Source: Bulleidia extructa W1219
Lineage (GTDB): Bacteria; Bacillota_I; Bacilli_A; Erysipelotrichales; Erysipelotrichaceae
DNA length: 64,000 bases
Direction of reading: 5' to 3'
NCBI RefSeq assembly: GCF_000177375.1
Contig: NZ_ADFR01000002.1
Coordinates: 186,001 to 250,000, forward strand
This document shows, one piece after another, positions 1-64,000 of this stretch (positions within the stretch are counted from its first letter, which is position 1; each line of letters starts with the position of its first letter). The notes beneath the pieces were generated by a model. The model did not search any database and had not been told where the DNA came from. It worked only from the letters and a program-made list of their open reading frames with translations. Position numbers and translations under genes: made by a program.

Positions 1-210
1 ATATTTCAGAATATTTAAAACGACATTTTCCAATTTAGTATAAGGCTGATTGTGAAAATAACCCTCTATATTTTTTAAAAGCCAATCCCGAACCTCTTCA
101 TGGGAATTTAATTTACTATGACAAACTATCTCATCGCTTGCAACTTGAAGATCCTCCCCTTTTGGTAAAATAACGGATAGAACATAGTTTATAAATACAG
201 CTTTTATCAT
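1..210 (-). CDS. Unrecognised protein, N-terminal 70 residues (partial)
   Basis: Only the first 70 residues lie in the window; the gene runs off the left edge. The protein begins MIKAVFINYVLSVILPKGED and has no clear signal peptide or transmembrane helix. The start is well supported by an AGGAGG ribosome-binding site at 218-223, seven bases from the ATG. The terminator at 243-268 separates it from the gene at 287-766, so it is probably transcribed from its own promoter. I do not recognise the family. Confidence 0.7.
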   Translation of the reverse strand, partial: MIKAVFINYVLSVILPKGEDLQVASDEIVCHSKLNSHEEVRDWLLKNIEGYFHNQPYTKLENVVLNILKY

Positions 211-242
211 TTCCAATCCTCCTATGTATGACAAATGGGGCG

Positions 243-268
243 ATAAAAAAGTTGGTACATACCAACTT
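243..268 (-). terminator. Rho-independent terminator after the 287-766 gene
   Basis: On the minus strand a perfect 9-bp stem (AAGTTGGTA / TACCAACTT) with a 2-base loop is followed by a T-rich run. It lies just downstream of the stop of the membrane protein gene at 287-766. Confidence 0.8.
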
Positions 269-286
269 CCTTATCAGTATGAATCA

Positions 287-766
287 TTAGGCTTTTTCAA
301 CAAAAGTCTCGTGATAATTGCCACCCAAAGCAATCACTTGGTTCGCGACATTGAAGATATCACTGGCAATCGCTCCTTCTTCATACACGAACTTACGTTC
401 CACACGATACGCTAAAGTTTCTTCCTCGGAAACAGTATAACCGGAACTCGCTAAAATATCCTTGAAGTCCTCTGCACTTTCTTGTGAATCATAGGCCACC
501 TGATGTACAATTCGTACCTCTTCACCAGACATAAATCTTTCCGCATAGCTATTTTCATTAGCTAATGTTTCTTCCAAAAAGTTAGCCGGTAAGAATGGAT
601 ACACTGTCTTTAATTCCAAAACCTCATCGCTTTCTTGCGGATTACCAACTTCAATTAGTTCTACTTCTTCCTCTTCCGCTTCACTCTTTTTGTCTAAAAC
701 CTTTTTAGCCACTACCACAGCACCAACTGCTGCCGCTGCCACAATTCCCCAAAGTTTAATACTCAT
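287..766 (-). CDS. Small single-pass membrane protein of unknown function
   Basis: 159 residues. Residues 5-21 (LWGIVAAAAVGAVVVA) form one hydrophobic, alanine/valine-rich membrane anchor. A lysine patch (KKVLDKK) follows, then a very acidic linker (SEAEEEEVE) and about 110 residues of soluble domain. The positive patch after the helix predicts an N-out, C-in orientation or an uncleaved signal anchor. A GAGGG ribosome-binding site precedes the ATG. It is monocistronic, with its own terminator at 243-268. I do not recognise the C-terminal domain and assign no function. Confidence 0.75.
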   Translation of the reverse strand: MSIKLWGIVAAAAVGAVVVAKKVLDKKSEAEEEEVELIEVGNPQESDEVLELKTVYPFLPANFLEETLANENSYAERFMSGEEVRIVHQVAYDSQESAEDFKDILASSGYTVSEEETLAYRVERKFVYEEGAIASDIFNVANQVIALGGNYHETFVEKA

Positions 767-1004
767 AATTTTGCCCTCTTTTTATTTATTTTAGCATATT
801 ATTTATTTTTTACACCTGTGAGCCTTTTTTCTAACTTCTATATCTAATCATCATCCTATCTATCTATACAAAAAATGATAACACATCGACCGACAAGCCC
901 TTTCCAAACAAATCAGCCTTATCTTAGTTGACTATAAATAAGAAGATCTTTTTTCATTCCAAACAATATCATTTTCTAACTAAAAAACATTTAGCCTTCT
1001 ATGA

Positions 1005-1028
1005 AAAAGCTTCCCCTTGGGAAGCCTT
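1005..1028 (-). terminator. Terminator of gpmA
   Basis: Minus-strand hairpin (AAGGCTTCCC / GGGAAGCTT) followed by TTTTC, just past the gpmA stop codon. Confidence 0.75.
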
Positions 1029-1031
1029 GAT

Positions 1032-1778
1032 TTATTTCTTAACAGAACCTTGGTTTGCAACAGCTGCCATCTTAGCTTCAATAGCCGCTTGATCTCCTAA
1101 GTATTCTTTCGAAACAAAATGACCATTATCATCAAACGTATATACAAGAGGCACACCGGTTGGAATATTAACACTGACAATTTCTTCATCACTTAGCCCT
1201 TCAAAATACTTCACTAAAGCCCGCAAACTATTTCCATGAGCCGCAATCAACACTCTCTTACCTTCTTTCATCTTAGGTAAGATTTCTTGTTCATAATAAG
1301 GAACAGCCCTTTCAATGGTTGTCTTTAGACTTTCTGATAATGGTAATTCATCCTTACTTTCATTACGATATGCGTCTTGATTCGCCGGATTACGATCATC
1401 ACTTGCTTCTAAAGCAGGTGGTTGCACATCAAATGAACGACGCCAAATTTTCACTTGATCTTCTCCATACTTCGCAGCCGTCTCTGATTTATTTAAACCT
1501 TGCAAAGCTCCATAATGACGTTCATTTAATTTCCACGTTTTCGTAACCGGTAACCATTCCCGATCCATTTCCGATAAAATATAATTCAAAGTATGAATGG
1601 CTCTTTTTAAATAAGAGGTATAACATAGATCAAAATCAAACCCCGCTTCTTTTAAAGCACGACCTCCAGCCTTAGCTTCTTCAACTCCTTTATCCGATAA
1701 TTCCACATCTGTCCAACCGGTAAATAAATTTAATTTGTTCCATTCGCTTTCACCATGACGAACTAATACTAATTTCAT
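1032..1778 (-). CDS. gpmA: 2,3-bisphosphoglycerate-dependent phosphoglycerate mutase
   Basis: Interconverts 3- and 2-phosphoglycerate in glycolysis in the cytosol. The histidine-phosphatase signature [12 protein letters not shown] places the phosphorylated His at residue 8, and the second catalytic His lies in [24 protein letters not shown] is typical of the cofactor-dependent enzyme. The length, 248 residues, matches the family. I chose the ATG at 1776-1778 because GGAGG lies seven bases upstream; the in-frame ATG at 1788-1790 sits inside that ribosome-binding site. It appears monocistronic, bounded by terminators at 1005-1028 and 1824-1848. Confidence 0.96.
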
Positions 1779-1823
1779 AACATCCTCCATCTATTAACAC
1801 ATTTACTTTATCATTTTTTAAAC

Positions 1824-1848
1824 AAAGAAAAAAGGTGCCGAAGCACCT
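1824..1848 (-). terminator. Terminator of the NCS2 permease gene
   Basis: Minus-strand hairpin AGGTGC-TTCG-GCACCT with a stable UUCG-type tetraloop, followed by TTTTTTC. It lies 25 bases after the permease stop. Confidence 0.9.
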
Positions 1849-1872
1849 AATTCAATCTCTCAATCAAAACCA

Positions 1873-3240
1873 TTAAACCAAAAAATATTTCAAAATAAAG
1901 ACAACACTTAAGACATACATCAATGGCGATAATTCATTCTTCTTACCGGTGCATAAATGTAAAATTGTATATGTAATAAAACCGAAAGCAATACCATCAG
2001 AAATACTATACGCAAACCCCATCATCGTAATGGTCACAAAAGCCGGAATCGCTTTGGTTAGATCTTGCCAATTAATGTTCGTTACTTGTTGCATCATTAA
2101 GAAGCCGACAAACATTAAAGCAGGGGCTGTCGCAAAAGATGGAATTGTTAAAAATAACGGGCTAAAGAATAAAGCCAATAAAAATAACACCCCAGTCGTA
2201 ACAGCTGTCAAACCAGTACGACCTCCTTCAGAAATACCCGAAGAAGATTCAACGAAAGTTGTAATAGTTGAAGTCCCTAAACACGCTCCAATCGTCGTAC
2301 CGACAGCATCAGCTAATAAAATACCCTTGATTTCAGGTAATTTGCCATGTTCATCCAGCATACCGGACTTTTCAGCACAACCAATGACCGTTCCAATCGT
2401 ATCGAAAATATCCACAAATAAAAACGCAAATAAGATAACAATAAAATCCCCTATATGCGATACCATAAAATTAAAATCAAATTGAAACATCGTTGATGCC
2501 ATACTTGAAGGCATTGAGAATACAGCACTCGGAATCACGGAATAGAAGCCGGCTTTTGGATTTGGCACATAGAATCCTATCAATTGCAAAACCATGCCCA
2601 ATCCCCAAGTAATCAAAATTCCCCACAGCATATACCCTTTGATACCCTTGATAAACATATAAGCAATCATCAAAGTGCCAAATAATGCCAACATCACTGC
2701 TACACCTTGTGTATGAATCGTTCCGGAAACAAGCGCTGCTTTTAAATTAAATAAACCAACCAAGGTAGGACTATCTACAATAATACCGGCATTTTGTAAA
2801 CCGATAAATGTAATGAAGAAACCAATCCCAACTCCAACAGCCGTCTTTAAAGAAGCAGGAATAGCATTAAAGATAGCTTCCCGTACATTCGTTACTGATA
2901 AAACAATAAATATAAGGCCTTCCACCAAGACAGCTGTTAAAGCCACTTGCCAACTAAAGCCCATTTGACCACAGACTGTGTATGCAAAATACGCATTCAA
3001 TCCTAAGCCGGCCGATAACGCAAAAGGCTTATTCGACAATAGAGCCATCGCAAAACAAGCTATTGCTGAAGCAACCGCCGTTGCCGTTAAAATACTGCCT
3101 TTATCCATTCCCGAGGCACTTAAAATAGTTGGGTTCAAAGCCAAAATATAAACCATGGTCATAAATGTGGTTAACCCAGCCACCAATTCAGTTCGAACGG
3201 ATGTACCGTTCTTTTTCAACTTAAAGAAATTTTCTAACAT
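1873..3240 (-). CDS. NCS2-family purine (guanine/hypoxanthine/adenine) permease
   Basis: 455 residues with 12 or more hydrophobic helices, a cytoplasmic-membrane nucleobase importer of the AzgA/PbuG-PbuO branch of NCS2. Diagnostic segments are GLGLNAYFAYTVCGQMG near residue 78, the DIFDTIGTVIG loop near 280, and the signature GTSTITTFVESSSGISEGGRTG near 320. Purine-type substrate is supported independently by the guanine-class riboswitch in its leader (3315-3386). The start ATG has an AAGGAGAG ribosome-binding site. The gene is monocistronic. The exact base transported cannot be decided from sequence. Confidence 0.93.
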   Translation of the reverse strand: MLENFFKLKKNGTSVRTELVAGLTTFMTMVYILALNPTILSASGMDKGSILTATAVASAIACFAMALLSNKPFALSAGLGLNAYFAYTVCGQMGFSWQVALTAVLVEGLIFIVLSVTNVREAIFNAIPASLKTAVGVGIGFFITFIGLQNAGIIVDSPTLVGLFNLKAALVSGTIHTQGVAVMLALFGTLMIAYMFIKGIKGYMLWGILITWGLGMVLQLIGFYVPNPKAGFYSVIPSAVFSMPSSMASTMFQFDFNFMVSHIGDFIVILFAFLFVDIFDTIGTVIGCAEKSGMLDEHGKLPEIKGILLADAVGTTIGACLGTSTITTFVESSSGISEGGRTGLTAVTTGVLFLLALFFSPLFLTIPSFATAPALMFVGFLMMQQVTNINWQDLTKAIPAFVTITMMGFAYSISDGIAFGFITYTILHLCTGKKNELSPLMYVLSVVFILKYFLV

Positions 3241-3270
3241 ATTCTCTCCTTTTTCTAATCACACATCGAA

Positions 3271-3301
3271 AAAAGAAAAACTCTGTAGATTTCTACAGAG
3301 T
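3271..3301 (-). terminator. Riboswitch expression-platform terminator
   Basis: Minus-strand hairpin CTCTGTAGA/TCTACAGAG followed by TTTTTCTTTTTT, between the aptamer and the permease ribosome-binding site. It is the natural off state for ligand-induced transcription termination. Confidence 0.88.
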
Positions 3302-3314
3302 GTCTAAAAAATCT

Positions 3315-3386
3315 AGACACCGTAGTCCCATAGTTACGGCCATGGGGTAGAGACTCTCTCGCCAATTCGAGAGGATATACGATATG
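3315..3386 (-). promoter_or_regulatory. Purine riboswitch aptamer, guanine class
   Basis: On the minus strand the leader carries the purine-riboswitch core in order: CGTATA at the start of P1/J1-2, a P2 stem (CCTCTCG/CGAGAG), GTCTCTACC at J2/3, a P3 stem around CCGTAA, and GGACTACG at J3/1. P1 can form between AUAUCG and CGGUGU with G-U pairs. The J3/1 sequence carries C where adenine riboswitches carry U (position 74 of the xpt numbering), which predicts guanine or hypoxanthine as ligand. A TATAAT -10 box at 3398-3403 lies just upstream. With the terminator at 3271-3301 it should shut off the permease when guanine is plentiful. Confidence 0.93.
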
Positions 3387-3455
3387 TGACTCTTGTATTA
3401 TAAAGGAAAAATAAGAAAATGGAACAACTTTTTCAAAAGACTATTTTTTATCATA

Positions 3456-3469
3456 TGAAAGCGCTTGCT
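3456..3469. promoter_or_regulatory. cre-like catabolite element
   Basis: TGAAAGCGCTTGCT fits the CcpA consensus TGWAARCGYTWNCW at every position. It lies about 70 bp upstream of the lipoprotein gene at 3540 and about 53 bp upstream of the riboswitch promoter -10 box, so either gene could be the target. Confidence 0.55.
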
Positions 3470-3539
3470 TTTTTGGATATACTTTCTAATATTGAATTGT
3501 AAGAGGTAATACTTTTGAAAATAGAAAGGAAAACGCAAT

Positions 3540-4112
3540 TTGGTATTCAAAATGAAACATCTAAAATCGATTCGAAATATTCTCTTCTTATTGGGCTTTG
3601 TATTACTTATAACAGGATGTGGTAAAAAAGAAATCACTTATAAGGGAGGCATGGGCTTTTCAGCCACTGATCTTCCATACAAAGAAGTCAAATTCCACAT
3701 TTATCGATCCAACACGGATAATCATAAATGGAAACGCATCCATACATTCAATATTTCACTACAAGAAATTAAAAAAGATGAGTACATTGATATCAACTTA
3801 AGTTCAAAAAATAAAGAAATAATCGCTCAAGTGACTAAAAATTCAGTTACCAAAGATGAAACATCAAAAACCATAGAATCTAAAGTCATAAACTCTACAA
3901 AATTTGATGTCCCCGGTTTTACTTCTAACTTAACTAGTTATGAACGTAAATCCATCATCCAAAGTGACCAAGAACAAATATTCTTACTATATCCCATCAG
4001 TCATAAATCCTCTGCTACTTATTTCTCTAAAATTTCACTCAGTGAACCTTATGATATAGAAAAACGTAATCTTGACAATATCTTAGTAACCGTGGAATTC
4101 ATGAAACCATAA
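3540..4112 (+). CDS. Putative lipoprotein of unknown function
   Basis: 190 residues from the TTG at 3540. A lipoprotein signal peptide ends in the lipobox LLITG-C near residue 29, so the mature protein should be lipid-anchored on the outer face of the membrane. The rest is hydrophilic and lysine-rich with no recognised domain. The AAAGGA ribosome-binding site at about 3525-3530 is correctly spaced for the TTG start; the ATG at 3552 is about 21 bases away and is less likely, though both give a valid signal peptide. A terminator follows at 4117-4144. A cre-like site lies upstream. Similar unrelated-looking lipoproteins occur at 25395, 28575 and 36543. Confidence 0.75.
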   Translation: MVFKMKHLKSIRNILFLLGFVLLITGCGKKEITYKGGMGFSATDLPYKEVKFHIYRSNTDNHKWKRIHTFNISLQEIKKDEYIDINLSSKNKEIIAQVTKNSVTKDETSKTIESKVINSTKFDVPGFTSNLTSYERKSIIQSDQEQIFLLYPISHKSSATYFSKISLSEPYDIEKRNLDNILVTVEFMKP

Positions 4113-4116
4113 TGTG

Positions 4117-4144
4117 AAAAAGCTCCCTTGAATAGGAGCTTTTT
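4117..4144 (+). terminator. Terminator of the 3540-4112 lipoprotein gene
   Basis: Hairpin AGCTCC / GGAGCT flanked by AAAA and TTTT. Confidence 0.8.
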
Positions 4145-4149
4145 AATGA

Positions 4150-4172
4150 CAAAAAAAGGGGTTCAACCCTCT
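4150..4172 (-). terminator. Terminator of the metal-transport operon
   Basis: Minus-strand hairpin GAGGGTT/AACCCC followed by seven T residues, directly after the mntR-like stop codon. Confidence 0.7.
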
Positions 4173-4823
4173 TTATTCACCTAAAATTTTAACGTAGATA
4201 TGATGAGTTGCTTTTACGGAAATTAAGATAGTTCTTCCTTCATAAAGAACCGATAATGATTCATCGAAAGAATCTTTCCCCACAATTTCCAACTCGTCAT
4301 GAAGCTTTAACCCAATTCGATCTAAATACGCTAAAAGTTGCTTTTCTTCATCATCCACTTTAATAATTCTAGCTTTTTGACCAACCTTTAAATCCGCCAA
4401 AAATAAACCCTTTTCCACAGGCTCATCGACATTTTCATAAATGATCGATCCATGCGGACAAGTCCTTGGATAATTTAAATACACATTCAAGTGTTTTTTC
4501 AATTCATCATTCGTCACATGTTCTAATAAGTCTGCCTGTTCATGCACATCTTGCCAATTGTAATGCAGCTTTTCTAACAAAAACGTTTCCCACAAACGAT
4601 GACAACTCAATATTCGTTTGCTTTCCTGCATACCGGTTTTTGTCAAAATAATTTCATTTCCCTTAAATGTGATAAAATCCTCTGATTGTAACTTTTTCAA
4701 CATTTCCGAAACTGAAGGCGGGGCAACATTCAAATGAATTGAAATCTTTTTATTCGTTACTTTTTCACCTGATTCATAAAGACGAAAGATGGTTTTTAAA
4801 TAGTCTTCTCGATTGTTAGTCAT
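4173..4823 (-). CDS. mntR: DtxR/MntR-family metal-dependent transcriptional repressor
   Basis: 216 residues. The N-terminal winged helix (residues 1-65, with VAPPSVSEMLKKL as recognition helix) is followed by the metal-binding dimerisation region (CHRLWETFLLEKL and VHEQADLLEHVTNDEL, supplying His, Glu and Asp ligands). A C-terminal FeoA/SH3-like domain starts near residue 140 (VGQKARIIKV). The protein should bind Mn(II) or Fe(II) and repress metal uptake. Its start overlaps the preceding permease gene by 8 bp, making it the last gene of the transporter operon it probably controls. The inverted repeat at 8429-8442 is the likely operator. Metal specificity (Mn versus Fe or Zn) is inferred. Confidence 0.9.
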   Translation of the reverse strand: MTNNREDYLKTIFRLYESGEKVTNKKISIHLNVAPPSVSEMLKKLQSEDFITFKGNEIILTKTGMQESKRILSCHRLWETFLLEKLHYNWQDVHEQADLLEHVTNDELKKHLNVYLNYPRTCPHGSIIYENVDEPVEKGLFLADLKVGQKARIIKVDDEEKQLLAYLDRIGLKLHDELEIVGKDSFDESLSVLYEGRTILISVKATHHIYVKILGE

Positions 4824-5901
4824 ATGAGTTCTCCACTAAAAGTGTAACACGCTTTTCTCCTTTCGGACTAAGTTCATACACACTTAATGCTTCATTTTTA
4901 ACAATCCAATTTAATTTCAAAAGACTTTGAATGGTTTGGCGTGTCCTCTTAGATGACCAATTCAAATGAGTTTTAATCGAATCAATACCAACTTCCTGTT
5001 GATTTCCCGGATGGTGATATAAGTGCATTAAAAATAAATCTTGATAGACCACTTTTCTTTGTTTCGCTCTTTGAATTTTTTTACTAAGCCATCCGTTTTT
5101 ATGAAAAAGAACCACCAGAACACCTTGTACAAGCCCAATAAAACTACACATACCAGCAATGGAAACGTTCCACATATTCGCAATCAGAAAACCTAGCACC
5201 GAACTGCTTATCGCAAATAACAAACTAGCTACGATGGTATATTTCAAATTCTTCGTCACAAGACAAGCGCAAGCCCCTGGAGCTACCAAGAAAGAAATCA
5301 CTAAAATAGCCCCTACACTATCAAAAGCAGTGACGGTTGTCAATGAAGTTAACGTCATTAATCCATAAAACAAATATCCTGTTCGAATTCCTTTTAACCG
5401 GGCATATTTCGGATCAAAGCTAGTGATTTTTAACGGCTGATAGAACCAAATCACAAAAGCCATATTGACGATAAATAATGCCAGCATTACCACAAATGAC
5501 TTTGGCAATCCGAACAAACGAATAAATGGTGCAAATAAAGGATTACCCATCAACACAATATCCACGTCTAAATGAGCATTCCGGAAAAGGCGACTAATCA
5601 AAATGACCGCCAGCGAAAAAAACATAGGGAAAATAATACCTAGGGCATCATCTTTCTTCACTCGATATTTATTCGCTATTGTCTCCACTACATACACCGT
5701 CAACAAACCAAACAGAGAAGCCCCTATAAATAACCACGGGGAGTTTAAATCCTGTACACCGATAAAGGCAATCACTATTCCCAATAAAACAGAATGAGAA
5801 AGAGCATCCGCTGTCATAGATAATTTTTGTAATACTAAAAATGGGCCTAAAACAGCACAAGCCAGTGAAGTCATAAGAATAACCAATAAAACTTCAATCA
5901 T
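4816..5901 (-). CDS. Metal ABC transporter permease with C-terminal winged-helix extension
   Basis: 361 residues. Residues 1-270 form the multi-helix membrane domain of the ABC-3 (ZnuB/MntB/TroD) family, with LQKLSMTADALSHSVLLG near residue 25. After the last helix, residues 285-361 are soluble and resemble a winged helix (HHPGNQQEVGIDSIKTHLNW, then LSPKGEKRV). That extension is known in some TroD/SitD-type permeases. Four-bp overlap with the upstream permease (5898-6764) and 8-bp overlap with mntR show tight co-translation. The substrate is probably Mn, by operon logic. Confidence 0.92.
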   Translation of the reverse strand: MIEVLLVILMTSLACAVLGPFLVLQKLSMTADALSHSVLLGIVIAFIGVQDLNSPWLFIGASLFGLLTVYVVETIANKYRVKKDDALGIIFPMFFSLAVILISRLFRNAHLDVDIVLMGNPLFAPFIRLFGLPKSFVVMLALFIVNMAFVIWFYQPLKITSFDPKYARLKGIRTGYLFYGLMTLTSLTTVTAFDSVGAILVISFLVAPGACACLVTKNLKYTIVASLLFAISSSVLGFLIANMWNVSIAGMCSFIGLVQGVLVVLFHKNGWLSKKIQRAKQRKVVYQDLFLMHLYHHPGNQQEVGIDSIKTHLNWSSKRTRQTIQSLLKLNWIVKNEALSVYELSPKGEKRVTLLVENSYD

Positions 5902-6764
5902 ACAAGCGAACTCCTTTTTCGAATAGCACTATTCTTTCCAAAGAACATTGAAAGAAATGTTAGTGTACCCATCACCAAAATGATCGTTGGTCCTGTCGAT
6001 AAACCATGATACAAAGAACTCAAGAAAGTTCCTAAAAAAGCACTAAAACCAGCCATAATAGCTGCAATGATTAACACCTGTTTTAAACGATGACTATGTT
6101 GATGAGCACAAACACATGGAATAATGAGAAAAGAAGATATTAAAATCGCACCCACGCTCTTAATACCAACTGCAATTAAACCGATGGTCATCATCAAAAG
6201 AATTCGATCCACCAATCGTGAAGAGACACCAATACTTTCTCCATAAGTAGAATCAAAAATACTTAAAACCAATTCTTTATAAAATAAAAATAAAATCAGT
6301 GAACAAATACCCGCTACCACAAAAATCAAAAGGACATCCTGCTTCATCATAAAAGCAGCCAAACCAAAAATATAGTTTTTCAAGCCGGCTTGAGAAGCAT
6401 TCACATAATTAGGATTCCCCTGAATATAACTCTTTAAAACAAGACCTAAGCCAAAGAAACCGCTCAACACAATCGCTAAAGCCGCATCTAATTTGATTTT
6501 ACTATAACGAACCAAAGCCTGTATCGTTTCATAAGCCAGTCCTGCGGATAAAGCAGCCCCAATTGTTAATAAAATAGGATTTCTTGATTGAAATACCATA
6601 AATATCAAAACAATACCCGGAAAAGTAGAATGACCCACTGCATCACCAACAAGACTTTGACCCTTATACACACTAAAGCAGCCTATCACAGCACTGACCA
6701 TAGCTAATATAGTCGTTCCCAATGCAACGACCAGAAAATCATACGATGTTAAAATCTCAATCAT
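5898..6764 (-). CDS. Metal ABC transporter permease
   Basis: 288 residues with eight or nine membrane helices, ABC-3 family (MntB/ZnuB/TroC-like). Typical segments are VYKGQSLVGDAVGHSTFPGIVL near residue 33 and GAILISSFLIIPCVCAHQHSHRLK near 207. It overlaps the ATPase gene by 4 bp on one side and the second permease by 4 bp on the other. Two different permeases imply a heterodimeric channel, as in TroCD. Confidence 0.93.
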   Translation of the reverse strand: MIEILTSYDFLVVALGTTILAMVSAVIGCFSVYKGQSLVGDAVGHSTFPGIVLIFMVFQSRNPILLTIGAALSAGLAYETIQALVRYSKIKLDAALAIVLSGFFGLGLVLKSYIQGNPNYVNASQAGLKNYIFGLAAFMMKQDVLLIFVVAGICSLILFLFYKELVLSIFDSTYGESIGVSSRLVDRILLMMTIGLIAVGIKSVGAILISSFLIIPCVCAHQHSHRLKQVLIIAAIMAGFSAFLGTFLSSLYHGLSTGPTIILVMGTLTFLSMFFGKNSAIRKRSSLV

Positions 6765-7474
6765 ACCGTTCCCTCTTGGAAAGTGGTATCCAGATTTTCT
6801 TGTGTCAAAACATCCTGTATAGAACCATAAGCAATGACCTTTCGATTAATGAGAACCACATGATCAAAATAATCCCTCAGTGTTTGCAAATCATGATGAA
6901 CACAAACAATTGTTTTCCCTTCTTTCTGAAGAGCTTTCATTTTATCCATAATGATTTTCTCACTGGTTTTATCCACTCCAGCCAATGGTTCATCCATTAA
7001 AATCAATTGTGCATTTTGACATAAAGCACGCGCAATAAACACCCGTTGCTTCTGACCACCGGATAATTCTGATATTTGACGATCTTTCAAGTCACTGATT
7101 TTCATTTCCTCTAAAGCATCCAGTGCTAATTTTTTATCTTCATTACCTGGACGATGAAACCAGCCTAATGAGGAATACCTCCCCATCAAAACAACATCAA
7201 ATACAGTAATCGGAAAATCCCAATTCACCGATGCCCGTTGTGGCACATAAGCTAAGCGATTTAACACATCCTTCAAAGGCAAGCCATAGAGTGTTATCGC
7301 ACCGGATAAAGGCTTTAAGAAACCTAAAATAGATTTCAATAAAGTAGATTTACCCGCTCCATTAGGCCCAACAATAGCGGTTAAACTTCCCTCTTCAATA
7401 TCGACATCAATATCCCATAAAACAGGTTGATACCCATAGGATGCCGTCAAATCTTCCACATGAATAACACTCAT
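6761..7474 (-). CDS. Metal ABC transporter ATP-binding protein
   Basis: 237 residues, one nucleotide-binding domain. Walker A GPNGAGKSTLL is near residue 36, signature LSGGQKQRV near 138, Walker B LILMDEPLAGVD near 157, and switch His in CVHHD. It energises the two downstream permeases. GAGGG precedes the ATG. It sits 14 bp after the substrate-binding protein gene and overlaps the next gene by 4 bp. Confidence 0.95.
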   Translation of the reverse strand: MSVIHVEDLTASYGYQPVLWDIDVDIEEGSLTAIVGPNGAGKSTLLKSILGFLKPLSGAITLYGLPLKDVLNRLAYVPQRASVNWDFPITVFDVVLMGRYSSLGWFHRPGNEDKKLALDALEEMKISDLKDRQISELSGGQKQRVFIARALCQNAQLILMDEPLAGVDKTSEKIIMDKMKALQKEGKTIVCVHHDLQTLRDYFDHVVLINRKVIAYGSIQDVLTQENLDTTFQEGTV

Positions 7475-7488
7475 ACACTATCCCTCTT

Positions 7489-8415
7489 TTACTTCAAATT
7501 CGATACCATTAAATCAACATTCATCTTCACCATGTCAATATAGGTATCTCCCTTTTGTCCTTTAGGTGCCAAAGAATCACTAAACAATTCTTGACCTTCA
7601 CCCTTAACAACCTTGACTTTCCAACCTTTTGCGGCACAAGATTCTTTTAATTTTTCCATACGAGCCGGATCAGTTGTCGATTCCGCAAAAATAGCTTTGA
7701 TCTTATGATCAACAATAAATTGAGCTGTCTTAGCCATATCTTTCGTACTTAATTCGGCATCCGTGCTAACCCCTTGTGGAGCTTTCACTTCAATTCCGTA
7801 TTGTCTTGAAAAATAGCTAAACGCATCGTGTGGAGTCACCAAAATACGTGACTGCTTAGGAATGGAATTGATTTGAGTTTGACAATAATTTTTCAAATCA
7901 TCTAGTTTCTTAAGGTAAGCTTGTAAGTTTTCTTCAATTTTATCCTTATGGTTTGGCAACTTCTCTTTCAAACTGCGAGCTGCTTCAACAGTAGCCTTCT
8001 TATATAGCTCTACATCAAACCAGAAGTGTGGATCGGTAATCTTAGAGCCATCTTCTTCCATTGTTAATAAAGATTTCTTATCAAAGTTCTTTGTAACAGC
8101 TTGTCCCTTAACAGATTCTAATAATTCAACCATCTTTCCTTCAAAATGAAGTCCATGATATAAAACCAAATCAGCATTCTTTAACTTTGAATGATCCTCT
8201 GGTTTTGCTTCATAGGTATGAGGATCTTCTCCAGCAGGAATGACCAATTGAACATCAACATAGTCCTTTGCTAATTGATTCACCATATCTTGTAAGAAAG
8301 AAGTGGTTACCGTCACCTTTAATTTCTTGTCTGTCGATTTTGTGGTATTGGTATTTGGCTTACCACAAGCCATCAGCATCAATACACTTAGTATTGAAAC
8401 AATCCATTTCTTCAT
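7489..8415 (-). CDS. Metal ABC transporter substrate-binding lipoprotein (Mn/Zn type)
   Basis: 308 residues of the ZnuA/PsaA/MntA cluster A-I family. The lipobox is LMAC near residue 17. Predicted metal ligands are His in GEDPHTYEAKPEDH, His in ITDPHFWFD, Glu in IFAESTTDP and Asp in GDTYIDMVKMN. This His-His-Glu-Asp set, and the lack of a long His-rich loop, favours Mn (or Fe) over a dedicated Zn protein. It is first in a five-gene operon with its ATPase, two permeases and a MntR-like regulator. The -35/-10 promoter and operator lie immediately upstream. Confidence 0.94.
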   Translation of the reverse strand: MKKWIVSILSVLMLMACGKPNTNTTKSTDKKLKVTVTTSFLQDMVNQLAKDYVDVQLVIPAGEDPHTYEAKPEDHSKLKNADLVLYHGLHFEGKMVELLESVKGQAVTKNFDKKSLLTMEEDGSKITDPHFWFDVELYKKATVEAARSLKEKLPNHKDKIEENLQAYLKKLDDLKNYCQTQINSIPKQSRILVTPHDAFSYFSRQYGIEVKAPQGVSTDAELSTKDMAKTAQFIVDHKIKAIFAESTTDPARMEKLKESCAAKGWKVKVVKGEGQELFSDSLAPKGQKGDTYIDMVKMNVDLMVSNLK

Positions 8416-8428
8416 GTTTTTCTCCTTA

Positions 8429-8442
8429 TTAGGTATACCTTA
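8429..8442. promoter_or_regulatory. Predicted MntR/DtxR operator
   Basis: TTAGGTATACCTTA is a near-perfect inverted repeat of the TTAGGn(n)nCCTAA type bound by DtxR/MntR-family repressors. It lies between the -10 box and the ribosome-binding site (AAGGAG) of the metal-transport operon, about where transcription starts. Occupancy by the metal-loaded regulator encoded at 4173-4823 would block the promoter. Confidence 0.75.
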
Positions 8443-8448
8443 TTAAAT

Positions 8449-8477
8449 AATCTACACCACCTAAAAACAAGAGTCAA
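8449..8477 (-). promoter_or_regulatory. Sigma-A promoter of the metal-transport operon
   Basis: Minus-strand -35 TTGACT at 8472-8477 and -10 TAGATT at 8449-8454 with a 17-bp spacer. The operator at 8429-8442 begins just downstream of the -10 box. Confidence 0.75.
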
Positions 8478-8489
8478 CACATACTATCT

Positions 8490-8731
8490 ATTTTTTCTTT
8501 TTATCTCCTAAGCCCCATCGAAACTGATAGACCATAACGACCGTAATATCATAAAAAAGCCTCTCATAAAATGGTGTTGAATCCACCATAAAAGAAAGGA
8601 CTTCTTCAGAAAAATTTCATTTTTAGTGAACGTTATAAATATCTTTTCCTTGGCAAGGAAAAATGCTCCTCATTTGAAATGGGTTTTTTCAAATCATGAT
8701 CAATAGTTTCCCACCAGATAGCTCTTGACAC
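8490..8731. other. Intergenic region, no gene seen
   Basis: AT-rich stretch between the metal-operon promoter and the pepV stop. It holds weak inverted repeats (ATGGTG/CACCAT near 8571-8590; TTTGAA/TTCAAA near 8675-8696) that may end pepV transcription. No open reading frame has a convincing ribosome-binding site. Confidence 0.4.
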
Positions 8732-10120
8732 TCAATCCTTTTCGCAAGCCAAGTCATAAAGAATATTCGCATAAACCGCACAAGCTCTTAACATCGTTTC
8801 GATTTCAAAGCCTTCATCCGCTTCATGCTCCCCTGCTACCCAAGAAGGATAAGGACGATTTGGGAAAACCGGTCCACAAGCCACAAAATTTTCAAACGTA
8901 CGAGCATAAGTACCTCCGCCAATACTCAAAGCAGGAGTGTATGTATCCCCACTCATTTCCCGATAATGTTTCATAACCGTCTTGACCAATTCACTATTCG
9001 GATCACTTAAAAGCCACTTGGAATCATCAAAAATTTCGGCTTCCAATCCCAATTGTTCTCTCACTACCTTAGCACTTTGTGCAAACAATTCTGAACCGGT
9101 GCATTCATTAGGATAACGATAATCGCAGAACATATCGATTTCTCCTTGATGAATAGTCACCTTACCTAAATTAAAGGTTAATGGCCCCATATAAGCCCCA
9201 TTAAAATCCACACCAAATCCTTCACCATAATGATCCGCTAAAATATGACTAGCCTTCAAAGAAAATTCATCTTGATAACAACTTCCGATGAATTGGAACA
9301 TTTTGACTGCCGCATTGACACCATGATATGGTTTTGAGGCATGGAAAGGCTTACCATCAATATGATAATGACTTCCCTTTTCATCTTCATAACAGCTTCC
9401 TGTTATGTGTTGCGATAATAGGAACTTTTCAAAATACTCTTTTTCTAAGGAACGATTGACAATCACATCTGCTTTTCCAATCACAACATTATACGCATTC
9501 CCAGCTTTCATCTCTTGAATACAAGTATTGACCTTACCATAAACACGGAAATCTAAAATGCCTTTTTCGGCATAAATACAAGGAAAATCAGCGTCCGGTA
9601 CGATTCCCATGATTGGATTTTTCTCATGTTCTTTATAATACAAAACACCCGCTGAAGTAGTTTCTTCATCTGTGCCAAAGATACATTGAATATTATGTTT
9701 CAATTTAAAACCATGATCTTTTAAAATGCGAAGAGCATAATATGCCGCAATAGCTGGCCCTTTATCATCCGCACTACCACGTCCCATAATAAAGCCATCT
9801 TTTATTTCACCTTTTAAAGGGTCAAAATGCCAATCCGCTAAATCCCCTAATGGAACCACATCTAAATGGCCTAAAACGCCAACCGATTCTTCCAAATCAC
9901 CATACTGAACAACCCCTGCATAGCCATCTACATTCTTCACTTTAAACCCATCACGCTTCCCAATTTCAAGCATCGTTTCCAAAGCTTTACGAATATTTGG
10001 TCCAAAAGGTTGACCAGGACCGGCGTTTGCATCATCACGAACCGATTCAATCGCCATTAAAGAACGAATATCTTCAATCATATCCTTCTCATAACGTCTT
10101 GCGTCTTCTAAAAATTTCAT
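8732..10120 (-). CDS. pepV: Mn2+-dependent dipeptidase, PepV/Sapep family (M20)
   Basis: 462 residues. A cytosolic M20 metallopeptidase that hydrolyses dipeptides. Metal-site motifs are GVLGHLDVVPLGD (His, Asp), GRGSADDKGPAIA (bridging Asp) and FGTDEETTSAG (general-base Glu and ligand Glu); IGGGTYAR and AGEHEADEG lie near the C-terminus. The start at 10120 is chosen for AGGAGG four bases upstream; the in-frame ATG at 10141 has no such site. It is monocistronic. Confidence 0.94.
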   Translation of the reverse strand: MKFLEDARRYEKDMIEDIRSLMAIESVRDDANAGPGQPFGPNIRKALETMLEIGKRDGFKVKNVDGYAGVVQYGDLEESVGVLGHLDVVPLGDLADWHFDPLKGEIKDGFIMGRGSADDKGPAIAAYYALRILKDHGFKLKHNIQCIFGTDEETTSAGVLYYKEHEKNPIMGIVPDADFPCIYAEKGILDFRVYGKVNTCIQEMKAGNAYNVVIGKADVIVNRSLEKEYFEKFLLSQHITGSCYEDEKGSHYHIDGKPFHASKPYHGVNAAVKMFQFIGSCYQDEFSLKASHILADHYGEGFGVDFNGAYMGPLTFNLGKVTIHQGEIDMFCDYRYPNECTGSELFAQSAKVVREQLGLEAEIFDDSKWLLSDPNSELVKTVMKHYREMSGDTYTPALSIGGGTYARTFENFVACGPVFPNRPYPSWVAGEHEADEGFEIETMLRACAVYANILYDLACEKD

Positions 10121-10479
10121 AATTCCTCCTATTTTGAACATGTATGTTTTCTATTCAAATTCTAGCATAAAAGCCTACTAAATTAAGAGAAACCACAAAT
10201 GCAAATAATAATGTACAAAAATAAACCTTTTTTTAGAATCCCTGTCCAATTCCACTGTTCAAGAACAGTAATAGACCAATTGTTTCAATATATTAAAAGA
10301 AAAATCGTTTCAATCATGTCATAATAGACACAACTGAATATATACACTATGACAACAAAGAAAAGATTCAAACAAAATTAAAAGACCTAACTCCTTGTCA
10401 AGCAAGGAATCAAGCCTCATCCTGTCTATCCATTAAAGTGTCTAAACAAGCTTCACTTCAATTCACTTAATCGCTATTA
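10121..10479. other. Intergenic region with a perfect palindrome and the rpsR terminator repeat
   Basis: About 360 bp without a gene. It contains an isolated perfect hairpin, ACTGTTC-AA-GAACAGT, at 10254-10269 and the terminator-like repeat at 10365-10415. The rest is AT-rich with no ribosome-binding site. Part must hold the pepV promoter. Confidence 0.5.
10365..10415 (-). repeat. Dispersed 51-bp terminator-like repeat, copy 1
   Basis: On the minus strand, downstream of rpsR, GGCTTGATTCCTTG pairs through G-U and Watson-Crick pairs with CAAGGAGTTAGGTCT, followed by TTTTAATTTTG. A second copy at 48858-48908 matches at about 44 of 51 positions, and several differences keep the stem paired. It probably terminates the rpsF-ssb-rpsR operon. 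Confidence 0.7.
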
Positions 10480-10710
10480 TTAGTCAGCTACGTACGGTAA
10501 TAAAGCCATTTGACGAGCACGCTTAATTGCAATAGCCAATGGTCTTTGATATTTAGCACGAGTGCCCGTTACACGACGTGGTGTAATCTTAGCATTAGGG
10601 CTAATAAACTTCTTTAGCAACTCAACATCTTTATAATCAATAAATTTGATGTTGTTCTTTGTGAAGTAACAAACCTTACGACGACCCATTCTTTGTTTTC
10701 TAAAAGCCAT
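10480..10710 (-). CDS. rpsR: 30S ribosomal protein S18
   Basis: 76 residues. Binds the central domain of 16S rRNA together with S6. Typical segments are [22 protein letters not shown] and the basic C-terminal part [26 protein letters not shown]. It is the last gene of the conserved rpsF-ssb-rpsR operon, 14 bp after ssb. In Firmicutes the S6:S18 complex represses this operon. Confidence 0.98.
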
Positions 10711-10724
10711 GTTGGTCTCCTTTT

Positions 10725-11198
10725 CTAAAATGGTAAATCATCTGTGGATAAATCAAATCCACCATTACCGAAATCATCATCTCCAAATCCCGAATCATTT
10801 GATAAAGGATTGGAGAAATTATTTGATGGTTGACTATCACTCGAATCATTTGAATGATATGTCCCTGTCTCCAAACGTTGTTCACGAATCAAACGAACCG
10901 AATCCGCAACCACATCAGTAGTATAGATCCTTTGCCCATCTCTTTCGTAACTGCCGGTTTGAATATGACCATCCAAGGCAACCACGTTTCCCTTACGAGC
11001 ATACTGCCCCAAGAAATCCGCCGATTGACGCCAAGCCACACAGCTAATGAAATCAGCTGTTGGTTGGTTGGAATTGGCATCTTTACTCACTCGACGATCA
11101 CAAGCGATTGTAAAGCGAGCTGATGAAATGCCGCTTTGAGTTTTACGGACTTCAACATCTCTGGTCAAACGACCGACAAGCACAACACGATTGATCAT
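10725..11198 (-). CDS. ssb: Single-stranded DNA-binding protein
   Basis: 157 residues. The N-terminal OB fold (residues 1-105; [18 protein letters not shown] and [21 protein letters not shown]) binds ssDNA as a tetramer. A Ser/Asn/Gly-rich flexible linker follows, ending in the acidic tip DDLPF, which recruits partner proteins. The start ATG overlaps the rpsF stop (TAATG), so the two are translationally coupled. Confidence 0.97.
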
Positions 11199-11503
11199 TA
11201 CTTAGCCTCCGCTTCAGCCGCTTCATCACGAGTAATCATGAAACGAACCACATTTACATTAATACTCATCAAACGGTCAAATTCTTTGACTGCTGCGTTA
11301 TCAGCTTCAAACTTCAACACAACATAGTAACCTTTTTTCATATCATCAATTTCATAGGCGAAATCTCTCATTCCCCATTCGTCTGTCTTGGTGATAACAG
11401 CACCGTTGTTCGTTAAAAAACCAGCAATTTGGTTCATTAATTCACCACGCTTTTCTGTTTCAACAGATTCCTTGATGATGTACATTACTTCATATTTTCT
11501 CAT
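11198..11503 (-). CDS. rpsF: 30S ribosomal protein S6
   Basis: 101 residues, starting MRKYEVMYIIKESV. Primary partner of S18 in the 30S platform. The conserved segment WGMRDFAYEIDDMKKGYYVVLKF is present. The start at 11503 follows AAGGAGGTGTACAC; an in-frame ATG at 11542 would add 13 residues and lies before that ribosome-binding site, within the leader hairpins. First gene of rpsF-ssb-rpsR. Confidence 0.97.
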   Translation of the reverse strand: MRKYEVMYIIKESVETEKRGELMNQIAGFLTNNGAVITKTDEWGMRDFAYEIDDMKKGYYVVLKFEADNAAVKEFDRLMSINVNVVRFMITRDEAAEAEAK

Positions 11504-11568
11504 GTGTACACCTCCTTCTGGTCTAATGGCCTTTTCAGGCAAGGAGTGGTTAATCCACTCGCCGTACT
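11504..11568 (-). promoter_or_regulatory. rpsF leader with two hairpins, candidate S6:S18 autoregulatory element
   Basis: The untranslated leader folds into GAGTGG-ATTAA-CCACTC, extended by GGC/GCC across a 3-base bulge, and a second hairpin GCC-TGAAAA-GGC just before the ribosome-binding site. Firmicutes rpsF leaders are known to bind S6:S18 through a bulged stem. The position fits; I cannot confirm the exact bulge consensus. Confidence 0.45.
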
Positions 11569-11597
11569 ATGTTAGCATATATATACTTAAAAGTGAA
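11569..11597 (-). promoter_or_regulatory. Sigma-A promoter of rpsF-ssb-rpsR
   Basis: Minus-strand -35 TTCACT at 11592-11597 and -10 TAACAT at 11569-11574, 17-bp spacer, directly upstream of the structured rpsF leader. Confidence 0.55.
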
Positions 11598-11612
11598 TAC
11601 CCCTTTTTTAAA

Positions 11613-12107
11613 TTAGGCTGATATCGGTAAGCGATTATCTTCCTTTTGTTTCGGAAGATCCATCAGAATGCCATTGACCTTATATTTTTTCATTGTAAAC
11701 ATTGTCACCGTTGCAGCCACTCCTTCAATTGGAGCTAATTTTGAGCCCACAAATTCAGCCACTTCTCTCATGGTTTTTCCATTCACATTCACTAGAAACT
11801 CAAAATTACCACTCATCAAAAAAATAGAGGATACTTCCGGATAACGAGCAATCTTTTCCGCAATCTTATCATAGCCTGTATTATTTTGTGGTTTGGCTGA
11901 AACACCAATCATAGCATCAATATGTTCTAAATTGGTATGATCCCAATTCACAATAGTGTGATATCCACAAATAATTTTTTCATCTTCCAGTTTTTTCTTA
12001 GCTTGCTCAATGGTTTCTTCACTTTCTCCAAGAACATCTGCCAAAAAAGTGATTTCAGCTCGTGGATTTTGAATTAATAACTCCAACACTTTATTTTCAT
12101 CCATCAT
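11613..12107 (-). CDS. Lrp/AsnC-family transcriptional regulator
   Basis: 164 residues. N-terminal winged helix-turn-helix (residues 1-50) and C-terminal RAM/AsnC ligand-binding domain (GVSAKPQNNTGYDKIAEKIARYPEVSSIFLMSGNFEFLVNV). These regulators sense amino acids. Its start overlaps the end of the aminotransferase gene by 4 bp, so the two are co-translated, which suggests control of amino-acid metabolism, perhaps of this operon. Either of two adjacent ATGs (12107 or 12104) could be used. Confidence 0.9.
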   Translation of the reverse strand: MMDENKVLELLIQNPRAEITFLADVLGESEETIEQAKKKLEDEKIICGYHTIVNWDHTNLEHIDAMIGVSAKPQNNTGYDKIAEKIARYPEVSSIFLMSGNFEFLVNVNGKTMREVAEFVGSKLAPIEGVAATVTMFTMKKYKVNGILMDLPKQKEDNRLPISA

Positions 12108-13282
12108 GACGACCCCCTTTTATGTACCTCTAAAAAATGTTCAATACGATTCATGGCTTCTTGTAAATATTCCAAGCTATAAGCATATGAGATTCTTGCA
12201 AATCCTTCTCCTGATTGCCCGAAAGCCGTTCCTGGAATAATCGCAACGTGTTCTTCTTCCAATAACCTTTCACAGAATTCTTCCGATGTTAAACCCAAAA
12301 TTGAAATATTTGGGAACACATAGAAAGCTCCTTTTGGCTCAAACGTCTTCAATCCCATTCGGTTCAATTTTCTAACCAAATACTGCCTTCTCAAATCGTA
12401 TTGATGGCGCATCTGTTCTACTTGCTTATCGCAATTTTTCAAGGCTGTTATCGCTGCATATTGACTGATAGTAGGGGCTGCCATGATGGATGATTGATGA
12501 ATTTTTGTCATCGTTTGGATCAAGTCTTTAGGTCCCAGACAATAACCCAATCTCCACCCTGTCATCGAAAATGTTTTAGAAAAACCATTGATGATTAATG
12601 TCCTTTCCTTCATTCCCGGTATTTGGGCAATGGAATGAAAGCCCTCTTTCCCATACACTAATTCCGAATAAATTTCATCCGAAAGAATCGTTATGTTTGT
12701 GTCTTTCAATACATCTGCAAGTTCTTGTAAATCTTTCTTTTCTAAAATGGCTCCCGTTGGATTGTTAGGATAAGAAAGAACTAACAATTTTGTTTTCGGA
12801 CTAATCTTTTTCTTTAAATCCCGTGCCTTTAAACGAAATTCATTTTCTTCTTTCGTTTCAATGGATATTGGAATCCCGCCAGTCAATGTCACCAAAGGCT
12901 CATAACTCACAAAACAAGGTTCCGGTAAAATAACCTCATCTTCCGGTTCCACCAAAGCTCGAATAGCTACATCAATTCCTTCACTACCACCCACACTCAC
13001 AAAAATATTTTCCAATTGATAATCTAAGTTATATTTTCTTTTTTGATATTGTAAAATTTCCTGTCTTAATTCTTTTAAACCGGCATTAGCTGTATACTTT
13101 GTCAATCCCCATTCCAAGCTATGAATCGCTTCCTCACGAATGACCCAAGGAGTTTGAAAATCAGGTTCACCCACTCCCAAGGAAATACATTCCGGCATTT
13201 CCAAAACCAAATCAAAAAATTTACGAATTCCCGAAGGTCGCATTTTCTTAGCATTTTTCGCTAATAATTCTTGATAATTCAT
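12104..13282 (-). CDS. Class I/II pyridoxal-phosphate aminotransferase
   Basis: 392 residues. Fold-type I aminotransferase, probably aspartate, alanine or aromatic amino acids. Motifs: LGVGEPDFQTP near residue 35, YPNNPTG near 168, ILSDEIYSELVY near 200 and the PLP-lysine segment FSKTFSMTGWRLGY near 235; the C-terminal Arg lies in GEGFARISYA. It overlaps lrp by 4 bp and follows uvrB by 10 bp. Substrate cannot be fixed from sequence. Confidence 0.92.
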   Translation of the reverse strand: MNYQELLAKNAKKMRPSGIRKFFDLVLEMPECISLGVGEPDFQTPWVIREEAIHSLEWGLTKYTANAGLKELRQEILQYQKRKYNLDYQLENIFVSVGGSEGIDVAIRALVEPEDEVILPEPCFVSYEPLVTLTGGIPISIETKEENEFRLKARDLKKKISPKTKLLVLSYPNNPTGAILEKKDLQELADVLKDTNITILSDEIYSELVYGKEGFHSIAQIPGMKERTLIINGFSKTFSMTGWRLGYCLGPKDLIQTMTKIHQSSIMAAPTISQYAAITALKNCDKQVEQMRHQYDLRRQYLVRKLNRMGLKTFEPKGAFYVFPNISILGLTSEEFCERLLEEEHVAIIPGTAFGQSGEGFARISYAYSLEYLQEAMNRIEHFLEVHKRGSS

Positions 13283-13292
13283 CTCTTCACCC

Positions 13293-15275
13293 TCAAGCCG
13301 ATTCTGCTTTTAATTCCAAAACCATATCTCTCAATTCAGCCGCCCTTTCAAAGTTCAAATTAGCCGCAGCTTCTTTCATTTCCGCTTCTAAATGAGTTAT
13401 CAAGGTTGCTGTATCTTGTTTCGACATCTTTGCTTTCTTGCGAATATATCGGCTGGCCATTTCTTGTGTTTCCTTACCACGAATCACATCACCAATCGAC
13501 TTTTGAACAGTCTTTGGTACAATATGATGTTCCTTGTTATACGTTTCTTGTATATAACGGCGACGATTCGTTTCTTCTATGGCTTCTTTCATCGAGTCAG
13601 TTATAGTATCCCCATACATATACACATGTCCATTTGCGTTACGGGCTGCGCGACCAATAATTTGAATCAATGACCGTTTCGATCGCAAGAAACCTTCTTT
13701 ATCCGCATCCAATATACAAATCAAACTAACTTCCGGTATATCCAATCCTTCCCTTAATAAATTAATTCCGACCACCACATCATATTTGCCAATCCGTAAA
13801 TCATGGATGATTTGCGATCGCTCAATGGTGTTTGTCTCATGATGAATATACGACACTTGGTATCCTCGTTCTTTAAGATAAGAAGTTAAATCTTCGGACA
13901 TATGAACCGTCAAGGTTGTAATTAAAACCTTTTCTTTTTTTTGAATTCGCTCATCCAAAGCTATACAAATATCATCAATCTGTCCCTTCGTCGGACGAAC
14001 TTCAACTACCGGATCCAACAAGCCCGTTGGTCGAATGATTTGTTCCACTACATGGTTATGCACTTTTTCCAATTCATAATCCCCAGGCGTCGCTGAACAA
14101 TAAATGACTTGCGGGATCATCGCCTCAAATTCATCCCATTTCATTGGCCTGTTTTCCAAAGCACTTGGCAACCGAAATCCGTAGTCCACTAACGTTTGTT
14201 TGCGAGAATGATCACCATTATACATTCCTCGAATTTGTGGCAAGGACACATGTGATTCATCCACCATGATCAAAAAATTTTCCGGGAAATAATCGAACAA
14301 ATTCCAAGGTCTTTGTCCTTGCTTACGATGATCAATATGAAAAGAATAATTTTCAATACCGGATACATAACCATTCTCTCGCAAAGACTCAATATCAAAG
14401 CGGGTTCTTTGTTCTAAACGCTCATATTCCAATAATTTATCGTGCTTTTTAAAATACCTCAATCGTTCTTCCAATTCCGCTTCAATTGCATCACAAGCCC
14501 GCAAAATCGACTCTTTATTACGTGCATAACCGGAGGCGGGAAAGATATTATAAAATTGATAAGCATTCAATGTTGTACCCGTAGTCGGATCTACTTCTGT
14601 AATTCGATCCACTTCATCCCCAAACAATTCAATTCGAATATTGAATTGATCTGTAAAAGAAGGTGTTAAATCAATCACATCTCCTCGCACTCTCATTGAA
14701 CCGCGAACTTGATCAACATCATTACGTCCATACTGCATTTCCACTAGTCGTCTTAATAATGCGTTACGGTTATAACTTTCCCCCACTCGGATGGTAAAAA
14801 ACATATCTTTGTATTGCTTCGGATCGCTCGCCGCATAAATACAAGCCACCGAAGCAACTACAATCGTATCTCTTCTTTCTAACAAAGAATTAATGGTAGA
14901 CTCTCGAAACATATCCAATTCATCATTGATAGCAGCCGTTTTTTCAATATACATATCTCTTTGTGCCACATAAGCTTCCGGTTGATAATAATCGAAATTA
15001 GAAATGAAATACTCCACCCGATTGTAAGGAAACAATTCCTTAAATTCAGAATACAATTGCCCTGCCAATGTCTTATTATGGGAAAAAATCAAAGTCGGCC
15101 TATTTACCTTTGCAATGATATTCGCCATCGTAAAAGTCTTACCTGTTCCCGTTGCTCCTTGTAAAACTTGTTCTTTTTTACCGGACAAAACACCTTTCAC
15201 CAATTCTTCAATGGCTTTCGGCTGATCACCTGTCGGCTTAAATGTAGATACCAACTCAAATGGACGATCATCCAT
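13293..15275 (-). CDS. uvrB: Excinuclease ABC subunit B
   Basis: 660 residues, the damage-verification helicase of nucleotide excision repair. Walker [10 protein letters not shown] near residue 42, the beta-hairpin [19 protein letters not shown] near 96, helicase motif [18 protein letters not shown] near 337, motif [11 protein letters not shown] near 540, and the C-terminal UvrC-binding UVR domain [20 protein letters not shown]. It overlaps the ctpA end by 8 bp. No uvrA or uvrC is in the window. Confidence 0.98.
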
Positions 15276-16788
15276 GTAAAACCTCTAAGGCTTTTTGATA
15301 GGCTTTATCTTTTGTTTTATCCGTATTATAAACATACACCAGCCGTGAAAGCAGTGCTCCATAGGTTTTTTGATTGATGGTTCCTGTCACCTCTAAACCT
15401 TCTTTACGCTGAAAGGCTAAAACAGCTTTCTTAGTTTGCTCAGAAAAATAACCATCCGTTCTTCCCGGTCGATAGCCTAAATAAGTCATGGCTTTTTGAC
15501 TATACTTTGTTACCTCTGAAACAGAATCTTCTTTCAGAATGGATCCTTCCTTAAATTTAGGTTGTTCACTGGTCAAAACATCAGCCAAATCCATTTTAAT
15601 ATCCGGTTCAATCCCTTTTCCGTTGATCCATTCCCCTTTTGGTGAAACCCACTTGCTTGTGGTGTATTTGATGGCTGATCCATCTTGAAAGCTTCGACTC
15701 ACTTGAACGGTTCCTTTTCCATAAGTTTTCGTTCCAATCACTGTGACATTCTTTCTCTGTTCTTTAAGAGCTAATGTTAATACTTCGGAAGCTGAAGCGG
15801 TATTACCATTCACTAATACCACAATTTGTTGAATATTCTTATACGGTTTCCCAGCCGTATAAATGGCTTCTTGACTTCCATCTGAATAAACTTGTTTCAT
15901 CACTAATGTTCCAGGAGCTAAAAAATAAGAAGCAATATCCTTTAAAGTGGTTAAATAGCCACCGCCATTATCCCTTAAATCAAGTATCAATTTAGAAATA
16001 CCTTTCTTTTCAAACTCATCTAAATAAGGTTTTAACTCCTTATGCGTGCTTTCACCAAATTGAAATAATTCAATATAACCAGTCTTATCATCAATCACTT
16101 TTCCATATGTAGAAGCCAAAACCGATCCACGAATAATTTCAATAGACAAGGTTTTTGATCCGCGTAACACTTCAACCACAACTTTGGTGCCTTCTTTTCC
16201 CATCACCAAAGCTTTCACATCATTAGCACTTTTACCTTCCAGAGGAACCCCATTCACTTTATGGATGAAATCGCCCACCTGAATACCCGCCTTCTCAGCT
16301 GGTGAATTACGGAAAACCTTTTGAACCAGTGCCTTTCCATTACTTTGAAGATACTGAATGCCAATTCCAACATATCGCCGTTTCAGCTGGTTGCTGAAAA
16401 ATTCCATTTCTTCCTTCGTCATATATTCTGTATGACGGTCTTCTTTATTGTTAGTGATTCCTTTTAAGGCTTGATCTTCTAAACGAGAAGAAAGATCTTT
16501 CACATCTTTTCCAAAAAACCAACCGTTTTTCATAATGTCCAAAACCGCATTGATCTTATTCCCTGAAACAGATTGATCCTCTTGAATTTTCGTTCTTATA
16601 TGATTCAAAGCATTGGATGGAAAAATAGATCCCCCCACATATCCTAGTGTCAAAGAAAGAACCATCGCTAAAAAAATGATCTTTTTTAATTTCTTTTCTT
16701 TCTTTAATGATTTCTGTAAAGCTTCCTCTTGAAAAATATGTTTCTGAAGAGGGATTAATTTTGTATTTGACTTTTCTAAATCTTCCAT
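15268..16788 (-). CDS. ctpA: C-terminal processing serine protease (S41) with PDZ and peptidoglycan-binding domains
   Basis: 506 residues. One N-terminal membrane anchor (residues 37-55, [20 protein letters not shown]) places the enzyme outside the cell. A PDZ domain follows (about 120-205, [24 protein letters not shown]). The S41 core has the catalytic Ser in [11 protein letters not shown] near 335 and Lys in [11 protein letters not shown] near 360. A PG_binding_1 domain ends the protein ([27 protein letters not shown]). It lies downstream of ftsEX, separated by a weak hairpin. Confidence 0.93.
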
Positions 16789-16810
16789 AAAAACCTACTT
16801 TCTATTAGGG

Positions 16811-16838
16811 CAAAAGCCTCAGATTTCTCCGAGGCTTT
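16811..16838 (-). terminator. Hairpin between ftsX and ctpA, terminator or attenuator
   Basis: Stem AAAGCCTC/GAGGCTTT with a 10-base loop overlaps the ftsX stop. On the minus strand only four T residues follow, so it may attenuate rather than end transcription into ctpA-uvrB. Confidence 0.6.
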
Positions 16839-17727
16839 AACGATGTTGTCGTAAATAACGATTCACGGAAATAAATGAACCCACCAAACCAACACCCATT
16901 CCTACAGCCAATAAAGCTAAGGAAACATAAATCACAAATGGATTTGGTTTATATAATTTAAACAAATTCGATAATAAAATACCATTTGTTTTGTTGTAAA
17001 TATAAATATATGACCAAACTGTCATTGCAATTGGAATAACAGATCCCATCATACCAATCAACATTCCTTCAATCAAGAAAGGACTTCGAATGAAATGGTT
17101 GGTTGCCCCAACATTTTTCATAATTGTAATCTCATCCTGACGCGAAAAGATAGTCAAACGAATCGTGTTTTGAATCAAGAAAATAGCCAAAACTCCTAAT
17201 CCCACTCCTAGAATCAAACCCGAACGACGAATACCATTCATTGCCGTCACCAAGGTAATGGTACTTTGACCACCAAAATTCACAGAATAAACACCTTCAA
17301 TCTTACGAATTTCTTTTGCGATCGATTCAATTTTATCACCGGATTTTGCTTCCACATAAAAGGAATCATGCATCGGATTATCTTCTTTAAATGGTTCAAA
17401 GATCTTTCTCGTCTTTTCATCTTCAAAAGAATTTAAATAATACTCCAATTCTTGAGCTTTCGAAGAAAAATTCACTTTTGAAACACCATCAATCGCCATA
17501 ATTTGATTCTTAATATTCGCTTCATTTCCTTCTGCCGCATAATCCACCTGAACCGAAATTTGCACAGTATTTTCAATAGATTTCGTAAATGCTTCTAAAT
17601 TAATGGAAAGGGTCGAAATCAAACTAATAATCATCAACGTAATCGTGACCGCCAAAGCGGAAGAAATAGACATCGCCCAGTGACGTCCCACGCCACTAAA
17701 GCCTTCTTTAAAAGGTCTACTGATCAT
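16837..17727 (-). CDS. ftsX: Cell-division ABC transporter-like protein FtsX
   Basis: 296 residues beginning MISRPFKEGFSGVGRHW. One N-terminal helix, a large extracellular loop (about 50-165) and three C-terminal helices give the FtsX topology. With FtsE it controls peptidoglycan hydrolases at the membrane. The ATG at 17727 is 11 bases from AGGAGG; the upstream ATG at 17736 is only two bases away, so 17727 is preferred. The start lies inside ftsE. A plausible extracellular target is the M23 coiled-coil hydrolase at 20632-22098, as FtsEX activates such proteins in related bacteria. Confidence 0.93.
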   Translation of the reverse strand: MISRPFKEGFSGVGRHWAMSISSALAVTITLMIISLISTLSINLEAFTKSIENTVQISVQVDYAAEGNEANIKNQIMAIDGVSKVNFSSKAQELEYYLNSFEDEKTRKIFEPFKEDNPMHDSFYVEAKSGDKIESIAKEIRKIEGVYSVNFGGQSTITLVTAMNGIRRSGLILGVGLGVLAIFLIQNTIRLTIFSRQDEITIMKNVGATNHFIRSPFLIEGMLIGMMGSVIPIAMTVWSYIYIYNKTNGILLSNLFKLYKPNPFVIYVSLALLAVGMGVGLVGSFISVNRYLRQHR

Positions 17728-18409
17728 GATGAACATAACCTCCTTCCTTCAAATCGGCCACCACATGACCATGTTCCAACACAATGGTTCTATTACGATA
17801 CTTATTCACAATCGTTAAATCATGTGTCACCATCAATATCGTTGAGCCATATATCTTATTAATGCGTTTCAACAATTCCATAATTTCATCTGATTTAGCC
17901 GGATCCAAGTTACCCGTTGGTTCATCCGCTACCAATACTTTTGGACGATTGGCAATAGCTCTTGCAATAGCAACGCGTTGCTGCTGTCCTCCTGATAATT
18001 GATTCGGAAAAGAATTGCCTTTATCTTCCAAACCGACGACCGACAATACCTCTTTGACTCGCATTTGAATTTGACGTTTGCGCATTCCGATCACTTCTAA
18101 CGCATAGGCCACGTTTTCACTAACCGTTTTTGCCGGCAATAATTTATAATCTTGAAAAACAACTCCAATATTTCTTCTAAACAAAGGAATCTGACGTCTT
18201 CTCAATTTTCCTACATTGATTCCTATCATTTTGACTTCACCCTTAGTCGGTACTTCTTCCGCATTAAACATCTTAATTAATGTGGATTTCCCCGATCCCG
18301 TTGGGCCAATGATATAAACAAACTCCCCTTGTTCAATGCTCATGTTGACATCATACAAGGCATTTGTACCACTTTTGTAGCGTTTATAGACATTCTTGCA
18401 TTCAATCAT
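17717..18409 (-). CDS. ftsE: Cell-division ATP-binding protein FtsE
   Basis: 230 residues. ABC ATPase: Walker A GPTGSGKSTLI near residue 36, Q-loop VFQDYKLLP, signature LSGGQQQRVAIARA, Walker B VLVADEPTGNLDP, switch MVTHD. The first lines (NVYKRYKSGTNALYDVNMSIEQGEFVYI) are characteristic of FtsE. It overlaps ftsX and follows yitT by 11 bp. Confidence 0.95.
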   Translation of the reverse strand: MIECKNVYKRYKSGTNALYDVNMSIEQGEFVYIIGPTGSGKSTLIKMFNAEEVPTKGEVKMIGINVGKLRRRQIPLFRRNIGVVFQDYKLLPAKTVSENVAYALEVIGMRKRQIQMRVKEVLSVVGLEDKGNSFPNQLSGGQQQRVAIARAIANRPKVLVADEPTGNLDPAKSDEIMELLKRINKIYGSTILMVTHDLTIVNKYRNRTIVLEHGHVVADLKEGGYVHHDQ

Positions 18410-18420
18410 AAAACTGCTCC

Positions 18421-19275
18421 TTAAATTCCTATGGAAGGATATGTGAATCCTTCTCCATGCATATCCGAGGCGTCAGTGGTAATCACAAAGGCTTTATCAT
18501 CAATTTCATTAATGATCGTCATTAGTTCACTATACTGCTTGTCAGATACCGCACACAAAACCATTGGTTTCACTTCTTTTGTAAAGCCACCCGTACTTTG
18601 AATCACCGTCGCCGAACGCTGTAGGCGCTTTGAAATTTCTAAAATAATTTCTTCCCAATGCTCTGAAATAATTTGAACGGATTTTGCCCTGGATCCACGT
18701 CCATAACTTAAAACTCGGTCAATGGATGTCGCTGTCGCAAAAACAGAAACCAGACCAATCAAGGCTGCCGACAATCCATACGCCATGATTCCTAATAACA
18801 CTGTCAAACCATCCGTTATAATCACCAAAGCAGAAATCCTTGCTCCGAAATATTTGTGAAAAATAAGAGGGGGCACGTCCATCCCTCCAGTGCTGGCACC
18901 CGTTCTCATCACAAGTCCAATTCCAGTACCACCAATCAACCCGGCATAAAAAGAAGCTAAAATCATTGGTATTTCAATAGATAAAGATACCTGTGACAAT
19001 AAACTATTAAACACCGGATATAGTAAAGAACTCACCATTGTATTAATGGCAAAATCCTTTCCTAAAGCCCATGATCCAATCACAAATAAAACAACCACTA
19101 ACACATTCGCAAAAAGAGTTTCATTGATATGAAAAAAAGGATTGAAAGCAACCGCTAATCCGGCAACTCCACCTGAAAGAATATGATAGGGTAAGATAAA
19201 AAATTGGACGGAAACTGTCAATAAAAAGGTCCCAATCACAACACAGCTTATATTTTTAATCATTTTTCCGTTCAT
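18421..19275 (-). CDS. YitT-family membrane protein with C-terminal DUF2179 domain
   Basis: 284 residues. Five or six membrane helices (residues 8-200) with the family segment GGTGIGLVMRTGASTGGMDV, then a cytosolic DUF2179 domain (SVQIISEHWEEIILEISKRLQRSATV). The function of YitT/DUF2179 proteins is not established. The first ATG at 19275 starts at the predicted transcription start of an extended -10 promoter, so the mRNA may be leaderless; the second ATG at 19263 is an alternative. It is the first gene of yitT-ftsE-ftsX. Confidence 0.88.
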   Translation of the reverse strand: MNGKMIKNISCVVIGTFLLTVSVQFFILPYHILSGGVAGLAVAFNPFFHINETLFANVLVVVLFVIGSWALGKDFAINTMVSSLLYPVFNSLLSQVSLSIEIPMILASFYAGLIGGTGIGLVMRTGASTGGMDVPPLIFHKYFGARISALVIITDGLTVLLGIMAYGLSAALIGLVSVFATATSIDRVLSYGRGSRAKSVQIISEHWEEIILEISKRLQRSATVIQSTGGFTKEVKPMVLCAVSDKQYSELMTIINEIDDKAFVITTDASDMHGEGFTYPSIGI

Positions 19276-19282
19276 GTCGATA

Positions 19283-19291
19283 ATTATAACA
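19283..19291 (-). promoter_or_regulatory. Extended -10 promoter abutting the yitT start codon
   Basis: Minus-strand TGTTATAAT, with TATAAT at 19283-19288, is followed by seven bases and then ATG. No Shine-Dalgarno sequence fits between them. Confidence 0.6.
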
Positions 19292-19383
19292 TAGCCACAT
19301 TATTTCCAACTACCCCCAAGTCTTTGTTTTCTATCCACTCTAAAATCAAGTATAATAATTTCTGCAATTAACAAGGAGACCTT

Positions 19384-20595
19384 ATGATTTATAAACTAAT
19401 GGACGATCCTCAACAGTTTAATGCGTTCGTTCAAAACCATCCCTATTCCCACTTTCAAAAGACATCTATGTGGGGTGAATTTATCCAGAAAACCGAACAC
19501 AATCCTTATCGGATGTTGGGCTTTTTCGAGCATAATCAATTAGTCGCCACAGCGATGTTGCTGGTTAAAAAAACACTACTCGGTCATTTTCTCTATGTTC
19601 CAAAAGGACCATGTGTTGATTATCAAGACAAAAAATTAACCAATCAAGTTCTTTCTTCTTTAAAAGATTACGCCAAAAAAGACAAAGCAATGTTCATCAC
19701 CATTGATCCCAATGTTTTGCGTATGGAGCGAACTATTGACGGTCATGAAATAGAGGGTGGTGAAAACAATGAATTTGTAACGGAATATATTGATCAAATT
19801 GGTTTTAAACACCATGGTTACACTTATGCCTACGATGGTTCTTTTTCCAATCGTTTTACATTAATCACCAAATTAGACCAACCTATTGAATCCATCTTTA
19901 AAGGCTTTAGTACCTTACGAAAAAGAAGTATTAAGAAAAATGAGAAATTTCATTTATACACCCTAGAAGCCAATCGAAATGAAATTCAAGAATTCGTTCG
20001 TCTGGAAAATGACCTTGGAAAAACCAAAGAAGTCATTCGTCATTCCCTTTCCTTTTATGAAGCCATTTATGATGCCTTCAAAGGCCATGTTCATTTTTAT
20101 AAAACCATCTTACCAATGGAAAAATACCTCTCCGTTTTATTGGAGAAAACAAAATCTGACAATCCTAACGAAGCCTCCAGCGCTTTGAAACACTATCAAG
20201 AAGCTATAGAACTTCAAAAAACAAAAGGAAATGAACCTGTTTTAGCAGTTGGAATGATTTTTGATGATGGTCATGTGAGTTATGGAAAATACTATTATCG
20301 AGATCACTCTATTGAAAGCTTAAGTCCTTTAGATTCTCTATTGTTTCATGCCATCCAACAAGCAAAACAAAATGGTCATAAAGCCTTTGACTTCTTAGGG
20401 TTTGGAGGTTTAACCACACCTCATGATTGGGATATCGGTTATTCTCTTTATCAATATAAGCATCAATGGAATTCTACTTTTATTGAAGAAATTGGTCAAT
20501 TTGAATTTGTGCTCAATCCCACACAAAAAAAAGTTTTCGAATTATCTCGTAAGATTAAGCGAAAACTTCAATCTTTTTTCATCAAATTTAAGTAA
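19384..20595 (+). CDS. FemX/FemAB-family peptidyltransferase (branched peptidoglycan crosslink)
   Basis: 403 residues. FemAB fold of two GNAT-like subdomains that use aminoacyl-tRNA to add the first amino acids of the peptidoglycan interpeptide bridge to lipid II. Evidence: HFQKTSMWGEFIQ near residue 24, YVPKGPCVDY near 78, GFSTLRKRSIKKNEKFHLYT near 175, and DFLGFGGLTTPHDWDIGYSLYQYKHQW near 340. An AAGGAG ribosome-binding site and an upstream TATAAT are present. It may act on the same wall as the ftsEX/M23 proteins nearby. Confidence 0.9.
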   Translation: MIYKLMDDPQQFNAFVQNHPYSHFQKTSMWGEFIQKTEHNPYRMLGFFEHNQLVATAMLLVKKTLLGHFLYVPKGPCVDYQDKKLTNQVLSSLKDYAKKDKAMFITIDPNVLRMERTIDGHEIEGGENNEFVTEYIDQIGFKHHGYTYAYDGSFSNRFTLITKLDQPIESIFKGFSTLRKRSIKKNEKFHLYTLEANRNEIQEFVRLENDLGKTKEVIRHSLSFYEAIYDAFKGHVHFYKTILPMEKYLSVLLEKTKSDNPNEASSALKHYQEAIELQKTKGNEPVLAVGMIFDDGHVSYGKYYYRDHSIESLSPLDSLLFHAIQQAKQNGHKAFDFLGFGGLTTPHDWDIGYSLYQYKHQWNSTFIEEIGQFEFVLNPTQKKVFELSRKIKRKLQSFFIKFK

Positions 20596-20598
20596 ATG

Positions 20599-20626
20599 AA
20601 AGCCTTCTATACAGAAGGCTTTTTCA
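20599..20626 (+). terminator. Terminator of the FemX-like gene
   Basis: AAAGCCTTCT-ATAC-AGAAGGCTTTTT hairpin between convergent genes. Confidence 0.88.
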
Positions 20627-20631
20627 ATCTC

Positions 20632-22098
20632 TTAATTACCAAAGAAATTTTCCGGACGAACACGACACGGAGCTCGACCACCTCGGTTATCACAATTGTT
20701 TGAAACGCCAGCTGAACCCCAACCGGCTCCAAAGGCTAAATCACCATTCCAGTTTCGTGCGTAATTTACAAAATTGCTGGCATTTCCTAGATAGAAAATC
20801 TCAACATGACAATGAGGTCCCGAAGAATTACCCGAAGAACCAAGACGACCAATTTGTTGCCCAGCTAAAACAACCGTTCCGGTAGAAATCGGTGAACCTT
20901 GTTGCAAGTGCAGATACTTCACTGCATATAAATTCCCGTTAATCTTCGTTAATAAGTAGACTTGATTACCACCACCATAAGAGCCTCCATGAGCAGGGCC
21001 ACAAGAACTACCAAGACCACCAATTGTCGGGCAACCATCTGTCGACTTCAAAACAACGCCATTACCCACTGCCAACACCGGGGTTCCTACCGCCGCCGCA
21101 AAATCATACCCCAAATGTACACCACCACCAGCATAATACCAAGTTCCTGCTGAGCGATAGGCGCCATTGACGGGTCTTGTCCAACCACTAGCTGTATTGA
21201 ACGGCTTTTGTGTAGTCCCATTTGGATTAGTATCCGGGACTTGTTCTAAGCGGGTAACAATACTAGCCATTTTCTTTTTGATTTCCTCAATACCCCCGGC
21301 AATTCTATTCCCTTGCGACTCCAACTGAGCAGCTTGTTTTTCATAAGTTTCCTGAACAGCTTCCGCTCTTGCTTTTAAAAGCATAATATTTTTAACTTCC
21401 ACATCCAAATTCTTCTTCTGTGTATCCAAATTATTTTTCGCCGTTTCTCGATCTGCTTTTTGTTTATCTAAATCGGTTTTTTCCTTATTCAGTTCTTCAA
21501 TGGCGGACAAATACTCATTTCGAACACTTTGATCGCTTTTTGCGATAGCATCCAGCCCACTTAAAATACGTAGAATCTCATCAAACGATTTTGCTCCTAA
21601 AATCAATTCCACAATGTAGTTCATACGCATAGTAGGTTGTTTCTCCACCATTCGTTTCTTTAACTTTTGCTTGATTTGATCAATGATTTTTTGTTTATCA
21701 GCAATTTTAATCAACAGTTCGTCAATACTTTTTTGCAGATCGGAAATTTGTTGTTCAAAGCCCTTAATTTTACCAGAAATGTCATCGATCCTTGCTTGAA
21801 CCTCTTTTGATTGTTTAGCATAGTCATCAATTATCTTTTGATTTCTAGCAATATCTTTTGTTTTTTGTGACAGATTATCTTTAATATCTTTTAATTGCTT
21901 ATTTAAATCTTCCGATTTAGAAGCCAAATGAGAACGAAAAGCTTTACAAGCTTGCACATCACTTGCTTTAGGAACAGCTCGACTACATTTCTTTGTCCAA
22001 TACGCTACATCATCATAACTTGGTTCAGCCTGCACATGCACGGCACCCGAACAAATTGCTATTGCAATGGTCAAAATTTTCACTAAATTCTTCTTCAT
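20632..22098 (-). CDS. Secreted M23 peptidoglycan hydrolase with coiled-coil N-terminus
   Basis: 488 residues. Signal peptide (residues 1-24, ending HVQA), two long coiled coils (about 45-285, EnvC/CwlO/PcsB-like), then an M23 metallopeptidase domain. Zinc ligands are visible: His and Asp in GGVHLGYDFAAA and His-x-His in SGPHCHVEIF. Coiled-coil regulators of this type are the usual partners of FtsEX, which is encoded 3 kb away. A TATAAT box ends seven bases before the ATG and overlaps the ybaK stop region, so the gene may be leaderless. The C-terminal Cys-rich tail (NNCDNRGGRAPCRVRP) is unusual. Confidence 0.9.
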   Translation of the reverse strand: MKKNLVKILTIAIAICSGAVHVQAEPSYDDVAYWTKKCSRAVPKASDVQACKAFRSHLASKSEDLNKQLKDIKDNLSQKTKDIARNQKIIDDYAKQSKEVQARIDDISGKIKGFEQQISDLQKSIDELLIKIADKQKIIDQIKQKLKKRMVEKQPTMRMNYIVELILGAKSFDEILRILSGLDAIAKSDQSVRNEYLSAIEELNKEKTDLDKQKADRETAKNNLDTQKKNLDVEVKNIMLLKARAEAVQETYEKQAAQLESQGNRIAGGIEEIKKKMASIVTRLEQVPDTNPNGTTQKPFNTASGWTRPVNGAYRSAGTWYYAGGGVHLGYDFAAAVGTPVLAVGNGVVLKSTDGCPTIGGLGSSCGPAHGGSYGGGNQVYLLTKINGNLYAVKYLHLQQGSPISTGTVVLAGQQIGRLGSSGNSSGPHCHVEIFYLGNASNFVNYARNWNGDLAFGAGWGSAGVSNNCDNRGGRAPCRVRPENFFGN

Positions 22099-22105
22099 AT
22101 TCCGT

Positions 22106-22114
22106 ATTATAACA
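22106..22114 (-). promoter_or_regulatory. Extended -10 promoter abutting the M23 hydrolase start
   Basis: Minus-strand TGTTATAAT followed by ACGGAAT and ATG. It ends one base from the ybaK stop codon, giving the hydrolase its own promoter with at most a one-base leader. Confidence 0.55.
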
Positions 22115-22588
22115 CTATTGTCTCATCTCGACATCCACAACTTTAGCCCGAACATAATTGATTAACGATTCTCTATCCACTTTCATTAGTAAACCCACTC
22201 TTCCGGCTGAACATAGAATTCTGTCATATTTCAAACAACTTTGACCTATAAAAGTCGGAAATGATTTCTTCATTCCTACTGGCGAACATCCACCATGCAC
22301 ATAACCTGTCAATCCCAATAAATTCTTCTGGGCGACCATTTCAATTTTTTTTGCTCCCACTGCCTTTGCGGCTTTTTTCAAATCTAATGTTTGATCCACC
22401 TGTACTACAAACACAACATATTCTTTAGTGTTGGTTTGTGTCACCAATGTTTTATAAACATTTTCACGATTATTATTAATTTGATGATCTAAAATCTTTT
22501 CATCCACATTAAATTCATGTAAATCGTAACCGATTCCCGCTTGTTCTAACAAACGAAGGGCATTCGTTTTATTCTCCTTCTTACCCAT
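22115..22588 (-). CDS. ybaK: YbaK/EbsC-family aminoacyl-tRNA deacylase
   Basis: 157 residues. Trans-editing enzyme that hydrolyses mischarged Cys-tRNA(Pro). Family segments are KTLVTQTNTKEYVVFVVQVD, the catalytic-lysine region LDLKKAAKAVGAKKIEMV and GYVHGGCSPVGMKKSFPTFI. I chose MGKKENKTNALR at 22588 because AGGAGG is ten bases upstream; the ATG at 22597 is one base from it and the ATG at 22648 lies before it. Length matches E. coli YbaK. Confidence 0.92.
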   Translation of the reverse strand: MGKKENKTNALRLLEQAGIGYDLHEFNVDEKILDHQINNNRENVYKTLVTQTNTKEYVVFVVQVDQTLDLKKAAKAVGAKKIEMVAQKNLLGLTGYVHGGCSPVGMKKSFPTFIGQSCLKYDRILCSAGRVGLLMKVDRESLINYVRAKVVDVEMRQ

Positions 22589-22650
22589 TATTACCATGCC
22601 TCCTTTCTTTTTCCGCTTTGAAAAGTCTAACACAATTTTTTCTTTCATTA

Positions 22651-22656
22651 TAGAAT
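22651..22656 (+). promoter_or_regulatory. -10 box six bases before the tcdA start codon
   Basis: TAGAAT, then AGAATT, then ATG at 22663. There is no Shine-Dalgarno sequence. The predicted transcription start coincides with the A of the ATG. Confidence 0.55.
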
Positions 22657-22662
22657 AGAATT

Positions 22663-23379
22663 ATGAATGAAGAATTATTTCAAAGAACCGCCTTTTTAAT
22701 CGGTCAAGATCGCATTCAAGGCTTACACCAGAAACATGTTTGTGTCTTTGGAGTTGGTGGCGTTGGTGGCCATGCCATTGACGTTTTAGCTCGTAGTGGT
22801 ATTGGTGAAATTTCCATTGTAGACCACGATCATGTCACTTTGAATAATATCAATCGCCAATATGTTGCCACAACCAACACCATCAATCATCTCAAAGTAG
22901 AAGTAATGAAAGAACATTTGTTAGCTATCAATCCTGATATAAAAGTTCATACTTACCCCATGTTATATTTACCTGAAAATGCGGATGAATTACCTCTAGA
23001 TCACTTCGATTACATCATTGATGCTATTGATACCATATCCGCCAAAGTAGAATTAATTATTCGTGCAAAAGAAAAAAAGATTCCCATCATTTCTGCCATG
23101 GGTTGTGGCAATCGCATGGATCCAAGCAAGGTTCAAATTAGCGATCTATTCCAAGTAACACACGATCCTTTAGCGAAAATCATACGCCATGAACTGCGAA
23201 AAAGAAAAATTATTTCCCTACCGGTTGTTCACAGTGTTGAACCTCCTATTAAACCAACTTATTTTAAAGAAATATTCAACTTAAACAAAAAGCCTCCCGG
23301 TTCTTCTCCTTTTGTACCAGCCGTAGCCGGAATTACATTGGCTTATTTTGTGGTATCTGAATTAATTAATAAGATGTAA
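22663..23379 (+). CDS. tcdA: tRNA threonylcarbamoyladenosine dehydratase
   Basis: 238 residues. ThiF/E1-like enzyme that cyclises t6A37 of tRNA to ct6A using ATP. ATP-binding VFGVGGVGGHAIDVLARSGI near residue 25, DHDHVTLNNINRQ near 50, and the specific segment SAMGCGNRMDPSKVQISDLFQVTHDPLAKIIRHELRK. The start has no ribosome-binding site and follows a -10 box by six bases. It is monocistronic and divergent from ybaK. Confidence 0.93.
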   Translation: MNEELFQRTAFLIGQDRIQGLHQKHVCVFGVGGVGGHAIDVLARSGIGEISIVDHDHVTLNNINRQYVATTNTINHLKVEVMKEHLLAINPDIKVHTYPMLYLPENADELPLDHFDYIIDAIDTISAKVELIIRAKEKKIPIISAMGCGNRMDPSKVQISDLFQVTHDPLAKIIRHELRKRKIISLPVVHSVEPPIKPTYFKEIFNLNKKPPGSSPFVPAVAGITLAYFVVSELINKM

Positions 23380-23500
23380 GTTCGATGTATCAATCAATAA
23401 AATTAAGCATATATTCTATTCCGAAGATATTAACTATCCCAACTGAAAAAAGGCTACTTCCTTTTTCCCACTTATCAATCAAATAAGCATTAAAAGTTCC

Positions 23501-23531
23501 ATTTTACTGGGATTTTTTCACTAAATGCGGA
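23501..23531. repeat. Left att-like direct repeat
   Basis: 31 bp, ATTTTACTGGGATTTTTT then (C)ACTAAATGCGGA; differs at one base from 24157-24187. It lacks the rest of the tRNA, so it is the duplicated end (attL/attR type) of an integrated element. Confidence 0.75.
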
Positions 23532-23644
23532 CATCAAAGAACTATCATAGCGTTTTTTAATATTGAATAAACTGCTTAAATACTGCATTTTCATGTATTT
23601 CAAAAAATAGCACTTTTGAAAAATTCTGTCACCAAAAAAGCAGA

Positions 23645-23836
23645 TTATTTTCCACCTTTCCATTTTTTAATTGTGTCTTCCATGGCTTTTCTGATCACAT
23701 CAGATTGAGAAATTTCAAGTTCTTTGCAGGCTTTACGAAAAGATAACACAAAATCATTTTTATAAGTAGCCAAAACTCTCATCATATTTTCCTCTCTCCA
23801 TTTAGCATTGTATTCTCTTTGATTAAATGTTCCCAC
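23645..23836 (-). CDS. Ribbon-helix-helix-like small protein
   Basis: 63 residues from a GTG start with AGGAG eight bases upstream. VLATYKNDFVLSFRKACKEL and EISQSDVIRKAMEDTIKKWK have the strand-helix-turn-helix pattern of CopG/Arc-type DNA-binding proteins. Its start overlaps the stop of the 26-residue peptide gene (TAGTG), so the two are translationally coupled. It lies inside the att-flanked element at tRNA-Leu and may be its regulator. The family assignment is inferred from pattern. Confidence 0.65.
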   Translation of the reverse strand: MGTFNQREYNAKWREENMMRVLATYKNDFVLSFRKACKELEISQSDVIRKAMEDTIKKWKGGK

Positions 23837-23916
23837 TATTTATCTCCTTTCTTTTTGTTTTTAAAATAAATAAAGAAAATAATTGCTACCGCAATAATAC
23901 CTACACCTTTTTCCAT
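23836..23916 (-). CDS. 26-residue membrane micropeptide
   Basis: Begins MEKGVGIIAVAIIFFIYF and ends in a lysine-rich tail (KNKKKGDK), one transmembrane segment plus a basic end. It overlaps the next gene by one base. No clear Shine-Dalgarno sequence is seen before the ATG. The architecture is like type I toxins or small phage membrane peptides; function unknown. Confidence 0.5.
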   Translation of the reverse strand: MEKGVGIIAVAIIFFIYFKNKKKGDK

Positions 23917-23944
23917 ACTATGTTAAAATGAACTAGGAAAGGGA

Positions 23945-23960
23945 GAGGAATTACTTCCTC
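23945..23960. repeat. Perfect palindrome between micropeptide genes
   Basis: GAGGAA-TTAC-TTCCTC, overlapping the stop of the 31-residue gene. It may be a weak terminator or processing hairpin. Confidence 0.45.
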
Positions 23961-24046
23961 TTCTTCCAACTTGAGATTTCCTTAATTGCTAGAACTATCG
24001 CAAACAAGTAAGCTAGTGTTTCAAGGAAATCTTTTATATCGCTCAT
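23951..24046 (-). CDS. 31-residue membrane micropeptide
   Basis: Starts MSDIKDFLETLAYLFAIVLA, followed by IKEISSWKKRK: an amphipathic start, one hydrophobic helix and a basic tail. A strong AGGAGG ribosome-binding site seven bases before the ATG supports it as real although very short. It lies in the att-flanked element. It resembles holin-like or type I toxin peptides only in architecture. Confidence 0.6.
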   Translation of the reverse strand: MSDIKDFLETLAYLFAIVLAIKEISSWKKRK

Positions 24047-24140
24047 CTTTATACCTCCTGGAAAATACATTTTTGGTAGAGAAATGCCATTAAGTCCATC
24101 AAATATAAACAAAGAAAAATCCTGTCAAAATCCTGTCAAA

Positions 24141-24174
24141 AAATAAAAAAATCCCTATTTTACTGGGATTTTTT
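24141..24174 (-). terminator. Terminator of tRNA-Leu
   Basis: AAAAAATCCC / GGGATTTTTT hairpin downstream of the tRNA on the minus strand. One arm is part of the 31-bp direct repeat. Confidence 0.8.
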
Positions 24175-24187
24175 AACTAAATGCGGA
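24157..24187. repeat. Right att-like direct repeat overlapping tRNA-Leu
   Basis: 31 bp that includes the terminal bases of the tRNA-Leu acceptor stem. It matches 23501-23531 at 30 of 31 positions. Confidence 0.75.
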
Positions 24188-24261
24188 TAACAGGGGTCGA
24201 ACCTGCACTCCAAGGAACTAGATTCTAAGTCTAGCGCGTCTGCCAATTCCGCCATATCCGC
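24182..24261 (-). tRNA. tRNA-Leu (TAG anticodon)
   Basis: Acceptor stem GCGGATA/TATCCGC, anticodon stem CTAGA/TCTAG with loop CTTAGAA (anticodon TAG), a variable arm, and T-arm GCAGG-TTCGACC-CCTGT. Discriminator A; CCA is not encoded. It reads CUA leucine codons. Confidence 0.96.
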
Positions 24262-24307
24262 GTACTTGATATTCTAACGAATTTCTATCCATCTGTAAAG
24301 GCAAAAT

Positions 24308-24335
24308 AAAAGGCAATATCTACCGATTGCCTTTT
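24308..24335 (-). terminator. Terminator of the oxidoreductase gene
   Basis: AAAAGGCAAT / ATTGCCTTTT hairpin followed by ATTTT on the minus strand, between the oxidoreductase and tRNA-Leu. Confidence 0.85.
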
Positions 24336-24384
24336 AAGAATACTATGTTTTACAACTGATAAACCAACCTATTTTCAAACCCTT

Positions 24385-25302
24385 TTATTTTAAATACTCA
24401 AACACTTCTTCACTACAAGCTTTACCATCTTTCATCGCATTTCCAATTCTAGCTGGTCCATATAAAGCATCACCACAAACAAAAACCCCTTCTAAACTGG
24501 TTTTATGCTCACTCTTAGAAAGAATCTTTAATTCTTGATCTAAAATTGAAAAATCAACCTTTTGTCCAACTGCCGCAACGACTAAATTTGCCGGAATAAA
24601 ATGCTTAGAACCCTCTTGTACATGAACGGAAGCACGTCCACTTCCATCTTTTTCTCCAAGAACCATTGTATCCGCTTGAACGCCTATTACATCACCCGCT
24701 TCATCACGAACAATCTCTGCAATATTTTCAAGATAATGAAAATCGACTCCTTCTTTAATAGCATCCTTTACCTCTCCTTTACTGGCCGGCATCTCTTCTT
24801 GCGAACGTCGATACATCAATTTCACATCCGGTAAAATTCTTTTTAAACTTCTGCAACAATCCATCGCTACATTACCACCACCCCAAACAATTGCTTGATG
24901 ATATCTTTCTTGATATTTCTTTTCTTGATGAAGAATATTTAAGTTATACAACAAAGTCAAACCGGCTTCATAACCACTTCCTGCTTCAAAACCCGCTAAA
25001 TTTTCCACCTGAGCGCCAATAGCGACAACCACAACATCATTCTCTTCCCGAAGTTTCGAAAAAGAGATATCTTTTCCTATTTCCGTATGGTAATAAAATT
25101 CAACTCCCTTTTCTTTTAACTCATTTTCCAATTTATCCATAAAAGCTAAGCTAAAACGCCAACTTGGGATACCTGTATAAGTTGCCCCACCTGAACGAGC
25201 GTTTTTATCATAAATAGAAATTTGATAGTCTCCTTTGTTTAATAAAGATTGTGCTCCAAATAAAGCAGAAGGTCCTGCTCCAATATACGCTACTTTTTTC
25301 AT
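24385..25302 (-). CDS. FAD/NAD(P)-dependent oxidoreductase, GltD-like core without Fe-S domain
   Basis: 305 residues. The N-terminus starts directly at the FAD-binding fold (VAYIGAGPSALFGAQSLL), and a second dinucleotide-binding motif (AIVWGGGNVAMDCCRSL) lies near residue 143. VFVCGDALYGPARIGNAMKDGK is the C-terminal FAD motif. The sequence resembles the small subunit of glutamate synthase and related oxidoreductases (YRRSQEEMPA) but lacks their N-terminal cysteine cluster domain. An AAGGAG ribosome-binding site is present. Partner protein and substrate are not evident. Confidence 0.88.
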   Translation of the reverse strand: MKKVAYIGAGPSALFGAQSLLNKGDYQISIYDKNARSGGATYTGIPSWRFSLAFMDKLENELKEKGVEFYYHTEIGKDISFSKLREENDVVVVAIGAQVENLAGFEAGSGYEAGLTLLYNLNILHQEKKYQERYHQAIVWGGGNVAMDCCRSLKRILPDVKLMYRRSQEEMPASKGEVKDAIKEGVDFHYLENIAEIVRDEAGDVIGVQADTMVLGEKDGSGRASVHVQEGSKHFIPANLVVAAVGQKVDFSILDQELKILSKSEHKTSLEGVFVCGDALYGPARIGNAMKDGKACSEEVFEYLK

Positions 25303-25394
25303 GTTTCATCTCCTTGCGGTCTCATTCTTAATGAAATGGATAAAAATGTCAATTTTGATGATTCTTCTGCTACAATACTGGCGAGGGGGATACC

Positions 25395-26039
25395 ATGAAA
25401 AAAATAGTTCAAGTTTTATTTGTTCTAGTCATTTCCATTGGCCTTTTGGGTTGTAAAGGTAACACCGCAAAACCAAAACCAAAATCAGAAAAAGAATCTG
25501 TTCAAGAGACAGCGGAAAATTTCTTGAATTCCTTTGAAAAAGGAGATTATGTCACTTGCAGAAAATTCATGACCCAAAAAGCCGGAAAAGCCATAGACAA
25601 CCTTGATAAAGAACTCAATATCGATAAATTAAGCAAAGACTTTTTTACCATCACGGAAGATCAAAAAAATCAATTAAAAAAGATCCTTCGCCAATTATTT
25701 GATAAAATGGTAAAATCTTACAAAATTAATAAGATAGAAAAAAATAATGATACATACGTTGTAGATGTTTCAATCAATGGTATCAGTCAAATAGGATCTG
25801 TTTTAAAAACTTTTCAAAAAAAATTCATTTCTCATCAAACTGAATTTCTTAAGATTTGGAAGGAAAAAGGAGAAGTAGAAGCTAAAAAAGCAATGGGAAC
25901 AGCTTTTGTGAAATACTTACAAGAAACCGTAGACTCCATAGAGTCCACTTCCACTTACAAAGACTTTTCAACAAAACTTTCTCTTAAAAAAGTTGATGAC
26001 AAATGGTTGATTAGTGAATTTTTAGAGTCAAAAAAATAG
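25395..26039 (+). CDS. Putative lipoprotein of unknown function
   Basis: 214 residues. Lipobox IGLLG-C near residue 20, then a Lys/Pro-rich linker and a domain starting AENFLNSFEKGDYVTCRKFM. The pattern (helix, then charged half-repeat, ending KVDDKWLISEF) resembles extracytoplasmic NTF2-like/DUF4878-DUF5105-type lipoproteins; this is a guess from pattern. Ribosome-binding site GAGGGGG precedes the ATG and TACAAT is a likely -10 box. Its stop is part of a terminator, followed by tRNA-Val. Confidence 0.78.
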   Translation: MKKIVQVLFVLVISIGLLGCKGNTAKPKPKSEKESVQETAENFLNSFEKGDYVTCRKFMTQKAGKAIDNLDKELNIDKLSKDFFTITEDQKNQLKKILRQLFDKMVKSYKINKIEKNNDTYVVDVSINGISQIGSVLKTFQKKFISHQTEFLKIWKEKGEVEAKKAMGTAFVKYLQETVDSIESTSTYKDFSTKLSLKKVDDKWLISEFLESKK

Positions 26040-26058
26040 AGACTTTTTAGTCTCTATC
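26037..26058 (+). terminator. Terminator of the 25395-26039 lipoprotein gene
   Basis: TAGAGACT-TTTT-AGTCTCTA hairpin starting at the stop codon, three bases before tRNA-Val. Confidence 0.65.
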
Positions 26059-26060
26059 TT

Positions 26061-26133
26061 GAGTGATTAGCTCAGCTGGGAGAGCACTTCCTTGACGTGG
26101 AAGGGGTCATGGGTTCGAGTCCCTTATCACTCA
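26061..26133 (+). tRNA. tRNA-Val (GAC anticodon)
   Basis: Acceptor GAGTGAT/ATCACTC, D-arm AGCTCAGCTGGGAGAGC, anticodon loop TTGACGT (GAC), T-arm ATGGG-TTCGAGT-CCCTT. 73 nt, CCA not encoded. Confidence 0.97.
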
Positions 26134-26140
26134 CTATCCC

Positions 26141-26174
26141 ATTAAAGGAAGTTCAATTCAGAACTTCCTTTAAT
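26141..26174. terminator. Bidirectional terminator between tRNA-Val and the AlaX-like gene
   Basis: Perfect 14-bp stem (ATTAAAGGAAGTTC / GAACTTCCTTTAAT) with a 6-base loop. It overlaps the 3' end of the minus-strand AlaX-like gene. Confidence 0.85.
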
Positions 26175-27262
26175 TTGTTTAAAACCTTTTCAATAGATTC
26201 ATCACATTGGAAACTAACCAACTTAGGCGATCCACCACCACGAACATTCAAACTTTCTTGAATCTTTTTCAGATATTCCCTTGCCTGTCCCTCACCGGAT
26301 CCTAAAGCCACATGCACTTCACCATTTACTTTCGAAACAAAAGCTTTTTCAACTCCGTTGTTCAAGAAAGAATTCAGTGAAGAAGCTAATTCTTTACTGG
26401 TAAACCCATCTATCTCTATTACCTTTTCATCAGATGTTCTCACCCTCTCCAATTCAAAAGCCAAAACTTTCTCTTTCCAAACTTGTTCACTCTTATTCTT
26501 TTCTTTTAAATCCGTTTGAAGCTTTTCGATACGTTCTTTCAATTCAGATCCTTTGACACCTGCTTGCCTACTGGCTTCTAGTAAGTATTGATGTTCTGCT
26601 TGGAAACGTTTCTTCGTAGCTGGCCCAACGGTACACAAAACTCTTGTTCCACGTGAAGTTTTTTCGACCCCCAAAACAACAGCCGACCCAATTTCACTGG
26701 TGTGATTCACGTGAAGAGTTCCACATGGCTGTTTATCATATTCTCCAACCTTAACCATTCGAACAAAATCATGTCCTTGGTAGCGTAGATCTGGATAATC
26801 CTTTCCTTTGATATAAGAAAATTCCACAGGTACATCATCCCAAATCACCTTATCCATATACGCTTGGATATTTTTTAATTCTTCTTCATCCACCGTTTCA
26901 TTAACTTCATACCATTGATTCATCGCTTGAACACCAATCGCAATAATATATTTATCTTTTTTACGACGATAATACCCATCCATGGCATGAAATAAAGTTT
27001 GGACACTTGTGTTAAGATAACGAGTTTCTCGATCTACTTTCATTTCAATTGGATCGGTTAATATTCCATCTACTTTGTGCCAAAGAACTTCATTTTCATC
27101 ATATTTTAAATCTGTCACTTTCATTCCATTAATGGTACCAACATCTGCTAACATTCCACCCTTATCGCCATAAAAGATTGTTTCTTCAAATTGATAGTAT
27201 CCTTCTTTTTCTTCTTTAATCGTTGTTTTTAATTCTAATTGTTCAAAATGATCGTTATTCAT
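26153..27262 (-). CDS. AlaX/DHHA1-type alanyl-tRNA editing protein, zinc motif degenerate
   Basis: 369 residues with the AlaX-L layout: beta-barrel start (FEETIFYGDKGGMLADVGTI, the YPxxGGQ equivalent), an editing core to about residue 235, a coiled coil (about 240-290) and a C-terminal DHHA1 domain (residues 295-369, SKVNGEVHVALGSGEGQAREYL and NVRGGGSPKLVSFQ). Standard proteins carry HxxxH and CxxxH zinc motifs. Here the first reads NTSVQTLFHAM, so both His are replaced (N and Q); the second, CGTLHVNHTSEIG, keeps Cys and His. It may be inactive or specialised. A ribosome-binding site AAGGA precedes the ATG. Confidence 0.85.
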   Translation of the reverse strand: MNNDHFEQLELKTTIKEEKEGYYQFEETIFYGDKGGMLADVGTINGMKVTDLKYDENEVLWHKVDGILTDPIEMKVDRETRYLNTSVQTLFHAMDGYYRRKKDKYIIAIGVQAMNQWYEVNETVDEEELKNIQAYMDKVIWDDVPVEFSYIKGKDYPDLRYQGHDFVRMVKVGEYDKQPCGTLHVNHTSEIGSAVVLGVEKTSRGTRVLCTVGPATKKRFQAEHQYLLEASRQAGVKGSELKERIEKLQTDLKEKNKSEQVWKEKVLAFELERVRTSDEKVIEIDGFTSKELASSLNSFLNNGVEKAFVSKVNGEVHVALGSGEGQAREYLKKIQESLNVRGGGSPKLVSFQCDESIEKVLNKLKEVLN

Positions 27263-27469
27263 CCTAAAATTCCTTCCCTGTCAATTCCATGATAACATCA
27301 ATCACTGACTAATTCTTGAGCCACGAATGGAATACTCAACATGCTATTCCAATCTAAAAATCCCATTTTTAGAATAAAGTGCTATTTTCTGATCAATCTC
27401 ATGAAAGTATTTATACATCGCTTTATTAACACGACTATTAGCGTATATAACCCAATATGAAATACTGCT

Positions 27470-28333
27470 CTAACACTTATTTAGAAAGCCATTTCTTGCT
27501 TTTATTTCTGTATCCTCCCTTTCATCAAAACCATCATAAGGAGCTTCAGGATCATGAACTTTTGGTTTTCGCCTTAATGAATTACAAATCTCATCTGTAT
27601 GAGCAAAAGCAAAGTCTATATCATCAGTCCAGCCGGTGTGCCCTGTAATAATTTTTAACTTAAGGTCTCTTTTTCTAAGTATTTCTTCCAATTTTTTCAG
27701 TGATTGAATTTGAAGTCGTCCATTTTCTGCAAGAGTATTTAAAAATGCGTAGCCACCATCCGCTCCAAACCAAATGGTATCTCCTGTAAACAGATAAGCT
27801 TCATCAATCAAATAGACAAGATGGCCCCAAGTATGTCCCGGCACCAGAAAAGCTTCTATCTTAATGTCTCCAATATAAAATACTTGACTATCATTAATTA
27901 AAACTTTTTTATTATCAATATGTACCTGAGGTAATTTGCATAATCCCCAAAAGATTTTACGCCGTTTGCGACCTTCTAAATACTCATTTTCAGTCTTTCC
28001 AATATATATGGTTGATTCACTAAATAATCCAACACTATCTTTTTCAATAGCTCCAACATGATCTGTATCTTGATGAGTAATTAAAATCTCTTTTATATTT
28101 TTTGGATGAATATTAATCCAACGCATTTTTTCCGCAAGCCTGTCATAGTTATATCCTGCATCAATCATAATGGTATGACCATCTTTTGTATAAAAATAAA
28201 TATTAGCTACATACTCTCTGATACAGCTAACTCTTTTATCAATAAAACCTGTATTTAAAGGTTTAAATATTTCTTTTCCTCGAAATGCAAGGGACATAAA
28301 TCTTACTTGAAAATTTGAATCCTTTTTCGCCAT
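27470..28333 (-). CDS. Metallo-beta-lactamase-fold hydrolase
   Basis: 287 residues. Metal motif THQDTDHVGA (HxDxDH form) near residue 86, then VPGHTWGHLVYLID with the third His, FTGDTIWFG with the bridging Asp, and IITGHTGWTDD with the last His. This is the glyoxalase II/hydrolase type of MBL fold; the substrate is unknown. The ATG at 28333 (MAKKDSNF) is placed better from AGAGGTGA than the ATG at 28339. It is monocistronic. Confidence 0.88.
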   Translation of the reverse strand: MAKKDSNFQVRFMSLAFRGKEIFKPLNTGFIDKRVSCIREYVANIYFYTKDGHTIMIDAGYNYDRLAEKMRWINIHPKNIKEILITHQDTDHVGAIEKDSVGLFSESTIYIGKTENEYLEGRKRRKIFWGLCKLPQVHIDNKKVLINDSQVFYIGDIKIEAFLVPGHTWGHLVYLIDEAYLFTGDTIWFGADGGYAFLNTLAENGRLQIQSLKKLEEILRKRDLKLKIITGHTGWTDDIDFAFAHTDEICNSLRRKPKVHDPEAPYDGFDEREDTEIKARNGFLNKC

Positions 28334-28574
28334 GATCATTCACCTCTTTTTCAACATCATTTTACTATATAGGCAGGAAATAAGATGAAAAAAGCCAACC
28401 TTTTTGAGTATATTTCAGCCATGTTGTTGTCCAAATCTTAAGATTCTCTACAAATGCCACACTGAAGTTCTGATTAAACCATCTTTATTTATGATATATA
28501 ATAAAATTGGTAAATTTACAGATAAACCTATTGAAATAACAAGTTATATTAAGAACAGTTGAGGTAAAAAAGAT

Positions 28575-29675
28575 ATGAAATTGCCAAAATTTATTTTGAT
28601 TTCCGCAATGATGTGTACTGTATTTTTGTTAAATGGATGTCGTCATTCTTCTAAAGGGTATGAACAACGCATCATTCAATGGCTTGATAATACCTATGGG
28701 AAAAATTCCTATACTATGAAAAAAGATGTGAATAGGAAACGTTATTTTATGGTCACATTAAATAAATATCCACAACTCAATTTTCGTGTAACCATCGCTC
28801 GTGATGTCAAAACGGGATCGTCATATTTGTGGACAAATTTTGATGAGATTTTTTGCAAACATGCCATAAAAGATTTCAAAAAAACTTATGATATCGGTTC
28901 AGATCAACTTCAATATATGGAGTCTCTACATTTCATATATACCACTAATGCACATTCTCTTGAAAAATTGAAAGTTTCTTATGACAAAATGATGAATTTT
29001 ATTACGTTTGTTTCTAAACAATATCCAATTCTTATTGATATGGGTATTTTGGATATGAGAATGGATGTTAATGGTATCCGACTAAAGGGAAGAGACGATA
29101 GCGATAAATGGATTTATTTGAATATTGCCAAAGTGAAACAAAAAACACTTAAAACAAAGTCATATAAGGAAATTTACGATGAGTTGAAACCCATGTTGAT
29201 CACTCACTCCGAAAATCCAAAGGGGCTTACTTTTCATGCAGATGAGGGGCGTTCATTTATTTTAGGTAGTGATACTCTTGATGATTGCTTATATAAAAAT
29301 CTTGTATTAACAAATACGACACGAAAACAATTAAAAAATACTATTTTACAACCGGGAGAAATAAGTCAACCATATACTCTAAAAAGCGAAAATAACTATC
29401 AATTGATAACCATCACTTTACAAGCCAAAAATTTATCAAATTCTCCAGTTTCATTGCTTAATGCGACAATTGTCAAGGCAACTATAAAAGGGGGAAAAAC
29501 GATATACATCGACCCTGCTTGGATTGAACTGGAAGACAATAAAATAAGAAAGTGGATAGATCCTTACAAAGCTCTGGGGATTTCACCTCCAAAAACAGAA
29601 CAAGAAAAAAAGAGGGCGTTCTTTACAAACATACAAAAGTGCTTTTTGAAATGTCTGAGTATTATCCTAGTGTGA
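28575..29675 (+). CDS. Putative lipoprotein of unknown function
   Basis: 366 residues. Signal peptide with lipobox FLLNG-C near residue 22. The mature part begins HSSKGYEQRIIQWLDNTYGKNSY and is mixed alpha/beta with an apparent C-terminal beta domain (about 265-320). No recognised domain. GAGG precedes the ATG. It stands alone, upstream of tRNA-Lys, with codon use more A-rich than neighbours. Confidence 0.75.
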   Translation: MKLPKFILISAMMCTVFLLNGCRHSSKGYEQRIIQWLDNTYGKNSYTMKKDVNRKRYFMVTLNKYPQLNFRVTIARDVKTGSSYLWTNFDEIFCKHAIKDFKKTYDIGSDQLQYMESLHFIYTTNAHSLEKLKVSYDKMMNFITFVSKQYPILIDMGILDMRMDVNGIRLKGRDDSDKWIYLNIAKVKQKTLKTKSYKEIYDELKPMLITHSENPKGLTFHADEGRSFILGSDTLDDCLYKNLVLTNTTRKQLKNTILQPGEISQPYTLKSENNYQLITITLQAKNLSNSPVSLLNATIVKATIKGGKTIYIDPAWIELEDNKIRKWIDPYKALGISPPKTEQEKKRAFFTNIQKCFLKCLSIILV

Positions 29676-29877
29676 AAAAAGTTATATTGACATTTCAAAA
29701 ATAAAACGAATTTACCAACTGTATAACTATTTAACTTGATGTCTAATCCTTTTCCATTATAAATTAAAGATAGATATCTTCTTTTTCCTCATATGTTTAA
29801 TTTTTTACTGTTCTTTTACATACATAAGTATCGAAAATAAGGTTTCATAATTTATACTTTAAATCATGTTTTTTTAC

Positions 29878-29907
29878 TTGCAAATATACTGTGGGTTGTT
29901 TTATAAT
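29878..29907 (+). promoter_or_regulatory. Promoter of tRNA-Lys
   Basis: -35 TTGCAA at 29878-29883 and -10 TATAAT at 29902-29907, 18-bp spacer, 19 bp before the tRNA. Confidence 0.6.
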
Positions 29908-29926
29908 AATCAGGCAATCCACAAAT

Positions 29927-29999
29927 GGTTCCTTAGCTCAGTTGGCAGAGCAACTGACTCTTAATCAGTGGGTCGTCGGTTCGAGCCCGACAGGAACCA
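29927..29999 (+). tRNA. tRNA-Lys (CTT anticodon)
   Basis: Acceptor GGTTCCT/AGGAACC, D-arm AGCTCAGTTGGCAGAGC, anticodon stem ACTGA/TCAGT with loop CTCTTAA (CTT), T-arm GTCGG-TTCGAGC-CCGAC. CCA not encoded. Confidence 0.97.
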
Positions 30000-30007
30000 C
30001 TTACCGG

Positions 30008-30032
30008 CACAATCATTAGATTGTGTTTTTTA
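30008..30032 (+). terminator. Terminator of tRNA-Lys
   Basis: CACAATC-ATTA-GATTGTG followed by TTTTTT. Confidence 0.88.
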
Positions 30033-30070
30033 TTGTGGCAATTAGAAATGATAGGTATAAAATGAACTGA

Positions 30071-30106
30071 TAATAAAGAAAAGGAACTCGTTTAGTCGAA
30101 TTCCTT
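30071..30106 (-). terminator. Terminator overlapping the pyrR 3' end
   Basis: Minus-strand hairpin AAGGAATTCG/CGAGTTCCTT followed by TTCTTTATT. The upstream arm lies in the last pyrR codons. Confidence 0.75.
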
Positions 30107-30634
30107 TTGAACATACACTTGATTGATGGAATCAATTTCTTCTAATTTCACATGTACAATTTCTTTTTTAGAAGTAGGAATGTTTTTACCAATATAATCC
30201 GGTCGGATAGGCAGTTCCCTATGTCCTCGATCGATTAAAATAGCCAATTGTATCGAAATGGGTCTTCCCATATCAAAAATAGCATCAATTGCAGCACGAA
30301 CAGTTCTGCCAGTATATAAGACATCATCCACCAAAATGAAAGTATAGTCTTTTAAGGAAACGGGAATCTGACAAGCTCCTTTTCTTGGTTCATCCCCAAT
30401 TTCACTTAAATCATCACGGTATAAAGAAATATCAATTTGACCAATCGGAACATCAACATTACCAAATTGTTTAAGCTTTTTGGCTAAACGCTGTGCTAAA
30501 GGGATACCTCTTCTTTTAATTCCCAACAATGCGATCTTTTCTAGACCATTATTTTTTTCAATGATTTCATGTGCTAAGCGACTTAAAGAACGATCGATTT
30601 GATTTTCATCCATGATTTGTACAATTTTGTTCAT
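30092..30634 (-). CDS. pyrR: Bifunctional pyr attenuator-binding protein / uracil phosphoribosyltransferase
   Basis: 180 residues. PyrR binds pyr mRNA with UMP to promote termination and also converts uracil plus PRPP to UMP. The PRPP loop FILVDDVLYTGRTVRAAID lies near residue 97; the N-terminal RLAHEIIEKN and ALLGIKRRGIPLAQRLA are characteristic. GAGAGG ribosome-binding site. No other pyr genes lie nearby, so its RNA targets must be elsewhere. It is divergent from xpt, making a small nucleobase-salvage pair. Confidence 0.95.
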   Translation of the reverse strand: MNKIVQIMDENQIDRSLSRLAHEIIEKNNGLEKIALLGIKRRGIPLAQRLAKKLKQFGNVDVPIGQIDISLYRDDLSEIGDEPRKGACQIPVSLKDYTFILVDDVLYTGRTVRAAIDAIFDMGRPISIQLAILIDRGHRELPIRPDYIGKNIPTSKKEIVHVKLEEIDSINQVYVQKEFD

Positions 30635-30759
30635 AATTACCTCTCTTCCTTATTCTATCTGAAATGACTTGATTTGGGAAAAAGATTTGATGAAAAAGAA
30701 AAGAATCCATAGTAATATGAGGATTATAGATTCGTTTAATTGAAGAAGGAGATTCATAA

Positions 30760-31335
30760 ATGAACTTATTAGAAAATCGCATTTTAGCCGAGGGGAAAAT
30801 ATTCCCAGGAAATATTTTAAAAGTAGACAGTTTTTTAAACCATCAAATCGATCCCATTCTCATAAAACAGATGGGAAAAGAAATTGCCGACCATTTTATG
30901 AATAAAGAAGTTACTAAGATAGTAACAATTGAAACTTCCGGTATTGCAATAGCTTTGACAACAGCTTTTGAATTGGGTGTGCCAATGATTTTCGCCAAAA
31001 AAACAAAAGGGCAAAATATGTCAGATTCCGTTTATGTTTCTCATGTTTTTTCATATACGAAAAAAACAGAATCAACCATTACCATTGACAAACAGTATCT
31101 TAATTCTAAAGATAAAGTTTTAATTGTGGATGATTTTTTAGCAACCGGACAAGCCTTGCTTGGATTGATGGATATTTGTACACAAGCTAAAGCAGAAGTC
31201 TCTGGTTGTGGAATTGGCATTGAAAAAGTCTTCCAAAGTGGCGGAAATAAGATACGTGAAAAAGGATATGATATTTACTCATTAGCAAAAATCAATCACT
31301 TTGAAAAAGATAGAGTAGTTTTTGAAAATGAATAA
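30760..31335 (+). CDS. xpt: Xanthine phosphoribosyltransferase
   Basis: 191 residues. Converts xanthine (and guanine or hypoxanthine weakly) plus PRPP to nucleotide. PRPP loop VLIVDDFLATGQALLGL near residue 125; N-terminus LLENRILAEGKIFPGNILKVDSFLNHQIDP is typical of Xpt. AGAAGGAG ribosome-binding site. Unlike B. subtilis xpt, no purine riboswitch is visible in its short leader; the riboswitch in this window precedes the permease instead. Confidence 0.94.
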   Translation: MNLLENRILAEGKIFPGNILKVDSFLNHQIDPILIKQMGKEIADHFMNKEVTKIVTIETSGIAIALTTAFELGVPMIFAKKTKGQNMSDSVYVSHVFSYTKKTESTITIDKQYLNSKDKVLIVDDFLATGQALLGLMDICTQAKAEVSGCGIGIEKVFQSGGNKIREKGYDIYSLAKINHFEKDRVVFENE

Positions 31336-31486
31336 AATCCTTTTTAAGAGGATATCATAGGTTTTAAGTTAAAAAGTTTGCACCATATGTTAAAAAGATT
31401 GAATTTAAGTTGGAATTTCACTTATTGAAAATATAAGCTCGTAATGATTGAAATATTCTGATTTTTTCAGTATCATTACTAAGTAC

Positions 31487-31559
31487 GCCGATATAGCTCA
31501 GTCGGTAGAGCAACTCATTCGTAATGAGTAGGTCGTTGGTTCGATTCCGATTATCGGCA
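31487..31559 (+). tRNA. tRNA-Thr (CGT anticodon)
   Basis: Acceptor GCCGATA/TATCGGC, anticodon stem ACTCA/TGAGT with loop TTCGTAA (CGT), T-arm GTTGG-TTCGATT-CCGAT. 73 nt, CCA not encoded. It marks the left boundary of the CRISPR/plasmid region. Confidence 0.96.
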
Positions 31560-31875
31560 TATCTTTATGTTCTGTTGGTGTTTACTGATGAACAAAGAGT
31601 CAGTTAGATACTGACTTTTTTTATTCTTTGATTTTTCTTTATTCTTTTAAAAAATATTGAAAAACCTAGAGAATATTTTCAAAATAAAAAGTTTATCCTA
31701 TTAATGCAGTGAATCTCCTATGTTATAGTTCACTAAAAAATTAAGAATAAACTTAATTTGAAACAATTAAAACAAATAAGGCATATATCGATTCTGTGAA
31801 GATAGTTTAGTTTGTTGCTTAAAGTTGACAGAATTAGATTGTAATAAAAAACATGACTATATGTTGGAGTTGGTT
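31560..31875. other. Gene-free stretch between tRNA-Thr and the CRISPR array
   Basis: AT-rich. Contains a terminator for the tRNA (AGTCAG-TTAGATA-CTGACTTTTTTT, 31598-31625) and otherwise no supported gene, cas fragment or leader. It is the trailer side of the array. Confidence 0.5.
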
Positions 31876-32025
31876 GAATTCCTTCCACTTATGCGGGAAC
31901 TACTATCGAAACGGTTTGGCCAGTATGTTCCGTATTGGATCACCCCCGCTCACGCGGGAACTACGCACTTTCAAGGCGAGATTTTCTATCTGTCCCAGGA
32001 TCACCCCCGCTCACGCGGGAACTAC
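31876..32025 (-). CRISPR. Type I-E-like CRISPR mini-array: three repeats, two spacers
   Basis: Repeats of 28 bp at 31876-31903, 31937-31964 and 31998-32025, separated by two 33-bp spacers (61-bp period). The last two repeats are identical; read on the minus strand they start GTAGTTCCCGCGTGAG and end CGGGGGTGATCC, a class known from type I-E systems. The first repeat keeps about 20 of 28 bases, as expected for the degenerate leader-distal end, so the array is read leftward with its leader to the right. A fourth intact repeat is displaced to 35118-35145. No cas gene is in the window. Confidence 0.88.
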
Positions 32026-32376
32026 GTCATGGTTCCAATGAACCGCATACTCATGATCGTGTCCTTCACCTACGATCTGGCTCACCAGCTCATCACAGAT
32101 TTCTTTAAGTATGATTTTCTGTTCTACAGAAGTCTGATTTTTATTTTTATCTGCCAATTCATTAGGCAAGGCTATTATCATTTCCCTCGCCTCGTTCTGT
32201 CTTTGATTTTCTTGATGTGCATTTTCACGTTCATAAGCAGAATAAAACGACCAGTCATACACCATGTTTTTTTCATGTACGACAACTTCTTCCTGCTTAT
32301 CCGATTCACCAGATATGTAGCGAGAACGACCGACGACATCGGTTATCTTAGTATTTTGACCATATACATTAGGCAT
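32011..32376 (-). pseudogene. Truncated MobA/MobL-family relaxase (N-terminal fragment)
   Basis: The protein starts MPNVYGQNTKITDVVGRSRY and shows the family segments MIIALPNELADKNKNQ and EYAVHWNHD. It stops where the chromosome becomes a CRISPR repeat: the natural reading frame runs to 32026, then VVPA and a stop are read from the repeat. In full-length relatives the VHWN segment leads directly into the HxH metal motif and a long relaxase body, both missing here. It is therefore a plasmid mobilisation gene cut after about 117 residues. A GC-rich region upstream (32377-32470) could contain oriT. Confidence 0.8.
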
Positions 32377-32508
32377 AGCGATAGCAGCAAACCTCGAAGA
32401 GAACTGTTACGGCGTAGCCTTAACGGTGTGTTTGCGCTCTCATACGGCGAGGCCTCTTTCTTGTATGGTAGTGTGATTTCTATTTGTTGTCAATATTTAC
32501 ATTTTCAT
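32377..32508. other. GC-rich region upstream of the relaxase start, candidate oriT
   Basis: Contains two TACGGCG copies (near 32410 and 32444) and imperfect inverted repeats in an otherwise AT-rich segment, directly upstream of the mobilisation gene where oriT usually lies. No nic site is identified with certainty. Confidence 0.35.
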
Positions 32509-32562
32509 TGACTTTCTTATGGATAGATATATTATTATAATATAGGTAGTACATAGTACTAC
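32508..32562 (+). promoter_or_regulatory. Promoter and palindromic operator of the toxin-antitoxin operon
   Basis: -35 TTGACT at 32508-32513, -10 TATTAT at 32530-32535 (16-bp spacer). The perfect inverted repeat GTAGTAC-ATA-GTACTAC at 32546-32562 lies just downstream, before AAAGGAG and the antitoxin ATG. This is a fitting site for autorepression by the antitoxin. Confidence 0.65.
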
Positions 32563-32578
32563 GGAAAGGAGATTTATT

Positions 32579-32800
32579 ATGTCTTTTTCTATCAGATTAA
32601 CTGATGAAGAGAAAGCCTTGGCTGAAAGTTATGCTAAACTTCATTCTGTTTCTTTAGGTGAAGCTTTTAAACGTGCTTTATTTGAGAGAATTGAAGATGA
32701 GTATGATATTGCAGTTGCAAGTGAAGCATATAAGGAATATGTGGATAGTGGTTATCAATCAAGACCGATTGAAGAACTATGGAAAGAATTAGATCTATGA
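32579..32800 (+). CDS. RelB/DUF6290-like antitoxin
   Basis: 73 residues. Starts MSFSIRLTDEEKALAESYAK, a ribbon-helix-helix DNA-binding start, followed by SLGEAFKRALFERIEDEYDI and a charged C-terminal tail (KEYVDSGYQSRPIEELWKEL) that would wrap the toxin. Strong AAAGGAG ribosome-binding site. The stop overlaps the toxin start (ATGA), standard for such pairs. Plasmid-borne stability module in the captured segment. Confidence 0.88.
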   Translation: MSFSIRLTDEEKALAESYAKLHSVSLGEAFKRALFERIEDEYDIAVASEAYKEYVDSGYQSRPIEELWKELDL

Positions 32801-33063
32801 GTTACCGTCTTGAAACATCTGTTCGCTTTGAAAAAGAGTTTAAAAAGCTTGATAGATATACTCAGAGGATGATTCAGTCTTGGATATCAAAAAATATTAT
32901 GAATTGTGATGATCCTCGTATTCATGGAAAAGGTTTAACTGCTAATCGGAGTGGACAATGGAGATATAGGATTGGAGATTATCGGTTGATATGTCTGATT
33001 GATGATAATCAATTTGTAATATTAGCTCTAACAATAGGCCATAGAAGAGAAGTATATAAGTAA
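32797..33063 (+). CDS. RelE/ParE-superfamily toxin
   Basis: 88 residues starting MSYRLETSVRFEKEFKKLDR. Typical RelE features: KEFKKLDRYTQRMI helices, PRIHGKGLTANRSGQWRYRIGDYRLICLI and the C-terminal ILALTIGHRREVYK. RelE toxins cleave mRNA in the ribosomal A site. The start at 32797 gives the 4-bp ATGA overlap with the antitoxin; the ATG at 32779 lies well inside the antitoxin. All catalytic-type Arg/His residues at the C-terminus appear intact. Its stop directly abuts the 59-bp repeat. Confidence 0.9.
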   Translation: MSYRLETSVRFEKEFKKLDRYTQRMIQSWISKNIMNCDDPRIHGKGLTANRSGQWRYRIGDYRLICLIDDNQFVILALTIGHRREVYK

Positions 33064-33122
33064 AAATACTTCTTTTTATTCATCAGTATTCCACCACTTT
33101 AAAACTGTTGGCTTTGATAATC
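33064..33122. repeat. 59-bp direct repeat, copy 1 (tail of the replication gene)
   Basis: Identical over 59 bp to 34131-34189, which is the 3' end of the truncated replication gene. This copy lies immediately after the toxin stop codon, suggesting that toxin and replication gene were once convergent neighbours here. Confidence 0.9.
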
Positions 33123-33141
33123 TAAGCCTCCCTAATGGAGA

Positions 33142-33179
33142 AAAGAGATAGGATTGCCGTCCTATCTCTTTATTTTTTT
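33142..33179 (+). terminator. Terminator downstream of the toxin gene
   Basis: AAAGAGATAGGA-TTGCCG-TCCTATCTCTTT followed by ATTTTTTT. Confidence 0.88.
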
Positions 33180-33340
33180 CTGATTATAATTATTATACTA
33201 AATAGCATAAGCATACCAATTGTTACCTGAATTATTCTATTCGACGGAAATAAAATTATATTAAATATGTAGAGAATAGAAATGATTGTCAAAAAAGCAA
33301 CTGCAATTTTTTTTAAATAGCACTTTCTCATATCGACTAA

Positions 33341-33868
33341 TTAGTGGACGTTATACTCCCAATATCCAGAGTTACATGGTAGCGAATGTCTAGGTTCACA
33401 TCCAGGAATATACCCTGCGTGGTATATTGCATCAACAGAGTATTCTGTTTTTTTAGGATTTGTAATATATCTTAAAACAATCCTACATATGTCGTGTCCT
33501 GTCACATATTGAATTGCTGAACAAGTACTAATAATCCCCCCTACTATTTTCAATACGGCTATCCCAATTGCTATCCAACCACTCCTATATGTTGCATCAA
33601 AACTCTCTGGCTTAGTTCCAAATGGAGAATAAACCGTTATTGTTCCGTCTTCGTGATAAATAACTTGTGTATTATCCTGAAAGTGATTAACCAGCTCGCC
33701 TTTTTCGTTTATGTAATTTTTATCCATTATAGGTTCTTCTGTCATCACACCACATGCACTATTTGAAATTTTTTTATTATTTTCTTCATATGCATAAATA
33801 TTTGTAATATTGCTAAAAGTCGTTATCAATGACATAGTAAGAACTATCGTTATAATCTTTTTTATCAT
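33341..33868 (-). CDS. Small secreted protein of unknown function (plasmid cargo)
   Basis: 175 residues. Signal peptide residues 1-26 (MIKKIITIVLTMSLITTFSN, cleavage near YAYEE). The mature part has a polar stretch (INEKGELVNHFQDNTQVIYH), a hydrophobic helix (GWIAIGIAVLKIVGGIIS) and a C-terminal region with several Cys (DICRIVL, PGCEPRHSLPCNSG). The layout (leader, acidic segment, amphiphilic helix, Cys-rich tail) is compatible with a bacteriocin or surface factor, but I recognise no family. It lies between the 59-bp direct repeats. Confidence 0.65.
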   Translation of the reverse strand: MIKKIITIVLTMSLITTFSNITNIYAYEENNKKISNSACGVMTEEPIMDKNYINEKGELVNHFQDNTQVIYHEDGTITVYSPFGTKPESFDATYRSGWIAIGIAVLKIVGGIISTCSAIQYVTGHDICRIVLRYITNPKKTEYSVDAIYHAGYIPGCEPRHSLPCNSGYWEYNVH

Positions 33869-33910
33869 ATTATTTTATCCTTTCTTTGTAATTTATAAAA
33901 GATTTTGATT

Positions 33911-33939
33911 GATAAAAAACACATATAAAAATATGTGTT
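33911..33939 (-). terminator. Terminator of the 28-residue peptide gene
   Basis: AACACATAT / ATATGTGTT stem followed by TTTTTTATC on the minus strand, overlapping the stop codon. Confidence 0.75.
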
Positions 33940-34025
33940 TAATATATTTCTCCATTCTTGTAACGATAAGGGTTGTAATTTAATTTTGTTCCCCTCTTAG
34001 CGTAAGGGTATTTAATAAATTCCAT
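33939..34025 (-). CDS. 28-residue basic, tyrosine-rich peptide
   Basis: Begins MEFIKYPYAKRGTKLNYNPY and ends RYKNGEIY. A strong AGGAGGG ribosome-binding site and an immediately following terminator argue that this very short gene is real. It has no signal peptide or helix. It stands upstream of the secreted protein in the same orientation but is separated by the terminator. Function unknown. Confidence 0.5.
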   Translation of the reverse strand: MEFIKYPYAKRGTKLNYNPYRYKNGEIY

Positions 34026-34079
34026 AAATTCCCTCCTATACACTTCCATTATATATCAATCAAAATATTGTATTCAATA

Positions 34080-34142
34080 ACGAAAAATTAGGTCGCGCGC
34101 ACGCGTTGTGTATTCCTTAAATACTTCCTTAAATACTTCTTT
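34080..34142. other. GC-rich motif and short tandem repeats, candidate plasmid replication site
   Basis: TCGCGCGCACGCG at about 34093-34105 stands out in very AT-rich DNA and is followed by two tandem TTCCTTAAATAC units. It is adjacent to the replication gene. Iteron or origin function is a guess. Confidence 0.3.
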
Positions 34143-34189
34143 TTATTCATCAGTATTCCACCACTTTAAAACTGTTGGCTTTGATAATC
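34131..34189. repeat. 59-bp direct repeat, copy 2 (end of the replication gene)
   Basis: Identical to 33064-33122. This copy is continuous with the replication gene, encoding its last residues LSKPTVLKWWNTDE. Confidence 0.9.
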
Positions 34190-35117
34190 CTGTTTCTCTA
34201 ACACAATCTATTTTTCTACCATTCGGATTATCTAATTGCCACTGATTTACTACAACTTTTTTTGAATTTCTTCCAGCCCATGAATTATTTGGATAATCAA
34301 TTGCCTGTACTGCGCGAGCTCTCTCTAAATGAATACTCCGCTTTCTATAATTTCTTTTATTTTTTTGAATTGGGATATCCGTTCTTTGAATGATAGTATT
34401 GATCGGATACGTAATATAACTATCGTTATAGGCCTCTAATGCATGTAATACATCATCTTCTGTAAATTTATCACCCTTTGTATTCATAAAAGGTATTAGT
34501 CCATATGCATCTTTTTCTAATTCTTCAAAAGGAATAGCACATTTCTTTGCATATGTTGCCAAGGTCATGATGCACCAATATCTATGACCTTGTTGCACTC
34601 CAGCTTTTAATTTCCTGATCCACCAATAATATAAATCTTTCTTACATACCCATGTACCCTTTGGTTTCTTCTCTACAATTCGCTTTTGATACCATTCTGG
34701 GTACTTTTCTTTTGCATCTTTTAAGAGCAGATTAGATTTATAACTAAATTTGACAGCTCTATACTCTTCTGGAACATATTGATTCAGGTATTCTACCGTG
34801 ACTTTTTCACCTACTTTGAACGCTCTTGTACGCTCTCCATTCTTTGTAATGCTTCCAACCATCCTAAATCCTTGAAAAAGACTCTCATATTGAACATTAT
34901 CATGCAAACTTGAAGCTCCCTGTGTCCATGCTTGCCATGTAATTCTTCTTCTTAAACGCTCTAATTCCTTTACAGTGCTTCTAAAAAGCGGTATTGGTCT
35001 TTCAAATACAAAATATAAATGTAATCCTGTTCCGCTACCAACAATATAGGTAGGTCTAGGAAGTCCCCATACGAAAGATAACATCTCATGCCCTTTATCT
35101 ATCTGTGTCATCAAGAA
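34143..35117 (-). pseudogene. N-terminally truncated plasmid replication protein / primase
   Basis: Open frame of 325 codons that runs without a natural start into the CRISPR repeat at 35118; ATGs at 35111 and 35114 are internal. PTYIVGSGTGLHLYFVFERP near the truncated end matches the sGxGxH motif of archaeo-eukaryotic-type (PrimPol) primases found on plasmids; the preceding catalytic DxD motif would lie in the missing part. A middle helical region (residues 150-230) follows, and a C-terminal helix-turn-helix (VRETGLSKPTVLKWW). The gene was probably a plasmid Rep/primase. It is likely inactive. Confidence 0.75.
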
Positions 35118-35145
35118 GGATCACCCCCGCTCACGCGGGAACTAC
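35118..35145 (-). CRISPR. Displaced fourth CRISPR repeat
   Basis: 28 bp identical to the repeats at 31937 and 31998, same orientation. It lies 3.09 kb away, directly against the truncated primase gene, and no spacer or repeat follows to the right. It is probably the leader-proximal side of the interrupted array. Confidence 0.9.
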
Positions 35146-35154
35146 TTAATCTGT

Positions 35155-35201
35155 ATATAAAAATAACATCCATCGCAATACATAGTATTTCTATGGATGT
35201 T
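35155..35201 (-). terminator. Terminator of the DUF5011-like protein gene
   Basis: AACATCCAT / ATGGATGTT stem (35165-35201) followed by ATTTTTAT on the minus strand. It separates the 35243-36292 gene from the CRISPR repeat. Confidence 0.75.
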
Positions 35202-35242
35202 TTAAAATAAGTTCTCAATTTAAAATTTTAAAGCCTTCAAAA

Positions 35243-36292
35243 CTAGTACCCTGTATATGAATAAGTACCCCATTTTTTCAACAATTGATGAATAGAACCA
35301 CCAAAACGACGATTTACCTGTTGTATCACAAAGGCTTTATGAGAGGCAGGCGTATCCGATCCTGCATAGCCGGCTCCCGTTTGTCCAAAACCAGCCCCTT
35401 CAATCCGATGAATCACATAGACGGCTTCCGGAGTCGATAAACTATCAATTAATTTATCTAAACCGGTGATTTGATGGTAAGTGGAGCCCCTAGAATGTCC
35501 CGGAATTCTCAACAACATATTGATTGCTAATTGTGCATTTGGAGAAGCTCTCTCAACCAATAAACCACGGCTGTCAAATTGAAGACTGCCAATTTCTGCT
35601 TTGCTTAAAGAAGACACATCCACCGTTTGAAAAGGATTTTTCGACTTCTTAGCTTGTTCTTGTTTCGCTTTCACTTCCGCCGGTGTGACAACTTTTACCG
35701 TCATACTGGTATCTGATTGAATTCCGCTGATATCCACCGCTCTATAATTGATCGAATATGTCCCATCCTTCTTCATGTTCACATTACCTTGCGTTGTCAA
35801 TAAAGGCAAAATGTTTGTTTCATCATAAATCGAAGAAACATGTGTGGAAGGATTAAAATCATCTCCATTATTCACAATGACTGTATCACTCTTTAATTTG
35901 ATAACAGGTTTATTTGAATTTTTTACATTGACCAAAATCTTTTTCGTAAAAGAATAACCAATATTCTTATCAGAATCCTTTTCTTCCGTATTAAAAAGAC
36001 GTGCTTTTACTGTCACTTGTTGAAAACCCACTTTACCAGGAATAAAATCCTGTACTTCCAATAAACTCTTTTCAATCGAAATCTTATCCAAACGAATAGA
36101 AGAGTTTGTTTTAGAAACAGCTTGAATCACATCTTTTTTGATTGTCTCAAAAGGCTCTGAATCATTTAAAGAAATCTCAAAAATAGGAGTGTTATCCGAT
36201 TCTATTGCTTTAGTTGGCATAAAAACAGGTGTCAAACAAAGAAGAACCATCCCTATACCCACTAAGATTTTGATAATTTTTTTCTTCAACAT
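35243..36292 (-). CDS. Secreted protein with Ig-like (DUF5011-type) domain
   Basis: 349 residues. Signal peptide 1-29 (ending MPTKAIE). A bacterial Ig-like/DUF5011 domain spans about 115-200 (KPVIKLKSDTVIVNNGDDFN and DGTYSINYRAVDISG). After a KAKQEQAKKSKNPF linker, the C-terminal 120 residues form an unknown alpha domain (NAQLAINMLLRIPGHSRGS, EAVYVIHRIEGAGFGQTGAGYAGSD). There is no LPXTG anchor, so it should be free or wall-associated. First chromosomal gene to the right of the CRISPR/plasmid region. Confidence 0.8.
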   Translation of the reverse strand: MLKKKIIKILVGIGMVLLCLTPVFMPTKAIESDNTPIFEISLNDSEPFETIKKDVIQAVSKTNSSIRLDKISIEKSLLEVQDFIPGKVGFQQVTVKARLFNTEEKDSDKNIGYSFTKKILVNVKNSNKPVIKLKSDTVIVNNGDDFNPSTHVSSIYDETNILPLLTTQGNVNMKKDGTYSINYRAVDISGIQSDTSMTVKVVTPAEVKAKQEQAKKSKNPFQTVDVSSLSKAEIGSLQFDSRGLLVERASPNAQLAINMLLRIPGHSRGSTYHQITGLDKLIDSLSTPEAVYVIHRIEGAGFGQTGAGYAGSDTPASHKAFVIQQVNRRFGGSIHQLLKKWGTYSYTGY

Positions 36293-36530
36293 GTTCTTAT
36301 TATACCGTATAACGATTTAACACTTCAAATAAACGCCATCTCCATTATTTTTGAAAAATAACGAATTTTTTCATTAAAATTCATTTCGCGGGGATGATAG
36401 AATTTGTTATTTAACTCAAATAGGTAATTCTTTCTCTAAACAATTTCTATTGTTCCCTAACCATAGAAAATATTTTAAACAGATAGGATTCACCCATCAT
36501 TTTTCTATCCCGCATTCCTTGGAAATAGGG

Positions 36531-36536
36531 TAGAAT
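36531..36536 (+). promoter_or_regulatory. -10 box six bases before the lipoprotein start codon
   Basis: TAGAAT, then AGACGT, then ATG at 36543. AGGG upstream is too far to serve as a ribosome-binding site and lies before the predicted transcription start. Confidence 0.5.
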
Positions 36537-36542
36537 AGACGT

Positions 36543-37655
36543 ATGAAAAAAATATTAACTTGTCTATTATGCCTAACATTGGTGGCATGCGGATCTAAAA
36601 AAGAGCCGATGAAGATACAATCTTTTCCGGAAGAAAAGAAAACGGATAACTACACCCTAGCTGTTCATTCTCGATACGATTTAAAATTTTCAGATAAAAC
36701 ATTAGACACTTATACACAGGATGCTTTACTTCAAAGAGATGGAAATCAAGCGACCTTTTCACAAAATATCCATGCGAATGGACAAACTTCAAAGCTTAAG
36801 GGAAATTATTATAACGGACGATTACATAATACTTTCAATGGCGTTTCCTATTATGAAGAAATGACAATAAATAAGTTAATTAAAACAATGCTTGTCCCGG
36901 TAGAACCAAGCCGAACAATCAAATCAGAGCAATTGGAACGATATCAAGAAAAAGATGGAGTTCATACTTTTTCCTATAAACCAGATGTAGCGAAAGAAGT
37001 TTTTTTAAAGCATTTTGACAGCTATGGCTTAAATAAAGTGGATGAATTAAAAGTGAAGAAAAATGAAATTGTCGATGTCTTTCAAAAAGATCGTTTTGTC
37101 TCAGAAACGGTGAAATTCACATTGGAAGTTAAAAAAAATCATCAAACAGTTGAAATTGAATACCAATCCAAAGCAGAAAGAAGTCAAGTCGGTCATACAA
37201 AAATAAACATTTCTGAAGAACAAAAGAATCTAGAGAAGAAATACATTCATTTTAAGAAAATTGATACTTCAAAAATCAAAACTGAATCTAAAAATGATGA
37301 TGCCCCAGAAAGCAATGCTATGGCTACATTGAAAAAAAGATTAATCAGCCGCTTAAACTATAAAAAAGTATCCGACGATCATTTCAAATCAACCTTTAAT
37401 ACGAGGGAAGAATATAGTTTTATGTTTGATCAGTATACTTTCCAATATAGAAATTATTCTTTGGTATATGGTTATAACTGGAAGAGCGATGTTGCCAGTA
37501 CGGGAAGTTGTACGTATCATTTCAAAAATGGTTCTAAATCCAGTTCTTGCTCACAAAATCATATAGAAACATTTGAAAAAGTAAAAAATTACTTCAAATT
37601 AGAACTTTATTATTGCGGATTAAGTAGCAGTGATTTCATAGATGAGAAAAAATAG
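36543..37655 (+). CDS. Putative lipoprotein of unknown function
   Basis: 370 residues. Short signal peptide with lipobox TLVA-C at residue 16. The mature part has a beta-rich N-terminal half (YTLAVHSRYDLKFSDKTLD) and a C-terminal domain with three Cys (TGSCTYHFKNGSKSSSCS, YYCGL). No recognised family. It lies 26 bp upstream of the sigma-like/SH3 membrane protein gene and is probably co-transcribed with it, so the two may work together at the membrane. Confidence 0.8.
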   Translation: MKKILTCLLCLTLVACGSKKEPMKIQSFPEEKKTDNYTLAVHSRYDLKFSDKTLDTYTQDALLQRDGNQATFSQNIHANGQTSKLKGNYYNGRLHNTFNGVSYYEEMTINKLIKTMLVPVEPSRTIKSEQLERYQEKDGVHTFSYKPDVAKEVFLKHFDSYGLNKVDELKVKKNEIVDVFQKDRFVSETVKFTLEVKKNHQTVEIEYQSKAERSQVGHTKINISEEQKNLEKKYIHFKKIDTSKIKTESKNDDAPESNAMATLKKRLISRLNYKKVSDDHFKSTFNTREEYSFMFDQYTFQYRNYSLVYGYNWKSDVASTGSCTYHFKNGSKSSSCSQNHIETFEKVKNYFKLELYYCGLSSSDFIDEKK

Positions 37656-37681
37656 ATTATAATGTATGGGTAGAGGTAAGT

Positions 37682-38758
37682 ATGGATAAAAGGATATTAA
37701 ACGTTGTTCTTCAAGAAGCGAAAAATGGAAATGCTGAGAGTTTAAATAAACTGGTGAAAAGCTACCAACAAGAAATTTACCGTAATTCAAAGTTGTATAC
37801 GGGAAATAAAGAATTAGCGAAATCAATCACTAAGAACACGATCACCAAGGTCTTCACACATTTGGATGTGGCACTGGAACATGTGGATCATTTTGATGCT
37901 TGGTTATCAGAAGAAACCATGGATAAAGCACTGGAAAGCTTATTGCCGCTAAATCCATTTGAAGTGGGTGAATTAAGGAACATCGGTCTATTGGATGATG
38001 AAAATGTTTGGGCTAAGGTATTTGCGTATAGTGATGGTTTAAGTGAGGGAGAACGAACGGTTTTAAATCTCTCAGCCTTTAAAAAGATGGATATTGGAAG
38101 CATTGCTTCTAAAATTCGTTTATCTCAAGAAGATGTTCAATCTTTATTGGATCGGGCAAAAGACCATTTATCTAAAGAAGGATATTCCTTTGAAGAATAT
38201 GCTCAGTTATTAGTCTCATTTGAAATGGTGGTGCCTAAGCAAATGGTAGACACTCCGATAATCAAAGAAAAAGTATCTGCTCCATTAGAAGACATGCAAA
38301 AAGAAGCGGTGGAAGAAATTAAGGAGAAACCAAAGAAGAACGGCTTTAAGACAACTATGATTTATATCTTAGTTGGTATCATTATTTTAGCTGCGGAATG
38401 GCTAGCCTTGGATTATTTCCTTGGTAACAAGAATAAAGATCAAAAAGTGACGACTCCAAAAACTCAAGAAACAGCTAAACAACAAGAGTCTTCAAAACAA
38501 TCAGAAAAAAATAATACAGAAACTCCAAGTACCCCTAAAGAAACGGTACTAGGAAAAGTTAGCATCATAAAGAGTGGTCTTCATATTCGGAATCAACCCA
38601 CAACGAAAGGGAAAGATTTAGGAACACTCAATAACGGTGATCGTTTTGATGTCTTGGAAATGAAAGAAGCCGATAATTATACCTGGTATCGTATTGGTGA
38701 AAATAAGTGGATTGCCAATCCTTCCGGTTATGTTCACTTCGACAAAACAAATGAATGA
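37682..38758 (+). CDS. Membrane protein with sigma-factor-like N-terminus and extracellular SH3b domain
   Basis: 358 residues. Residues 1-60 (QEAKNGNAESLNKLVKSYQQ, then EIYRNSKLYTGNKELAKSI) resemble sigma-70 region 2, and 118-168 (LSEGERTVLNLSAFKKMDIG, then SIASKIRLSQEDVQSLLDRA) resemble region 4 of ECF sigma factors. One transmembrane helix follows (residues 225-247), then a Lys/Gln/Thr-rich linker and a C-terminal bacterial SH3 domain (SGLHIRNQPTTKGKDLGTLN). The sigma-like part should be cytosolic and the SH3 outside, giving a possible wall-to-transcription sensor. GAGG ribosome-binding site. Whether the sigma part binds DNA or polymerase is unknown. Confidence 0.78.
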   Translation: MDKRILNVVLQEAKNGNAESLNKLVKSYQQEIYRNSKLYTGNKELAKSITKNTITKVFTHLDVALEHVDHFDAWLSEETMDKALESLLPLNPFEVGELRNIGLLDDENVWAKVFAYSDGLSEGERTVLNLSAFKKMDIGSIASKIRLSQEDVQSLLDRAKDHLSKEGYSFEEYAQLLVSFEMVVPKQMVDTPIIKEKVSAPLEDMQKEAVEEIKEKPKKNGFKTTMIYILVGIIILAAEWLALDYFLGNKNKDQKVTTPKTQETAKQQESSKQSEKNNTETPSTPKETVLGKVSIIKSGLHIRNQPTTKGKDLGTLNNGDRFDVLEMKEADNYTWYRIGENKWIANPSGYVHFDKTNE

Positions 38759-38771
38759 TTCAAATTGAAAA

Positions 38772-38801
38772 ATTCTAGCTAATAATAGCTAGAATTTTTT
38801 G
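38772..38801 (+). terminator. Terminator after the sigma-like/SH3 gene
   Basis: Perfect 10-bp stem ATTCTAGCTA-ATAA-TAGCTAGAAT followed by TTTTT. Confidence 0.92.
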
Positions 38802-38899
38802 TATAGGATTCATATTTTTTAGAACTTGGGTTGTATGGTTTCAGTACAATATCAGTGAATGGTTTTCAATAAATTGAGTTGTATTTTAACATATTTCTA

Positions 38900-38929
38900 T
38901 TGTGAAAATGAAATGTGAAACAGTAAAAT
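38900..38929 (+). promoter_or_regulatory. Promoter abutting the O-methyltransferase start codon
   Basis: -35 TTGTGA at 38900-38905, -10 TAAAAT at 38924-38929 (18-bp spacer), then AAAGAT and ATG at 38936. No Shine-Dalgarno sequence, so probably leaderless. Confidence 0.55.
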
Positions 38930-38935
38930 AAAGAT

Positions 38936-39511
38936 ATGGATTTAAAAGAAAAAGCAAGACAAGATCATATTCCAATCATTCAAGATGATGGGCTTGCGTT
39001 TTTATTGTCTTTTCTAGCAGAACATTTAGAGATTCAATCAATCTTAGAAATAGGAACGGCTATCGGTTATTCAGCCATTCAGATGGCCAATGTTCGTTTT
39101 GACATGTGTGTTGATACCTTAGAAATTGATCCGAAACGATATAAACAGGCTTTAGAAAATATTCAAAATGCCCAATTAGAAGACCGAATTCATGTTTATT
39201 TAGAAGATGCCGCTAATTTTAAAAGTCACCAAGACTACGATTTTATCTTTGTAGATGCAGCGAAAGCTCAATACGCTCGTTATGTGGAACATTTCATAAG
39301 AAATAGCCATATTGGAACGTATTTTATGTTTGATAATTTAGAATTTCATGGTTTGGTGGAAGATGATTCCAAGACGAAAAATCGAGGCACAAAGCAACTG
39401 GTTCATAAGATTCAAAAATTCCAAGAAAGATTAAAAAAAGACAGCCGCTTCCACACTGACTTCTATTTAGAAATCGGAGATGGATTAGCTGTCTCCAAAA
39501 GAATTCGTTAG
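38936..39511 (+). CDS. O-methyltransferase, TrmR-like (tRNA 5-hydroxyuridine methyltransferase candidate)
   Basis: 191 residues. Class I SAM-dependent methyltransferase of the COMT/YrrM group: SAM motif ILEIGTAIGYSAIQMA near residue 40, VDTLEIDPKRYKQA near 60, metal/SAM site FIFVDAAKAQYARYV near 101 and MFDNLEFHG near 129. The B. subtilis homologue of this size is TrmR; orthology here is inferred. The 3' end overlaps the convergent TPM-domain gene by 4 bp. Confidence 0.88.
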   Translation: MDLKEKARQDHIPIIQDDGLAFLLSFLAEHLEIQSILEIGTAIGYSAIQMANVRFDMCVDTLEIDPKRYKQALENIQNAQLEDRIHVYLEDAANFKSHQDYDFIFVDAAKAQYARYVEHFIRNSHIGTYFMFDNLEFHGLVEDDSKTKNRGTKQLVHKIQKFQERLKKDSRFHTDFYLEIGDGLAVSKRIR

Positions 39512-40257
39512 AAATGACCGGATGTATGACCAAAGCTACCACTACTGGAACTATGGAATCCACCTCCGTCATCAGAAGAATCATTTTTTGGTTTATGAAT
39601 CACCGTGGTGGTTGTGTAGAGATAAATATCACTTTGTTTCGATAATTGTAGACCTCTTTGAATATAATCCATTGCTTCCAGTTGAATATCGGCACTATGA
39701 TGGCGTCTTTTTAAAGCAAAAACGTACAAAGCAGCTATCAATAAAGGAACAATGCCGGAAATAGCACAACGGATATAGAAAGGAACCATCACAGTATTGA
39801 CACATTCTTTCATAAAACATCTAAAGCCTTCATAATAGTTGTTTTGACGTAAGTAGTTATTCACTACTTTAGAAGCGATTTTTTCCCGTTTTTTAGCATG
39901 ATAGATGGCTTTCGATTTTTTACCATGAGCTACGATATCAAAACCACGATCTCTCATGGTCAATAACAGCATAATTCCTTCACGCTCCTGACCAGAACCT
40001 AGGTTTTGACTGGTGTATATCTTTTCAGAGAAGGCTTCAATGGTGGAATATCCTTTCATATCTTGATAAACACGAATATAAACACTGATTTTTTGATTCT
40101 TTTCAATTTTTTTGGCGTATTGTTCTAAGTTTTCCTTTTGTTCTTGACTAAGGATCCCATGTTCATCAATCACATGATCACTTGAATCGGCACGAACAGG
40201 AAAGAAACAGAAGGACAATAGTAATGCAAAAAGTAGGAATGTTATTTTTTTACGCAT
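39508..40257 (-). CDS. TPM-domain membrane protein (YgcG/YdjH-like)
   Basis: 249 residues. Signal peptide (1-23), an extracellular TPM domain (about 27-150; HVIDEHGILSQEQKENLEQY and LGSGQEREGIMLLLTMRDRG), one transmembrane helix (about 163-183) and a cytosolic tail ending in a Ser/Gly/His-rich stretch (GGGFHSSSSGSFGHTSGHF). It lies 3 bp after the zinc-ribbon gene. Together with 40261-41358 and 41358-42419 it mirrors the B. subtilis ydjGHI set. Confidence 0.85.
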   Translation of the reverse strand: MRKKITFLLFALLLSFCFFPVRADSSDHVIDEHGILSQEQKENLEQYAKKIEKNQKISVYIRVYQDMKGYSTIEAFSEKIYTSQNLGSGQEREGIMLLLTMRDRGFDIVAHGKKSKAIYHAKKREKIASKVVNNYLRQNNYYEGFRCFMKECVNTVMVPFYIRCAISGIVPLLIAALYVFALKRRHHSADIQLEAMDYIQRGLQLSKQSDIYLYTTTTVIHKPKNDSSDDGGGFHSSSSGSFGHTSGHF

Positions 40258-40260
40258 ACA

Positions 40261-41358
40261 TTACCCCCATAGCACAAACAATAAGACATATAGAATCACA
40301 AAAAGAAGAAGAGCTGCTACTACAAAATAGCGAAGTGCCTTTCTTTTGTCTATCGGCAAATCATCGGAAACCATTTTGCCACTTTGACCATTCATCGCAA
40401 AGCGATAATTCTTACCTCGATATTGCGTTGTCAATAACCAGACAGGCAAAAACACATAATGAACATTGCCTGGATAAATCTCGTATTTTTCATGAATTGG
40501 ATAGCTGACATCATACTCACAGAATTCTTGTTTCAAAAGTTCAGCAGTGGTATTTTGGATACGTTGATCAACGCGAGTGGCATCTTCATCGGAATTCACA
40601 TCATAACGATCAGCGAAGTAACCGGCTAAATAGCTCATCTGGAAATTAGTTAACTCTTTATAATCAAACGGTTCAATCGCATCCATGAGTTCATCCGGCA
40701 TTTTGGTAGAAGCATCTGCCGGAACACGCTCAAACGAAACACTTCCTTCACGAGTCACAATAAAGTGCTGCGTATATTGATAAATATCATCACCGATTGT
40801 TTGTGAAGTAGTGATGGTTGCTTTGCGTTGAGAATAACCTTCAACTGTTCCATCATAGAGCCAGAAAGGCACATAAATCCCCTTGATCTCTTGAATGTGA
40901 TTTTCTGATGTGAAATGATCCGGTAACAGTGGCTTATTTTGATAGAATTTCTTTAATGTATCAATGGCTTTTTGTCTAACCATTTTAAAAGGAATGATTT
41001 GATCAGGTCGTAAGCCACCATCAATCTGTGATTCAATCACCATTGGATTACCACAATAAGGGCAGCTGGAAGCAACCATGGTTTTATCAGCCATGATTTG
41101 TGCTCCACAACTTTGACAAGAATAAGAAGCTAATTGATTTTCCTCTTCTTGTGACCAAGATTCTAAATCACTATTTCTCTGAGCGAACGAACCACTTGTT
41201 TCTTGTTTTTGTTCTGAGTTTTCTAAGCGATAATCCACCTCTTCAGGAGAAAAAACTGATCCGCAAGAACCACAAACGAGCTTCTGAAGATCGGCATCAA
41301 ACCGCAAAGGAGAACCACATTTAAAACATTGAATATTTGTTGAGGATGTATGATTCAT
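40261..41358 (-). CDS. Zinc-ribbon membrane protein (YdjG-like)
   Basis: 365 residues. Two zinc ribbons: CFKCGSPLRFDADLQKLVCGSCG (residues 11-33 approximately) and CQSCGAQIMADKTMVASSCPYCGNP. A beta-rich central domain follows (PFKMVRQKAIDTLKKFYQNK and IKGIYVPFWLYDGTVEGY), with one C-terminal transmembrane helix (VVAALLLFVILYVLLFVLWG). The ATG at 41358 overlaps the stop of the SPFH gene (TAATG), implying translational coupling; an in-frame ATG at 41382 lies inside that gene. Confidence 0.88.
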   Translation of the reverse strand: MNHTSSTNIQCFKCGSPLRFDADLQKLVCGSCGSVFSPEEVDYRLENSEQKQETSGSFAQRNSDLESWSQEEENQLASYSCQSCGAQIMADKTMVASSCPYCGNPMVIESQIDGGLRPDQIIPFKMVRQKAIDTLKKFYQNKPLLPDHFTSENHIQEIKGIYVPFWLYDGTVEGYSQRKATITTSQTIGDDIYQYTQHFIVTREGSVSFERVPADASTKMPDELMDAIEPFDYKELTNFQMSYLAGYFADRYDVNSDEDATRVDQRIQNTTAELLKQEFCEYDVSYPIHEKYEIYPGNVHYVFLPVWLLTTQYRGKNYRFAMNGQSGKMVSDDLPIDKRKALRYFVVAALLLFVILYVLLFVLWG

Positions 41359-42419
41359 TATTCCGGCTTCTTTGTACCACAATTACTGCAGAATTTTCCT
41401 TCATTTGTGATTTGACAGTTTGGGCAAAGCCATGAACTGCTTTGTTTATATAGCTCGTTTACATTAATTCCGCCAGATTGTTGAGCCGCATTTAACCCCA
41501 TGAAACCCATCATAGCCCCATTTGGATTTTTAGCAGCATCTTGCATGGCTTGTGCTTGTGCCGAAGCGAGATTGGCAGCCGCCAAATTTGGATCACGGAA
41601 AGCCGCTGCTTTTTGAAGACTCTTGAGAATGGCTTCATCTTCTTCATCTGCTACGATAGAGTTCACTCCAAAAGACACAATTTGAATACCACGTAAATCT
41701 TTCCATTTTGAACTCAATTGTTCATTTAAGCTTTGAGCCAACTCTTCCGTATGACCGGGAATTTGACTATAACGAATTCCTTGTCCAGAAAGCTTAGCCA
41801 AAGCAGGTTGTAAAGCAGTTAATAATTCAGCTCGCAATTGCTCGTTTAACGTTTCTAGACGATAGTCAGGATCTACATTGCCACTAACATTCTTATAAAA
41901 GAGAACCGGATTGACCACATGGATACTGTAAGTTCCAAAAGCTTTCAAAGAAATGTCCATATCAATACCGGCTTTTTCTTCCACCACACGGAATGGAATT
42001 GGATTCGGAGTGCCATATTTCAAACCCGTTATTTCTTTTGTATTAATGAAATAAACCCGCTGATCCTGCCCTGTTTGACCGCCATAACTAAAACGACTAC
42101 TGATTTCACTAAAGACCGATGACAACGCTGACTTAAATCCACCTAAAAAAATACTTGGTTCAGCATTTTTATCATAGATATATTCACCCGGCTCAGCAAC
42201 TAAATCTATGATCTTACCATTTTCAACCACCAATAAACATTGCCCATCCGAAACCAAAACCTTCGATTGATCACTTAAGACGTTTCCATTGCTTGAATTT
42301 CGATTCAAACCTTTCGTGACCAAGGTGTCGTTGTCTAAAGCATCACAGTAAATATAATCCTTCCAGACATCTTTTAAAGTAGAACGTACTGCTTCAATAC
42401 CAACTGAAATAAAGCCCAT
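41358..42419 (-). CDS. SPFH-domain protein with C-terminal zinc ribbon (YdjI-like)
   Basis: 353 residues. The SPFH/band-7-like core covers about 30-270 (VENGKIIDLVAEPGEYIYDK, and IPFRVVEEKAGIDMDISLKA). A low-complexity Ala/Gln/Asn helix follows, then a C-terminal zinc ribbon CPNCQITNEGKFCSNCG. B. subtilis YdjI, the closest named relative I know of, works with YdjG/YdjH at the membrane to recruit a PspA-type protein. First gene of this three-gene operon; AGGAGG ribosome-binding site. Confidence 0.88.
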   Translation of the reverse strand: MGFISVGIEAVRSTLKDVWKDYIYCDALDNDTLVTKGLNRNSSNGNVLSDQSKVLVSDGQCLLVVENGKIIDLVAEPGEYIYDKNAEPSIFLGGFKSALSSVFSEISSRFSYGGQTGQDQRVYFINTKEITGLKYGTPNPIPFRVVEEKAGIDMDISLKAFGTYSIHVVNPVLFYKNVSGNVDPDYRLETLNEQLRAELLTALQPALAKLSGQGIRYSQIPGHTEELAQSLNEQLSSKWKDLRGIQIVSFGVNSIVADEEDEAILKSLQKAAAFRDPNLAAANLASAQAQAMQDAAKNPNGAMMGFMGLNAAQQSGGINVNELYKQSSSWLCPNCQITNEGKFCSNCGTKKPE

Positions 42420-42465
42420 AATTAAGCCTCCTTTAGAATTACTTTCATTATACTAAAAATGATTT

Positions 42466-42474
42466 TGCTATAAT
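42466..42474 (+). promoter_or_regulatory. Extended -10 promoter abutting the bceR-like start codon
   Basis: TGCTATAAT with TATAAT at 42469-42474, then AGTGTC and ATG at 42481. No ribosome-binding site; leaderless candidate. Confidence 0.6.
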
Positions 42475-42480
42475 AGTGTC

Positions 42481-43137
42481 ATGAGTATCATTTATCTAGT
42501 CGAAGACGATCATGCCCTAGCCATCCAAATCCAAAAAAGTTTGGAAAGATGGGGATATCAAACTTGTTTAACGAAAAATTTTCAATGCTTGGATCAAGAA
42601 GTAAACGTTTGCCAACCGGATTTGATTTTATTGGACATTCATTTACCCTACTACGATGGTTTCTATTGGTGTGAAAAGATTCGTAAGAAGTTAAATACAC
42701 CGATTCTTTTCTTATCCAGTGCAAACGAAGAGATGAATATTATTCATGCTTTAAGTTTAGGGGGAGATGATTTTTTACAGAAGCCTTTTTCTTTGGAATT
42801 ATTGATCGCAAAAGTACAAGCTATTTTACGTAGAAGTCAAGTACATTGTGATTTTTATCAATATAAAGAACTAAAGCTAGAAGAGTTGTCTCTTTATTAT
42901 CATGAAAAAGAATTGGTTCTTTCACCAAATGAAGCGAAAATCTTAAAATGTTTGTTGAAAATAGCCCCCAAAATTTTAAAGCGAGAAGAACTGATGGATT
43001 TGCTTTGGAAAAGTGAAGATTTTGTGGATGAAAATACATTGAGCGTCAATGTATCTCGTTTGCGTAAAAAAATGGAGGAATGGGAAATTCCTTACCACAT
43101 TGAAACGATTCGAGGAATGGGGTATCGTCTTCTATGA
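42481..43137 (+). CDS. BceR-like OmpR-family response regulator
   Basis: 218 residues. Receiver domain (1-115) with phospho-acceptor Asp in LILLDIHLPYYDGF near residue 52 and the conserved Lys in FLQKPFSLELL. The C-terminal winged helix (130-218) ends in ETIRGMGYRLL. The start codon overlap with the kinase gene (TATGATTG) and the ABC genes downstream identify a peptide-antibiotic (Bce-type) module. It probably binds the palindrome at 44067-44082. Confidence 0.92.
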   Translation: MSIIYLVEDDHALAIQIQKSLERWGYQTCLTKNFQCLDQEVNVCQPDLILLDIHLPYYDGFYWCEKIRKKLNTPILFLSSANEEMNIIHALSLGGDDFLQKPFSLELLIAKVQAILRRSQVHCDFYQYKELKLEELSLYYHEKELVLSPNEAKILKCLLKIAPKILKREELMDLLWKSEDFVDENTLSVNVSRLRKKMEEWEIPYHIETIRGMGYRLL

Positions 43138-44066
43138 TTGGTTTAATTCTGCTATGGCTATTAACTCTTTTTGGAATCGGCTATTTATATCAAGTTCCCC
43201 TTGAATTTTTGGTATTAATGACTTTAACATTAATCACCTTAGGAATTCCTTTGATACTATTCCGGTATTCTTCCAAGTATAAGATTGAAAAAGAAAGAAA
43301 GCGTTTATTAAAATCCGATCATTTAGAAAGCATCGGTTTTGAAACAGTATTACCCAAAAAAGAAAGAGAGCTTTATCAACGTTATCAAGAACTCATTCAG
43401 AAAGTGCAGTCCGACAATCAGAAGATACAGAAAGAAAATCAAGCATTCTTTACGATGTGGGTTCATGAAATTAAACTTCCTTTATCCACCTTACAATTAG
43501 CTTTGGAGGAGGAAGAAAGCAACAAATTGGTTCTACAGAGTCAATTAATCAAGATGAATCAATTGGTGGATATGATGTTGATGTATGCTAAACAAAAGGA
43601 TAATCAACAGGATTTAGTGATTCGAGAAGTGAAATTAGATCATATCATCCGCCAATCCGTACAACAACTTCGTCCTTTGTTTATTCTGAATCATATTTCT
43701 TTGGAGTTAAGTGAAATAAAACAATCTGTACTAACCGATAATAAATGGCTAACTTTTATCATCAATCAGATTCTAAGCAATGCTATTAAATATAGTCCTC
43801 ATGGAAAAATACACATCTATGAACAAAATCAAGAGTTGATCATTGAAGATGATGGCTATGGAATTTCACAAGAAGATTTACCTAGAGTCTTTGAGGCCGG
43901 TTATACAGGACAAAATGGTCATCAAGGACAATATTCCAGTGGCTATGGATTATATCTTGTGTCTTTGATTTCTCATCAATTGAATCACCCTATTGTGATT
44001 GAATCTATGGTTGGAAAAGGCACAAAAGTGCATATTTGTTTTGAAAACAAGAAAGTTTTATTATAG
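43134..44066 (+). CDS. BceS-like intramembrane-sensing histidine kinase
   Basis: 310 residues. Two N-terminal helices with almost no extracellular loop (residues 2-45), the hallmark of BceS-type kinases that sense through their ABC transporter. H-box MWVHEIKLPLSTLQLAL near residue 113, N-box ILSNAIKYS near 218, G-boxes IEDDGYGIS and SSGYGLYLVS. It overlaps bceR by 4 bp. Confidence 0.93.
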   Translation: MIGLILLWLLTLFGIGYLYQVPLEFLVLMTLTLITLGIPLILFRYSSKYKIEKERKRLLKSDHLESIGFETVLPKKERELYQRYQELIQKVQSDNQKIQKENQAFFTMWVHEIKLPLSTLQLALEEEESNKLVLQSQLIKMNQLVDMMLMYAKQKDNQQDLVIREVKLDHIIRQSVQQLRPLFILNHISLELSEIKQSVLTDNKWLTFIINQILSNAIKYSPHGKIHIYEQNQELIIEDDGYGISQEDLPRVFEAGYTGQNGHQGQYSSGYGLYLVSLISHQLNHPIVIESMVGKGTKVHICFENKKVLL

Positions 44067-44082
44067 CTTACAAGATTGTAAG
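44067..44082. promoter_or_regulatory. Palindrome upstream of bceAB-like genes, candidate BceR-type operator
   Basis: CTTACAA-GA-TTGTAAG, a perfect inverted repeat directly after the kinase stop and 70 bp before the ABC transporter genes. Response regulators of this group bind inverted repeats in front of bceA; identity of the binder is inferred. Confidence 0.55.
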
Positions 44083-44091
44083 TTAATTGTT

Positions 44092-44122
44092 AGCTTCATC
44101 CATGGTGAAGCTTTTTTCTTTC
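44092..44122 (+). terminator. Terminator between the two-component and ABC genes
   Basis: AGCTTCA-TCCATGG-TGAAGCT followed by TTTTCTTTCTTTT. Confidence 0.8.
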
Positions 44123-44155
44123 TTTTAGACTAAGAGTATAAGGAGAGTAACTAAT

Positions 44156-44923
44156 ATGAGTTTATTAGAAATCAAACATGTTCAAAAAATTTATTCTTCC
44201 AAATTATCCAATCAAAAAGTCATGGCTTTGGAAGATGTGGACTTCACGGTTGAAGAAGGTGAATTTATTGCCATTATGGGAGAAAGTGGAGCCGGTAAAT
44301 CTACGTTATTAAATATCTTAGCCACTTTGGATCAACCAACCAAGGGATCTGTTATTTTAAGAGGAAATGCGTTTTCCTCCTTGCGGGAAAAAGAGTTGGC
44401 ACAATTTAGGCGAGAACATTTAGGCTTTATTTTTCAAGATTTTAATTTAATGGATACGTTAAATGTGGAAGATAACATTTACTTGCCAATGGTACTATCC
44501 AGAAGAAATTATGAAGAAATGAAAGGACGATTGGATACGATTGCTCCTATTCTGGGCATTCAAGATTTACTCAAAAAATATCCTTATGAGTTGTCAGGTG
44601 GTCAGAAACAAAGAGTGGCTGTTGCCAGAGCCATTATTACACAACCGGATTTATTGTTGGCGGATGAGCCGACCGGGGCTTTGGATTCTCATTCTTCTGC
44701 GATGCTGTTAGATTTATTTCAATCATTAAATAAAGCCGGTCAAACTATTTTAATGGTCACTCATTCCACCATGGCCGCTAGTAAAGCCAATCGTATCCTA
44801 TTTATTCGTGATGGGCATTTGTTTCACCAACTCTATCGAGGTGATTTAAATGATGAAGAACTGTATAAGAGAATCAGTGATACCATCACCTTGATGAGTG
44901 TGGGTGGTGAGCAACATGTTTAA
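44156..44923 (+). CDS. BceA-like ABC transporter ATP-binding protein
   Basis: 255 residues of the MacB/BceA ATPase group. Walker A GESGAGKSTLL near residue 42, Q-loop FIFQDFNLMD, signature ELSGGQKQRVAVARA, Walker B LLLADEPTGALDS, switch MVTHS. AGGAG ribosome-binding site. It pairs with the large permease downstream to detoxify cell-wall-active peptides such as bacitracin-type compounds. Confidence 0.94.
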   Translation: MSLLEIKHVQKIYSSKLSNQKVMALEDVDFTVEEGEFIAIMGESGAGKSTLLNILATLDQPTKGSVILRGNAFSSLREKELAQFRREHLGFIFQDFNLMDTLNVEDNIYLPMVLSRRNYEEMKGRLDTIAPILGIQDLLKKYPYELSGGQKQRVAVARAIITQPDLLLADEPTGALDSHSSAMLLDLFQSLNKAGQTILMVTHSTMAASKANRILFIRDGHLFHQLYRGDLNDEELYKRISDTITLMSVGGEQHV

Positions 44924-46967
44924 ACTATATAGTCGATTAGCCATTCAAAATATCCGTAATGATAAAAAAAGATTTTTGCCGTTTTTATTGACAATGAGTT
45001 TATTGACAGTTATGCTTTATAACTTTATGTCAATGATGAGGAATCCATATATCCTATCCGCTCATGGAGGTAGAAGTATACAACAGGTTCTTTCCTTTGG
45101 CTCTTTAGTTACCGGTATTGCCATTATCATTATTAGTTTCTATGCGTACTCTTTTGTTTTAAAAGGGCGACAAGAAGAATTTTCTTTATTAAATACATTA
45201 GGACTGGAGAAAAAACACATTCGTTCCATGGTCTTGATTGAATTGATCATGCTCTATTTAGGGACTGTTTTATTAGGAATAACCGTCGGTATATTAGTGG
45301 ATAAATTGATTTTTGCGACACTGACCGTTTTCTTAGACGGGCGAGTGCAATATGGCTTCTTTATTTCTCTTGATGCTGTTTTATGGACAACTTTGATTGT
45401 ATTAGCGTTATACGTTGGATTCTTTATCCGAACAGGATTCCAAATTCAAATGAATTCCATTTCCGGTTTACGCCAATTATCATCACAAGGCGAAAAAGAA
45501 CCAAAAGCGAAAGTCTGGTTAGCTCTTATCGGCATGATTTTCTTAGCCATTGGATATTATCAAGCGTTGACCATTACCAATCCATTGAAAGCAATTATGA
45601 ATTTTGCGATCGCCGTCGGGTCGGTTATTATAGGAACTTATTGTGTGATTACAGCCGGTTCCATCACTTATTTAAAATGGCGTAAAAAGCACAAAAAAGT
45701 ATACTATCAACCAGAACATTTCATCAATACTTCCAATCTTTTATATCGTATGAAAGCTAATGCGGTAGGCTTAGGAAATATTGCCATTCTTTCCACAATG
45801 GTCATTATCATGTTGGCCATGTCTATTTCTTTGGCTGTGGGAATCAAAAAAACGATTGATCAACAATATCCTCGCGACTATGAAATTTCAGTACTTCACA
45901 CCAATCAGGAGAAGAATGTTTCTGACGGTTATTACTTCAAAGCTATCACCGACAAAGAGGTAGACGGTTATTGGAAAGCTATTACTTCTTTAAATAAAAA
46001 ATACCATATCCAGCCAACAGACATCAGTTATTTTCGTTCTTTGGGAATTTCCGGCCTTTTAAAAAATGGAGAATTTTCTTTTGAACAGATTAACAGTGAA
46101 ACACCCATGAATACAAGTACATTAGTCCAAGTCACTTTCTTGGTACAAAGTGATTTGAATCATAGTTTTCACACTAAATTGAACTTGAAAAAGGGAGAAT
46201 TAGCTATTTATGATCCGGAAAATATATTACAAGGAAAGGATATTAATTTCTTCGGCACTAAGAAAAAATACCAAACGATTTCTAATCTGAATACCTATCT
46301 GATTGGAAATCATGACATGGATATATATAAGAAATTATATGTTGTGGTGGATAGTTTAAAAAGTTTAGAGCATGTGAATGTTTTACAATCTAACAAGAAT
46401 GGTCAGGAAAACTCCATTCCATTATCCATCAGGTATAATGGGCAATCCATTCATGACCAAAATTACATTGATGAACTGGTTCAAGTTCTTTCTAAAGAAA
46501 GTCAAACAAATTCATCAAATTTAAAAACAAGCTTTATAGTGAACTCTAAACGGATTAGCTACCGAGACTTACTAAGCTTCTATGTAGGGGTCATCTATGT
46601 ATTAGGTATGCTATCTGTATTATTTACATCCGTATCAGTTCTTGTCATCTACTACAAACAAGTCAGTGAAGGAACTAAAGATAGGGATAATTACTTGATC
46701 ATGCAAAAAGTTGGTATGGATGATGATATGATTCATAAAACCATTCGTCAACAAATTAAAATCATATTCTTTTTACCACCATTAATTGCGATTGCCCATG
46801 TGTTGGGGGCTATGAAATATATGCACTTAGTGATGAGTGTGATTGTGACTATTCCACAGATGACTTTTATTTGGATTACATTAGCCAGTCTAGGAGCTTA
46901 TTTAATATTCTTCTACATTGTATATACTTTAACGACTAGGACTTATTATGAAATTGTAAAAAGTTAA
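44916..46967 (+). CDS. BceB-like ABC transporter permease
   Basis: 683 residues starting MFKLYSRLAIQNIRNDKKRF. Ten membrane helices with two FtsX-like domains (about 55-190 and 565-680) and a large extracellular domain between helices 7 and 8 (about residues 318-555), the layout of BceB. The start at 44916 overlaps the ATPase stop. It should both export or free lipid-cycle intermediates from the peptide and signal to the BceS-like kinase. Confidence 0.92.
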   Translation: MFKLYSRLAIQNIRNDKKRFLPFLLTMSLLTVMLYNFMSMMRNPYILSAHGGRSIQQVLSFGSLVTGIAIIIISFYAYSFVLKGRQEEFSLLNTLGLEKKHIRSMVLIELIMLYLGTVLLGITVGILVDKLIFATLTVFLDGRVQYGFFISLDAVLWTTLIVLALYVGFFIRTGFQIQMNSISGLRQLSSQGEKEPKAKVWLALIGMIFLAIGYYQALTITNPLKAIMNFAIAVGSVIIGTYCVITAGSITYLKWRKKHKKVYYQPEHFINTSNLLYRMKANAVGLGNIAILSTMVIIMLAMSISLAVGIKKTIDQQYPRDYEISVLHTNQEKNVSDGYYFKAITDKEVDGYWKAITSLNKKYHIQPTDISYFRSLGISGLLKNGEFSFEQINSETPMNTSTLVQVTFLVQSDLNHSFHTKLNLKKGELAIYDPENILQGKDINFFGTKKKYQTISNLNTYLIGNHDMDIYKKLYVVVDSLKSLEHVNVLQSNKNGQENSIPLSIRYNGQSIHDQNYIDELVQVLSKESQTNSSNLKTSFIVNSKRISYRDLLSFYVGVIYVLGMLSVLFTSVSVLVIYYKQVSEGTKDRDNYLIMQKVGMDDDMIHKTIRQQIKIIFFLPPLIAIAHVLGAMKYMHLVMSVIVTIPQMTFIWITLASLGAYLIFFYIVYTLTTRTYYEIVKS

Positions 46968-47068
46968 AAGAGTGAATTCACTCTTTTTCTTGTATAAATC
47001 TTGATTCTTCTTTCTGGAAAAAACATTCAATGATAGAATAAGTGAAGAAAGAAATGAGGGAACTTGGA

Positions 47069-47884
47069 ATGGAAATAAAAGAATTGCAAGCTCATGCAAA
47101 AAATATTCGTAAAAATATTTTACGAGAAATTTTTGTAGCTCAATCAGGGCATCCTGGTGGATCGTTAGGGGCGACAGATATTCTGACGGAATTGTTTTTT
47201 GAAGTCATGGACATCAATGAAACGAATGTGAACGGAATTGATCGAGATCGGTTTGTGTTATCCAAGGGGCATACTTCTCCTTTATTGTATGCGATTTTAG
47301 TGGAAAAGGGTTTATTGGCAGATGAACAATTGGATACATTCCGTAAGATTGATTCTAAATTACAAGGGCATCCGAATATGAATTATGTACCTGGGGTGGA
47401 TATGTCTACCGGTTCATTGGGACAAGGCTTTGCGGTAGCGGACGGAATGGCTTTAGCGAATCGGTTGAATGGAAATTCACATCGCGTGTATTGTTTGATT
47501 GGAGATGGAGAATCTCAAGAAGGTGAAATCTGGGAAACAGCCATGTCGGCCGCCCACTATAAAAATGACCACTTATGTGCCATTATTGATGTCAATGGTT
47601 TACAGATTGATGGGCGTACATCGGATGTGATGAATCCAAATCCGTTGGATGAAAAGTTTAAGGCTTTTGGATGGCATGTAATTGATGTGGATGGTCATGA
47701 TTTTAAACAATTAAGAGCTGCTTTTAAAGAGGCTTCTGAAACTAAAGGTCAGCCAACAGCTATTATTGCAAAGACTATCAAAGGAAAGGGTGTTTCTTTT
47801 ATGGAAGATCAAGCCGGTTGGCATGGTAAAGCACCTAATTTAGAACAATATGAACAAGCGATTCAAGAATTAGAGGCACAATAA
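47069..47884 (+). CDS. Transketolase, N-terminal (TPP pyrophosphate-binding) subunit
   Basis: 271 residues starting MEIKELQAHAKNIRKNILRE. Half of a split transketolase. TPP/Mg site GDGESQEGEIWETAMSAAHY near residue 142 and VNGLQIDG; substrate loop QSGHPGGSLGATD near 26. The start is chosen from GAGG nine bases upstream; a GTG at 47042 is possible but would extend beyond the usual N-terminus. The downstream gene encodes the C-terminal half, overlapping by one base. Confidence 0.93.
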   Translation: MEIKELQAHAKNIRKNILREIFVAQSGHPGGSLGATDILTELFFEVMDINETNVNGIDRDRFVLSKGHTSPLLYAILVEKGLLADEQLDTFRKIDSKLQGHPNMNYVPGVDMSTGSLGQGFAVADGMALANRLNGNSHRVYCLIGDGESQEGEIWETAMSAAHYKNDHLCAIIDVNGLQIDGRTSDVMNPNPLDEKFKAFGWHVIDVDGHDFKQLRAAFKEASETKGQPTAIIAKTIKGKGVSFMEDQAGWHGKAPNLEQYEQAIQELEAQ

Positions 47885-48810
47885 TGGGAAAAGCAACAAG
47901 AGAAGCTTATGGCGAAGCATTAGCTGAATTAGTTCAGGAAAATCAAAAAATTGTTGTGTTGGATGCAGATTTAGCCGGTAGTACCAAAACCAGTTTGGCT
48001 AAAAAAGCCGTTCCGGAACGTTTCTTTGATATGGGTATTGCAGAAGCGAATATGATTGGTCATGCGGCAGGATTTGCGACCAGTGGCTATACCGCTTTCG
48101 CTTCCTCATTTGCGATGTTTTGTACAGGAAGAGCTTGGGAACAGGTACGTAATAGCGTTGCCTATCCTCATTTGAATGTTAAAATTTGTGGAACACATGC
48201 GGGTATTTCGGTTGGAGAAGATGGTGTCTCTCACCAAGCCATCGAAGATATTGCGTTGATGCGCGTTATCCCTGAAATGGAAGTGTATGTGCCCTGTGAT
48301 GCGGCTGAAACAAAAGCGGTCATTCGCTATATATCAACCACTAAAAATCCAACGTATGTACGTTTGGGACGGTCTTCTGTGAATGATGTATATGATGAAA
48401 AAGAAGTGTTTGATTTTTCAAAGCCTAAGATCATTAAAGAAGGAAAAGATGCCGTTATTTTCGCCTGCGGGGCAATGGTACAGTCTTCCCTAGAAGCGGC
48501 CAAGAAATTACAAGAAGAAGGCAAGGAGATATCAGTGGTGGATGTTTGTGCCATTAAACCTTGTTCAGAAGAAGAAATCACCAAGATTTTGAAACAATTT
48601 GAACAAGTATTCACAGCTGAAGAACATAACGTGATTGGTGGTTTAGGTGGCTTAATTGCCGAAATATCAACTAAGTCATGTCCACGTATCATTCATCGTA
48701 TTGGTATGCAAGATTGTTTTGCGGAATCCGGTAGTGCAACGGCTTTGATGAATAAATACAAATTAGATGGTGATGGCGTTTACGAAGAAGTGAAAGCGGT
48801 CTTAAAATAA
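47884..48810 (+). CDS. Transketolase, C-terminal (pyrimidine-binding) subunit
   Basis: 308 residues. Pyrimidine-binding domain (VVLDADLAGSTKTSLAKKAV, FDMGIAEANMIGHAAGFATS with the catalytic Glu) and C-terminal transketolase domain from about 190 (FACGAMVQSSLEAAKKLQEE). Together with the N-terminal half it forms one transketolase of the pentose-phosphate pathway. Split versions are common in Firmicutes and are often linked to sugar catabolic loci; the amino-sugar PTS follows on the other strand. Confidence 0.94.
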   Translation: MGKATREAYGEALAELVQENQKIVVLDADLAGSTKTSLAKKAVPERFFDMGIAEANMIGHAAGFATSGYTAFASSFAMFCTGRAWEQVRNSVAYPHLNVKICGTHAGISVGEDGVSHQAIEDIALMRVIPEMEVYVPCDAAETKAVIRYISTTKNPTYVRLGRSSVNDVYDEKEVFDFSKPKIIKEGKDAVIFACGAMVQSSLEAAKKLQEEGKEISVVDVCAIKPCSEEEITKILKQFEQVFTAEEHNVIGGLGGLIAEISTKSCPRIIHRIGMQDCFAESGSATALMNKYKLDGDGVYEEVKAVLK

Positions 48811-48857
48811 ACGGTGAATCCTCTCTTTTTAGACAAATAAGTGATGAATATGATCAG

Positions 48858-48908
48858 ACTTGATTCCTTGCTCGACAAGAAGTCAGGTCTTTTCATTTTA
48901 TTTGAACC
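48858..48908 (+). repeat. Dispersed 51-bp terminator-like repeat, copy 2
   Basis: AGACTTGATTCCTTG pairs with CAAGAAGTCAGGTCT, followed by TTTTCATTTT. It is homologous to 10365-10415, including the T-rich tail. It serves as a terminator for the transketolase genes. Confidence 0.7.
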
Positions 48909-48924
48909 ATTCCTTTCATAATAA

Positions 48925-48967
48925 AAGTGAACCTTCTAAGTTGTTATCCAACGTTTGAGGTTCACTT
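48925..48967. terminator. Bidirectional terminator between transketolase and PTS IID
   Basis: AAGTGAACCT / AGGTTCACTT stem, with T-rich tracts usable on both strands. Confidence 0.75.
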
Positions 48968-48998
48968 CATTTTTGATAAATCTTTTTTTGTTGATTCG

Positions 48999-49910
48999 TT
49001 ATTTAGAAACTGTCCAAGGCACCGGTACCAATGGTTTATAACCACCACTAACCGCCCAAATGCCAAGTGCGCAACCAACAACACCAATAATAAGAAGTAA
49101 GAAGATACACTTAGTAGGTGACCATTTCTTTTTCTTAATCAATGTGTAGCACATTAAAGTTAACGCTAATGGAATTAACGCTGGTAAAATACCATTCAAT
49201 AATGCTTGAATATCAATAAAGTTGGCAACGGATTCTTTCGTCTTTGGATCAATCTTTGTCCCATTAGGAATCATCATACCCAAAGATGTAGCCCCGTAGT
49301 TACAGGTCAAAGCCCCAACGATGAAGACTCCCAATAAAGAAGCGGCGTGTGTAAATTCACGAGCATTCTTTGTTAAGATTTCAATAGCACGTGTTCCTAA
49401 ATCATAAGACCAATACATCAACCAATAACGTAAAGCCATTTCAACACCAAATGTGATGATGAAATACAAAATAGGTCCAACGATACTACCGCTAATAGCC
49501 ATATTAGCTGTAATACCAGCTGTAATAGGCACTAATGTAAACCAGAATAAAGCATCCCCAATACCACCTAAAGGACCCATGGCCGCTGTACGTACAGCAC
49601 GAATCGAGTTAACATCAGCCTTTTGTTGTTCAAGGGATAATACAATACCCATCACGAATGTAACTAAGAATGGGTGCGTGTTAAAGAATTCCATGTTGTG
49701 CGTCATAGACGTACTTAAGTCATCTTTATTCGTATGAATTTTTTCTAACCCCGGCAAGATACTCCACAACCAACCAGCTGCCTGCATTCTTTCATAGTTG
49801 AAAGCGGCTTGTAAGTTAAGAGAACGCCAAACCATCTTATTCAAAGTTGATCTGTCTAATGGCTTAGCAGGCGTTGTATCTACATAAGCTAACACTTTAT
49901 TAGATTCCAT
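48999..49910 (-). CDS. PTS mannose/fructose/N-acetylgalactosamine-family IID component
   Basis: 303 residues starting MESNKVLAYVDTTPAKPLDR. Typical IID text: SLNLQAAFNYERMQAAGWLWSILPGLEK near residue 27 and TAAMGPLGGIGDALFWFTLVPITAG near 115; C-terminal membrane helices. Forms the sugar channel with IIC. GGAGGTGA supports the start at 49910, which overlaps the IIC stop by 11 bp; an in-frame ATG at 49940 lies inside IIC. Confidence 0.94.
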   Translation of the reverse strand: MESNKVLAYVDTTPAKPLDRSTLNKMVWRSLNLQAAFNYERMQAAGWLWSILPGLEKIHTNKDDLSTSMTHNMEFFNTHPFLVTFVMGIVLSLEQQKADVNSIRAVRTAAMGPLGGIGDALFWFTLVPITAGITANMAISGSIVGPILYFIITFGVEMALRYWLMYWSYDLGTRAIEILTKNAREFTHAASLLGVFIVGALTCNYGATSLGMMIPNGTKIDPKTKESVANFIDIQALLNGILPALIPLALTLMCYTLIKKKKWSPTKCIFLLLIIGVVGCALGIWAVSGGYKPLVPVPWTVSK

Positions 49911-50691
49911 CTGTTTCACCTCCGTTAGAAGAACCGGCACTGTTCTTAATCTTTACATTTGTTTGGTAATCAAATAAAGCAATTGCCATACCAACAAATG
50001 CTGTTAATAATAAGGTTGCTCCGGATGTTGCAGGGATGTTTCCAAAGATAGCCGCAAAAGCGAAACCGGCAAAGTAAATACCCCACATATCATTGGCTAA
50101 CATAATCTTTAATAGAACGGCAAAACCAACGTAACGCATCATTCCACCAGCAGCACCTAAGCCAGCCATTACCCAAGAATAGTTTTCTTTGAAAGCAGAT
50201 AAAGCCTCACCGGCAGCACTTCCACCATAGTAAGCAACAATCGATAATACTGCAAATAGAGAACCTAAAATAGCCATTGAAACCAACGTAACATTTGTGA
50301 TTCCTTTTGGATTAGCTTCCGCCGCAGCCTTATCACCAGCCGCCATGAAGTAAGACATAACGGTAAAGGTTAATGTAACCACATATTGACCGAAAACCGA
50401 GAAAATAACAGCTAAGCCTAAAGCTTCTTCTACTGCCAAGTGTGACTTAACAGCGAAAATCATTGCAACGACCCCACCTAAAACGGCGTTTGGTGGCTGA
50501 GCTCCGCCAACAGGCATGTTACCAACCATCATCAATTCATAAGTACCACCAACGACCAGACCGGTCTTAATGTCACCTAAGATTGCCCCAATAATTGGAC
50601 AAGCGATGATAGGACGATATAACAATTCTGTTAACGAGAATTGGTCAATCGCAAAGATGAATGTAACAATTGCAAGTAATACAACTTCCAT
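49900..50691 (-). CDS. PTS mannose/fructose/N-acetylgalactosamine-family IIC component
   Basis: 263 residues, mostly membrane. RPIIACPIIGAILGDIKTGL near residue 28 and GGTYELMMVGNMPVGGAQPPN near 48 are IIC signatures. AGGAGG ribosome-binding site. Second gene of IIB-IIC-IID. Confidence 0.94.
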   Translation of the reverse strand: MEVVLLAIVTFIFAIDQFSLTELLYRPIIACPIIGAILGDIKTGLVVGGTYELMMVGNMPVGGAQPPNAVLGGVVAMIFAVKSHLAVEEALGLAVIFSVFGQYVVTLTFTVMSYFMAAGDKAAAEANPKGITNVTLVSMAILGSLFAVLSIVAYYGGSAAGEALSAFKENYSWVMAGLGAAGGMMRYVGFAVLLKIMLANDMWGIYFAGFAFAAIFGNIPATSGATLLLTAFVGMAIALFDYQTNVKIKNSAGSSNGGETDGI

Positions 50692-50762
50692 CTTTCCATC
50701 CTCCTAAAATATTTGGAAATTCTTTGCAGAAACGCTCCTTATGTATGTAATCCTCTTACTAC

Positions 50763-51239
50763 CTATTTAAAAAGTTTGCTTAGATCTTCAGCACCTTCTT
50801 GAGGTACACGGCGAATTTCTAATTCAACTCCTAATTCTTGTAGGCGTTTAAAAGTAGCCACATCTGCATCATTGACAGCAACACTTCCTACCACTTGTCG
50901 TTTTCCTTCCGACATGTGCATATTCCCAATGTTGACTTTTTTAATTGGAACTCCACCTTCTACTAATTTCAAAACATCTTGAGGTGTTTCACAAATCAAA
51001 AAAATATGTTGTGATGGAGAGGCTTTGTGAATGGTTGTGATGGTCTTCTCCAAAGTCCAATATCTCGTTTGAGCATAAGAAGGAGCCGCCATATCCATCA
51101 ATCCTTGGCGGAAACTATTCCCCGCCACCTCATCATTGGCTACCAACAACAGATTAGCCCCAATCGAACCAGACCATTGTGTTGCTACTTGGCCATGAAT
51201 CAGTCGGTTATCAATTCTAGTTAAAACTATATCCGGCAT
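50763..51239 (-). CDS. PTS mannose-family IIB component
   Basis: 158 residues starting MPDIVLTRIDNRLIHGQVAT. The phosphorylated His is residue 15 in DNRLIHGQV. It passes phosphate from IIA to the sugar. The start at 51239 has AAAGGATG upstream; the ATG at 51269 lies before it. First gene of the operon, directly downstream of the cre site. Confidence 0.94.
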   Translation of the reverse strand: MPDIVLTRIDNRLIHGQVATQWSGSIGANLLLVANDEVAGNSFRQGLMDMAAPSYAQTRYWTLEKTITTIHKASPSQHIFLICETPQDVLKLVEGGVPIKKVNIGNMHMSEGKRQVVGSVAVNDADVATFKRLQELGVELEIRRVPQEGAEDLSKLFK

Positions 51240-51270
51240 AAAAACATCCTTTCTAAACATGTAATACACT

Positions 51271-51284
51271 TGTAAGCGTTTCCT
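51271..51284. promoter_or_regulatory. cre site controlling the PTS genes
   Basis: TGTAAGCGTTTCCT matches the CcpA consensus TGWAARCGYTWNCW at every position. It lies about 32 bp upstream of the IIB start codon, a position suited to repression of the sugar PTS when preferred carbon sources are present. Confidence 0.75.
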
Positions 51285-51432
51285 TAGCTATATAGTAACA
51301 CCCTTTTCCCCATCCTATTTACATTTTTTTACACAATTTGTATATTTTTCGGTAAAAAAAGAAACAAAATTAATCATTTATACTCCGATTCAATCAAATT
51401 AATCTTTAAAATAAATATGGAGGTTTTCGATT

Positions 51433-52593
51433 ATGTTCCAAAAAACAACAAGTTCACAATTTTTAGAATATGGGTTTGTCTCCAGAGAAATTCCAAAAAA
51501 CCATTTGGAGAAACAAGACTATACTATCTACAAGGAAAACACAACCCGGTTGTTTTCTTATTCCAAACCCATTTACATAGAACCGATGGAAGGAATGGCT
51601 TTATTACATATTGCTGAAGATACTTCTTTAGACAAAATCAAGACCTTTGTTCTCCACCGCAATATTTGTATTTACCCGGGGAATGCCTTTGCTTTAGTCA
51701 GCATGGGAAACTATATTGTTTATAACTTATATCTTCCCAAGGATATCGAAATAAAAAAGATCACCCTTGAACATCCCCTTTTATATCATCGAATCAAGCC
51801 GACCATTCGTATTCAAGAACTATTAGCCTATTACTATGTTGTCAAAAGTCCTCATTATCAGTTCAAAGGAGAAGTACATCCTTATTATGAATTAACTTTT
51901 GTGGATCAAGGACAATTGGAAACTAAAGTGGAAGATGAAACGTTCACCCTGAAAGCTAATGACTGTTTATTCTATGGTCCTGGAGAATTCCATACACAAG
52001 AAGTCACTTCTGATAGCCCCTGTTCCTACTTGACTGCTATTTTTGAAGCTGATGGATTACGCCAAGATGAATTGGTTAAAAAAATTTATCACTGCAACCG
52101 CGAAGAAATCCAGTTATTACAACAATTTGTCAAATACACCGAATTTAAAAATGAGTATCAAAGTGATTTACTAATTTCCAGTTTAGAAACCTTTCTCATT
52201 CAGCTTCAAAGCCATATGGGATATTCTACCCAAAAGATCAGTTCACCAGCTAACCAACATTATGAAAACGGCTTATTAGAGGAAATCGTGCAATACATTA
52301 ATTCTCATCTATATGATCCATTGCCGATTGAATCCCTGTGCGATAATTTCGCTGTTTCCAGAAGCACTTTGCAAAACCTATTTAAGAATTATATGAATAT
52401 CACACCAAAAGCCTACATTAACCATGAAAAATTAAACCTGAGTCGCCTATTGATTCGAGATGGAAAATACTCCGTGACTCAAGTAGCTAATTTGCTGGGT
52501 TTTAATTCCATTCATTATTTCTCACGGAAATTCACACAAAAATTCCATATCAATCCTAGTGAATACGCCAAAAAAATTTATGATCAACTCTAA
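51433..52593 (+). CDS. AraC-family transcriptional regulator
   Basis: 386 residues. A cupin-like sensor lies at about 150-195 (HPYYELTFVDQGQLETKVED, GPGEFHTQEV), and the C-terminal pair of helix-turn-helix units at about 285-386 (IESLCDNFAVSRSTLQNLFK, and VTQVANLLGFNSIHYFSRKF). The N-terminal 140 residues are unusual for the family and may be an extra sensor. GGAGG ribosome-binding site. It is divergent from the IIB-IIC-IID operon and flanked by IIA/agaS, so it probably activates this locus in response to the sugar. Confidence 0.9.
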   Translation: MFQKTTSSQFLEYGFVSREIPKNHLEKQDYTIYKENTTRLFSYSKPIYIEPMEGMALLHIAEDTSLDKIKTFVLHRNICIYPGNAFALVSMGNYIVYNLYLPKDIEIKKITLEHPLLYHRIKPTIRIQELLAYYYVVKSPHYQFKGEVHPYYELTFVDQGQLETKVEDETFTLKANDCLFYGPGEFHTQEVTSDSPCSYLTAIFEADGLRQDELVKKIYHCNREEIQLLQQFVKYTEFKNEYQSDLLISSLETFLIQLQSHMGYSTQKISSPANQHYENGLLEEIVQYINSHLYDPLPIESLCDNFAVSRSTLQNLFKNYMNITPKAYINHEKLNLSRLLIRDGKYSVTQVANLLGFNSIHYFSRKFTQKFHINPSEYAKKIYDQL

Positions 52594-52594
52594 A

Positions 52595-52617
52595 GAAGCG
52601 AAAGCTTCTTTTTATTA
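52595..52617 (+). terminator. Terminator of the AraC-family gene
   Basis: GAAGC-GAAA-GCTTC followed by TTTTTATT. Confidence 0.75.
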
Positions 52618-52642
52618 AAAAAGAGTAGCTCTCACTACTCTT
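52612..52642 (-). terminator. Terminator of the IIA gene
   Basis: Minus-strand AAGAGTAG/CTACTCTT stem followed by TTTTTTAAT. Confidence 0.75.
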
Positions 52643-53075
52643 AAATACCATCTTCGATTTCAACTTCTTCCCGTTCAACAAATTCATACTTCATGGTCTG
52701 ATCATGTCCTGTTTGAACCAATTGATCTGCCAAAGCATCCACGCTTTCCGAAAATTGACGTACCAAGTTTCCTTCAACGATCATACCTAAGTTTGTTCCG
52801 GCAATCACACGAATTTCCTTTTCTGGATGAGCTACGCTCAATTCAACCGACACTTTAAACGGAGATCCCCCTAACAAATCAGTTAAAATCAAAATACTTT
52901 CACAATCCTTCAATTGTTCTAGTGCACTTTCTAAATTTTTCTTTAAATCATCTGTGCTATGATTTTTCTCAAAATCAACCGGCACATAGTGATCAGGGTG
53001 CCCTGCAATCAATTCTACAGATGAGGTCATTCCCGTTGCAAAATGGCCATGACCACTAACTATCATTCCAATCAT
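52641..53075 (-). CDS. PTS mannose-family IIA component
   Basis: 144 residues. Active-site His 9 in MIVSGHGHFATGM; LTDLLGGSPFKVSVELS near residue 65 is the IIA signature. Accepts phosphate from HPr and donates it to IIB (50763-51239). It is 12 bp downstream of the agaS-like gene and on the other side of the regulator from the other PTS parts. Confidence 0.93.
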   Translation of the reverse strand: MIGMIVSGHGHFATGMTSSVELIAGHPDHYVPVDFEKNHSTDDLKKNLESALEQLKDCESILILTDLLGGSPFKVSVELSVAHPEKEIRVIAGTNLGMIVEGNLVRQFSESVDALADQLVQTGHDQTMKYEFVEREEVEIEDGI

Positions 53076-53087
53076 ACAAATCTCCTC

Positions 53088-54263
53088 CTATTTACTATAT
53101 GGATATAATATAACACCTTTCACCACACGATTCACCTCTCCGGTTGGACATGGATTATCCGGTGTAATGGACAAAGACAAAGATTTAAATAAGGCAATCA
53201 ATTGAGCTATGGTGATATAGGCTAATCCATTCACTACATTATCTCTTGCTTGACCTTCAAAACAATAATACCAATCAGCCAATTCTTTCGCTTCTAAAGA
53301 AGCTGCATTCGCAACAACTAAAATCTTATTCCCTTTACGCTGAACCGCCATTTCTTTCAGTAAATCCAATTCATATTGACGTTGGTAAATATGGTCTGAT
53401 AAGTATAGCACCGTTAATGTAGTATCATCAATAATACTCTTTGGACCATGACGGAACCCTAGCGGTGTATCAAACATGGTTACTACCCTACCGGCCGTTA
53501 ACTCCAACATCTTCAAAGCGGACTCTTGAGCAACCCCTTTTTGAGTATTAGTTCCTAAATACACAATTCTTTCAAAGTTATATTGTTGCACCATATCTTG
53601 CGCTAAATGGAAGTCGGTTTCCAACCATTTTTCAACCGTAGATGCAAGATGTTCAACAGACTTAACCAATTCTTCATATTCCTCTTTTGCAAAAGCCAAT
53701 AAAGTAGCTAAATACATGTTGGAATAACTGGAAGTCATCGCAAAGCTTTGATCCAATGTTTCTGGTGTTAAATTAATAGCAAAGCAACGATCTCCTTCTT
53801 TATTGGCTCTTAAACTCAAAGCCCCATCCTTGTTACAAGTAATAAAAAGATGATGCACTTTCGGATTTACCGCTTCTACTGATTGAATCGCCCCAATACT
53901 TTCCGGAGAATCTCCCGAACGCCCATAGCTTACCAATAAAGTTGGCTTCGTTGCTGAAATAAAATTTTCAGGACTAGCAGTTAAATCAGTGGTCGCATAA
54001 CTCTTTACTTTATAGTCATAGAAACGATTTAGATAGGAATAAACACTATTGCCCACAAATTCACTTGTCCCGGCTCCAGTTAATACAATATCAAAGTCTT
54101 CTTGTTTCGTTGTCTTTTCAATAAATTTTGTCAATTCTTGGCGAATTTGTCCCACTTGTCGCAACGTTTTGCGCCATGTGGAAGGCTGTTGAGCAATTTC
54201 CTTAGCGGTGAAAATTGCCTTGTTTTTTACTAGTATTTCTTCACTTAAATTAAAAGTTTTCAT
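53088..54263 (-). CDS. agaS: SIS-domain amino-sugar isomerase/deaminase, AgaS-like
   Basis: 391 residues starting MKTFNLSEEILVKNKAIFTA. Two SIS domains: FDIVLTGAGTSEFVGNSVYS with LLVSYGRSGDSPESIGA, and RIVYLGTNTQKGVAQESALK with TPLGFRHGPKSI. AgaS proteins convert galactosamine-6-phosphate to tagatose-6-phosphate with ammonia release. The start at 54263 follows GGAGGTACGT. Next to the deacetylase and PTS it makes GalNAc/galactosamine use the best reading; glucosamine-type use remains possible. Confidence 0.85.
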   Translation of the reverse strand: MKTFNLSEEILVKNKAIFTAKEIAQQPSTWRKTLRQVGQIRQELTKFIEKTTKQEDFDIVLTGAGTSEFVGNSVYSYLNRFYDYKVKSYATTDLTASPENFISATKPTLLVSYGRSGDSPESIGAIQSVEAVNPKVHHLFITCNKDGALSLRANKEGDRCFAINLTPETLDQSFAMTSSYSNMYLATLLAFAKEEYEELVKSVEHLASTVEKWLETDFHLAQDMVQQYNFERIVYLGTNTQKGVAQESALKMLELTAGRVVTMFDTPLGFRHGPKSIIDDTTLTVLYLSDHIYQRQYELDLLKEMAVQRKGNKILVVANAASLEAKELADWYYCFEGQARDNVVNGLAYITIAQLIALFKSLSLSITPDNPCPTGEVNRVVKGVILYPYSK

Positions 54264-54410
54264 ACGTACCTCCATTCATATTGATTATATCAACTTGCAG
54301 AATACTTTTATTGTTTTCATTAAAAACTATCAATCATAAACGAAAAAGTGCAAACACATTCAGAGTATCCTCATTTCAAACGTGGTAAGATTATTAAAAA
54401 GGAGAGCATT

Positions 54411-55556
54411 ATGTATATCAAAAGTACAAAAGTTTGGCTAGCTGGATCATTCCACCCAGCTACACTTCACTTGGAAGACAAAAAAATACTAGACATTCTT
54501 CCTTATGATTTTGAAGTTTGTGATCAAGACTATGGTCACTTGAGAATTGTTCCGGGTTTCATTGATATCCATTGTCACGGCGCTTATGGTTATGATACCA
54601 ACTACGCTCAAGAAGAAGGTTTAAAACAATGGGCTAAGAAAATTGTGAAAGAAGGTGTTACCGGTTTCCTATCCACTACAATCACGGAATTAAATCCCGT
54701 TTTAACAAAAGCGGTTCAAAACGTTCGTCATGTTAAAGAAACCCATGTGGCCGGTCGTGATGGTGCAGATATTTTAGGGATTCATTTTGAAGGACCTTAC
54801 TTAGATATGAAATATAAAGGAGCTCAACCTCCCGAAGCTATTGTGCAAGGAACTATTGAAGAATTCAAACATTATCAAAAAGAGTCCGGCAATTTGATCA
54901 AAGTCATTACTATGGCTCCTGAACACGATCCTGACTATGCTTTAACTAAATATGCCAGTCAACATGGGGTGGTTGTTTCGGTCGGTCATAGTGGAGCTAC
55001 TTATAATGAGGCTTTGCTGGCCTTTGCGAACGGTGCTATGAGTGTCACACATACTTTTAACGGTCAATCCCCATTTAACCATCGTGCTAACGGAGTAGCC
55101 GGTGCCGCTTTACGTTTAAGAAACGTTTATAGTGAAATTATTTGTGATGGGCAACACTGTACCCCGGAAGCTTTGAATATTTTCTTCCAGACAAAAGGTA
55201 GTCATTATGGTGTTATGATTTCAGATGCTTTGATGGCTAAGGGACTACCAAAAGGAACCAAGTTCCAATTTGGCGGTCATGAAGTTCAGATTGATCAAAA
55301 CGGGTTGGCTCACTTAACAGAAACAGGTGGCATTGCCGGATCTACTTTAAGTTTAAACAATGGTTTACGTATCTTAGTGGAAGAAGCGTTAGTACCATTT
55401 GAAACAGCTATTAATAGTTGTACGCTCAATCCAGCCACTTTATTAGGAATGGATGACCATTTAGGTAAGATCGTAGCAGGATATGATGCCGACTTAGTTA
55501 TTTTAGGGGATGATTACTCGGTTGTTGATACGTATTGTAAAGGTATAAAGCAATAA
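54411..55556 (+). CDS. nagA: N-acetylglucosamine/galactosamine-6-phosphate deacetylase
   Basis: 381 residues starting MYIKSTKVWLAGSF. Amidohydrolase fold: VPGFIDIHCHGAYGYDTNY (HxH) near residue 51, GIHFEGPYLD (metal Glu) near 123, VSVGHSGATY and VTHTFNGQSPFNHR (His), and MISDALMAKG (catalytic Asp). Removes acetate from the incoming GlcNAc-6-P or GalNAc-6-P before AgaS. AAAGGAGAG at the right distance supports the ATG at 54411; an upstream in-frame start at 54348 precedes that site. Confidence 0.93.
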   Translation: MYIKSTKVWLAGSFHPATLHLEDKKILDILPYDFEVCDQDYGHLRIVPGFIDIHCHGAYGYDTNYAQEEGLKQWAKKIVKEGVTGFLSTTITELNPVLTKAVQNVRHVKETHVAGRDGADILGIHFEGPYLDMKYKGAQPPEAIVQGTIEEFKHYQKESGNLIKVITMAPEHDPDYALTKYASQHGVVVSVGHSGATYNEALLAFANGAMSVTHTFNGQSPFNHRANGVAGAALRLRNVYSEIICDGQHCTPEALNIFFQTKGSHYGVMISDALMAKGLPKGTKFQFGGHEVQIDQNGLAHLTETGGIAGSTLSLNNGLRILVEEALVPFETAINSCTLNPATLLGMDDHLGKIVAGYDADLVILGDDYSVVDTYCKGIKQ

Positions 55557-55559
55557 AAC

Positions 55560-56099
55560 ATGGCTAATACGGCACGAAGCCCTATTGCTGGGCATAATAT
55601 CTATTTAAACGAACATAACCAGAAAGTTCTTTTCGATCCGATCACCAAAACCGGTTATCTCATTCGAGAAACAGAAGCACAAAAATTCACTTTATACCAT
55701 AATCGATGGATATTAGCATTGGCTATTGGGATTCTAGTCTATTCTTTCACCGATAAAATTCCTTTATCCATTCTAACCAGTTTTCTCTATGGAGCCATTC
55801 AAGAATATCGATATAGAAAGGTATGGTTACCGGGTTTAACCCAATATCCTAATTTTAAACCCAAAAATAAAGTAGCATTTATTCAAGGCTTGATCCAACA
55901 AAATAAGATTTGGGACTGTTTAGTGTTAGGGATTGCTTTTCTAACTTTTGGAATTCTATTTGTCATCAATGGGATTCAAAAACATAATGGCCCTATTCTT
56001 ATCGGCTTTGAAGTCATCGTTATGATAGCTACCTCATGGAAAGCTATCCAATACTTTATTGCCTTTTACAAGTTACTAAAACTGAAAAAGAAGCACTAA
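55560..56099 (+). CDS. Membrane protein of unknown function
   Basis: 179 residues with about four transmembrane helices in two pairs (about 50-85 and 120-170), the second ending in a KLLKLKKKH tail. It begins 3 bp after nagA with no clear ribosome-binding site of its own, so it is probably translated by coupling. No recognised domain. It may be part of the amino-sugar operon or simply downstream. Confidence 0.75.
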   Translation: MANTARSPIAGHNIYLNEHNQKVLFDPITKTGYLIRETEAQKFTLYHNRWILALAIGILVYSFTDKIPLSILTSFLYGAIQEYRYRKVWLPGLTQYPNFKPKNKVAFIQGLIQQNKIWDCLVLGIAFLTFGILFVINGIQKHNGPILIGFEVIVMIATSWKAIQYFIAFYKLLKLKKKH

Positions 56100-56114
56100 A
56101 CAGTGCTTCTTTTC
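56089..56114 (+). terminator. Terminator of the nagA operon
   Basis: AGAAGCACT-AAAC-AGTGCTTCT followed by TTTC, beginning within the last codons of the membrane protein. Confidence 0.8.
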
Positions 56115-56296
56115 ATAATCTGAAAATCCATAGATAAAATAAGCTAGATATCATCTCTTAACGAACAAAACTTTTCAAATCAATCAACCAAAGGCTCATT
56201 TCTCTAACCTTTTACCGGCTGGATTATACTTATTTATCAAAAAGATAACCAATGTTTTTATTTTACATTTTTGTGTCAAATCAAACTTTATCCCTA

Positions 56297-56328
56297 CAAA
56301 AAAAGAGCAGCTGAATGAAGCTACTCTC
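56297..56328 (-). terminator. Terminator of the str operon
   Basis: Minus-strand AGAGTAGCT/AGCTGCTCTT stem followed by TTTTTT, downstream of tuf. Confidence 0.8.
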
Positions 56329-56344
56329 CTTATAAACTTTTCAA

Positions 56345-57538
56345 TTACTTAATGATTTCTGTAATAGAACCGGAACCAACCGTACGTCCACCTTCACGGA
56401 TAGAGAAACGAGTACCTTGTTCAATAGCAATAGGAGCTAATAAGGTTACGTTCATTGTCACGTTATCACCAGGCATACATAAGTCTGTTCCTTCTGGTAA
56501 TGTAATCACACCTGTCACGTCCGTTGTACGGAAGTAGAATTGAGGGCGGTAGTTAGAGACGAAAGGAGTATGACGTCCGCCTTCTTCCTTTGTTAATACG
56601 TACACTTGAGCCTTGAATTCAGTATGAGGTGTAACAGAACCAGGTTTAGCTAATACTTGACCACGTTCAATTTCATCACGGTTGATACCACGCAATAATG
56701 CACCAATGTTATCGCCGGCTTGAGCGAAATCTAACATCTTACGGAACATTTCAATACCAGTAACAACTGTCTTACGAGTATCATGAATACCAACGATTTC
56801 AACTTCATCGTTTAAGTTCAATTTACCACGTTCAACACGTCCTGTTGCAACCGTACCACGACCTGTAATGGTGAATACATCTTCAACAGCCATTAAGAAA
56901 GGTTTGTCAAATTCATGTTCAGGAGCTGGAATATAAGTATCAACAGCATCTAATAATTCCTTGATAGCTGGTGTCCACTTTGGATCATCTTGTAAAGCTT
57001 GGAATGCTGAACCACGAATCACTGGAGCATTGTCTCCATCATAACCATATTCAGAAAGAAGTTCACGAACTTCCATTTCAACTAAATCAATCAATTCCTC
57101 ATCATCGACCATATCACACTTGTTTAAGAAAACAACGATCTTAGGAATACCAACCTGGCGACCCAATAAGATATGTTCACGAGTTTGAGGCATTGGTCCA
57201 TCTGTAGCAGCCACTACTAAGATAGCACCATCCATTTGAGCAGCCCCAGTAATCATGTTCTTAACATAGTCAGCGTGACCTGGGCAGTCAACGTGAGCAT
57301 AGTGACGAGTCTTTGTTTGATATTCAACGTGAGCGGAATTGATCGTGATACCACGAGCCTTTTCTTCTGGAGCTCCATCGATCTTATCGTATGCCTCGAA
57401 ATTAGCCTTACCAGCTTCTGGATGTTCCGATAAATACTTTGTGATTGCTGCTGTTAAAGTTGTTTTACCGTGGTCAACGTGACCAATAGTACCAACGTTA
57501 ACATGTTCTAGCGATCGGTCAAAATGTTCCTTTGCCAT
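56345..57538 (-). CDS. tuf: Elongation factor Tu
   Basis: 397 residues. GTPase that delivers aminoacyl-tRNA to the ribosome. G1 [10 protein letters not shown] near residue 20, switch I region [16 protein letters not shown]3 DCPGHADY, G4 NKCDMVD, and [10 protein letters not shown] at the end. A strong AGGAGG ribosome-binding site. Last gene of rpsL-rpsG-fusA-tuf, with 87 bp between fusA and tuf that may contain an additional promoter. Confidence 0.99.
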
Positions 57539-57625
57539 AATGTTTTTTTCCTCCTAGTATTTTATACTTTTCAGTCTAGCTTAATTTTATAGTAAGTAAC
57601 TAGACAATGCAATATTTTTCAATTC

Positions 57626-59695
57626 TTATTTTGTTGCGTTTTTCTTTACAATTTCCTCAGCAATGCTCTTTGGAACTTCTTCATAATGATCCATTAACAT
57701 GGTATAAATTCCACGCCCTTGTGTGAACGAACGCAAATCGGTCACATAACCAAACATTTCAGATAAAGGAATATATGCCTTTACCTTAATAGCATTACCT
57801 GTTTCTTCTTGTTCACGGATTTGACCACGACGTTTGGTAACGTCTCCCATAACCGCACCCAAGTAATCATTCGGAGCTGTAATATCAACCGCCATGATAG
57901 GTTCAAGAATAACCGGATTACACTTCTTAGCCGCTTCACGTAACGCCAAGGAAGCCGCAATCTTATAGGCTTGTTCTGAAGAGTCGACATCATGATAAGA
58001 ACCGTCAAATAAGACAGCTTTGATATCCACAATCGGATAGCCGGCAATCAATCCGGATTTCAAAGAATCCTCCAATCCTTGTTGAGTAGGCTTGATGTAT
58101 TCCTTAGGAACCGATCCACCGACAGTTGCGTCTTCAAATTCAAATCCCTTACCCGGATTCGGACTAAATCTAATCCAAACATCACCATATTGACCATGAC
58201 CACCCGACTGACGAACAAACTTACCTTGCACTTCAGCTTCCGAACGAATCGTTTCACGATAAGCCACTTGAGGAGCACCCGCTGTCGCATTGACCTTAAA
58301 TTCACGCTTCATACGGTCCATGATGATATCCAAATGCAATTCACCAACACCGGCAATAATAGTTTGCCCTGTTTCTTCATCGGTATATGTCTTGAACGTT
58401 GGATCTTCTTCCGCCAACTTCGCCAAAGCCTCATCCATTTTTTGCGAGTCATTCTTTGTCTTAGGTTCAACTGACATTTGAATAACCGGTTCAGGGAAAA
58501 CCATGGATTCCAAGATAATCGGAGCATTTTCAGCACATAAAGTATCTCCTGTCGAAGTATTCTTTAACCCAACTGCACCGGCAATATCACCAGCAAATAC
58601 TTCATCAATATCTGTTCTCTGGTTTGCATGCATACGAATCAAACGTCCGAAACGTTCTCTCTTATCTTTTGTAGCATTTAAAACATAACTACCAGAAGTA
58701 GCCGAACCGGAATAAACACGGAAGTATGTTAAACGACCTACGAACGGATCAGTCGCCACTTTAAAGGCCAACGCAGAGAAAGGTTCATCATCAGAAGGAT
58801 GACGTTCACTTTCCGTACCGTCTTCTAAAGTTCCCTTAATTGCCGGAATATCTGTAGGGGCCGGTAAATAATCCACAACCGCATCCAACAACAATTGAAC
58901 ACCTTTGTTCTTATAAGCCGATCCGCACATAACCGGAAAGAATTCAGAAGTCAATACACCAGCTCGAATCGCACGCTTGATTTCAGCTACAGTTGGTTCT
59001 TCCCCTTCCAAGACTTTCATCATCAATTCATCATCGTAATCCGCAATAGCTTCTAGCATTTCAGCACGCATTACTTGAGCTTCCTCTTTGAATTGCGCAT
59101 CAATTTCGTGATCTGTAAACTTTGAAGTTTCACCTTCATAATCACGCTGTTTCATTTCAACTAAGTCGATAATACCTCGGAAATCCTGTTCAGCACCAAT
59201 AGGCATTTGAATCGCTGCCGCTTTAGCCCCTAAACGATCTCCAATACTATGAACTGACATCTTAAAATCAGCTCCCGTAGCGTCCATCTTATTGGAAAAA
59301 ACAATACGAGGAACACGATACTCCGTAGCTTGACGCCAAACCGTTTCCGTTTGAGGCTCCACTCCGGCTTTAGAATCTAAAACCGTGACTGCACCATCCA
59401 AGACCCGAAGAGAACGTTCTACTTCAGCTGTAAAGTCTACGTGACCCGGTGTGTCAATGATATTGATACGTGTATCATGCCATTGACAAGTTGTCGCTGC
59501 AGAAGTGATGGTGATACCACGTTCTTGTTCTTGCGCCATCCAGTCCATTTGAGAAGCACCATCATGTGTTTCCCCAATCTTATGAATTTTACCTGTATAG
59601 AACAAGATACGTTCTGTAGTTGTTGTCTTACCGGCATCAATGTGTGCCATAATACCGATATTACGCATCTTATCTAGAGATATTTCTCTTGCCAT
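57626..59695 (-). CDS. fusA: Elongation factor G
   Basis: 689 residues, full length. Translocase GTPase. G1 [19 protein letters not shown] near residue 16, [30 protein letters not shown], and domain [26 protein letters not shown] ribosome-binding site; 17 bp after rpsG. Confidence 0.99.
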
Positions 59696-59712
59696 TCTAA
59701 ATCCTTTCTAGA

Positions 59713-60183
59713 TTACCAACGGAAGTGAGCAAATGCCTTATTCGCTTCTGCCATTCTGTGAGTATCATCTTTCTTCTTCACGGAAGCCCCAATACCATTA
59801 GCCGCATCCATGATTTCATTCGCTAATCGTTGTTCCATTGTATTTTCATGACGCAAACGGGCAAAGCTGACGATCCAACGTAATCCTAATGTCAATTTAC
59901 GTTCAGCCGAAACTTCAACAGGTACTTGGTAGTTTGCACCACCAACACGGCGAACCTTCAATTCAAGTTGAGGCATGACATTAGCCAATGCCTTTTCAAA
60001 TACTTCCATTGGATTTTCATCCGTCTTCTTTTCAATTAATGCAAACGCATCGTATAAAATTGTTTGCGCTGTACCACGCTTACCATCGATCATAATCTTG
60101 TTAATCAACTTCGTTACTAACTTTGAGTTATAGATTGGATCTGGTAGCACATCACGCTTTGCTACATAACCTTTTCTTGGCAT
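59713..60183 (-). CDS. rpsG: 30S ribosomal protein S7
   Basis: 156 residues, starting [20 protein letters not shown]. Primary 16S-binding protein of the 30S head; [20 protein letters not shown] and the C-terminal [10 protein letters not shown] are typical. 20 bp after rpsL. Confidence 0.99.
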
Positions 60184-60203
60184 ATTCTACTTTCTCCCCT
60201 CTA

Positions 60204-60623
60204 TTACTTAGCAGCCTTCGGCTTCTTCGCTCCATATAAAGAACGTCCTTGCTTACGATCCGTAACCCCAGCACAGTCTAACGTCCCACGGATAATGTGA
60301 TAACGAACACCAGGCAAGTCCTTAACACGACCACCACGGATCATAACTACCGAGTGTTCTTGTAAATTATGTCCGATACCTGGAATGTAAGCTGTCACTT
60401 CCATACCGTTTGATAAACGGACACGGGCATACTTACGCAATGCAGAGTTAGGCTTTTTAGGTGTCATTGTACCGACACGAGTACAAACCCCTCTCTTTTG
60501 CGGACTACTTAATTTCGTAGTTTTGTTCTTCAGAGTGTTGACACCACGATTTAACGCAGGTGACTTTGACTTATAAACATTGTCTTGACGACCCTTACGA
60601 ACCAATTGATTGATTGTTGGCAT
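60204..60623 (-). CDS. rpsL: 30S ribosomal protein S12
   Basis: 139 residues. Decoding-centre protein. [20 protein letters not shown] and [14 protein letters not shown] retain the two lysines (the K43 and K88 equivalents) whose replacement causes streptomycin resistance, so the allele looks wild type. GGAG ribosome-binding site. First gene of the operon, with a structured 95-bp leader. Confidence 0.99.
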
Positions 60624-60717
60624 TGTTTAGCTCCTTTCATATGCACACAGTACCTAGTGTGCCGTGCTATTCATAAATAATAACCTCGCAAAGCAAGGTT
60701 CATTCATAAGCCTATAA

Positions 60718-60747
60718 ATCATACTTCATTTTTATTTCCGATGTCAA
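60718..60747 (-). promoter_or_regulatory. Strong promoter of the str operon
   Basis: Minus-strand -35 TTGACA at 60742-60747 and -10 TATGAT at 60718-60723, 18-bp spacer. The leader that follows contains AACCTTGC/GCGAGGTT and GCACAC/GTGTGC hairpins before the rpsL ribosome-binding site. Confidence 0.8.
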
Positions 60748-60772
60748 TCAAAATTTTATTAAAATGTATATA

Positions 60773-60811
60773 CAAAAAAATCTATACGGATCTTTTTAAT
60801 CCATATAGATT
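60773..60811 (-). terminator. Terminator of the cell-wall-binding protein gene
   Basis: Minus-strand ATCTATATGGA / TCCGTATAGAT stem followed by TTTTTTT. Confidence 0.85.
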
Positions 60812-60831
60812 CCTCAATGTCTAACCAATGT

Positions 60832-61728
60832 TTATCTTAAAACACCATCACGACCAAAGTTATATACTTTACCAGCTATTTTTCTAAGTCCGGTTTCCAT
60901 ACGACCATCTGAATTAAACCAGTACATCTTTCCATCAATCCGAGCCCATCCAGTCTCTGCATGACCATCAGTATTCAAGTAATACTTACTACCTTTATAC
61001 TCAAACCACTTGGTGTCCATCACACCACCAGGACTGAAGTGGTATTTACGACCATTAATTTTTTCCCAGCCTGTCTTGTTCACTAAATTAGCATCAATAT
61101 GATATGTAAATGTTCTGTTGGATGGACTTGTCAAACTGACAAAAGCACCACCTTTTTTCTTAGCTTCTTCCTTAGCAGCGTTGATGCTGTTCACTACTTT
61201 AGAAGCTCTGGCGATTTCACCTTCAATACGGTTAATCTTTTTGTTAATCTCATCGATTTCCCCTTGAACACCCACAATGTCTTTTTTAATTCTTTCAATC
61301 GATTTTTCGTGATTTTCAATAGATATTTTCAACTTTTCGATGTCTTTTTTCTTTTTTTCAACAGATGTTTTCAACTTTTCGATGGCTTCTTCATCTTTTG
61401 GATTTTTCGCTTCTTCTGCCTTTAATTTCGCTTCCTCCGTCTTCAAATCAACTTCTGCCATCTCCAGATTCGCTTTTTCTAATTTTAATCTCGCTTCTGA
61501 TTTCTTCAATTCATCTTGACGTTTTTGAATATAATCTCCAGCCGTCTTCTTATTTTGAAGCTCTACTTCTTGATCTTTTTTCCAAGAACTTAAACTGTCA
61601 CTTGCATCCTTATAAATCTTTTGAACCACTCCGTGATCCGTTTCTTCTCTAGCCAATGTCTTCGTTGGTGCCACTATACCGGCCACCATTGCGAATGCAA
61701 ATAATAATGTCGTCATTTTTTTCAACAT
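60832..61728 (-). CDS. Secreted coiled-coil protein with choline-binding-type cell-wall repeats
   Basis: 298 residues. Signal peptide 1-26 (ending TKTLA), then a long charged coiled coil (about 45-195, rich in Lys/Glu heptads), then four cell-wall-binding repeats of about 20 residues from position 215 (TGWEKINGRKYHFSPGGVMD, WFEYKGSKYYLNTDGHAETG, WARIDGKMYWFNSDGRMETG, LRKIAGKVYNFGRDGVLR). These Trp/Tyr/Gly repeats bind teichoic-acid choline or glucans. No enzyme domain is seen, so it is probably a surface adhesin or scaffold like PspA of pneumococcus in layout. Confidence 0.9.
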   Translation of the reverse strand: MLKKMTTLLFAFAMVAGIVAPTKTLAREETDHGVVQKIYKDASDSLSSWKKDQEVELQNKKTAGDYIQKRQDELKKSEARLKLEKANLEMAEVDLKTEEAKLKAEEAKNPKDEEAIEKLKTSVEKKKKDIEKLKISIENHEKSIERIKKDIVGVQGEIDEINKKINRIEGEIARASKVVNSINAAKEEAKKKGGAFVSLTSPSNRTFTYHIDANLVNKTGWEKINGRKYHFSPGGVMDTKWFEYKGSKYYLNTDGHAETGWARIDGKMYWFNSDGRMETGLRKIAGKVYNFGRDGVLR

Positions 61729-61758
61729 AAATAAATAGCTCCTTTCTTTAGCCGGTTC

Positions 61759-61786
61759 ATTCTAACATGGTTTTTTTCAATGTCAA
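61759..61786 (-). promoter_or_regulatory. Promoter of the cell-wall-binding protein gene
   Basis: Minus-strand -35 TTGACA at 61781-61786, -10 TAGAAT at 61759-61764, 16-bp spacer. Confidence 0.7.
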
Positions 61787-62064
61787 AATAAATTGCACGT
61801 ATATCATTAAGAACCCTATTGACTGAAACAACTGTTACAGCTACATTTTTACTAATCTATGCCTAGAAAACTCTATTTCGAAGTTCATTAAACCAAACTA
61901 GTTCCTTTACTCTTGAAACTATTGAAACATCTTAACCACCGATTTGAATGATACTCCCAGTCTTCTAGAACACATTTATTTCACCTAAGCCATACTTTCT
62001 TTTATATCCACCATCTATATTTATACATTCAATTGTTTAAAATGATTCATATCAAAATTTCAAA
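61787..62064. other. Intergenic region, no gene seen
   Basis: AT-rich divergent intergenic DNA between the wall-protein promoter and the 62124 gene promoter. No supported open reading frame or RNA structure recognised. Confidence 0.4.
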
Positions 62065-62103
62065 AGTCGTTTTATAGTATTCTAAATACGACTACTATAT
62101 AAT
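62065..62103 (+). promoter_or_regulatory. Promoter of the 62124 gene with overlapping inverted repeat
   Basis: -10 TATAAT at 62098-62103. The inverted repeat AGTCGTTTT...AAATACGACT spans 62065-62093 and covers the -35 region, so a bound regulator would block the promoter. The regulator is unknown. Confidence 0.5.
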
Positions 62104-62123
62104 GAGAACAGTTAGGAGGTTAT

Positions 62124-63050
62124 ATGCCAAATCAAAAAGTATGTGATTTCGATTTACGCGAAGGCGGTATCTTCCACAATCGATTAGAAAAATTATCGGA
62201 TGGGCATTATATTTGTAAGCACTGCAAAGAAATTATTAAAGGATATGGCTTGCCCATTAAGTTTGATATCTTTCAAATGTTAGTGACAGCTCAACCAAAT
62301 ATGGTAGATACCGTCATGGATACCTATTTGAAACATCACAATCCTGAGGAAGTCATTGCAACCCATTATCCATTACCAAGCATCGCATTGCACCATGGGG
62401 AACACTGTATTAATGCACTATCCGCTTCACAAGTGGTTCCGGAATCACAAATTCCTACAACAGAAGCAGTAAAATCTATTTCTGAAATTGATAAAGAAGC
62501 CATCTCCAATATCCCAAATGCGGATGGCAGAGTGGGTAGTCAACAAGTCAAGGGGATGTTATTTGAAACCGAAGCAGCGATTTATTTCTTAAGTGATCAT
62601 TATGTTAATGTTCATCGCCTTGGTTATGTAAAACGCAATCAAGAACACACCGATCGTGTTGAAATTGAAACACCCACCAAAAAATTCACTTATAAAATAA
62701 AACACGCTGATTTATTTTTCTTAAGAGAACGCTTTTTCCAGAAAGTGAATAATGTTATCAATCATAAAGACAATAAATTGATCTTTATTAATAATGATAA
62801 TCAATACACTGTCACTCCCGGAATTTATGATGTTCCCAAAAATCTTCGTCCTGGTGAATATAGTGTCAAAGCCATTCGAGATGCCGGGCTTCATGTGAAA
62901 GATATCCATGGTCGTGTGACAGATTATTATGAATCCGAAAGTTCCATTGTTCTTCCCGAAGGTGGAATTCTTGAAGTCACTGGTGAATATCAATTAGAAT
63001 GGGTTGCCGGTTTAGGAAAATCGACCACAAAGAAAGAAAAAGAGGTCTAA
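62124..63050 (+). CDS. Unknown protein with N-terminal CxxC (DUF4428-like) motif
   Basis: 308 residues. The N-terminus contains Cys 7 and ICKHCKEIIKGYG (CxxC), compatible with a small zinc-binding module like DUF4428. The middle holds a PH-like segment (QQVKGMLFETEAAIYFLSDH), and the C-terminal half is beta-rich (NNDNQYTVTPGIYDVPKNLR). There is no signal peptide or membrane helix, so it is cytosolic. AGGAGG ribosome-binding site. It precedes the ECF S-component gene by 5 bp and is likely co-transcribed. Function unknown. Confidence 0.75.
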   Translation: MPNQKVCDFDLREGGIFHNRLEKLSDGHYICKHCKEIIKGYGLPIKFDIFQMLVTAQPNMVDTVMDTYLKHHNPEEVIATHYPLPSIALHHGEHCINALSASQVVPESQIPTTEAVKSISEIDKEAISNIPNADGRVGSQQVKGMLFETEAAIYFLSDHYVNVHRLGYVKRNQEHTDRVEIETPTKKFTYKIKHADLFFLRERFFQKVNNVINHKDNKLIFINNDNQYTVTPGIYDVPKNLRPGEYSVKAIRDAGLHVKDIHGRVTDYYESESSIVLPEGGILEVTGEYQLEWVAGLGKSTTKKEKEV

Positions 63051-63055
63051 CTGCA

Positions 63056-63559
63056 ATGAACACCAAACGTTTGACATTAATGGCTTTAATGATGGCCTTA
63101 GTGATTGTTCTATCCTCTTTCAGCCTACCGGTTCCTGGTGGTCACTTGTATTTAAATGATGTGGTGATTGTCTTAGCCTCTTTACTCTTTAGCCCTACAG
63201 AGGCGATGTTAGTTTGTGGATTTGGAGCTTTCTTAGGAGATTTTTTCTTTTATCCGGCTCCCATGTTTGTTTCATTAGTGACACATGGCTTACAAGGTTA
63301 TATGATTTCCTATTTAGCTCATTCTGATGGTCGACTGATTTCTAAAAAACGCAGCTTATTCGCTACTTGTATAGGCGCTTTGATCATGGTTTTAGGATAC
63401 ACTTTAGGGAGAGCTTTCGTTTATTCAACCTTAAAAACGTCTATCATTAAACTTCCATTTGAAATTTTACAAGCTTCTTTCGGAGTTGTCTTTGGTTATT
63501 TCTTACGCTATCGTATCGTTTTAAAACAAATAGAAGAAATAGTGAATGAATCACTCTAA
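63056..63559 (+). CDS. ECF transporter S component, copy 1
   Basis: 167 residues starting MNTKRLTLMALMMALVIVLS, with five or six membrane helices. N-terminal TLMALMMALVIVLSSFSLPV and GAFLGDFFFYPAPMF are typical of substrate-binding S components of energy-coupling-factor vitamin transporters. It would need the EcfA-EcfA'-EcfT module, not in the window. AGAGG precedes the ATG; an in-frame start at 62999 overlaps the upstream gene and is unlikely. Substrate not determinable. A near-identical gene follows. Confidence 0.87.
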   Translation: MNTKRLTLMALMMALVIVLSSFSLPVPGGHLYLNDVVIVLASLLFSPTEAMLVCGFGAFLGDFFFYPAPMFVSLVTHGLQGYMISYLAHSDGRLISKKRSLFATCIGALIMVLGYTLGRAFVYSTLKTSIIKLPFEILQASFGVVFGYFLRYRIVLKQIEEIVNESL

Positions 63560-63680
63560 CAAAGAAATTCCCTCTATTATCATTTTTAAAATTTACAATA
63601 TCCCAAAGATTTTCTTTAGATACCGATTAAACTGAATTCACAGTTTCATAAAAACCACAAAAAAGAGAGGTCTAACTGCA

Positions 63681-64000
63681 ATGAATACCAAACGTTTGAC
63701 ATTAATGGCTTTAATGATGGCCTTGGTGATTGTTCTATCATCTTTCAGCCTGACGGTTCCCGGTGGTCACTTATATTTGAATGATGTAGTGATTGTCTTA
63801 GCCGCCTTATTATTCAATCCAAAAGATGCCTTGTTAGTTTGTGGACTTGGTGCCTTCTTAGGAGATTTTTTCTTTTATCCAACCCCCATGTTTGTTTCAT
63901 TAGTGACACATGGCTTACAAGGTTATGTGATTTCCTATTTAGCTCATTCTGATGGTCGACTGATTTCTAAAAAACGCAGCTTATTCGCTACTTGTATAGG
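63681..64000 (+). CDS. ECF transporter S component, copy 2 (partial)
   Basis: First 106 residues; cut by the window edge. Identical to copy 1 through MNTKRLTLMALMMALVIVLS, diverging in the middle (AALLFNPKDALLVCGLGAFL against ASLLFSPTEAMLVCGFGAFL) and again almost identical from MFVSLVTHGLQGY onwards. The ribosome-binding site and about 20 bp upstream are shared with copy 1. It is a tandem duplicate. Confidence 0.85.
   Translation, partial: MNTKRLTLMALMMALVIVLSSFSLTVPGGHLYLNDVVIVLAALLFNPKDALLVCGLGAFLGDFFFYPTPMFVSLVTHGLQGYVISYLAHSDGRLISKKRSLFATCI

What the first reader, a model, noticed from the sequence alone, without database searches (positions are those of the whole stretch)
23501..24187. 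Integrase-less 0.65-kb element at tRNA-Leu with 31-bp att-like repeats
The tRNA-Leu 3' end plus half its terminator is duplicated 650 bp downstream (30 of 31 bp identical). Only three tiny genes lie between. Short AAAATCCTGTC-type repeats occur near both borders, twice in tandem at the right, as for integrase arm-binding sites. It may be a deletion relic of an island, or a minimal satellite mobilised in trans.
Basis: partly seen in the sequence, partly recalled or inferred. Interest (0 to 1): 0.7.

Follow-up and report, generated by a model that had tools for sequence, protein, structure and literature searches.

The report
Prophage scar at a leucine tRNA
A 656-bp stretch beside a leucine tRNA gene is almost certainly what is left of a virus genome that once inserted there: its two attachment sites and the small gene group that such viruses carry at one end survive, while the integrase and everything else are gone; it is a largely ordinary relic, though the small gene group is undescribed and often found stranded at tRNA genes.

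Summary
A 31-bp direct repeat (30 identical) covers the last 6 nt of tRNA-Leu(TAG) and half its terminator, recurs 656 bp away, and far exceeds chance. Three tiny genes (31 aa, 26 aa, 63 aa) lie between. GACAGRATTTT repeats, tandem with an 11-bp period on the tRNA side and single on the other, sit where integrase arm sites belong. The 63-aa protein is a predicted ribbon-helix-helix (RHH) regulator with relatives in 29 of 316 Erysipelotrichales genomes. In prophages of this order the same cassette (peptide-hairpin-peptide-RHH) lies between the lysis genes and the prophage end. An intact prophage in a congener (G096) reads tRNA-core-tandem arms-int-...-lysis-cassette-arms-core. The window has the same ends in the same order, with everything between the left arms and the first peptide missing, including the cassette's usual promoter/operator. 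The congener also has an integrase remnant at the same tRNA-Leu. A second integrase-less att-flanked cassette (1.1 kb, tRNA-Trp, genome G040) has an empty site in a congener. Interest is modest; the cassette is the more interesting part.

The parts
24182..24261 (-). tRNA-Leu(TAG), the integration target; intact, regenerated by the element
   Evidence: ARAGORN
24157..24187 (-). attL core: 6 nt of the tRNA 3' end plus half of the terminator hairpin
   Evidence: 30 of 31 identical to attR
24116..24137 (-). left arm sites, GACAGGATTTT twice in tandem (11-bp period), 19 bp inside attL
   Evidence: same position as the arms between int stop and att in related prophages
24047..24115 (.). inferred deletion junction region; int, phage genes and the cassette's TTTACAT-palindrome-TATAAT promoter are absent
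   Evidence: DNA homology to prophage end L076 stops at the start of the first peptide
23951..24046 (-). peptide 1, 31 aa, MSDIKDFLETLAYLFAIVLAIKEISSWKKRK, hydrophobic with Lys/Arg tail
   Evidence: relative in prophage L076 (E 2.6e-5)
23944..23961 (-). hairpin AGAGGAA(GTAA)TTCCTCT around the peptide 1 stop codon, conserved in form but not sequence across the family
23836..23916 (-). peptide 2, 26 aa, MEKGVGIIAVAIIFFIYFKNKKKGDK
23645..23836 (-). 63-aa predicted ribbon-helix-helix regulator (GTG start)
   Evidence: (PHROG Arc-like repressor 5.7e-5)
23620..23630 (-). right arm site GACAGAATTTT, 14 bp after the RHH stop codon
   Evidence: G096 prophage also has arms between RHH and attR
23501..23531 (-). 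attR core: displaced copy of the tRNA 3' end and half terminator

Best explanation
A prophage of the Erysipelotrichales type once integrated at the 3' end of tRNA-Leu(TAG) through a tyrosine integrase. Its attP restored the tRNA end and the terminator at attL and displaced the native copy to attR. A later internal deletion then removed everything between the int-side arm sites and the 5' side of the terminal cassette (int, the phage genes, and the cassette's promoter/operator). What remains is attL, arms, peptide 1, hairpin, peptide 2, RHH, arm and attR. Shown: the att repeats, the arm repeats, the cassette family, its position at prophage ends, and an intact congener prophage with the same ends. 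Inferred: that this locus came from such a prophage, that one deletion did it, and that the cassette is now weakly expressed or silent.
For: The intact G096 prophage at tRNA-Thr has core ATGCCGCTTGGCAGA at both ends, arms GCTAACGTTTT x2 just after the int stop, and at the other end endolysin, holin, peptide, RHH and arms between RHH and attR. Most related integrase genes inspected end next to 11-bp-period tandem repeats, usually followed by a terminator and a tRNA 3' end. The RHH cassette sits between lysis genes and the prophage end in L079, L087, L091 and IMG/VR prophages L073-L077. Window DNA aligns to prophage end L076 over 377 columns, from RHH to the start of peptide 1, and stops there. 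The promoter/operator found in most prophage copies is absent here. G096 has a C-terminal integrase remnant directly at the same tRNA-Leu(TAG). Eleven-bp tandems are about 3.4 times denser within 900 bp of the cassettes than farther away.
Against: No phage gene or integrase fragment remains in the 656 bp, so the parent prophage is not seen directly. All three small ORFs are intact, which a neutral relic need not keep. The right end has one arm instead of two. No empty site for this locus in the same species could be found; the closest genome has a rearranged neighbourhood.
Confidence: 0.78

Rival explanations
1. A minimal satellite: an att-flanked cassette that excises and integrates with the integrase of a helper prophage and is moved in trans.
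For: Both att cores and arms on both sides look intact. A second integrase-less att-flanked cassette exists at tRNA-Trp in G040 (1105 bp, 18-bp exact repeats) with an empty site in congener G045. Solo cassettes lie beside several different tRNAs.
Against: Single copy in its genome and no near-identical copy in 60 relatives, phages or plasmids. The only non-Xer-like tyrosine integrase of the genome lacks GACAGRATTTT repeats beside it. The promoter is missing. Other solo cassettes are damaged (in-frame stops in L051 and L061). The G040 element carries an extra phage-type gene, as a relic would.
Confidence: 0.1
2. Decay in which the cassette is kept by selection: the relic arose by deletion, but the cassette (perhaps a toxin-antitoxin-like or exclusion module) is retained because it helps the host or because its loss is costly. 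This is a variant of the best explanation, not exclusive of it.
For: All three ORFs, start sites and the hairpin are intact in the window. The cassette is what remains at several tRNA genes without int.
Against: Promoter and operator are missing here; several solo copies are pseudogenes; no family match to known toxins or defence proteins.
Confidence: 0.25
3. Remnant of an integrative conjugative or mobilisable element (a CIME) instead of a prophage.
For: Same anatomy: attL and attR kept, integrase and transfer genes gone (definition in PMC5704250).
Against: The cassette was found at prophage ends beside lysis genes; no conjugation gene was noted beside any copy inspected.
Confidence: 0.08
4. 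Not an element: a chance or terminator-only duplication.
For: Most of the 31-bp repeat is terminator sequence.
Against: Includes the tRNA end, score 28 against a shuffle maximum of 17, arm repeats on both sides, and a prophage-end cassette between the copies.
Confidence: 0.02

Closest known systems
Deletion-derived prophage remnants ('grounded' prophages, PMC6379469)
   Same: Prophage that lost its recombinase and cannot leave; decays by deletion at its integration site.
   Different: Here reduction is extreme: 656 bp, with both att sites and arms still readable and only the terminal cassette left.
CIME, cis-mobilizable element (PMC5704250)
   Same: attL and attR retained, integration genes lost; could in principle be moved by an element with a matching integrase.
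   Different: CIMEs derive from ICEs or IMEs; the cassette here is from prophages, and no transfer origin or tandem helper was seen.
tRNA-targeting genomic islands mapped by Islander (PMC4383910)
   Same: Regenerated tRNA and displaced fragment mark the ends.
   Different: Islander requires an integrase gene inside; this element has none and would be missed.
Arc/CopG-type ribbon-helix-helix repressors
   Same: PHROG Arc-like repressor match; predicted helices; weak structural matches to CopG and Arc; palindromic sites in the promoters of the family.
   Different: No curated Pfam or NCBIfam cut-off met; operon partner peptides are tiny and of unknown function; the window copy has no recognisable operator.

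Membership tests
Deletion-derived prophage remnant | Direct att repeats at a known integration target | tested here: met
   30 of 31 bp, tRNA-Leu 3' end
Deletion-derived prophage remnant | Gene content derived from prophages of related hosts | tested here: met
   Cassette lies between lysis genes and prophage end in L079, L087, L091, L073-L077
Deletion-derived prophage remnant | Loss of integrase and structural genes | tested here: met
   None within 23501-24187
Deletion-derived prophage remnant | Identified parent prophage at the same site | tested here: inconclusive
   G096 has only an integrase C-terminal remnant at the same tRNA; parent not found
CIME | attL and attR retained, integration genes lost | tested here: met
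CIME | Derived from an ICE or IME | tested here: not met
   Cassette relatives lie in prophages; no conjugation gene noted beside them
CIME | Can be excised or mobilised by a matching integrase | not testable with these tools
   needs an excision assay
Phage satellite (PICI-like) | Own integrase, replication or packaging-interference genes | tested here: not met
   Only two peptides and an RHH protein
Type II toxin-antitoxin with RHH antitoxin | RHH regulator in an operon with a partner gene, with its own operator | tested here: inconclusive
   Family has palindromic sites in the promoter; window copy lacks it
Type II toxin-antitoxin with RHH antitoxin | Toxic partner neutralised by the RHH protein | not testable with these tools
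   needs expression tests

The most novel reading that the evidence does not exclude
The att-cassette-att units (656 bp here, 1105 bp at tRNA-Trp in G040) are true minimal satellites: they carry only recombination sites and an RHH-peptide cassette, and use the integrases of passing prophages to move between tRNA genes.
Probability: 0.1. Interest if true: 0.75.

Novelty: new member of a known kind. Interest (0 to 1): 0.33.

Why it matters
It shows how far a prophage can shrink while its attachment sites stay readable, and that such scars are missed by island finders that require an integrase. It also points to an undescribed prophage-end cassette (promoter with palindrome, tiny peptide, hairpin around the stop codon, second tiny peptide, RHH regulator) that recurs across Erysipelotrichales and is often found stranded beside tRNA genes. 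Whether it is a toxin-antitoxin-like or exclusion module is directly testable.

Tried and rejected
Phage and plasmid collections, DNA and protein: the DNA matches listed all cover the tRNA-Leu part of the query, and there was none for the RHH protein. Scan of viral contigs for the tandem arm motif: 14 contigs; the four inspected (L204, L205, L206, L210) carry it inside a coding gene of related viruses, taken as chance; the other ten were not inspected. Tandem GACAGAATTTT in G148/G154 lies inside a coding gene, rejected; in G147 it lies downstream of tRNA-His, non-coding, consistent with arms, but that contig ends before any integrase. Local copy in G000:C14 (terminator match near tRNA-Thr) has no cassette. 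Frame-2 reading across the left arms as an integrase C-terminus: no convincing match. Family searches: peptide 1, peptide 2 and family homologues in Pfam, peptide 1 and homologues in NCBIfam and PHROGs, peptide 1 and two homologues in PADLOC (peptide 2 was run in Pfam only): nothing above cut-off. RNAalifold on the hairpins was misaligned and not used; single-sequence shuffles were used instead.

Full report
Observation. The repeat is real. On the minus strand, tRNA-Leu(TAG) (24261-24182) is followed by its terminator, and the 31 bp TCCGCATTTAGTTAAAAAATCCCAGTAAAAT (24187-24157) recur with one mismatch at 23531-23501. In 300 dinucleotide shuffles of the surrounding 2 kb the best repeat scored at most 17, against 28 observed, and a 27-bp core pattern has no chance matches in the window. 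Only 6 nt are tRNA; the rest is terminator. GACAGGATTTT stands twice in tandem at 24137-24116 and GACAGAATTTT at 23630-23620. Between them lie three ORFs of 31, 26 and 63 aa.

The genes. The 63-aa protein is a predicted ribbon-helix-helix regulator: PHROG Arc-like repressor at 5.7e-5, a confident model with three helices (mean pLDDT 93.6), and weak structural matches to CopG, VapB and Arc (none significant). Relatives occur in 29 of 316 Erysipelotrichales genomes at E <= 0.001. In most relatives the gene is preceded by a tiny hydrophobic peptide with a Lys/Arg tail, a hairpin around or just after that peptide's stop codon (15 of 15 examined, 5-9 perfect pairs, different sequences), a second tiny membrane-type peptide, and, upstream of all, a TTTACAT-palindrome-TATAAT promoter. 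The window keeps both peptides, the hairpin and the regulator, but no such promoter.

Where the cassette lives. In several loci it sits between the lysis genes and the prophage end: L079 (G096), L087, L091 and the IMG/VR prophages L073-L077. In others it stands alone beside tRNA genes. Of 22 larger loci compared, 7 have a tRNA within 700 bp, and in all 7 the tRNA's 3' end faces the cassette, as expected for integration at tRNA ends. Some solo copies carry in-frame stops (L051, L061).

The template. The most informative comparison is an intact prophage in G096, the closest relative found (its homologue of the neighbouring tcdA-like protein is 79% identical). It reads: tRNA-Thr 3' end with core ATGCCGCTTGGCAGA, two GCTAACGTTTT arms, the stop of int a few bases further in, about 30 kb of phage genes, endolysin, holin, peptide, RHH, two more arms between RHH and attR, and the second core. 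Most related integrase genes inspected likewise end next to 11-bp-period tandem repeats, usually followed by a terminator and a tRNA 3' end. The window has the same ends in the same order and lacks only what lies between the left arms and peptide 1. DNA similarity to the prophage end L076 runs from RHH to the start of peptide 1 and stops there, which together with the missing promoter puts the deletion junction at about 24047-24115 (inferred).

The site. In G096 the same tRNA-Leu(TAG) is followed directly by a 110-aa integrase C-terminal remnant that ends at the insertion of an element with a serine recombinase, so the site has been used by tyrosine integrases in this group. The window arrangement is not conserved there: the tcdA-like gene lies elsewhere, beside tRNA-Leu(CAA). 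No same-species empty site could be sought with the collections at hand.

A second case. In G040 the cassette plus one phage-type gene lies between 18-bp exact repeats at tRNA-Trp, 1105 bp apart. Congener G045 has the two flanks joined, with the tRNA intact and the 1.1 kb absent. Integrase-less att-flanked cassettes therefore occur more than once.

Mechanism. Best supported is a prophage reduced by internal deletion, leaving attL, arms, terminal cassette, arm and attR. The steps from prophage to relic are inferred from the congener. A satellite that borrows a helper's integrase remains possible, since the sites look intact, but the unit is single-copy, no near-identical copy was found elsewhere, and the one other non-Xer-like integrase of the genome has no GACAGRATTTT repeats beside it.

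Comparison with the known. It resembles decayed 'grounded' prophages (PMC6379469) and has the anatomy of a CIME (PMC5704250), but it is not filed as a CIME because its cassette is from prophages, not from ICEs or IMEs. Island finders that demand an integrase (PMC4383910) would miss it. The organism appears to be a Bulleidia-like member of Erysipelotrichales (order supported by the record titles of relatives; genus inferred).

Noticed in passing
window 23645-24046 and loci L040-L059, L072-L077: A conserved prophage-end operon: TTTACAT-palindrome-TATAAT promoter, tiny Lys/Arg-tailed peptide, hairpin at its stop codon (15 of 15 loci examined, sequence varies), second tiny peptide, RHH regulator. 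No curated Pfam or NCBIfam cut-off is met by the members tested.
   Followed up: partly
L083 (G040:C120:2000-20000), repeats at 8973 and 10078 on the + strand: Second integrase-less att-flanked cassette, 1105 bp at tRNA-Trp, with an empty site in congener G045.
   Followed up: yes
L153 (G096:C1:296000-315900), 5735-6198: tRNA-Leu(TAG) followed directly by an integrase C-terminal remnant that ends where an element with a serine recombinase is inserted.
   Followed up: partly
L194 (G147:C20), 9459-9716: Four GACAGAATTTT-type repeats in two tandem pairs about 120 bp downstream of tRNA-His, with a partly duplicated terminator; the contig ends before any integrase.
   Followed up: partly
L078 (G091) and L182 (G091): A solo RHH cassette at tRNA-Gly carries the same type of arm repeats (AAAAGTTGACC) as an integrase elsewhere in the same genome, which also lies at a tRNA-like end.
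   Followed up: partly
L158 (G000:C8:121000-139000), 68-8767: The window's own genome has a prophage-like region with a 393-aa tyrosine integrase next to a CobW-type gene, without GACAGRATTTT repeats.
   Followed up: partly

What the first reader, a model, noticed from the sequence alone, without database searches (positions are those of the whole stretch)
32026..35117. Plasmid fragment captured between CRISPR repeats, with spacer-length, in-frame edges
A 3.09-kb plasmid-like segment lies exactly between two intact 28-bp CRISPR repeats. At the left the MobL relaxase frame continues for exactly the 33 bp (11 codons, DHEYAVHWNHD) of a spacer and then hits the repeat. At the right the primase frame occupies exactly the 33 bp (11 codons, FLMTQIDKGHE) before the other repeat. 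Both edges therefore look like ordinary spacers whose sequence is also plasmid gene sequence. The simplest model is that the array held two spacers against one plasmid, and recombination between each spacer and its protospacer replaced the array interior with the plasmid stretch between the two protospacers. The immune memory would have acted as a landing site for its own target. The repeats, spacer lengths and frames are seen; the mechanism is inferred.
Basis: partly seen in the sequence, partly recalled or inferred. Interest (0 to 1): 0.88.

Follow-up and report, generated by a model that had tools for sequence, protein, structure and literature searches.

The report
Plasmid piece trapped inside CRISPR array
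A 3.1-kb piece of a small plasmid sits exactly between two intact CRISPR repeats in a bacterium in which no Cas1 or Cse1 gene was found, most likely because the abandoned array's spacers served as short homologies for recombination with the plasmid they came from.

Summary
In detail: 3,092 bp (32026-35117) lie exactly between two identical 28-bp type I-E repeats, and both edges cut open plasmid genes in frame. The insert is a contiguous arc of a primase/relBE/MobL-like plasmid: a circular relative (L032) and contig L026 carry these genes in the same order and orientation. The rest of the plasmid was not found in the genome.

The "exactly 33 bp" edges are not a visible boundary; homology runs through them. 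Whether both edges were once spacers is unproven. The one checkable PAM (left edge, CAC) does not fit the nearest studied I-E system.

New: the array is orphan and probably leaderless. Cas1 and Cse1 were not found and a leader motif shared by two relatives is missing.

Closest precedent: an 899-bp pNOB8-like plasmid fragment between two repeats of leaderless locus F of Sulfolobus solfataricus (PMC4390879).

Favoured mechanism: recombination of two spacers with their protospacers in an array without working immunity (0.55). Rivals: Cas1-Cas2 capture of long DNA, other rearrangement, misassembly.

The parts
35118..35145 (-). CRISPR repeat R1 (28 bp, exact), right border of the insert
32026..35117 (.). 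plasmid-derived insert, 3,092 bp, in one spacer slot of the array
34143..35117 (-). primase (AEP type) gene, 5'-truncated at the repeat; 324 codons plus stop, none inside
   Evidence: fold of a full-length relative matches RepB' and PrimPol primases
35085..35117 (-). right edge, candidate former spacer S_a (33 bp); continuous with the primase gene
   Evidence: no exact copy found elsewhere
33341..33868 (-). 175-aa putative secreted protein (by eye), 61% identical to a protein of the Holdemanella contig L047
33064..33122 (.). 59-bp exact direct repeat of 34131-34189 (3' end of the primase gene)
34131..34189 (.). 59-bp direct repeat at the 3' end of the primase gene
32579..32800 (+). RelB-family antitoxin (DUF6290)
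32797..33063 (+). RelE/ParE-family toxin
32026..32376 (-). MobL-like relaxase gene, 3'-truncated at the repeat after 117 codons, just before the NLHVH motif of its relatives
32026..32058 (-). left edge, candidate former spacer S_b (33 bp); upstream trinucleotide CAC
31998..32025 (-). CRISPR repeat R2 (exact), left border of the insert
31965..31997 (-). ordinary spacer, 33 bp
   Evidence: no convincing target
31937..31964 (-). CRISPR repeat R3 (exact)
31904..31936 (-). ordinary spacer, 33 bp
   Evidence: no match
31876..31903 (-). degenerate terminal repeat R4, trailer end
35146..35242 (-). 97 bp between R1 and the next gene: no leader motif; holds a predicted hairpin followed by a U-rich tract (not listed by the terminator scan)

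Best explanation
An old type I-E array held two spacers from one small plasmid: S_a from the primase gene and S_b, further from the leader end, from the relaxase-like gene. After immunity was lost (neither Cas1 nor Cse1 is found now, and the leader seems lost), the plasmid could coexist with its own spacers. A crossover at one spacer and a second at the other replaced the stretch of array between them with the 3.09-kb plasmid arc. The two outer repeats stayed intact and the rest of the plasmid was later lost. Shown: exact repeat borders, plasmid origin, gene order as in relatives, rest of the plasmid not in the assembly, Cas1 and Cse1 not found. Inferred: that both edges were spacers, the order of events, and homologous recombination as the mechanism.
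For: Both junctions are perfect repeat-spacer junctions; random breakage, or integration at one spacer followed by deletion, would not be expected to give two. The insert is one contiguous arc with the same primase - relBE (opposite strand) - MobL order as in circular L032 (141-bp terminal overlap) and in L026. MobL 3' and primase 5' parts were not found in the genome. Cse1 and Cas1 not found and leader motif absent, so interference would not stop coexistence. Spacers predominantly hit plasmid backbone genes (PMC11619364, abstract). Recombination between spacers and phage targets is reported (Watson 2018 and Varble 2019 as cited in PMC8616872, passages; the Watson passages that I saw, speak of generalized transduction of arrays, not of spacer-target recombination). 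A plasmid fragment between repeats of leaderless Sulfolobus locus F, an array that also has a pNOB8-matching spacer, is a close parallel (PMC4390879 sections 14-15; PMC3025118 passages).
Against: S_b has CAC upstream at 33 nt. S. thermophilus I-E, whose repeat shares the 3' end GCGGGGGTGATCC, shows AA in silico and A or T at -1 in vitro (PMC3890593 passages), so S_b does not look PAM-selected; at a length of 34 nt (3 of 48 spacers in G034) the -1 base would be A. Neither edge is known as a spacer or exact protospacer. Each homology would be only about 33 bp. The Cse1 search has limited sensitivity (its control rang in 2 of 14 genomes and not in E. coli). Whether the leader was lost before or after the event is not known.
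Confidence: 0.55

Rival explanations
1. Aberrant adaptation: Cas1-Cas2 joined the two ends of a 3.09-kb linear plasmid fragment to the leader-side repeat as if it were one giant spacer, duplicating the repeat in one step.
For: Needs one event only. The insert is in the slot next to the outermost repeat on the leader side (orientation from the degenerate trailer repeat and the G034 and G349 arrays). The internal edge needs no PAM in this model, as seen.
Against: Spacers of this system are of fixed length: 45 of 48 G034 spacers are 33 bp and 3 are 34. No Cas1 found in the genome (control rang in 9 of 14 genomes). No leader motif at R1. One narrow full-text search brought 1 paper and no report of kilobase spacers (listing only).
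Confidence: 0.18
2. Another rearrangement: the plasmid first integrated into the array or its repeats (as prophages are recalled to do), and later deletions trimmed both ends back to repeat borders by repeat-repeat or other recombination.
For: Array deletions keep repeat borders and are ascribed to recombination between repeats (PMC3025118 passages). The locus lies at a synteny break relative to G088.
Against: No integrase or transposase was recognised among the five insert ORFs scanned. Both edge genes are cut inside coding sequence, so the insert alone cannot be the integrating unit. Trimming to exact repeat borders at both ends needs repeats inside the plasmid or two lucky events.
Confidence: 0.17
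3. Assembly artefact: reads of a co-resident plasmid were joined to the array through 33-bp spacers shared with it.
For: The assembly is a draft of 16 contigs. Reads could not be examined.
Against: The remaining plasmid parts are not in the assembly, the insert is single copy, and the contig is 388 kb. Two independent false joins at 33-bp matches would be needed.
Confidence: 0.1

Closest known systems
899-bp pNOB8-like plasmid fragment between two repeats in leaderless CRISPR locus F of Sulfolobus solfataricus (Lillestol 2009, as described in PMC4390879; sections 14-15 and passages seen)
   Same: A conjugative-plasmid fragment between two CRISPR repeats, in an array without leader and inactive in acquisition; the same array holds a spacer matching pNOB8 with three mismatches (PMC3025118 passage).
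   Different: An archaeon with other CRISPR types, 899 bp against 3,092 bp, only a partial plasmid match. I did not see the original paper; whether its edges are spacers is not stated in what I read.
Recombination between phages and CRISPR loci (Varble 2019; Watson 2018; as cited in PMC8616872)
   Same: Short spacer-target identity links a mobile element to the array.
   Different: Phages; the outcome there is transduction, not a plasmid arc fixed in the array. Varble 2019 was not held; of Watson 2018 I saw passages, which describe generalized transduction of arrays.
Prophage integration into CRISPR repeats in Streptococcus pyogenes (Varble 2021, recalled; my look-up by a recalled DOI found nothing held)
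   Same: Mobile DNA flanked by intact repeats.
   Different: An intact prophage with integrase there (recalled); here a fragment with no recognised integrase and both edge genes cut.
Small primase/RelBE/MobL-like plasmids (L032 Spirochaetia MAG, L026 Clostridium MAG, L047 Holdemanella biformis, p_Mneg1 of Mogibacterium neglectum)
   Same: Gene set; order and orientation of primase, relBE and MobL in L032 and L026 (and in L047 if that contig closes into a circle, which is not shown).
   Different: Only 36-76% protein identity over aligned segments of MobL and primase; p_Mneg1 has primase and relBE but no MobL match; the source plasmid itself was not found.

Membership tests
Type I-E CRISPR array | 28-29 bp repeat of the TTCCCGCNNNNGCGGGGGTGATCC kind | tested here: met
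   3 exact copies; shares its 3' half with the S. thermophilus I-E repeat
Type I-E CRISPR array | spacers of 32-34 bp | tested here: met
   two spacers of 33 bp; relative G034 33-34 bp
Type I-E CRISPR array | leader next to the first repeat | tested here: inconclusive
   motif AAGGGATCTTT next to the first repeat in G034 and G349 is absent at R1, but only two relatives were compared and both belong to other species
Type I-E CRISPR array | cognate cas genes (Cse1, Cas1) in the genome | tested here: not met
   no match in G000; controls rang in 2 of 14 (Cse1) and 9 of 14 (Cas1) genomes; Cas3 and others not searched
Spacer-protospacer recombinant | insert contiguous in the target plasmid and ending at repeats | tested here: met
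   by gene order in relatives; the source plasmid itself is not known
Spacer-protospacer recombinant | both edges known as ordinary spacers | tested here: inconclusive
   not among 48 G034 and 16 G349 spacers, which are of other species; no second genome of this species at hand
Spacer-protospacer recombinant | PAM beside the internal edge S_b | tested here: not met
   CAC against AA or A/T at -1; the PAM of this organism is not measured
Cas1-Cas2 giant spacer | Cas1 present and slot next to a leader | tested here: not met
   either may have been lost later
Integrase- or transposase-borne insertion | integrase or transposase gene in the insert | tested here: not met
   none recognised among five insert ORFs scanned
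MobL relaxase family | match to a relaxase family model | tested here: inconclusive
   fragment: no match; one relative: no Pfam match; two relatives: only sub-cut-off NCBIfam matches to MbeD and TrbJ models; NLHVH motif recalled as relaxase-like
AEP primase | AEP catalytic fold | tested here: met
   model of L026 relative, pLDDT 70, pTM 0.49; S-2L PrimPol Z 11.5 and RepB' Z 9.7; Foldseek RepB' E 1.5e-4

The most novel reading that the evidence does not exclude
Orphan CRISPR arrays act as passive sets of short homologies to the mobile elements a lineage has met: once immunity is lost, pairs of spacers from one plasmid let that plasmid swap a multi-gene arc into the chromosome between two repeats. 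Dead immune memory thus becomes a recurrent capture site, with Sulfolobus locus F and this array as two independent cases.
Probability: 0.35. Interest if true: 0.8.

Novelty: new variant of a known kind. Interest (0 to 1): 0.55.

Why it matters
It would show a way in which CRISPR memory, after loss of immunity, helps its former target into the chromosome, and it gives a simple search rule (kilobase plasmid or phage stretches between intact repeats in orphan arrays) that can be tested over all sequenced arrays. It also gives a natural test of whether Cas1-Cas2 can ever capture kilobase DNA.

Tried and rejected
Single-crossover integration at one spacer: rejected, because both edges would then carry the same 33 bp; they differ, and neither recurs elsewhere in the window even as a 12-mer. 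Plasmid-borne mini-array: not favoured, as both edge genes would be cut by its repeats. Transposon or prophage: no such gene recognised. Finding the source plasmid: plasmids gave 87 records at 60-80% DNA identity, mostly over relBE, none covering 80% of the insert; phages 2 short matches; genome contigs 12 loci encoding relatives; viral contigs none; plasmids by primase 203 records, all under 60%, and by MobL 2. The tools warn that records of this genome or very near ones may be left out. Edges as single queries: S_b matched 29 nt at 89.7% inside the MobL-like gene of S. thermophilus plasmid p.P3A (E 0.07); S_a matched an E. coli plasmid at E 0.3, taken as chance. Repeat core in viral contigs: 0. 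Empty site in G088: the region is rearranged there. PAM of S_a: homologous primases differ at the residue before the cut, so it could not be inferred. Targets of the two ordinary spacers: none convincing; 7 Synechococcus phage records at E 0.3 are taken as chance. PDB sequence profiles for primase and MobL: nothing significant. The MobL model was too poor to use (pLDDT 42.5). G063 and G075 Cse1 loci were fetched and scanned only for the repeat motif. In one search the printed primase alignment came out empty and was reprinted, where that alignment was poor at the window's first residues; the alignment used is. The promoter/terminator scan did not list the hairpin beyond R1.
Full report
What is there. 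On the minus strand the locus reads R1 (35118-35145), 3,092 bp, R2 (31998-32025), spacer, R3 (31937-31964), spacer, degenerate R4 (31876-31903). R1-R3 are identical 28-mers and the only copies in the genome at up to 3 mismatches. The repeat shares its 3' half with the I-E repeat of S. thermophilus. In 315 genomes of the order, 3 have repeats of this kind, this one included. The degenerate repeat at the left, and the orientation of the related arrays in G034 and G349, put the leader side at the right.

The insert. Reading from R1: an AEP-type primase gene without its start, a 175-aa protein with a secretion-signal look (by eye), relB-relE on the opposite strand, and a MobL-like relaxase gene that ends at R2 after 117 codons. 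Neither truncated frame has a stop inside, so the event looks recent on an evolutionary scale (inference). The primase identity rests on the predicted fold of a full-length relative (L026:7593-8924, mean pLDDT 70, pTM 0.49): best rows are S-2L PrimPol (Z 11.5, 171 residues, rmsd 3.8) and RepB' (Z 9.7, 172 residues, rmsd 5.1), with Foldseek RepB' at E 1.5e-4. The relaxase name is not backed by any family model.

Plasmid origin. Full-length relatives lie together on three contigs. In the circular L032 (7,710 bp with 141-bp terminal overlap) and in the linear stretch L026, going with the primase gene one meets relBE on the other strand and then MobL, divergent from relBE, as in the insert. L047 (Holdemanella biformis, 10,335 bp) has the same genes and orientations, but the order primase-relBE-MobL holds only if the contig closes into a circle, and it has no terminal overlap. 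L047 also has the 175-aa protein at 61% identity, but at another place and in the other orientation relative to the primase. Identities are 36-47% for the MobL fragment and 37-76% for primase segments. The source plasmid was not found. Searches of the own genome with full-length relatives found only the two truncated genes, so the rest of the plasmid is gone or was not assembled.

The edges. What is informative is that both junctions are exact repeat borders. That leaves few mechanisms: two former spacers, or an integrase acting at the repeat. For the left edge the would-be PAM is inside the insert and reads CAC at 33 nt; at lengths 30 to 37 nt no AA appears, though the -1 base is A or T at 30, 31, 34 and 36. 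On the minus strand of the insert AA precedes 13% of positions and A or T 66%, so failing the loose rule has a one-in-three chance at random. This counts mildly against S_b as a PAM-selected spacer. The PAM of S_a is lost. Neither edge resembles any of 48 G034 spacers or 16 G349 spacers; these are other species, so this says little.

State of the array. Cas1 was not found in the genome (the control rang in 9 of 14 genomes) and neither was Cse1 (the control rang in only 2 of 14 and not in E. coli, although the search did find Cse1 in 3 of 60 genus genomes, so its sensitivity is limited). Two relatives with this repeat type share AAGGGATCTTT close to the first repeat. Their 150-bp flanks align better than 294 of 300 simple shuffles, while the window flank aligns no better than chance to either (76 of 300 and 249 of 300 shuffles as good), and the motif does not occur there at up to 2 mismatches. 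The 97 bp beyond R1 instead hold a predicted hairpin with a U-rich tail (z -2.0, 8 of 200 shuffles fold as well), which would fit a terminator of the neighbouring gene (inference; the terminator scan did not list it). The locus sits at a synteny break against G088, the closest relative found, which has no such repeat. So the array is orphan and probably leaderless.

Precedent. A review of Sulfolobales (PMC4390879, sections 14 and 15 seen in full) describes an 899-bp fragment partly matching a pNOB8-like plasmid between two repeats of locus F of S. solfataricus, a leaderless array. Locus F also has a spacer matching pNOB8 with three mismatches (PMC3025118, passage). Recombination of spacers with phage targets is reported (PMC8616872, passages). 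One published strain, B. extructa PP_925, has a II-A system (PMC12786226, passages); that the window is from B. extructa is my inference from genome size and relatives, not a tool result. Eight full-text searches aimed at such cases (listings, some capped) showed me no bacterial case; the library is partial.

Judgement. Plasmid origin and exact borders are firm. Recombination at two former spacers in a dead array is the best reading because it needs only known processes, explains both borders, and matches the one precedent, also a leaderless array. The PAM result, the lack of a sister array and the unknown order of events keep it near even odds. Giant-spacer capture by Cas1-Cas2 would be the more surprising mechanism and is not excluded.

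Noticed in passing
window 33064-33122 and 34131-34189: A 59-bp exact direct repeat of the primase 3' end brackets the 175-aa protein gene, like a cassette inserted at the end of the primase gene; fragments of primase 3' ends also lie downstream of the primase in G042:C1.
   Followed up: partly
L026, L032, L047/L029: Nearly the same MobL gene (97% identical proteins) with relBE and primase occurs in contigs binned as Clostridium, Spirochaetia and Holdemanella: broad host range or mis-binning.
   Followed up: no
L025: A Treponema MAG contig of 4,142 bp with 141-bp terminal overlap has the closest primase segments (66-76% identity) and an ORF at 2426-3289 that looks by eye like a tyrosine recombinase.
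   Followed up: no
L046 8029-8517: The G034 I-E array (49 repeats, 48 spacers, 44 distinct) carries a block of four spacers twice in a row.
   Followed up: no
window 24000-43900: Gene order around the array is broken into blocks that lie far apart in the relative G088.
   Followed up: partly
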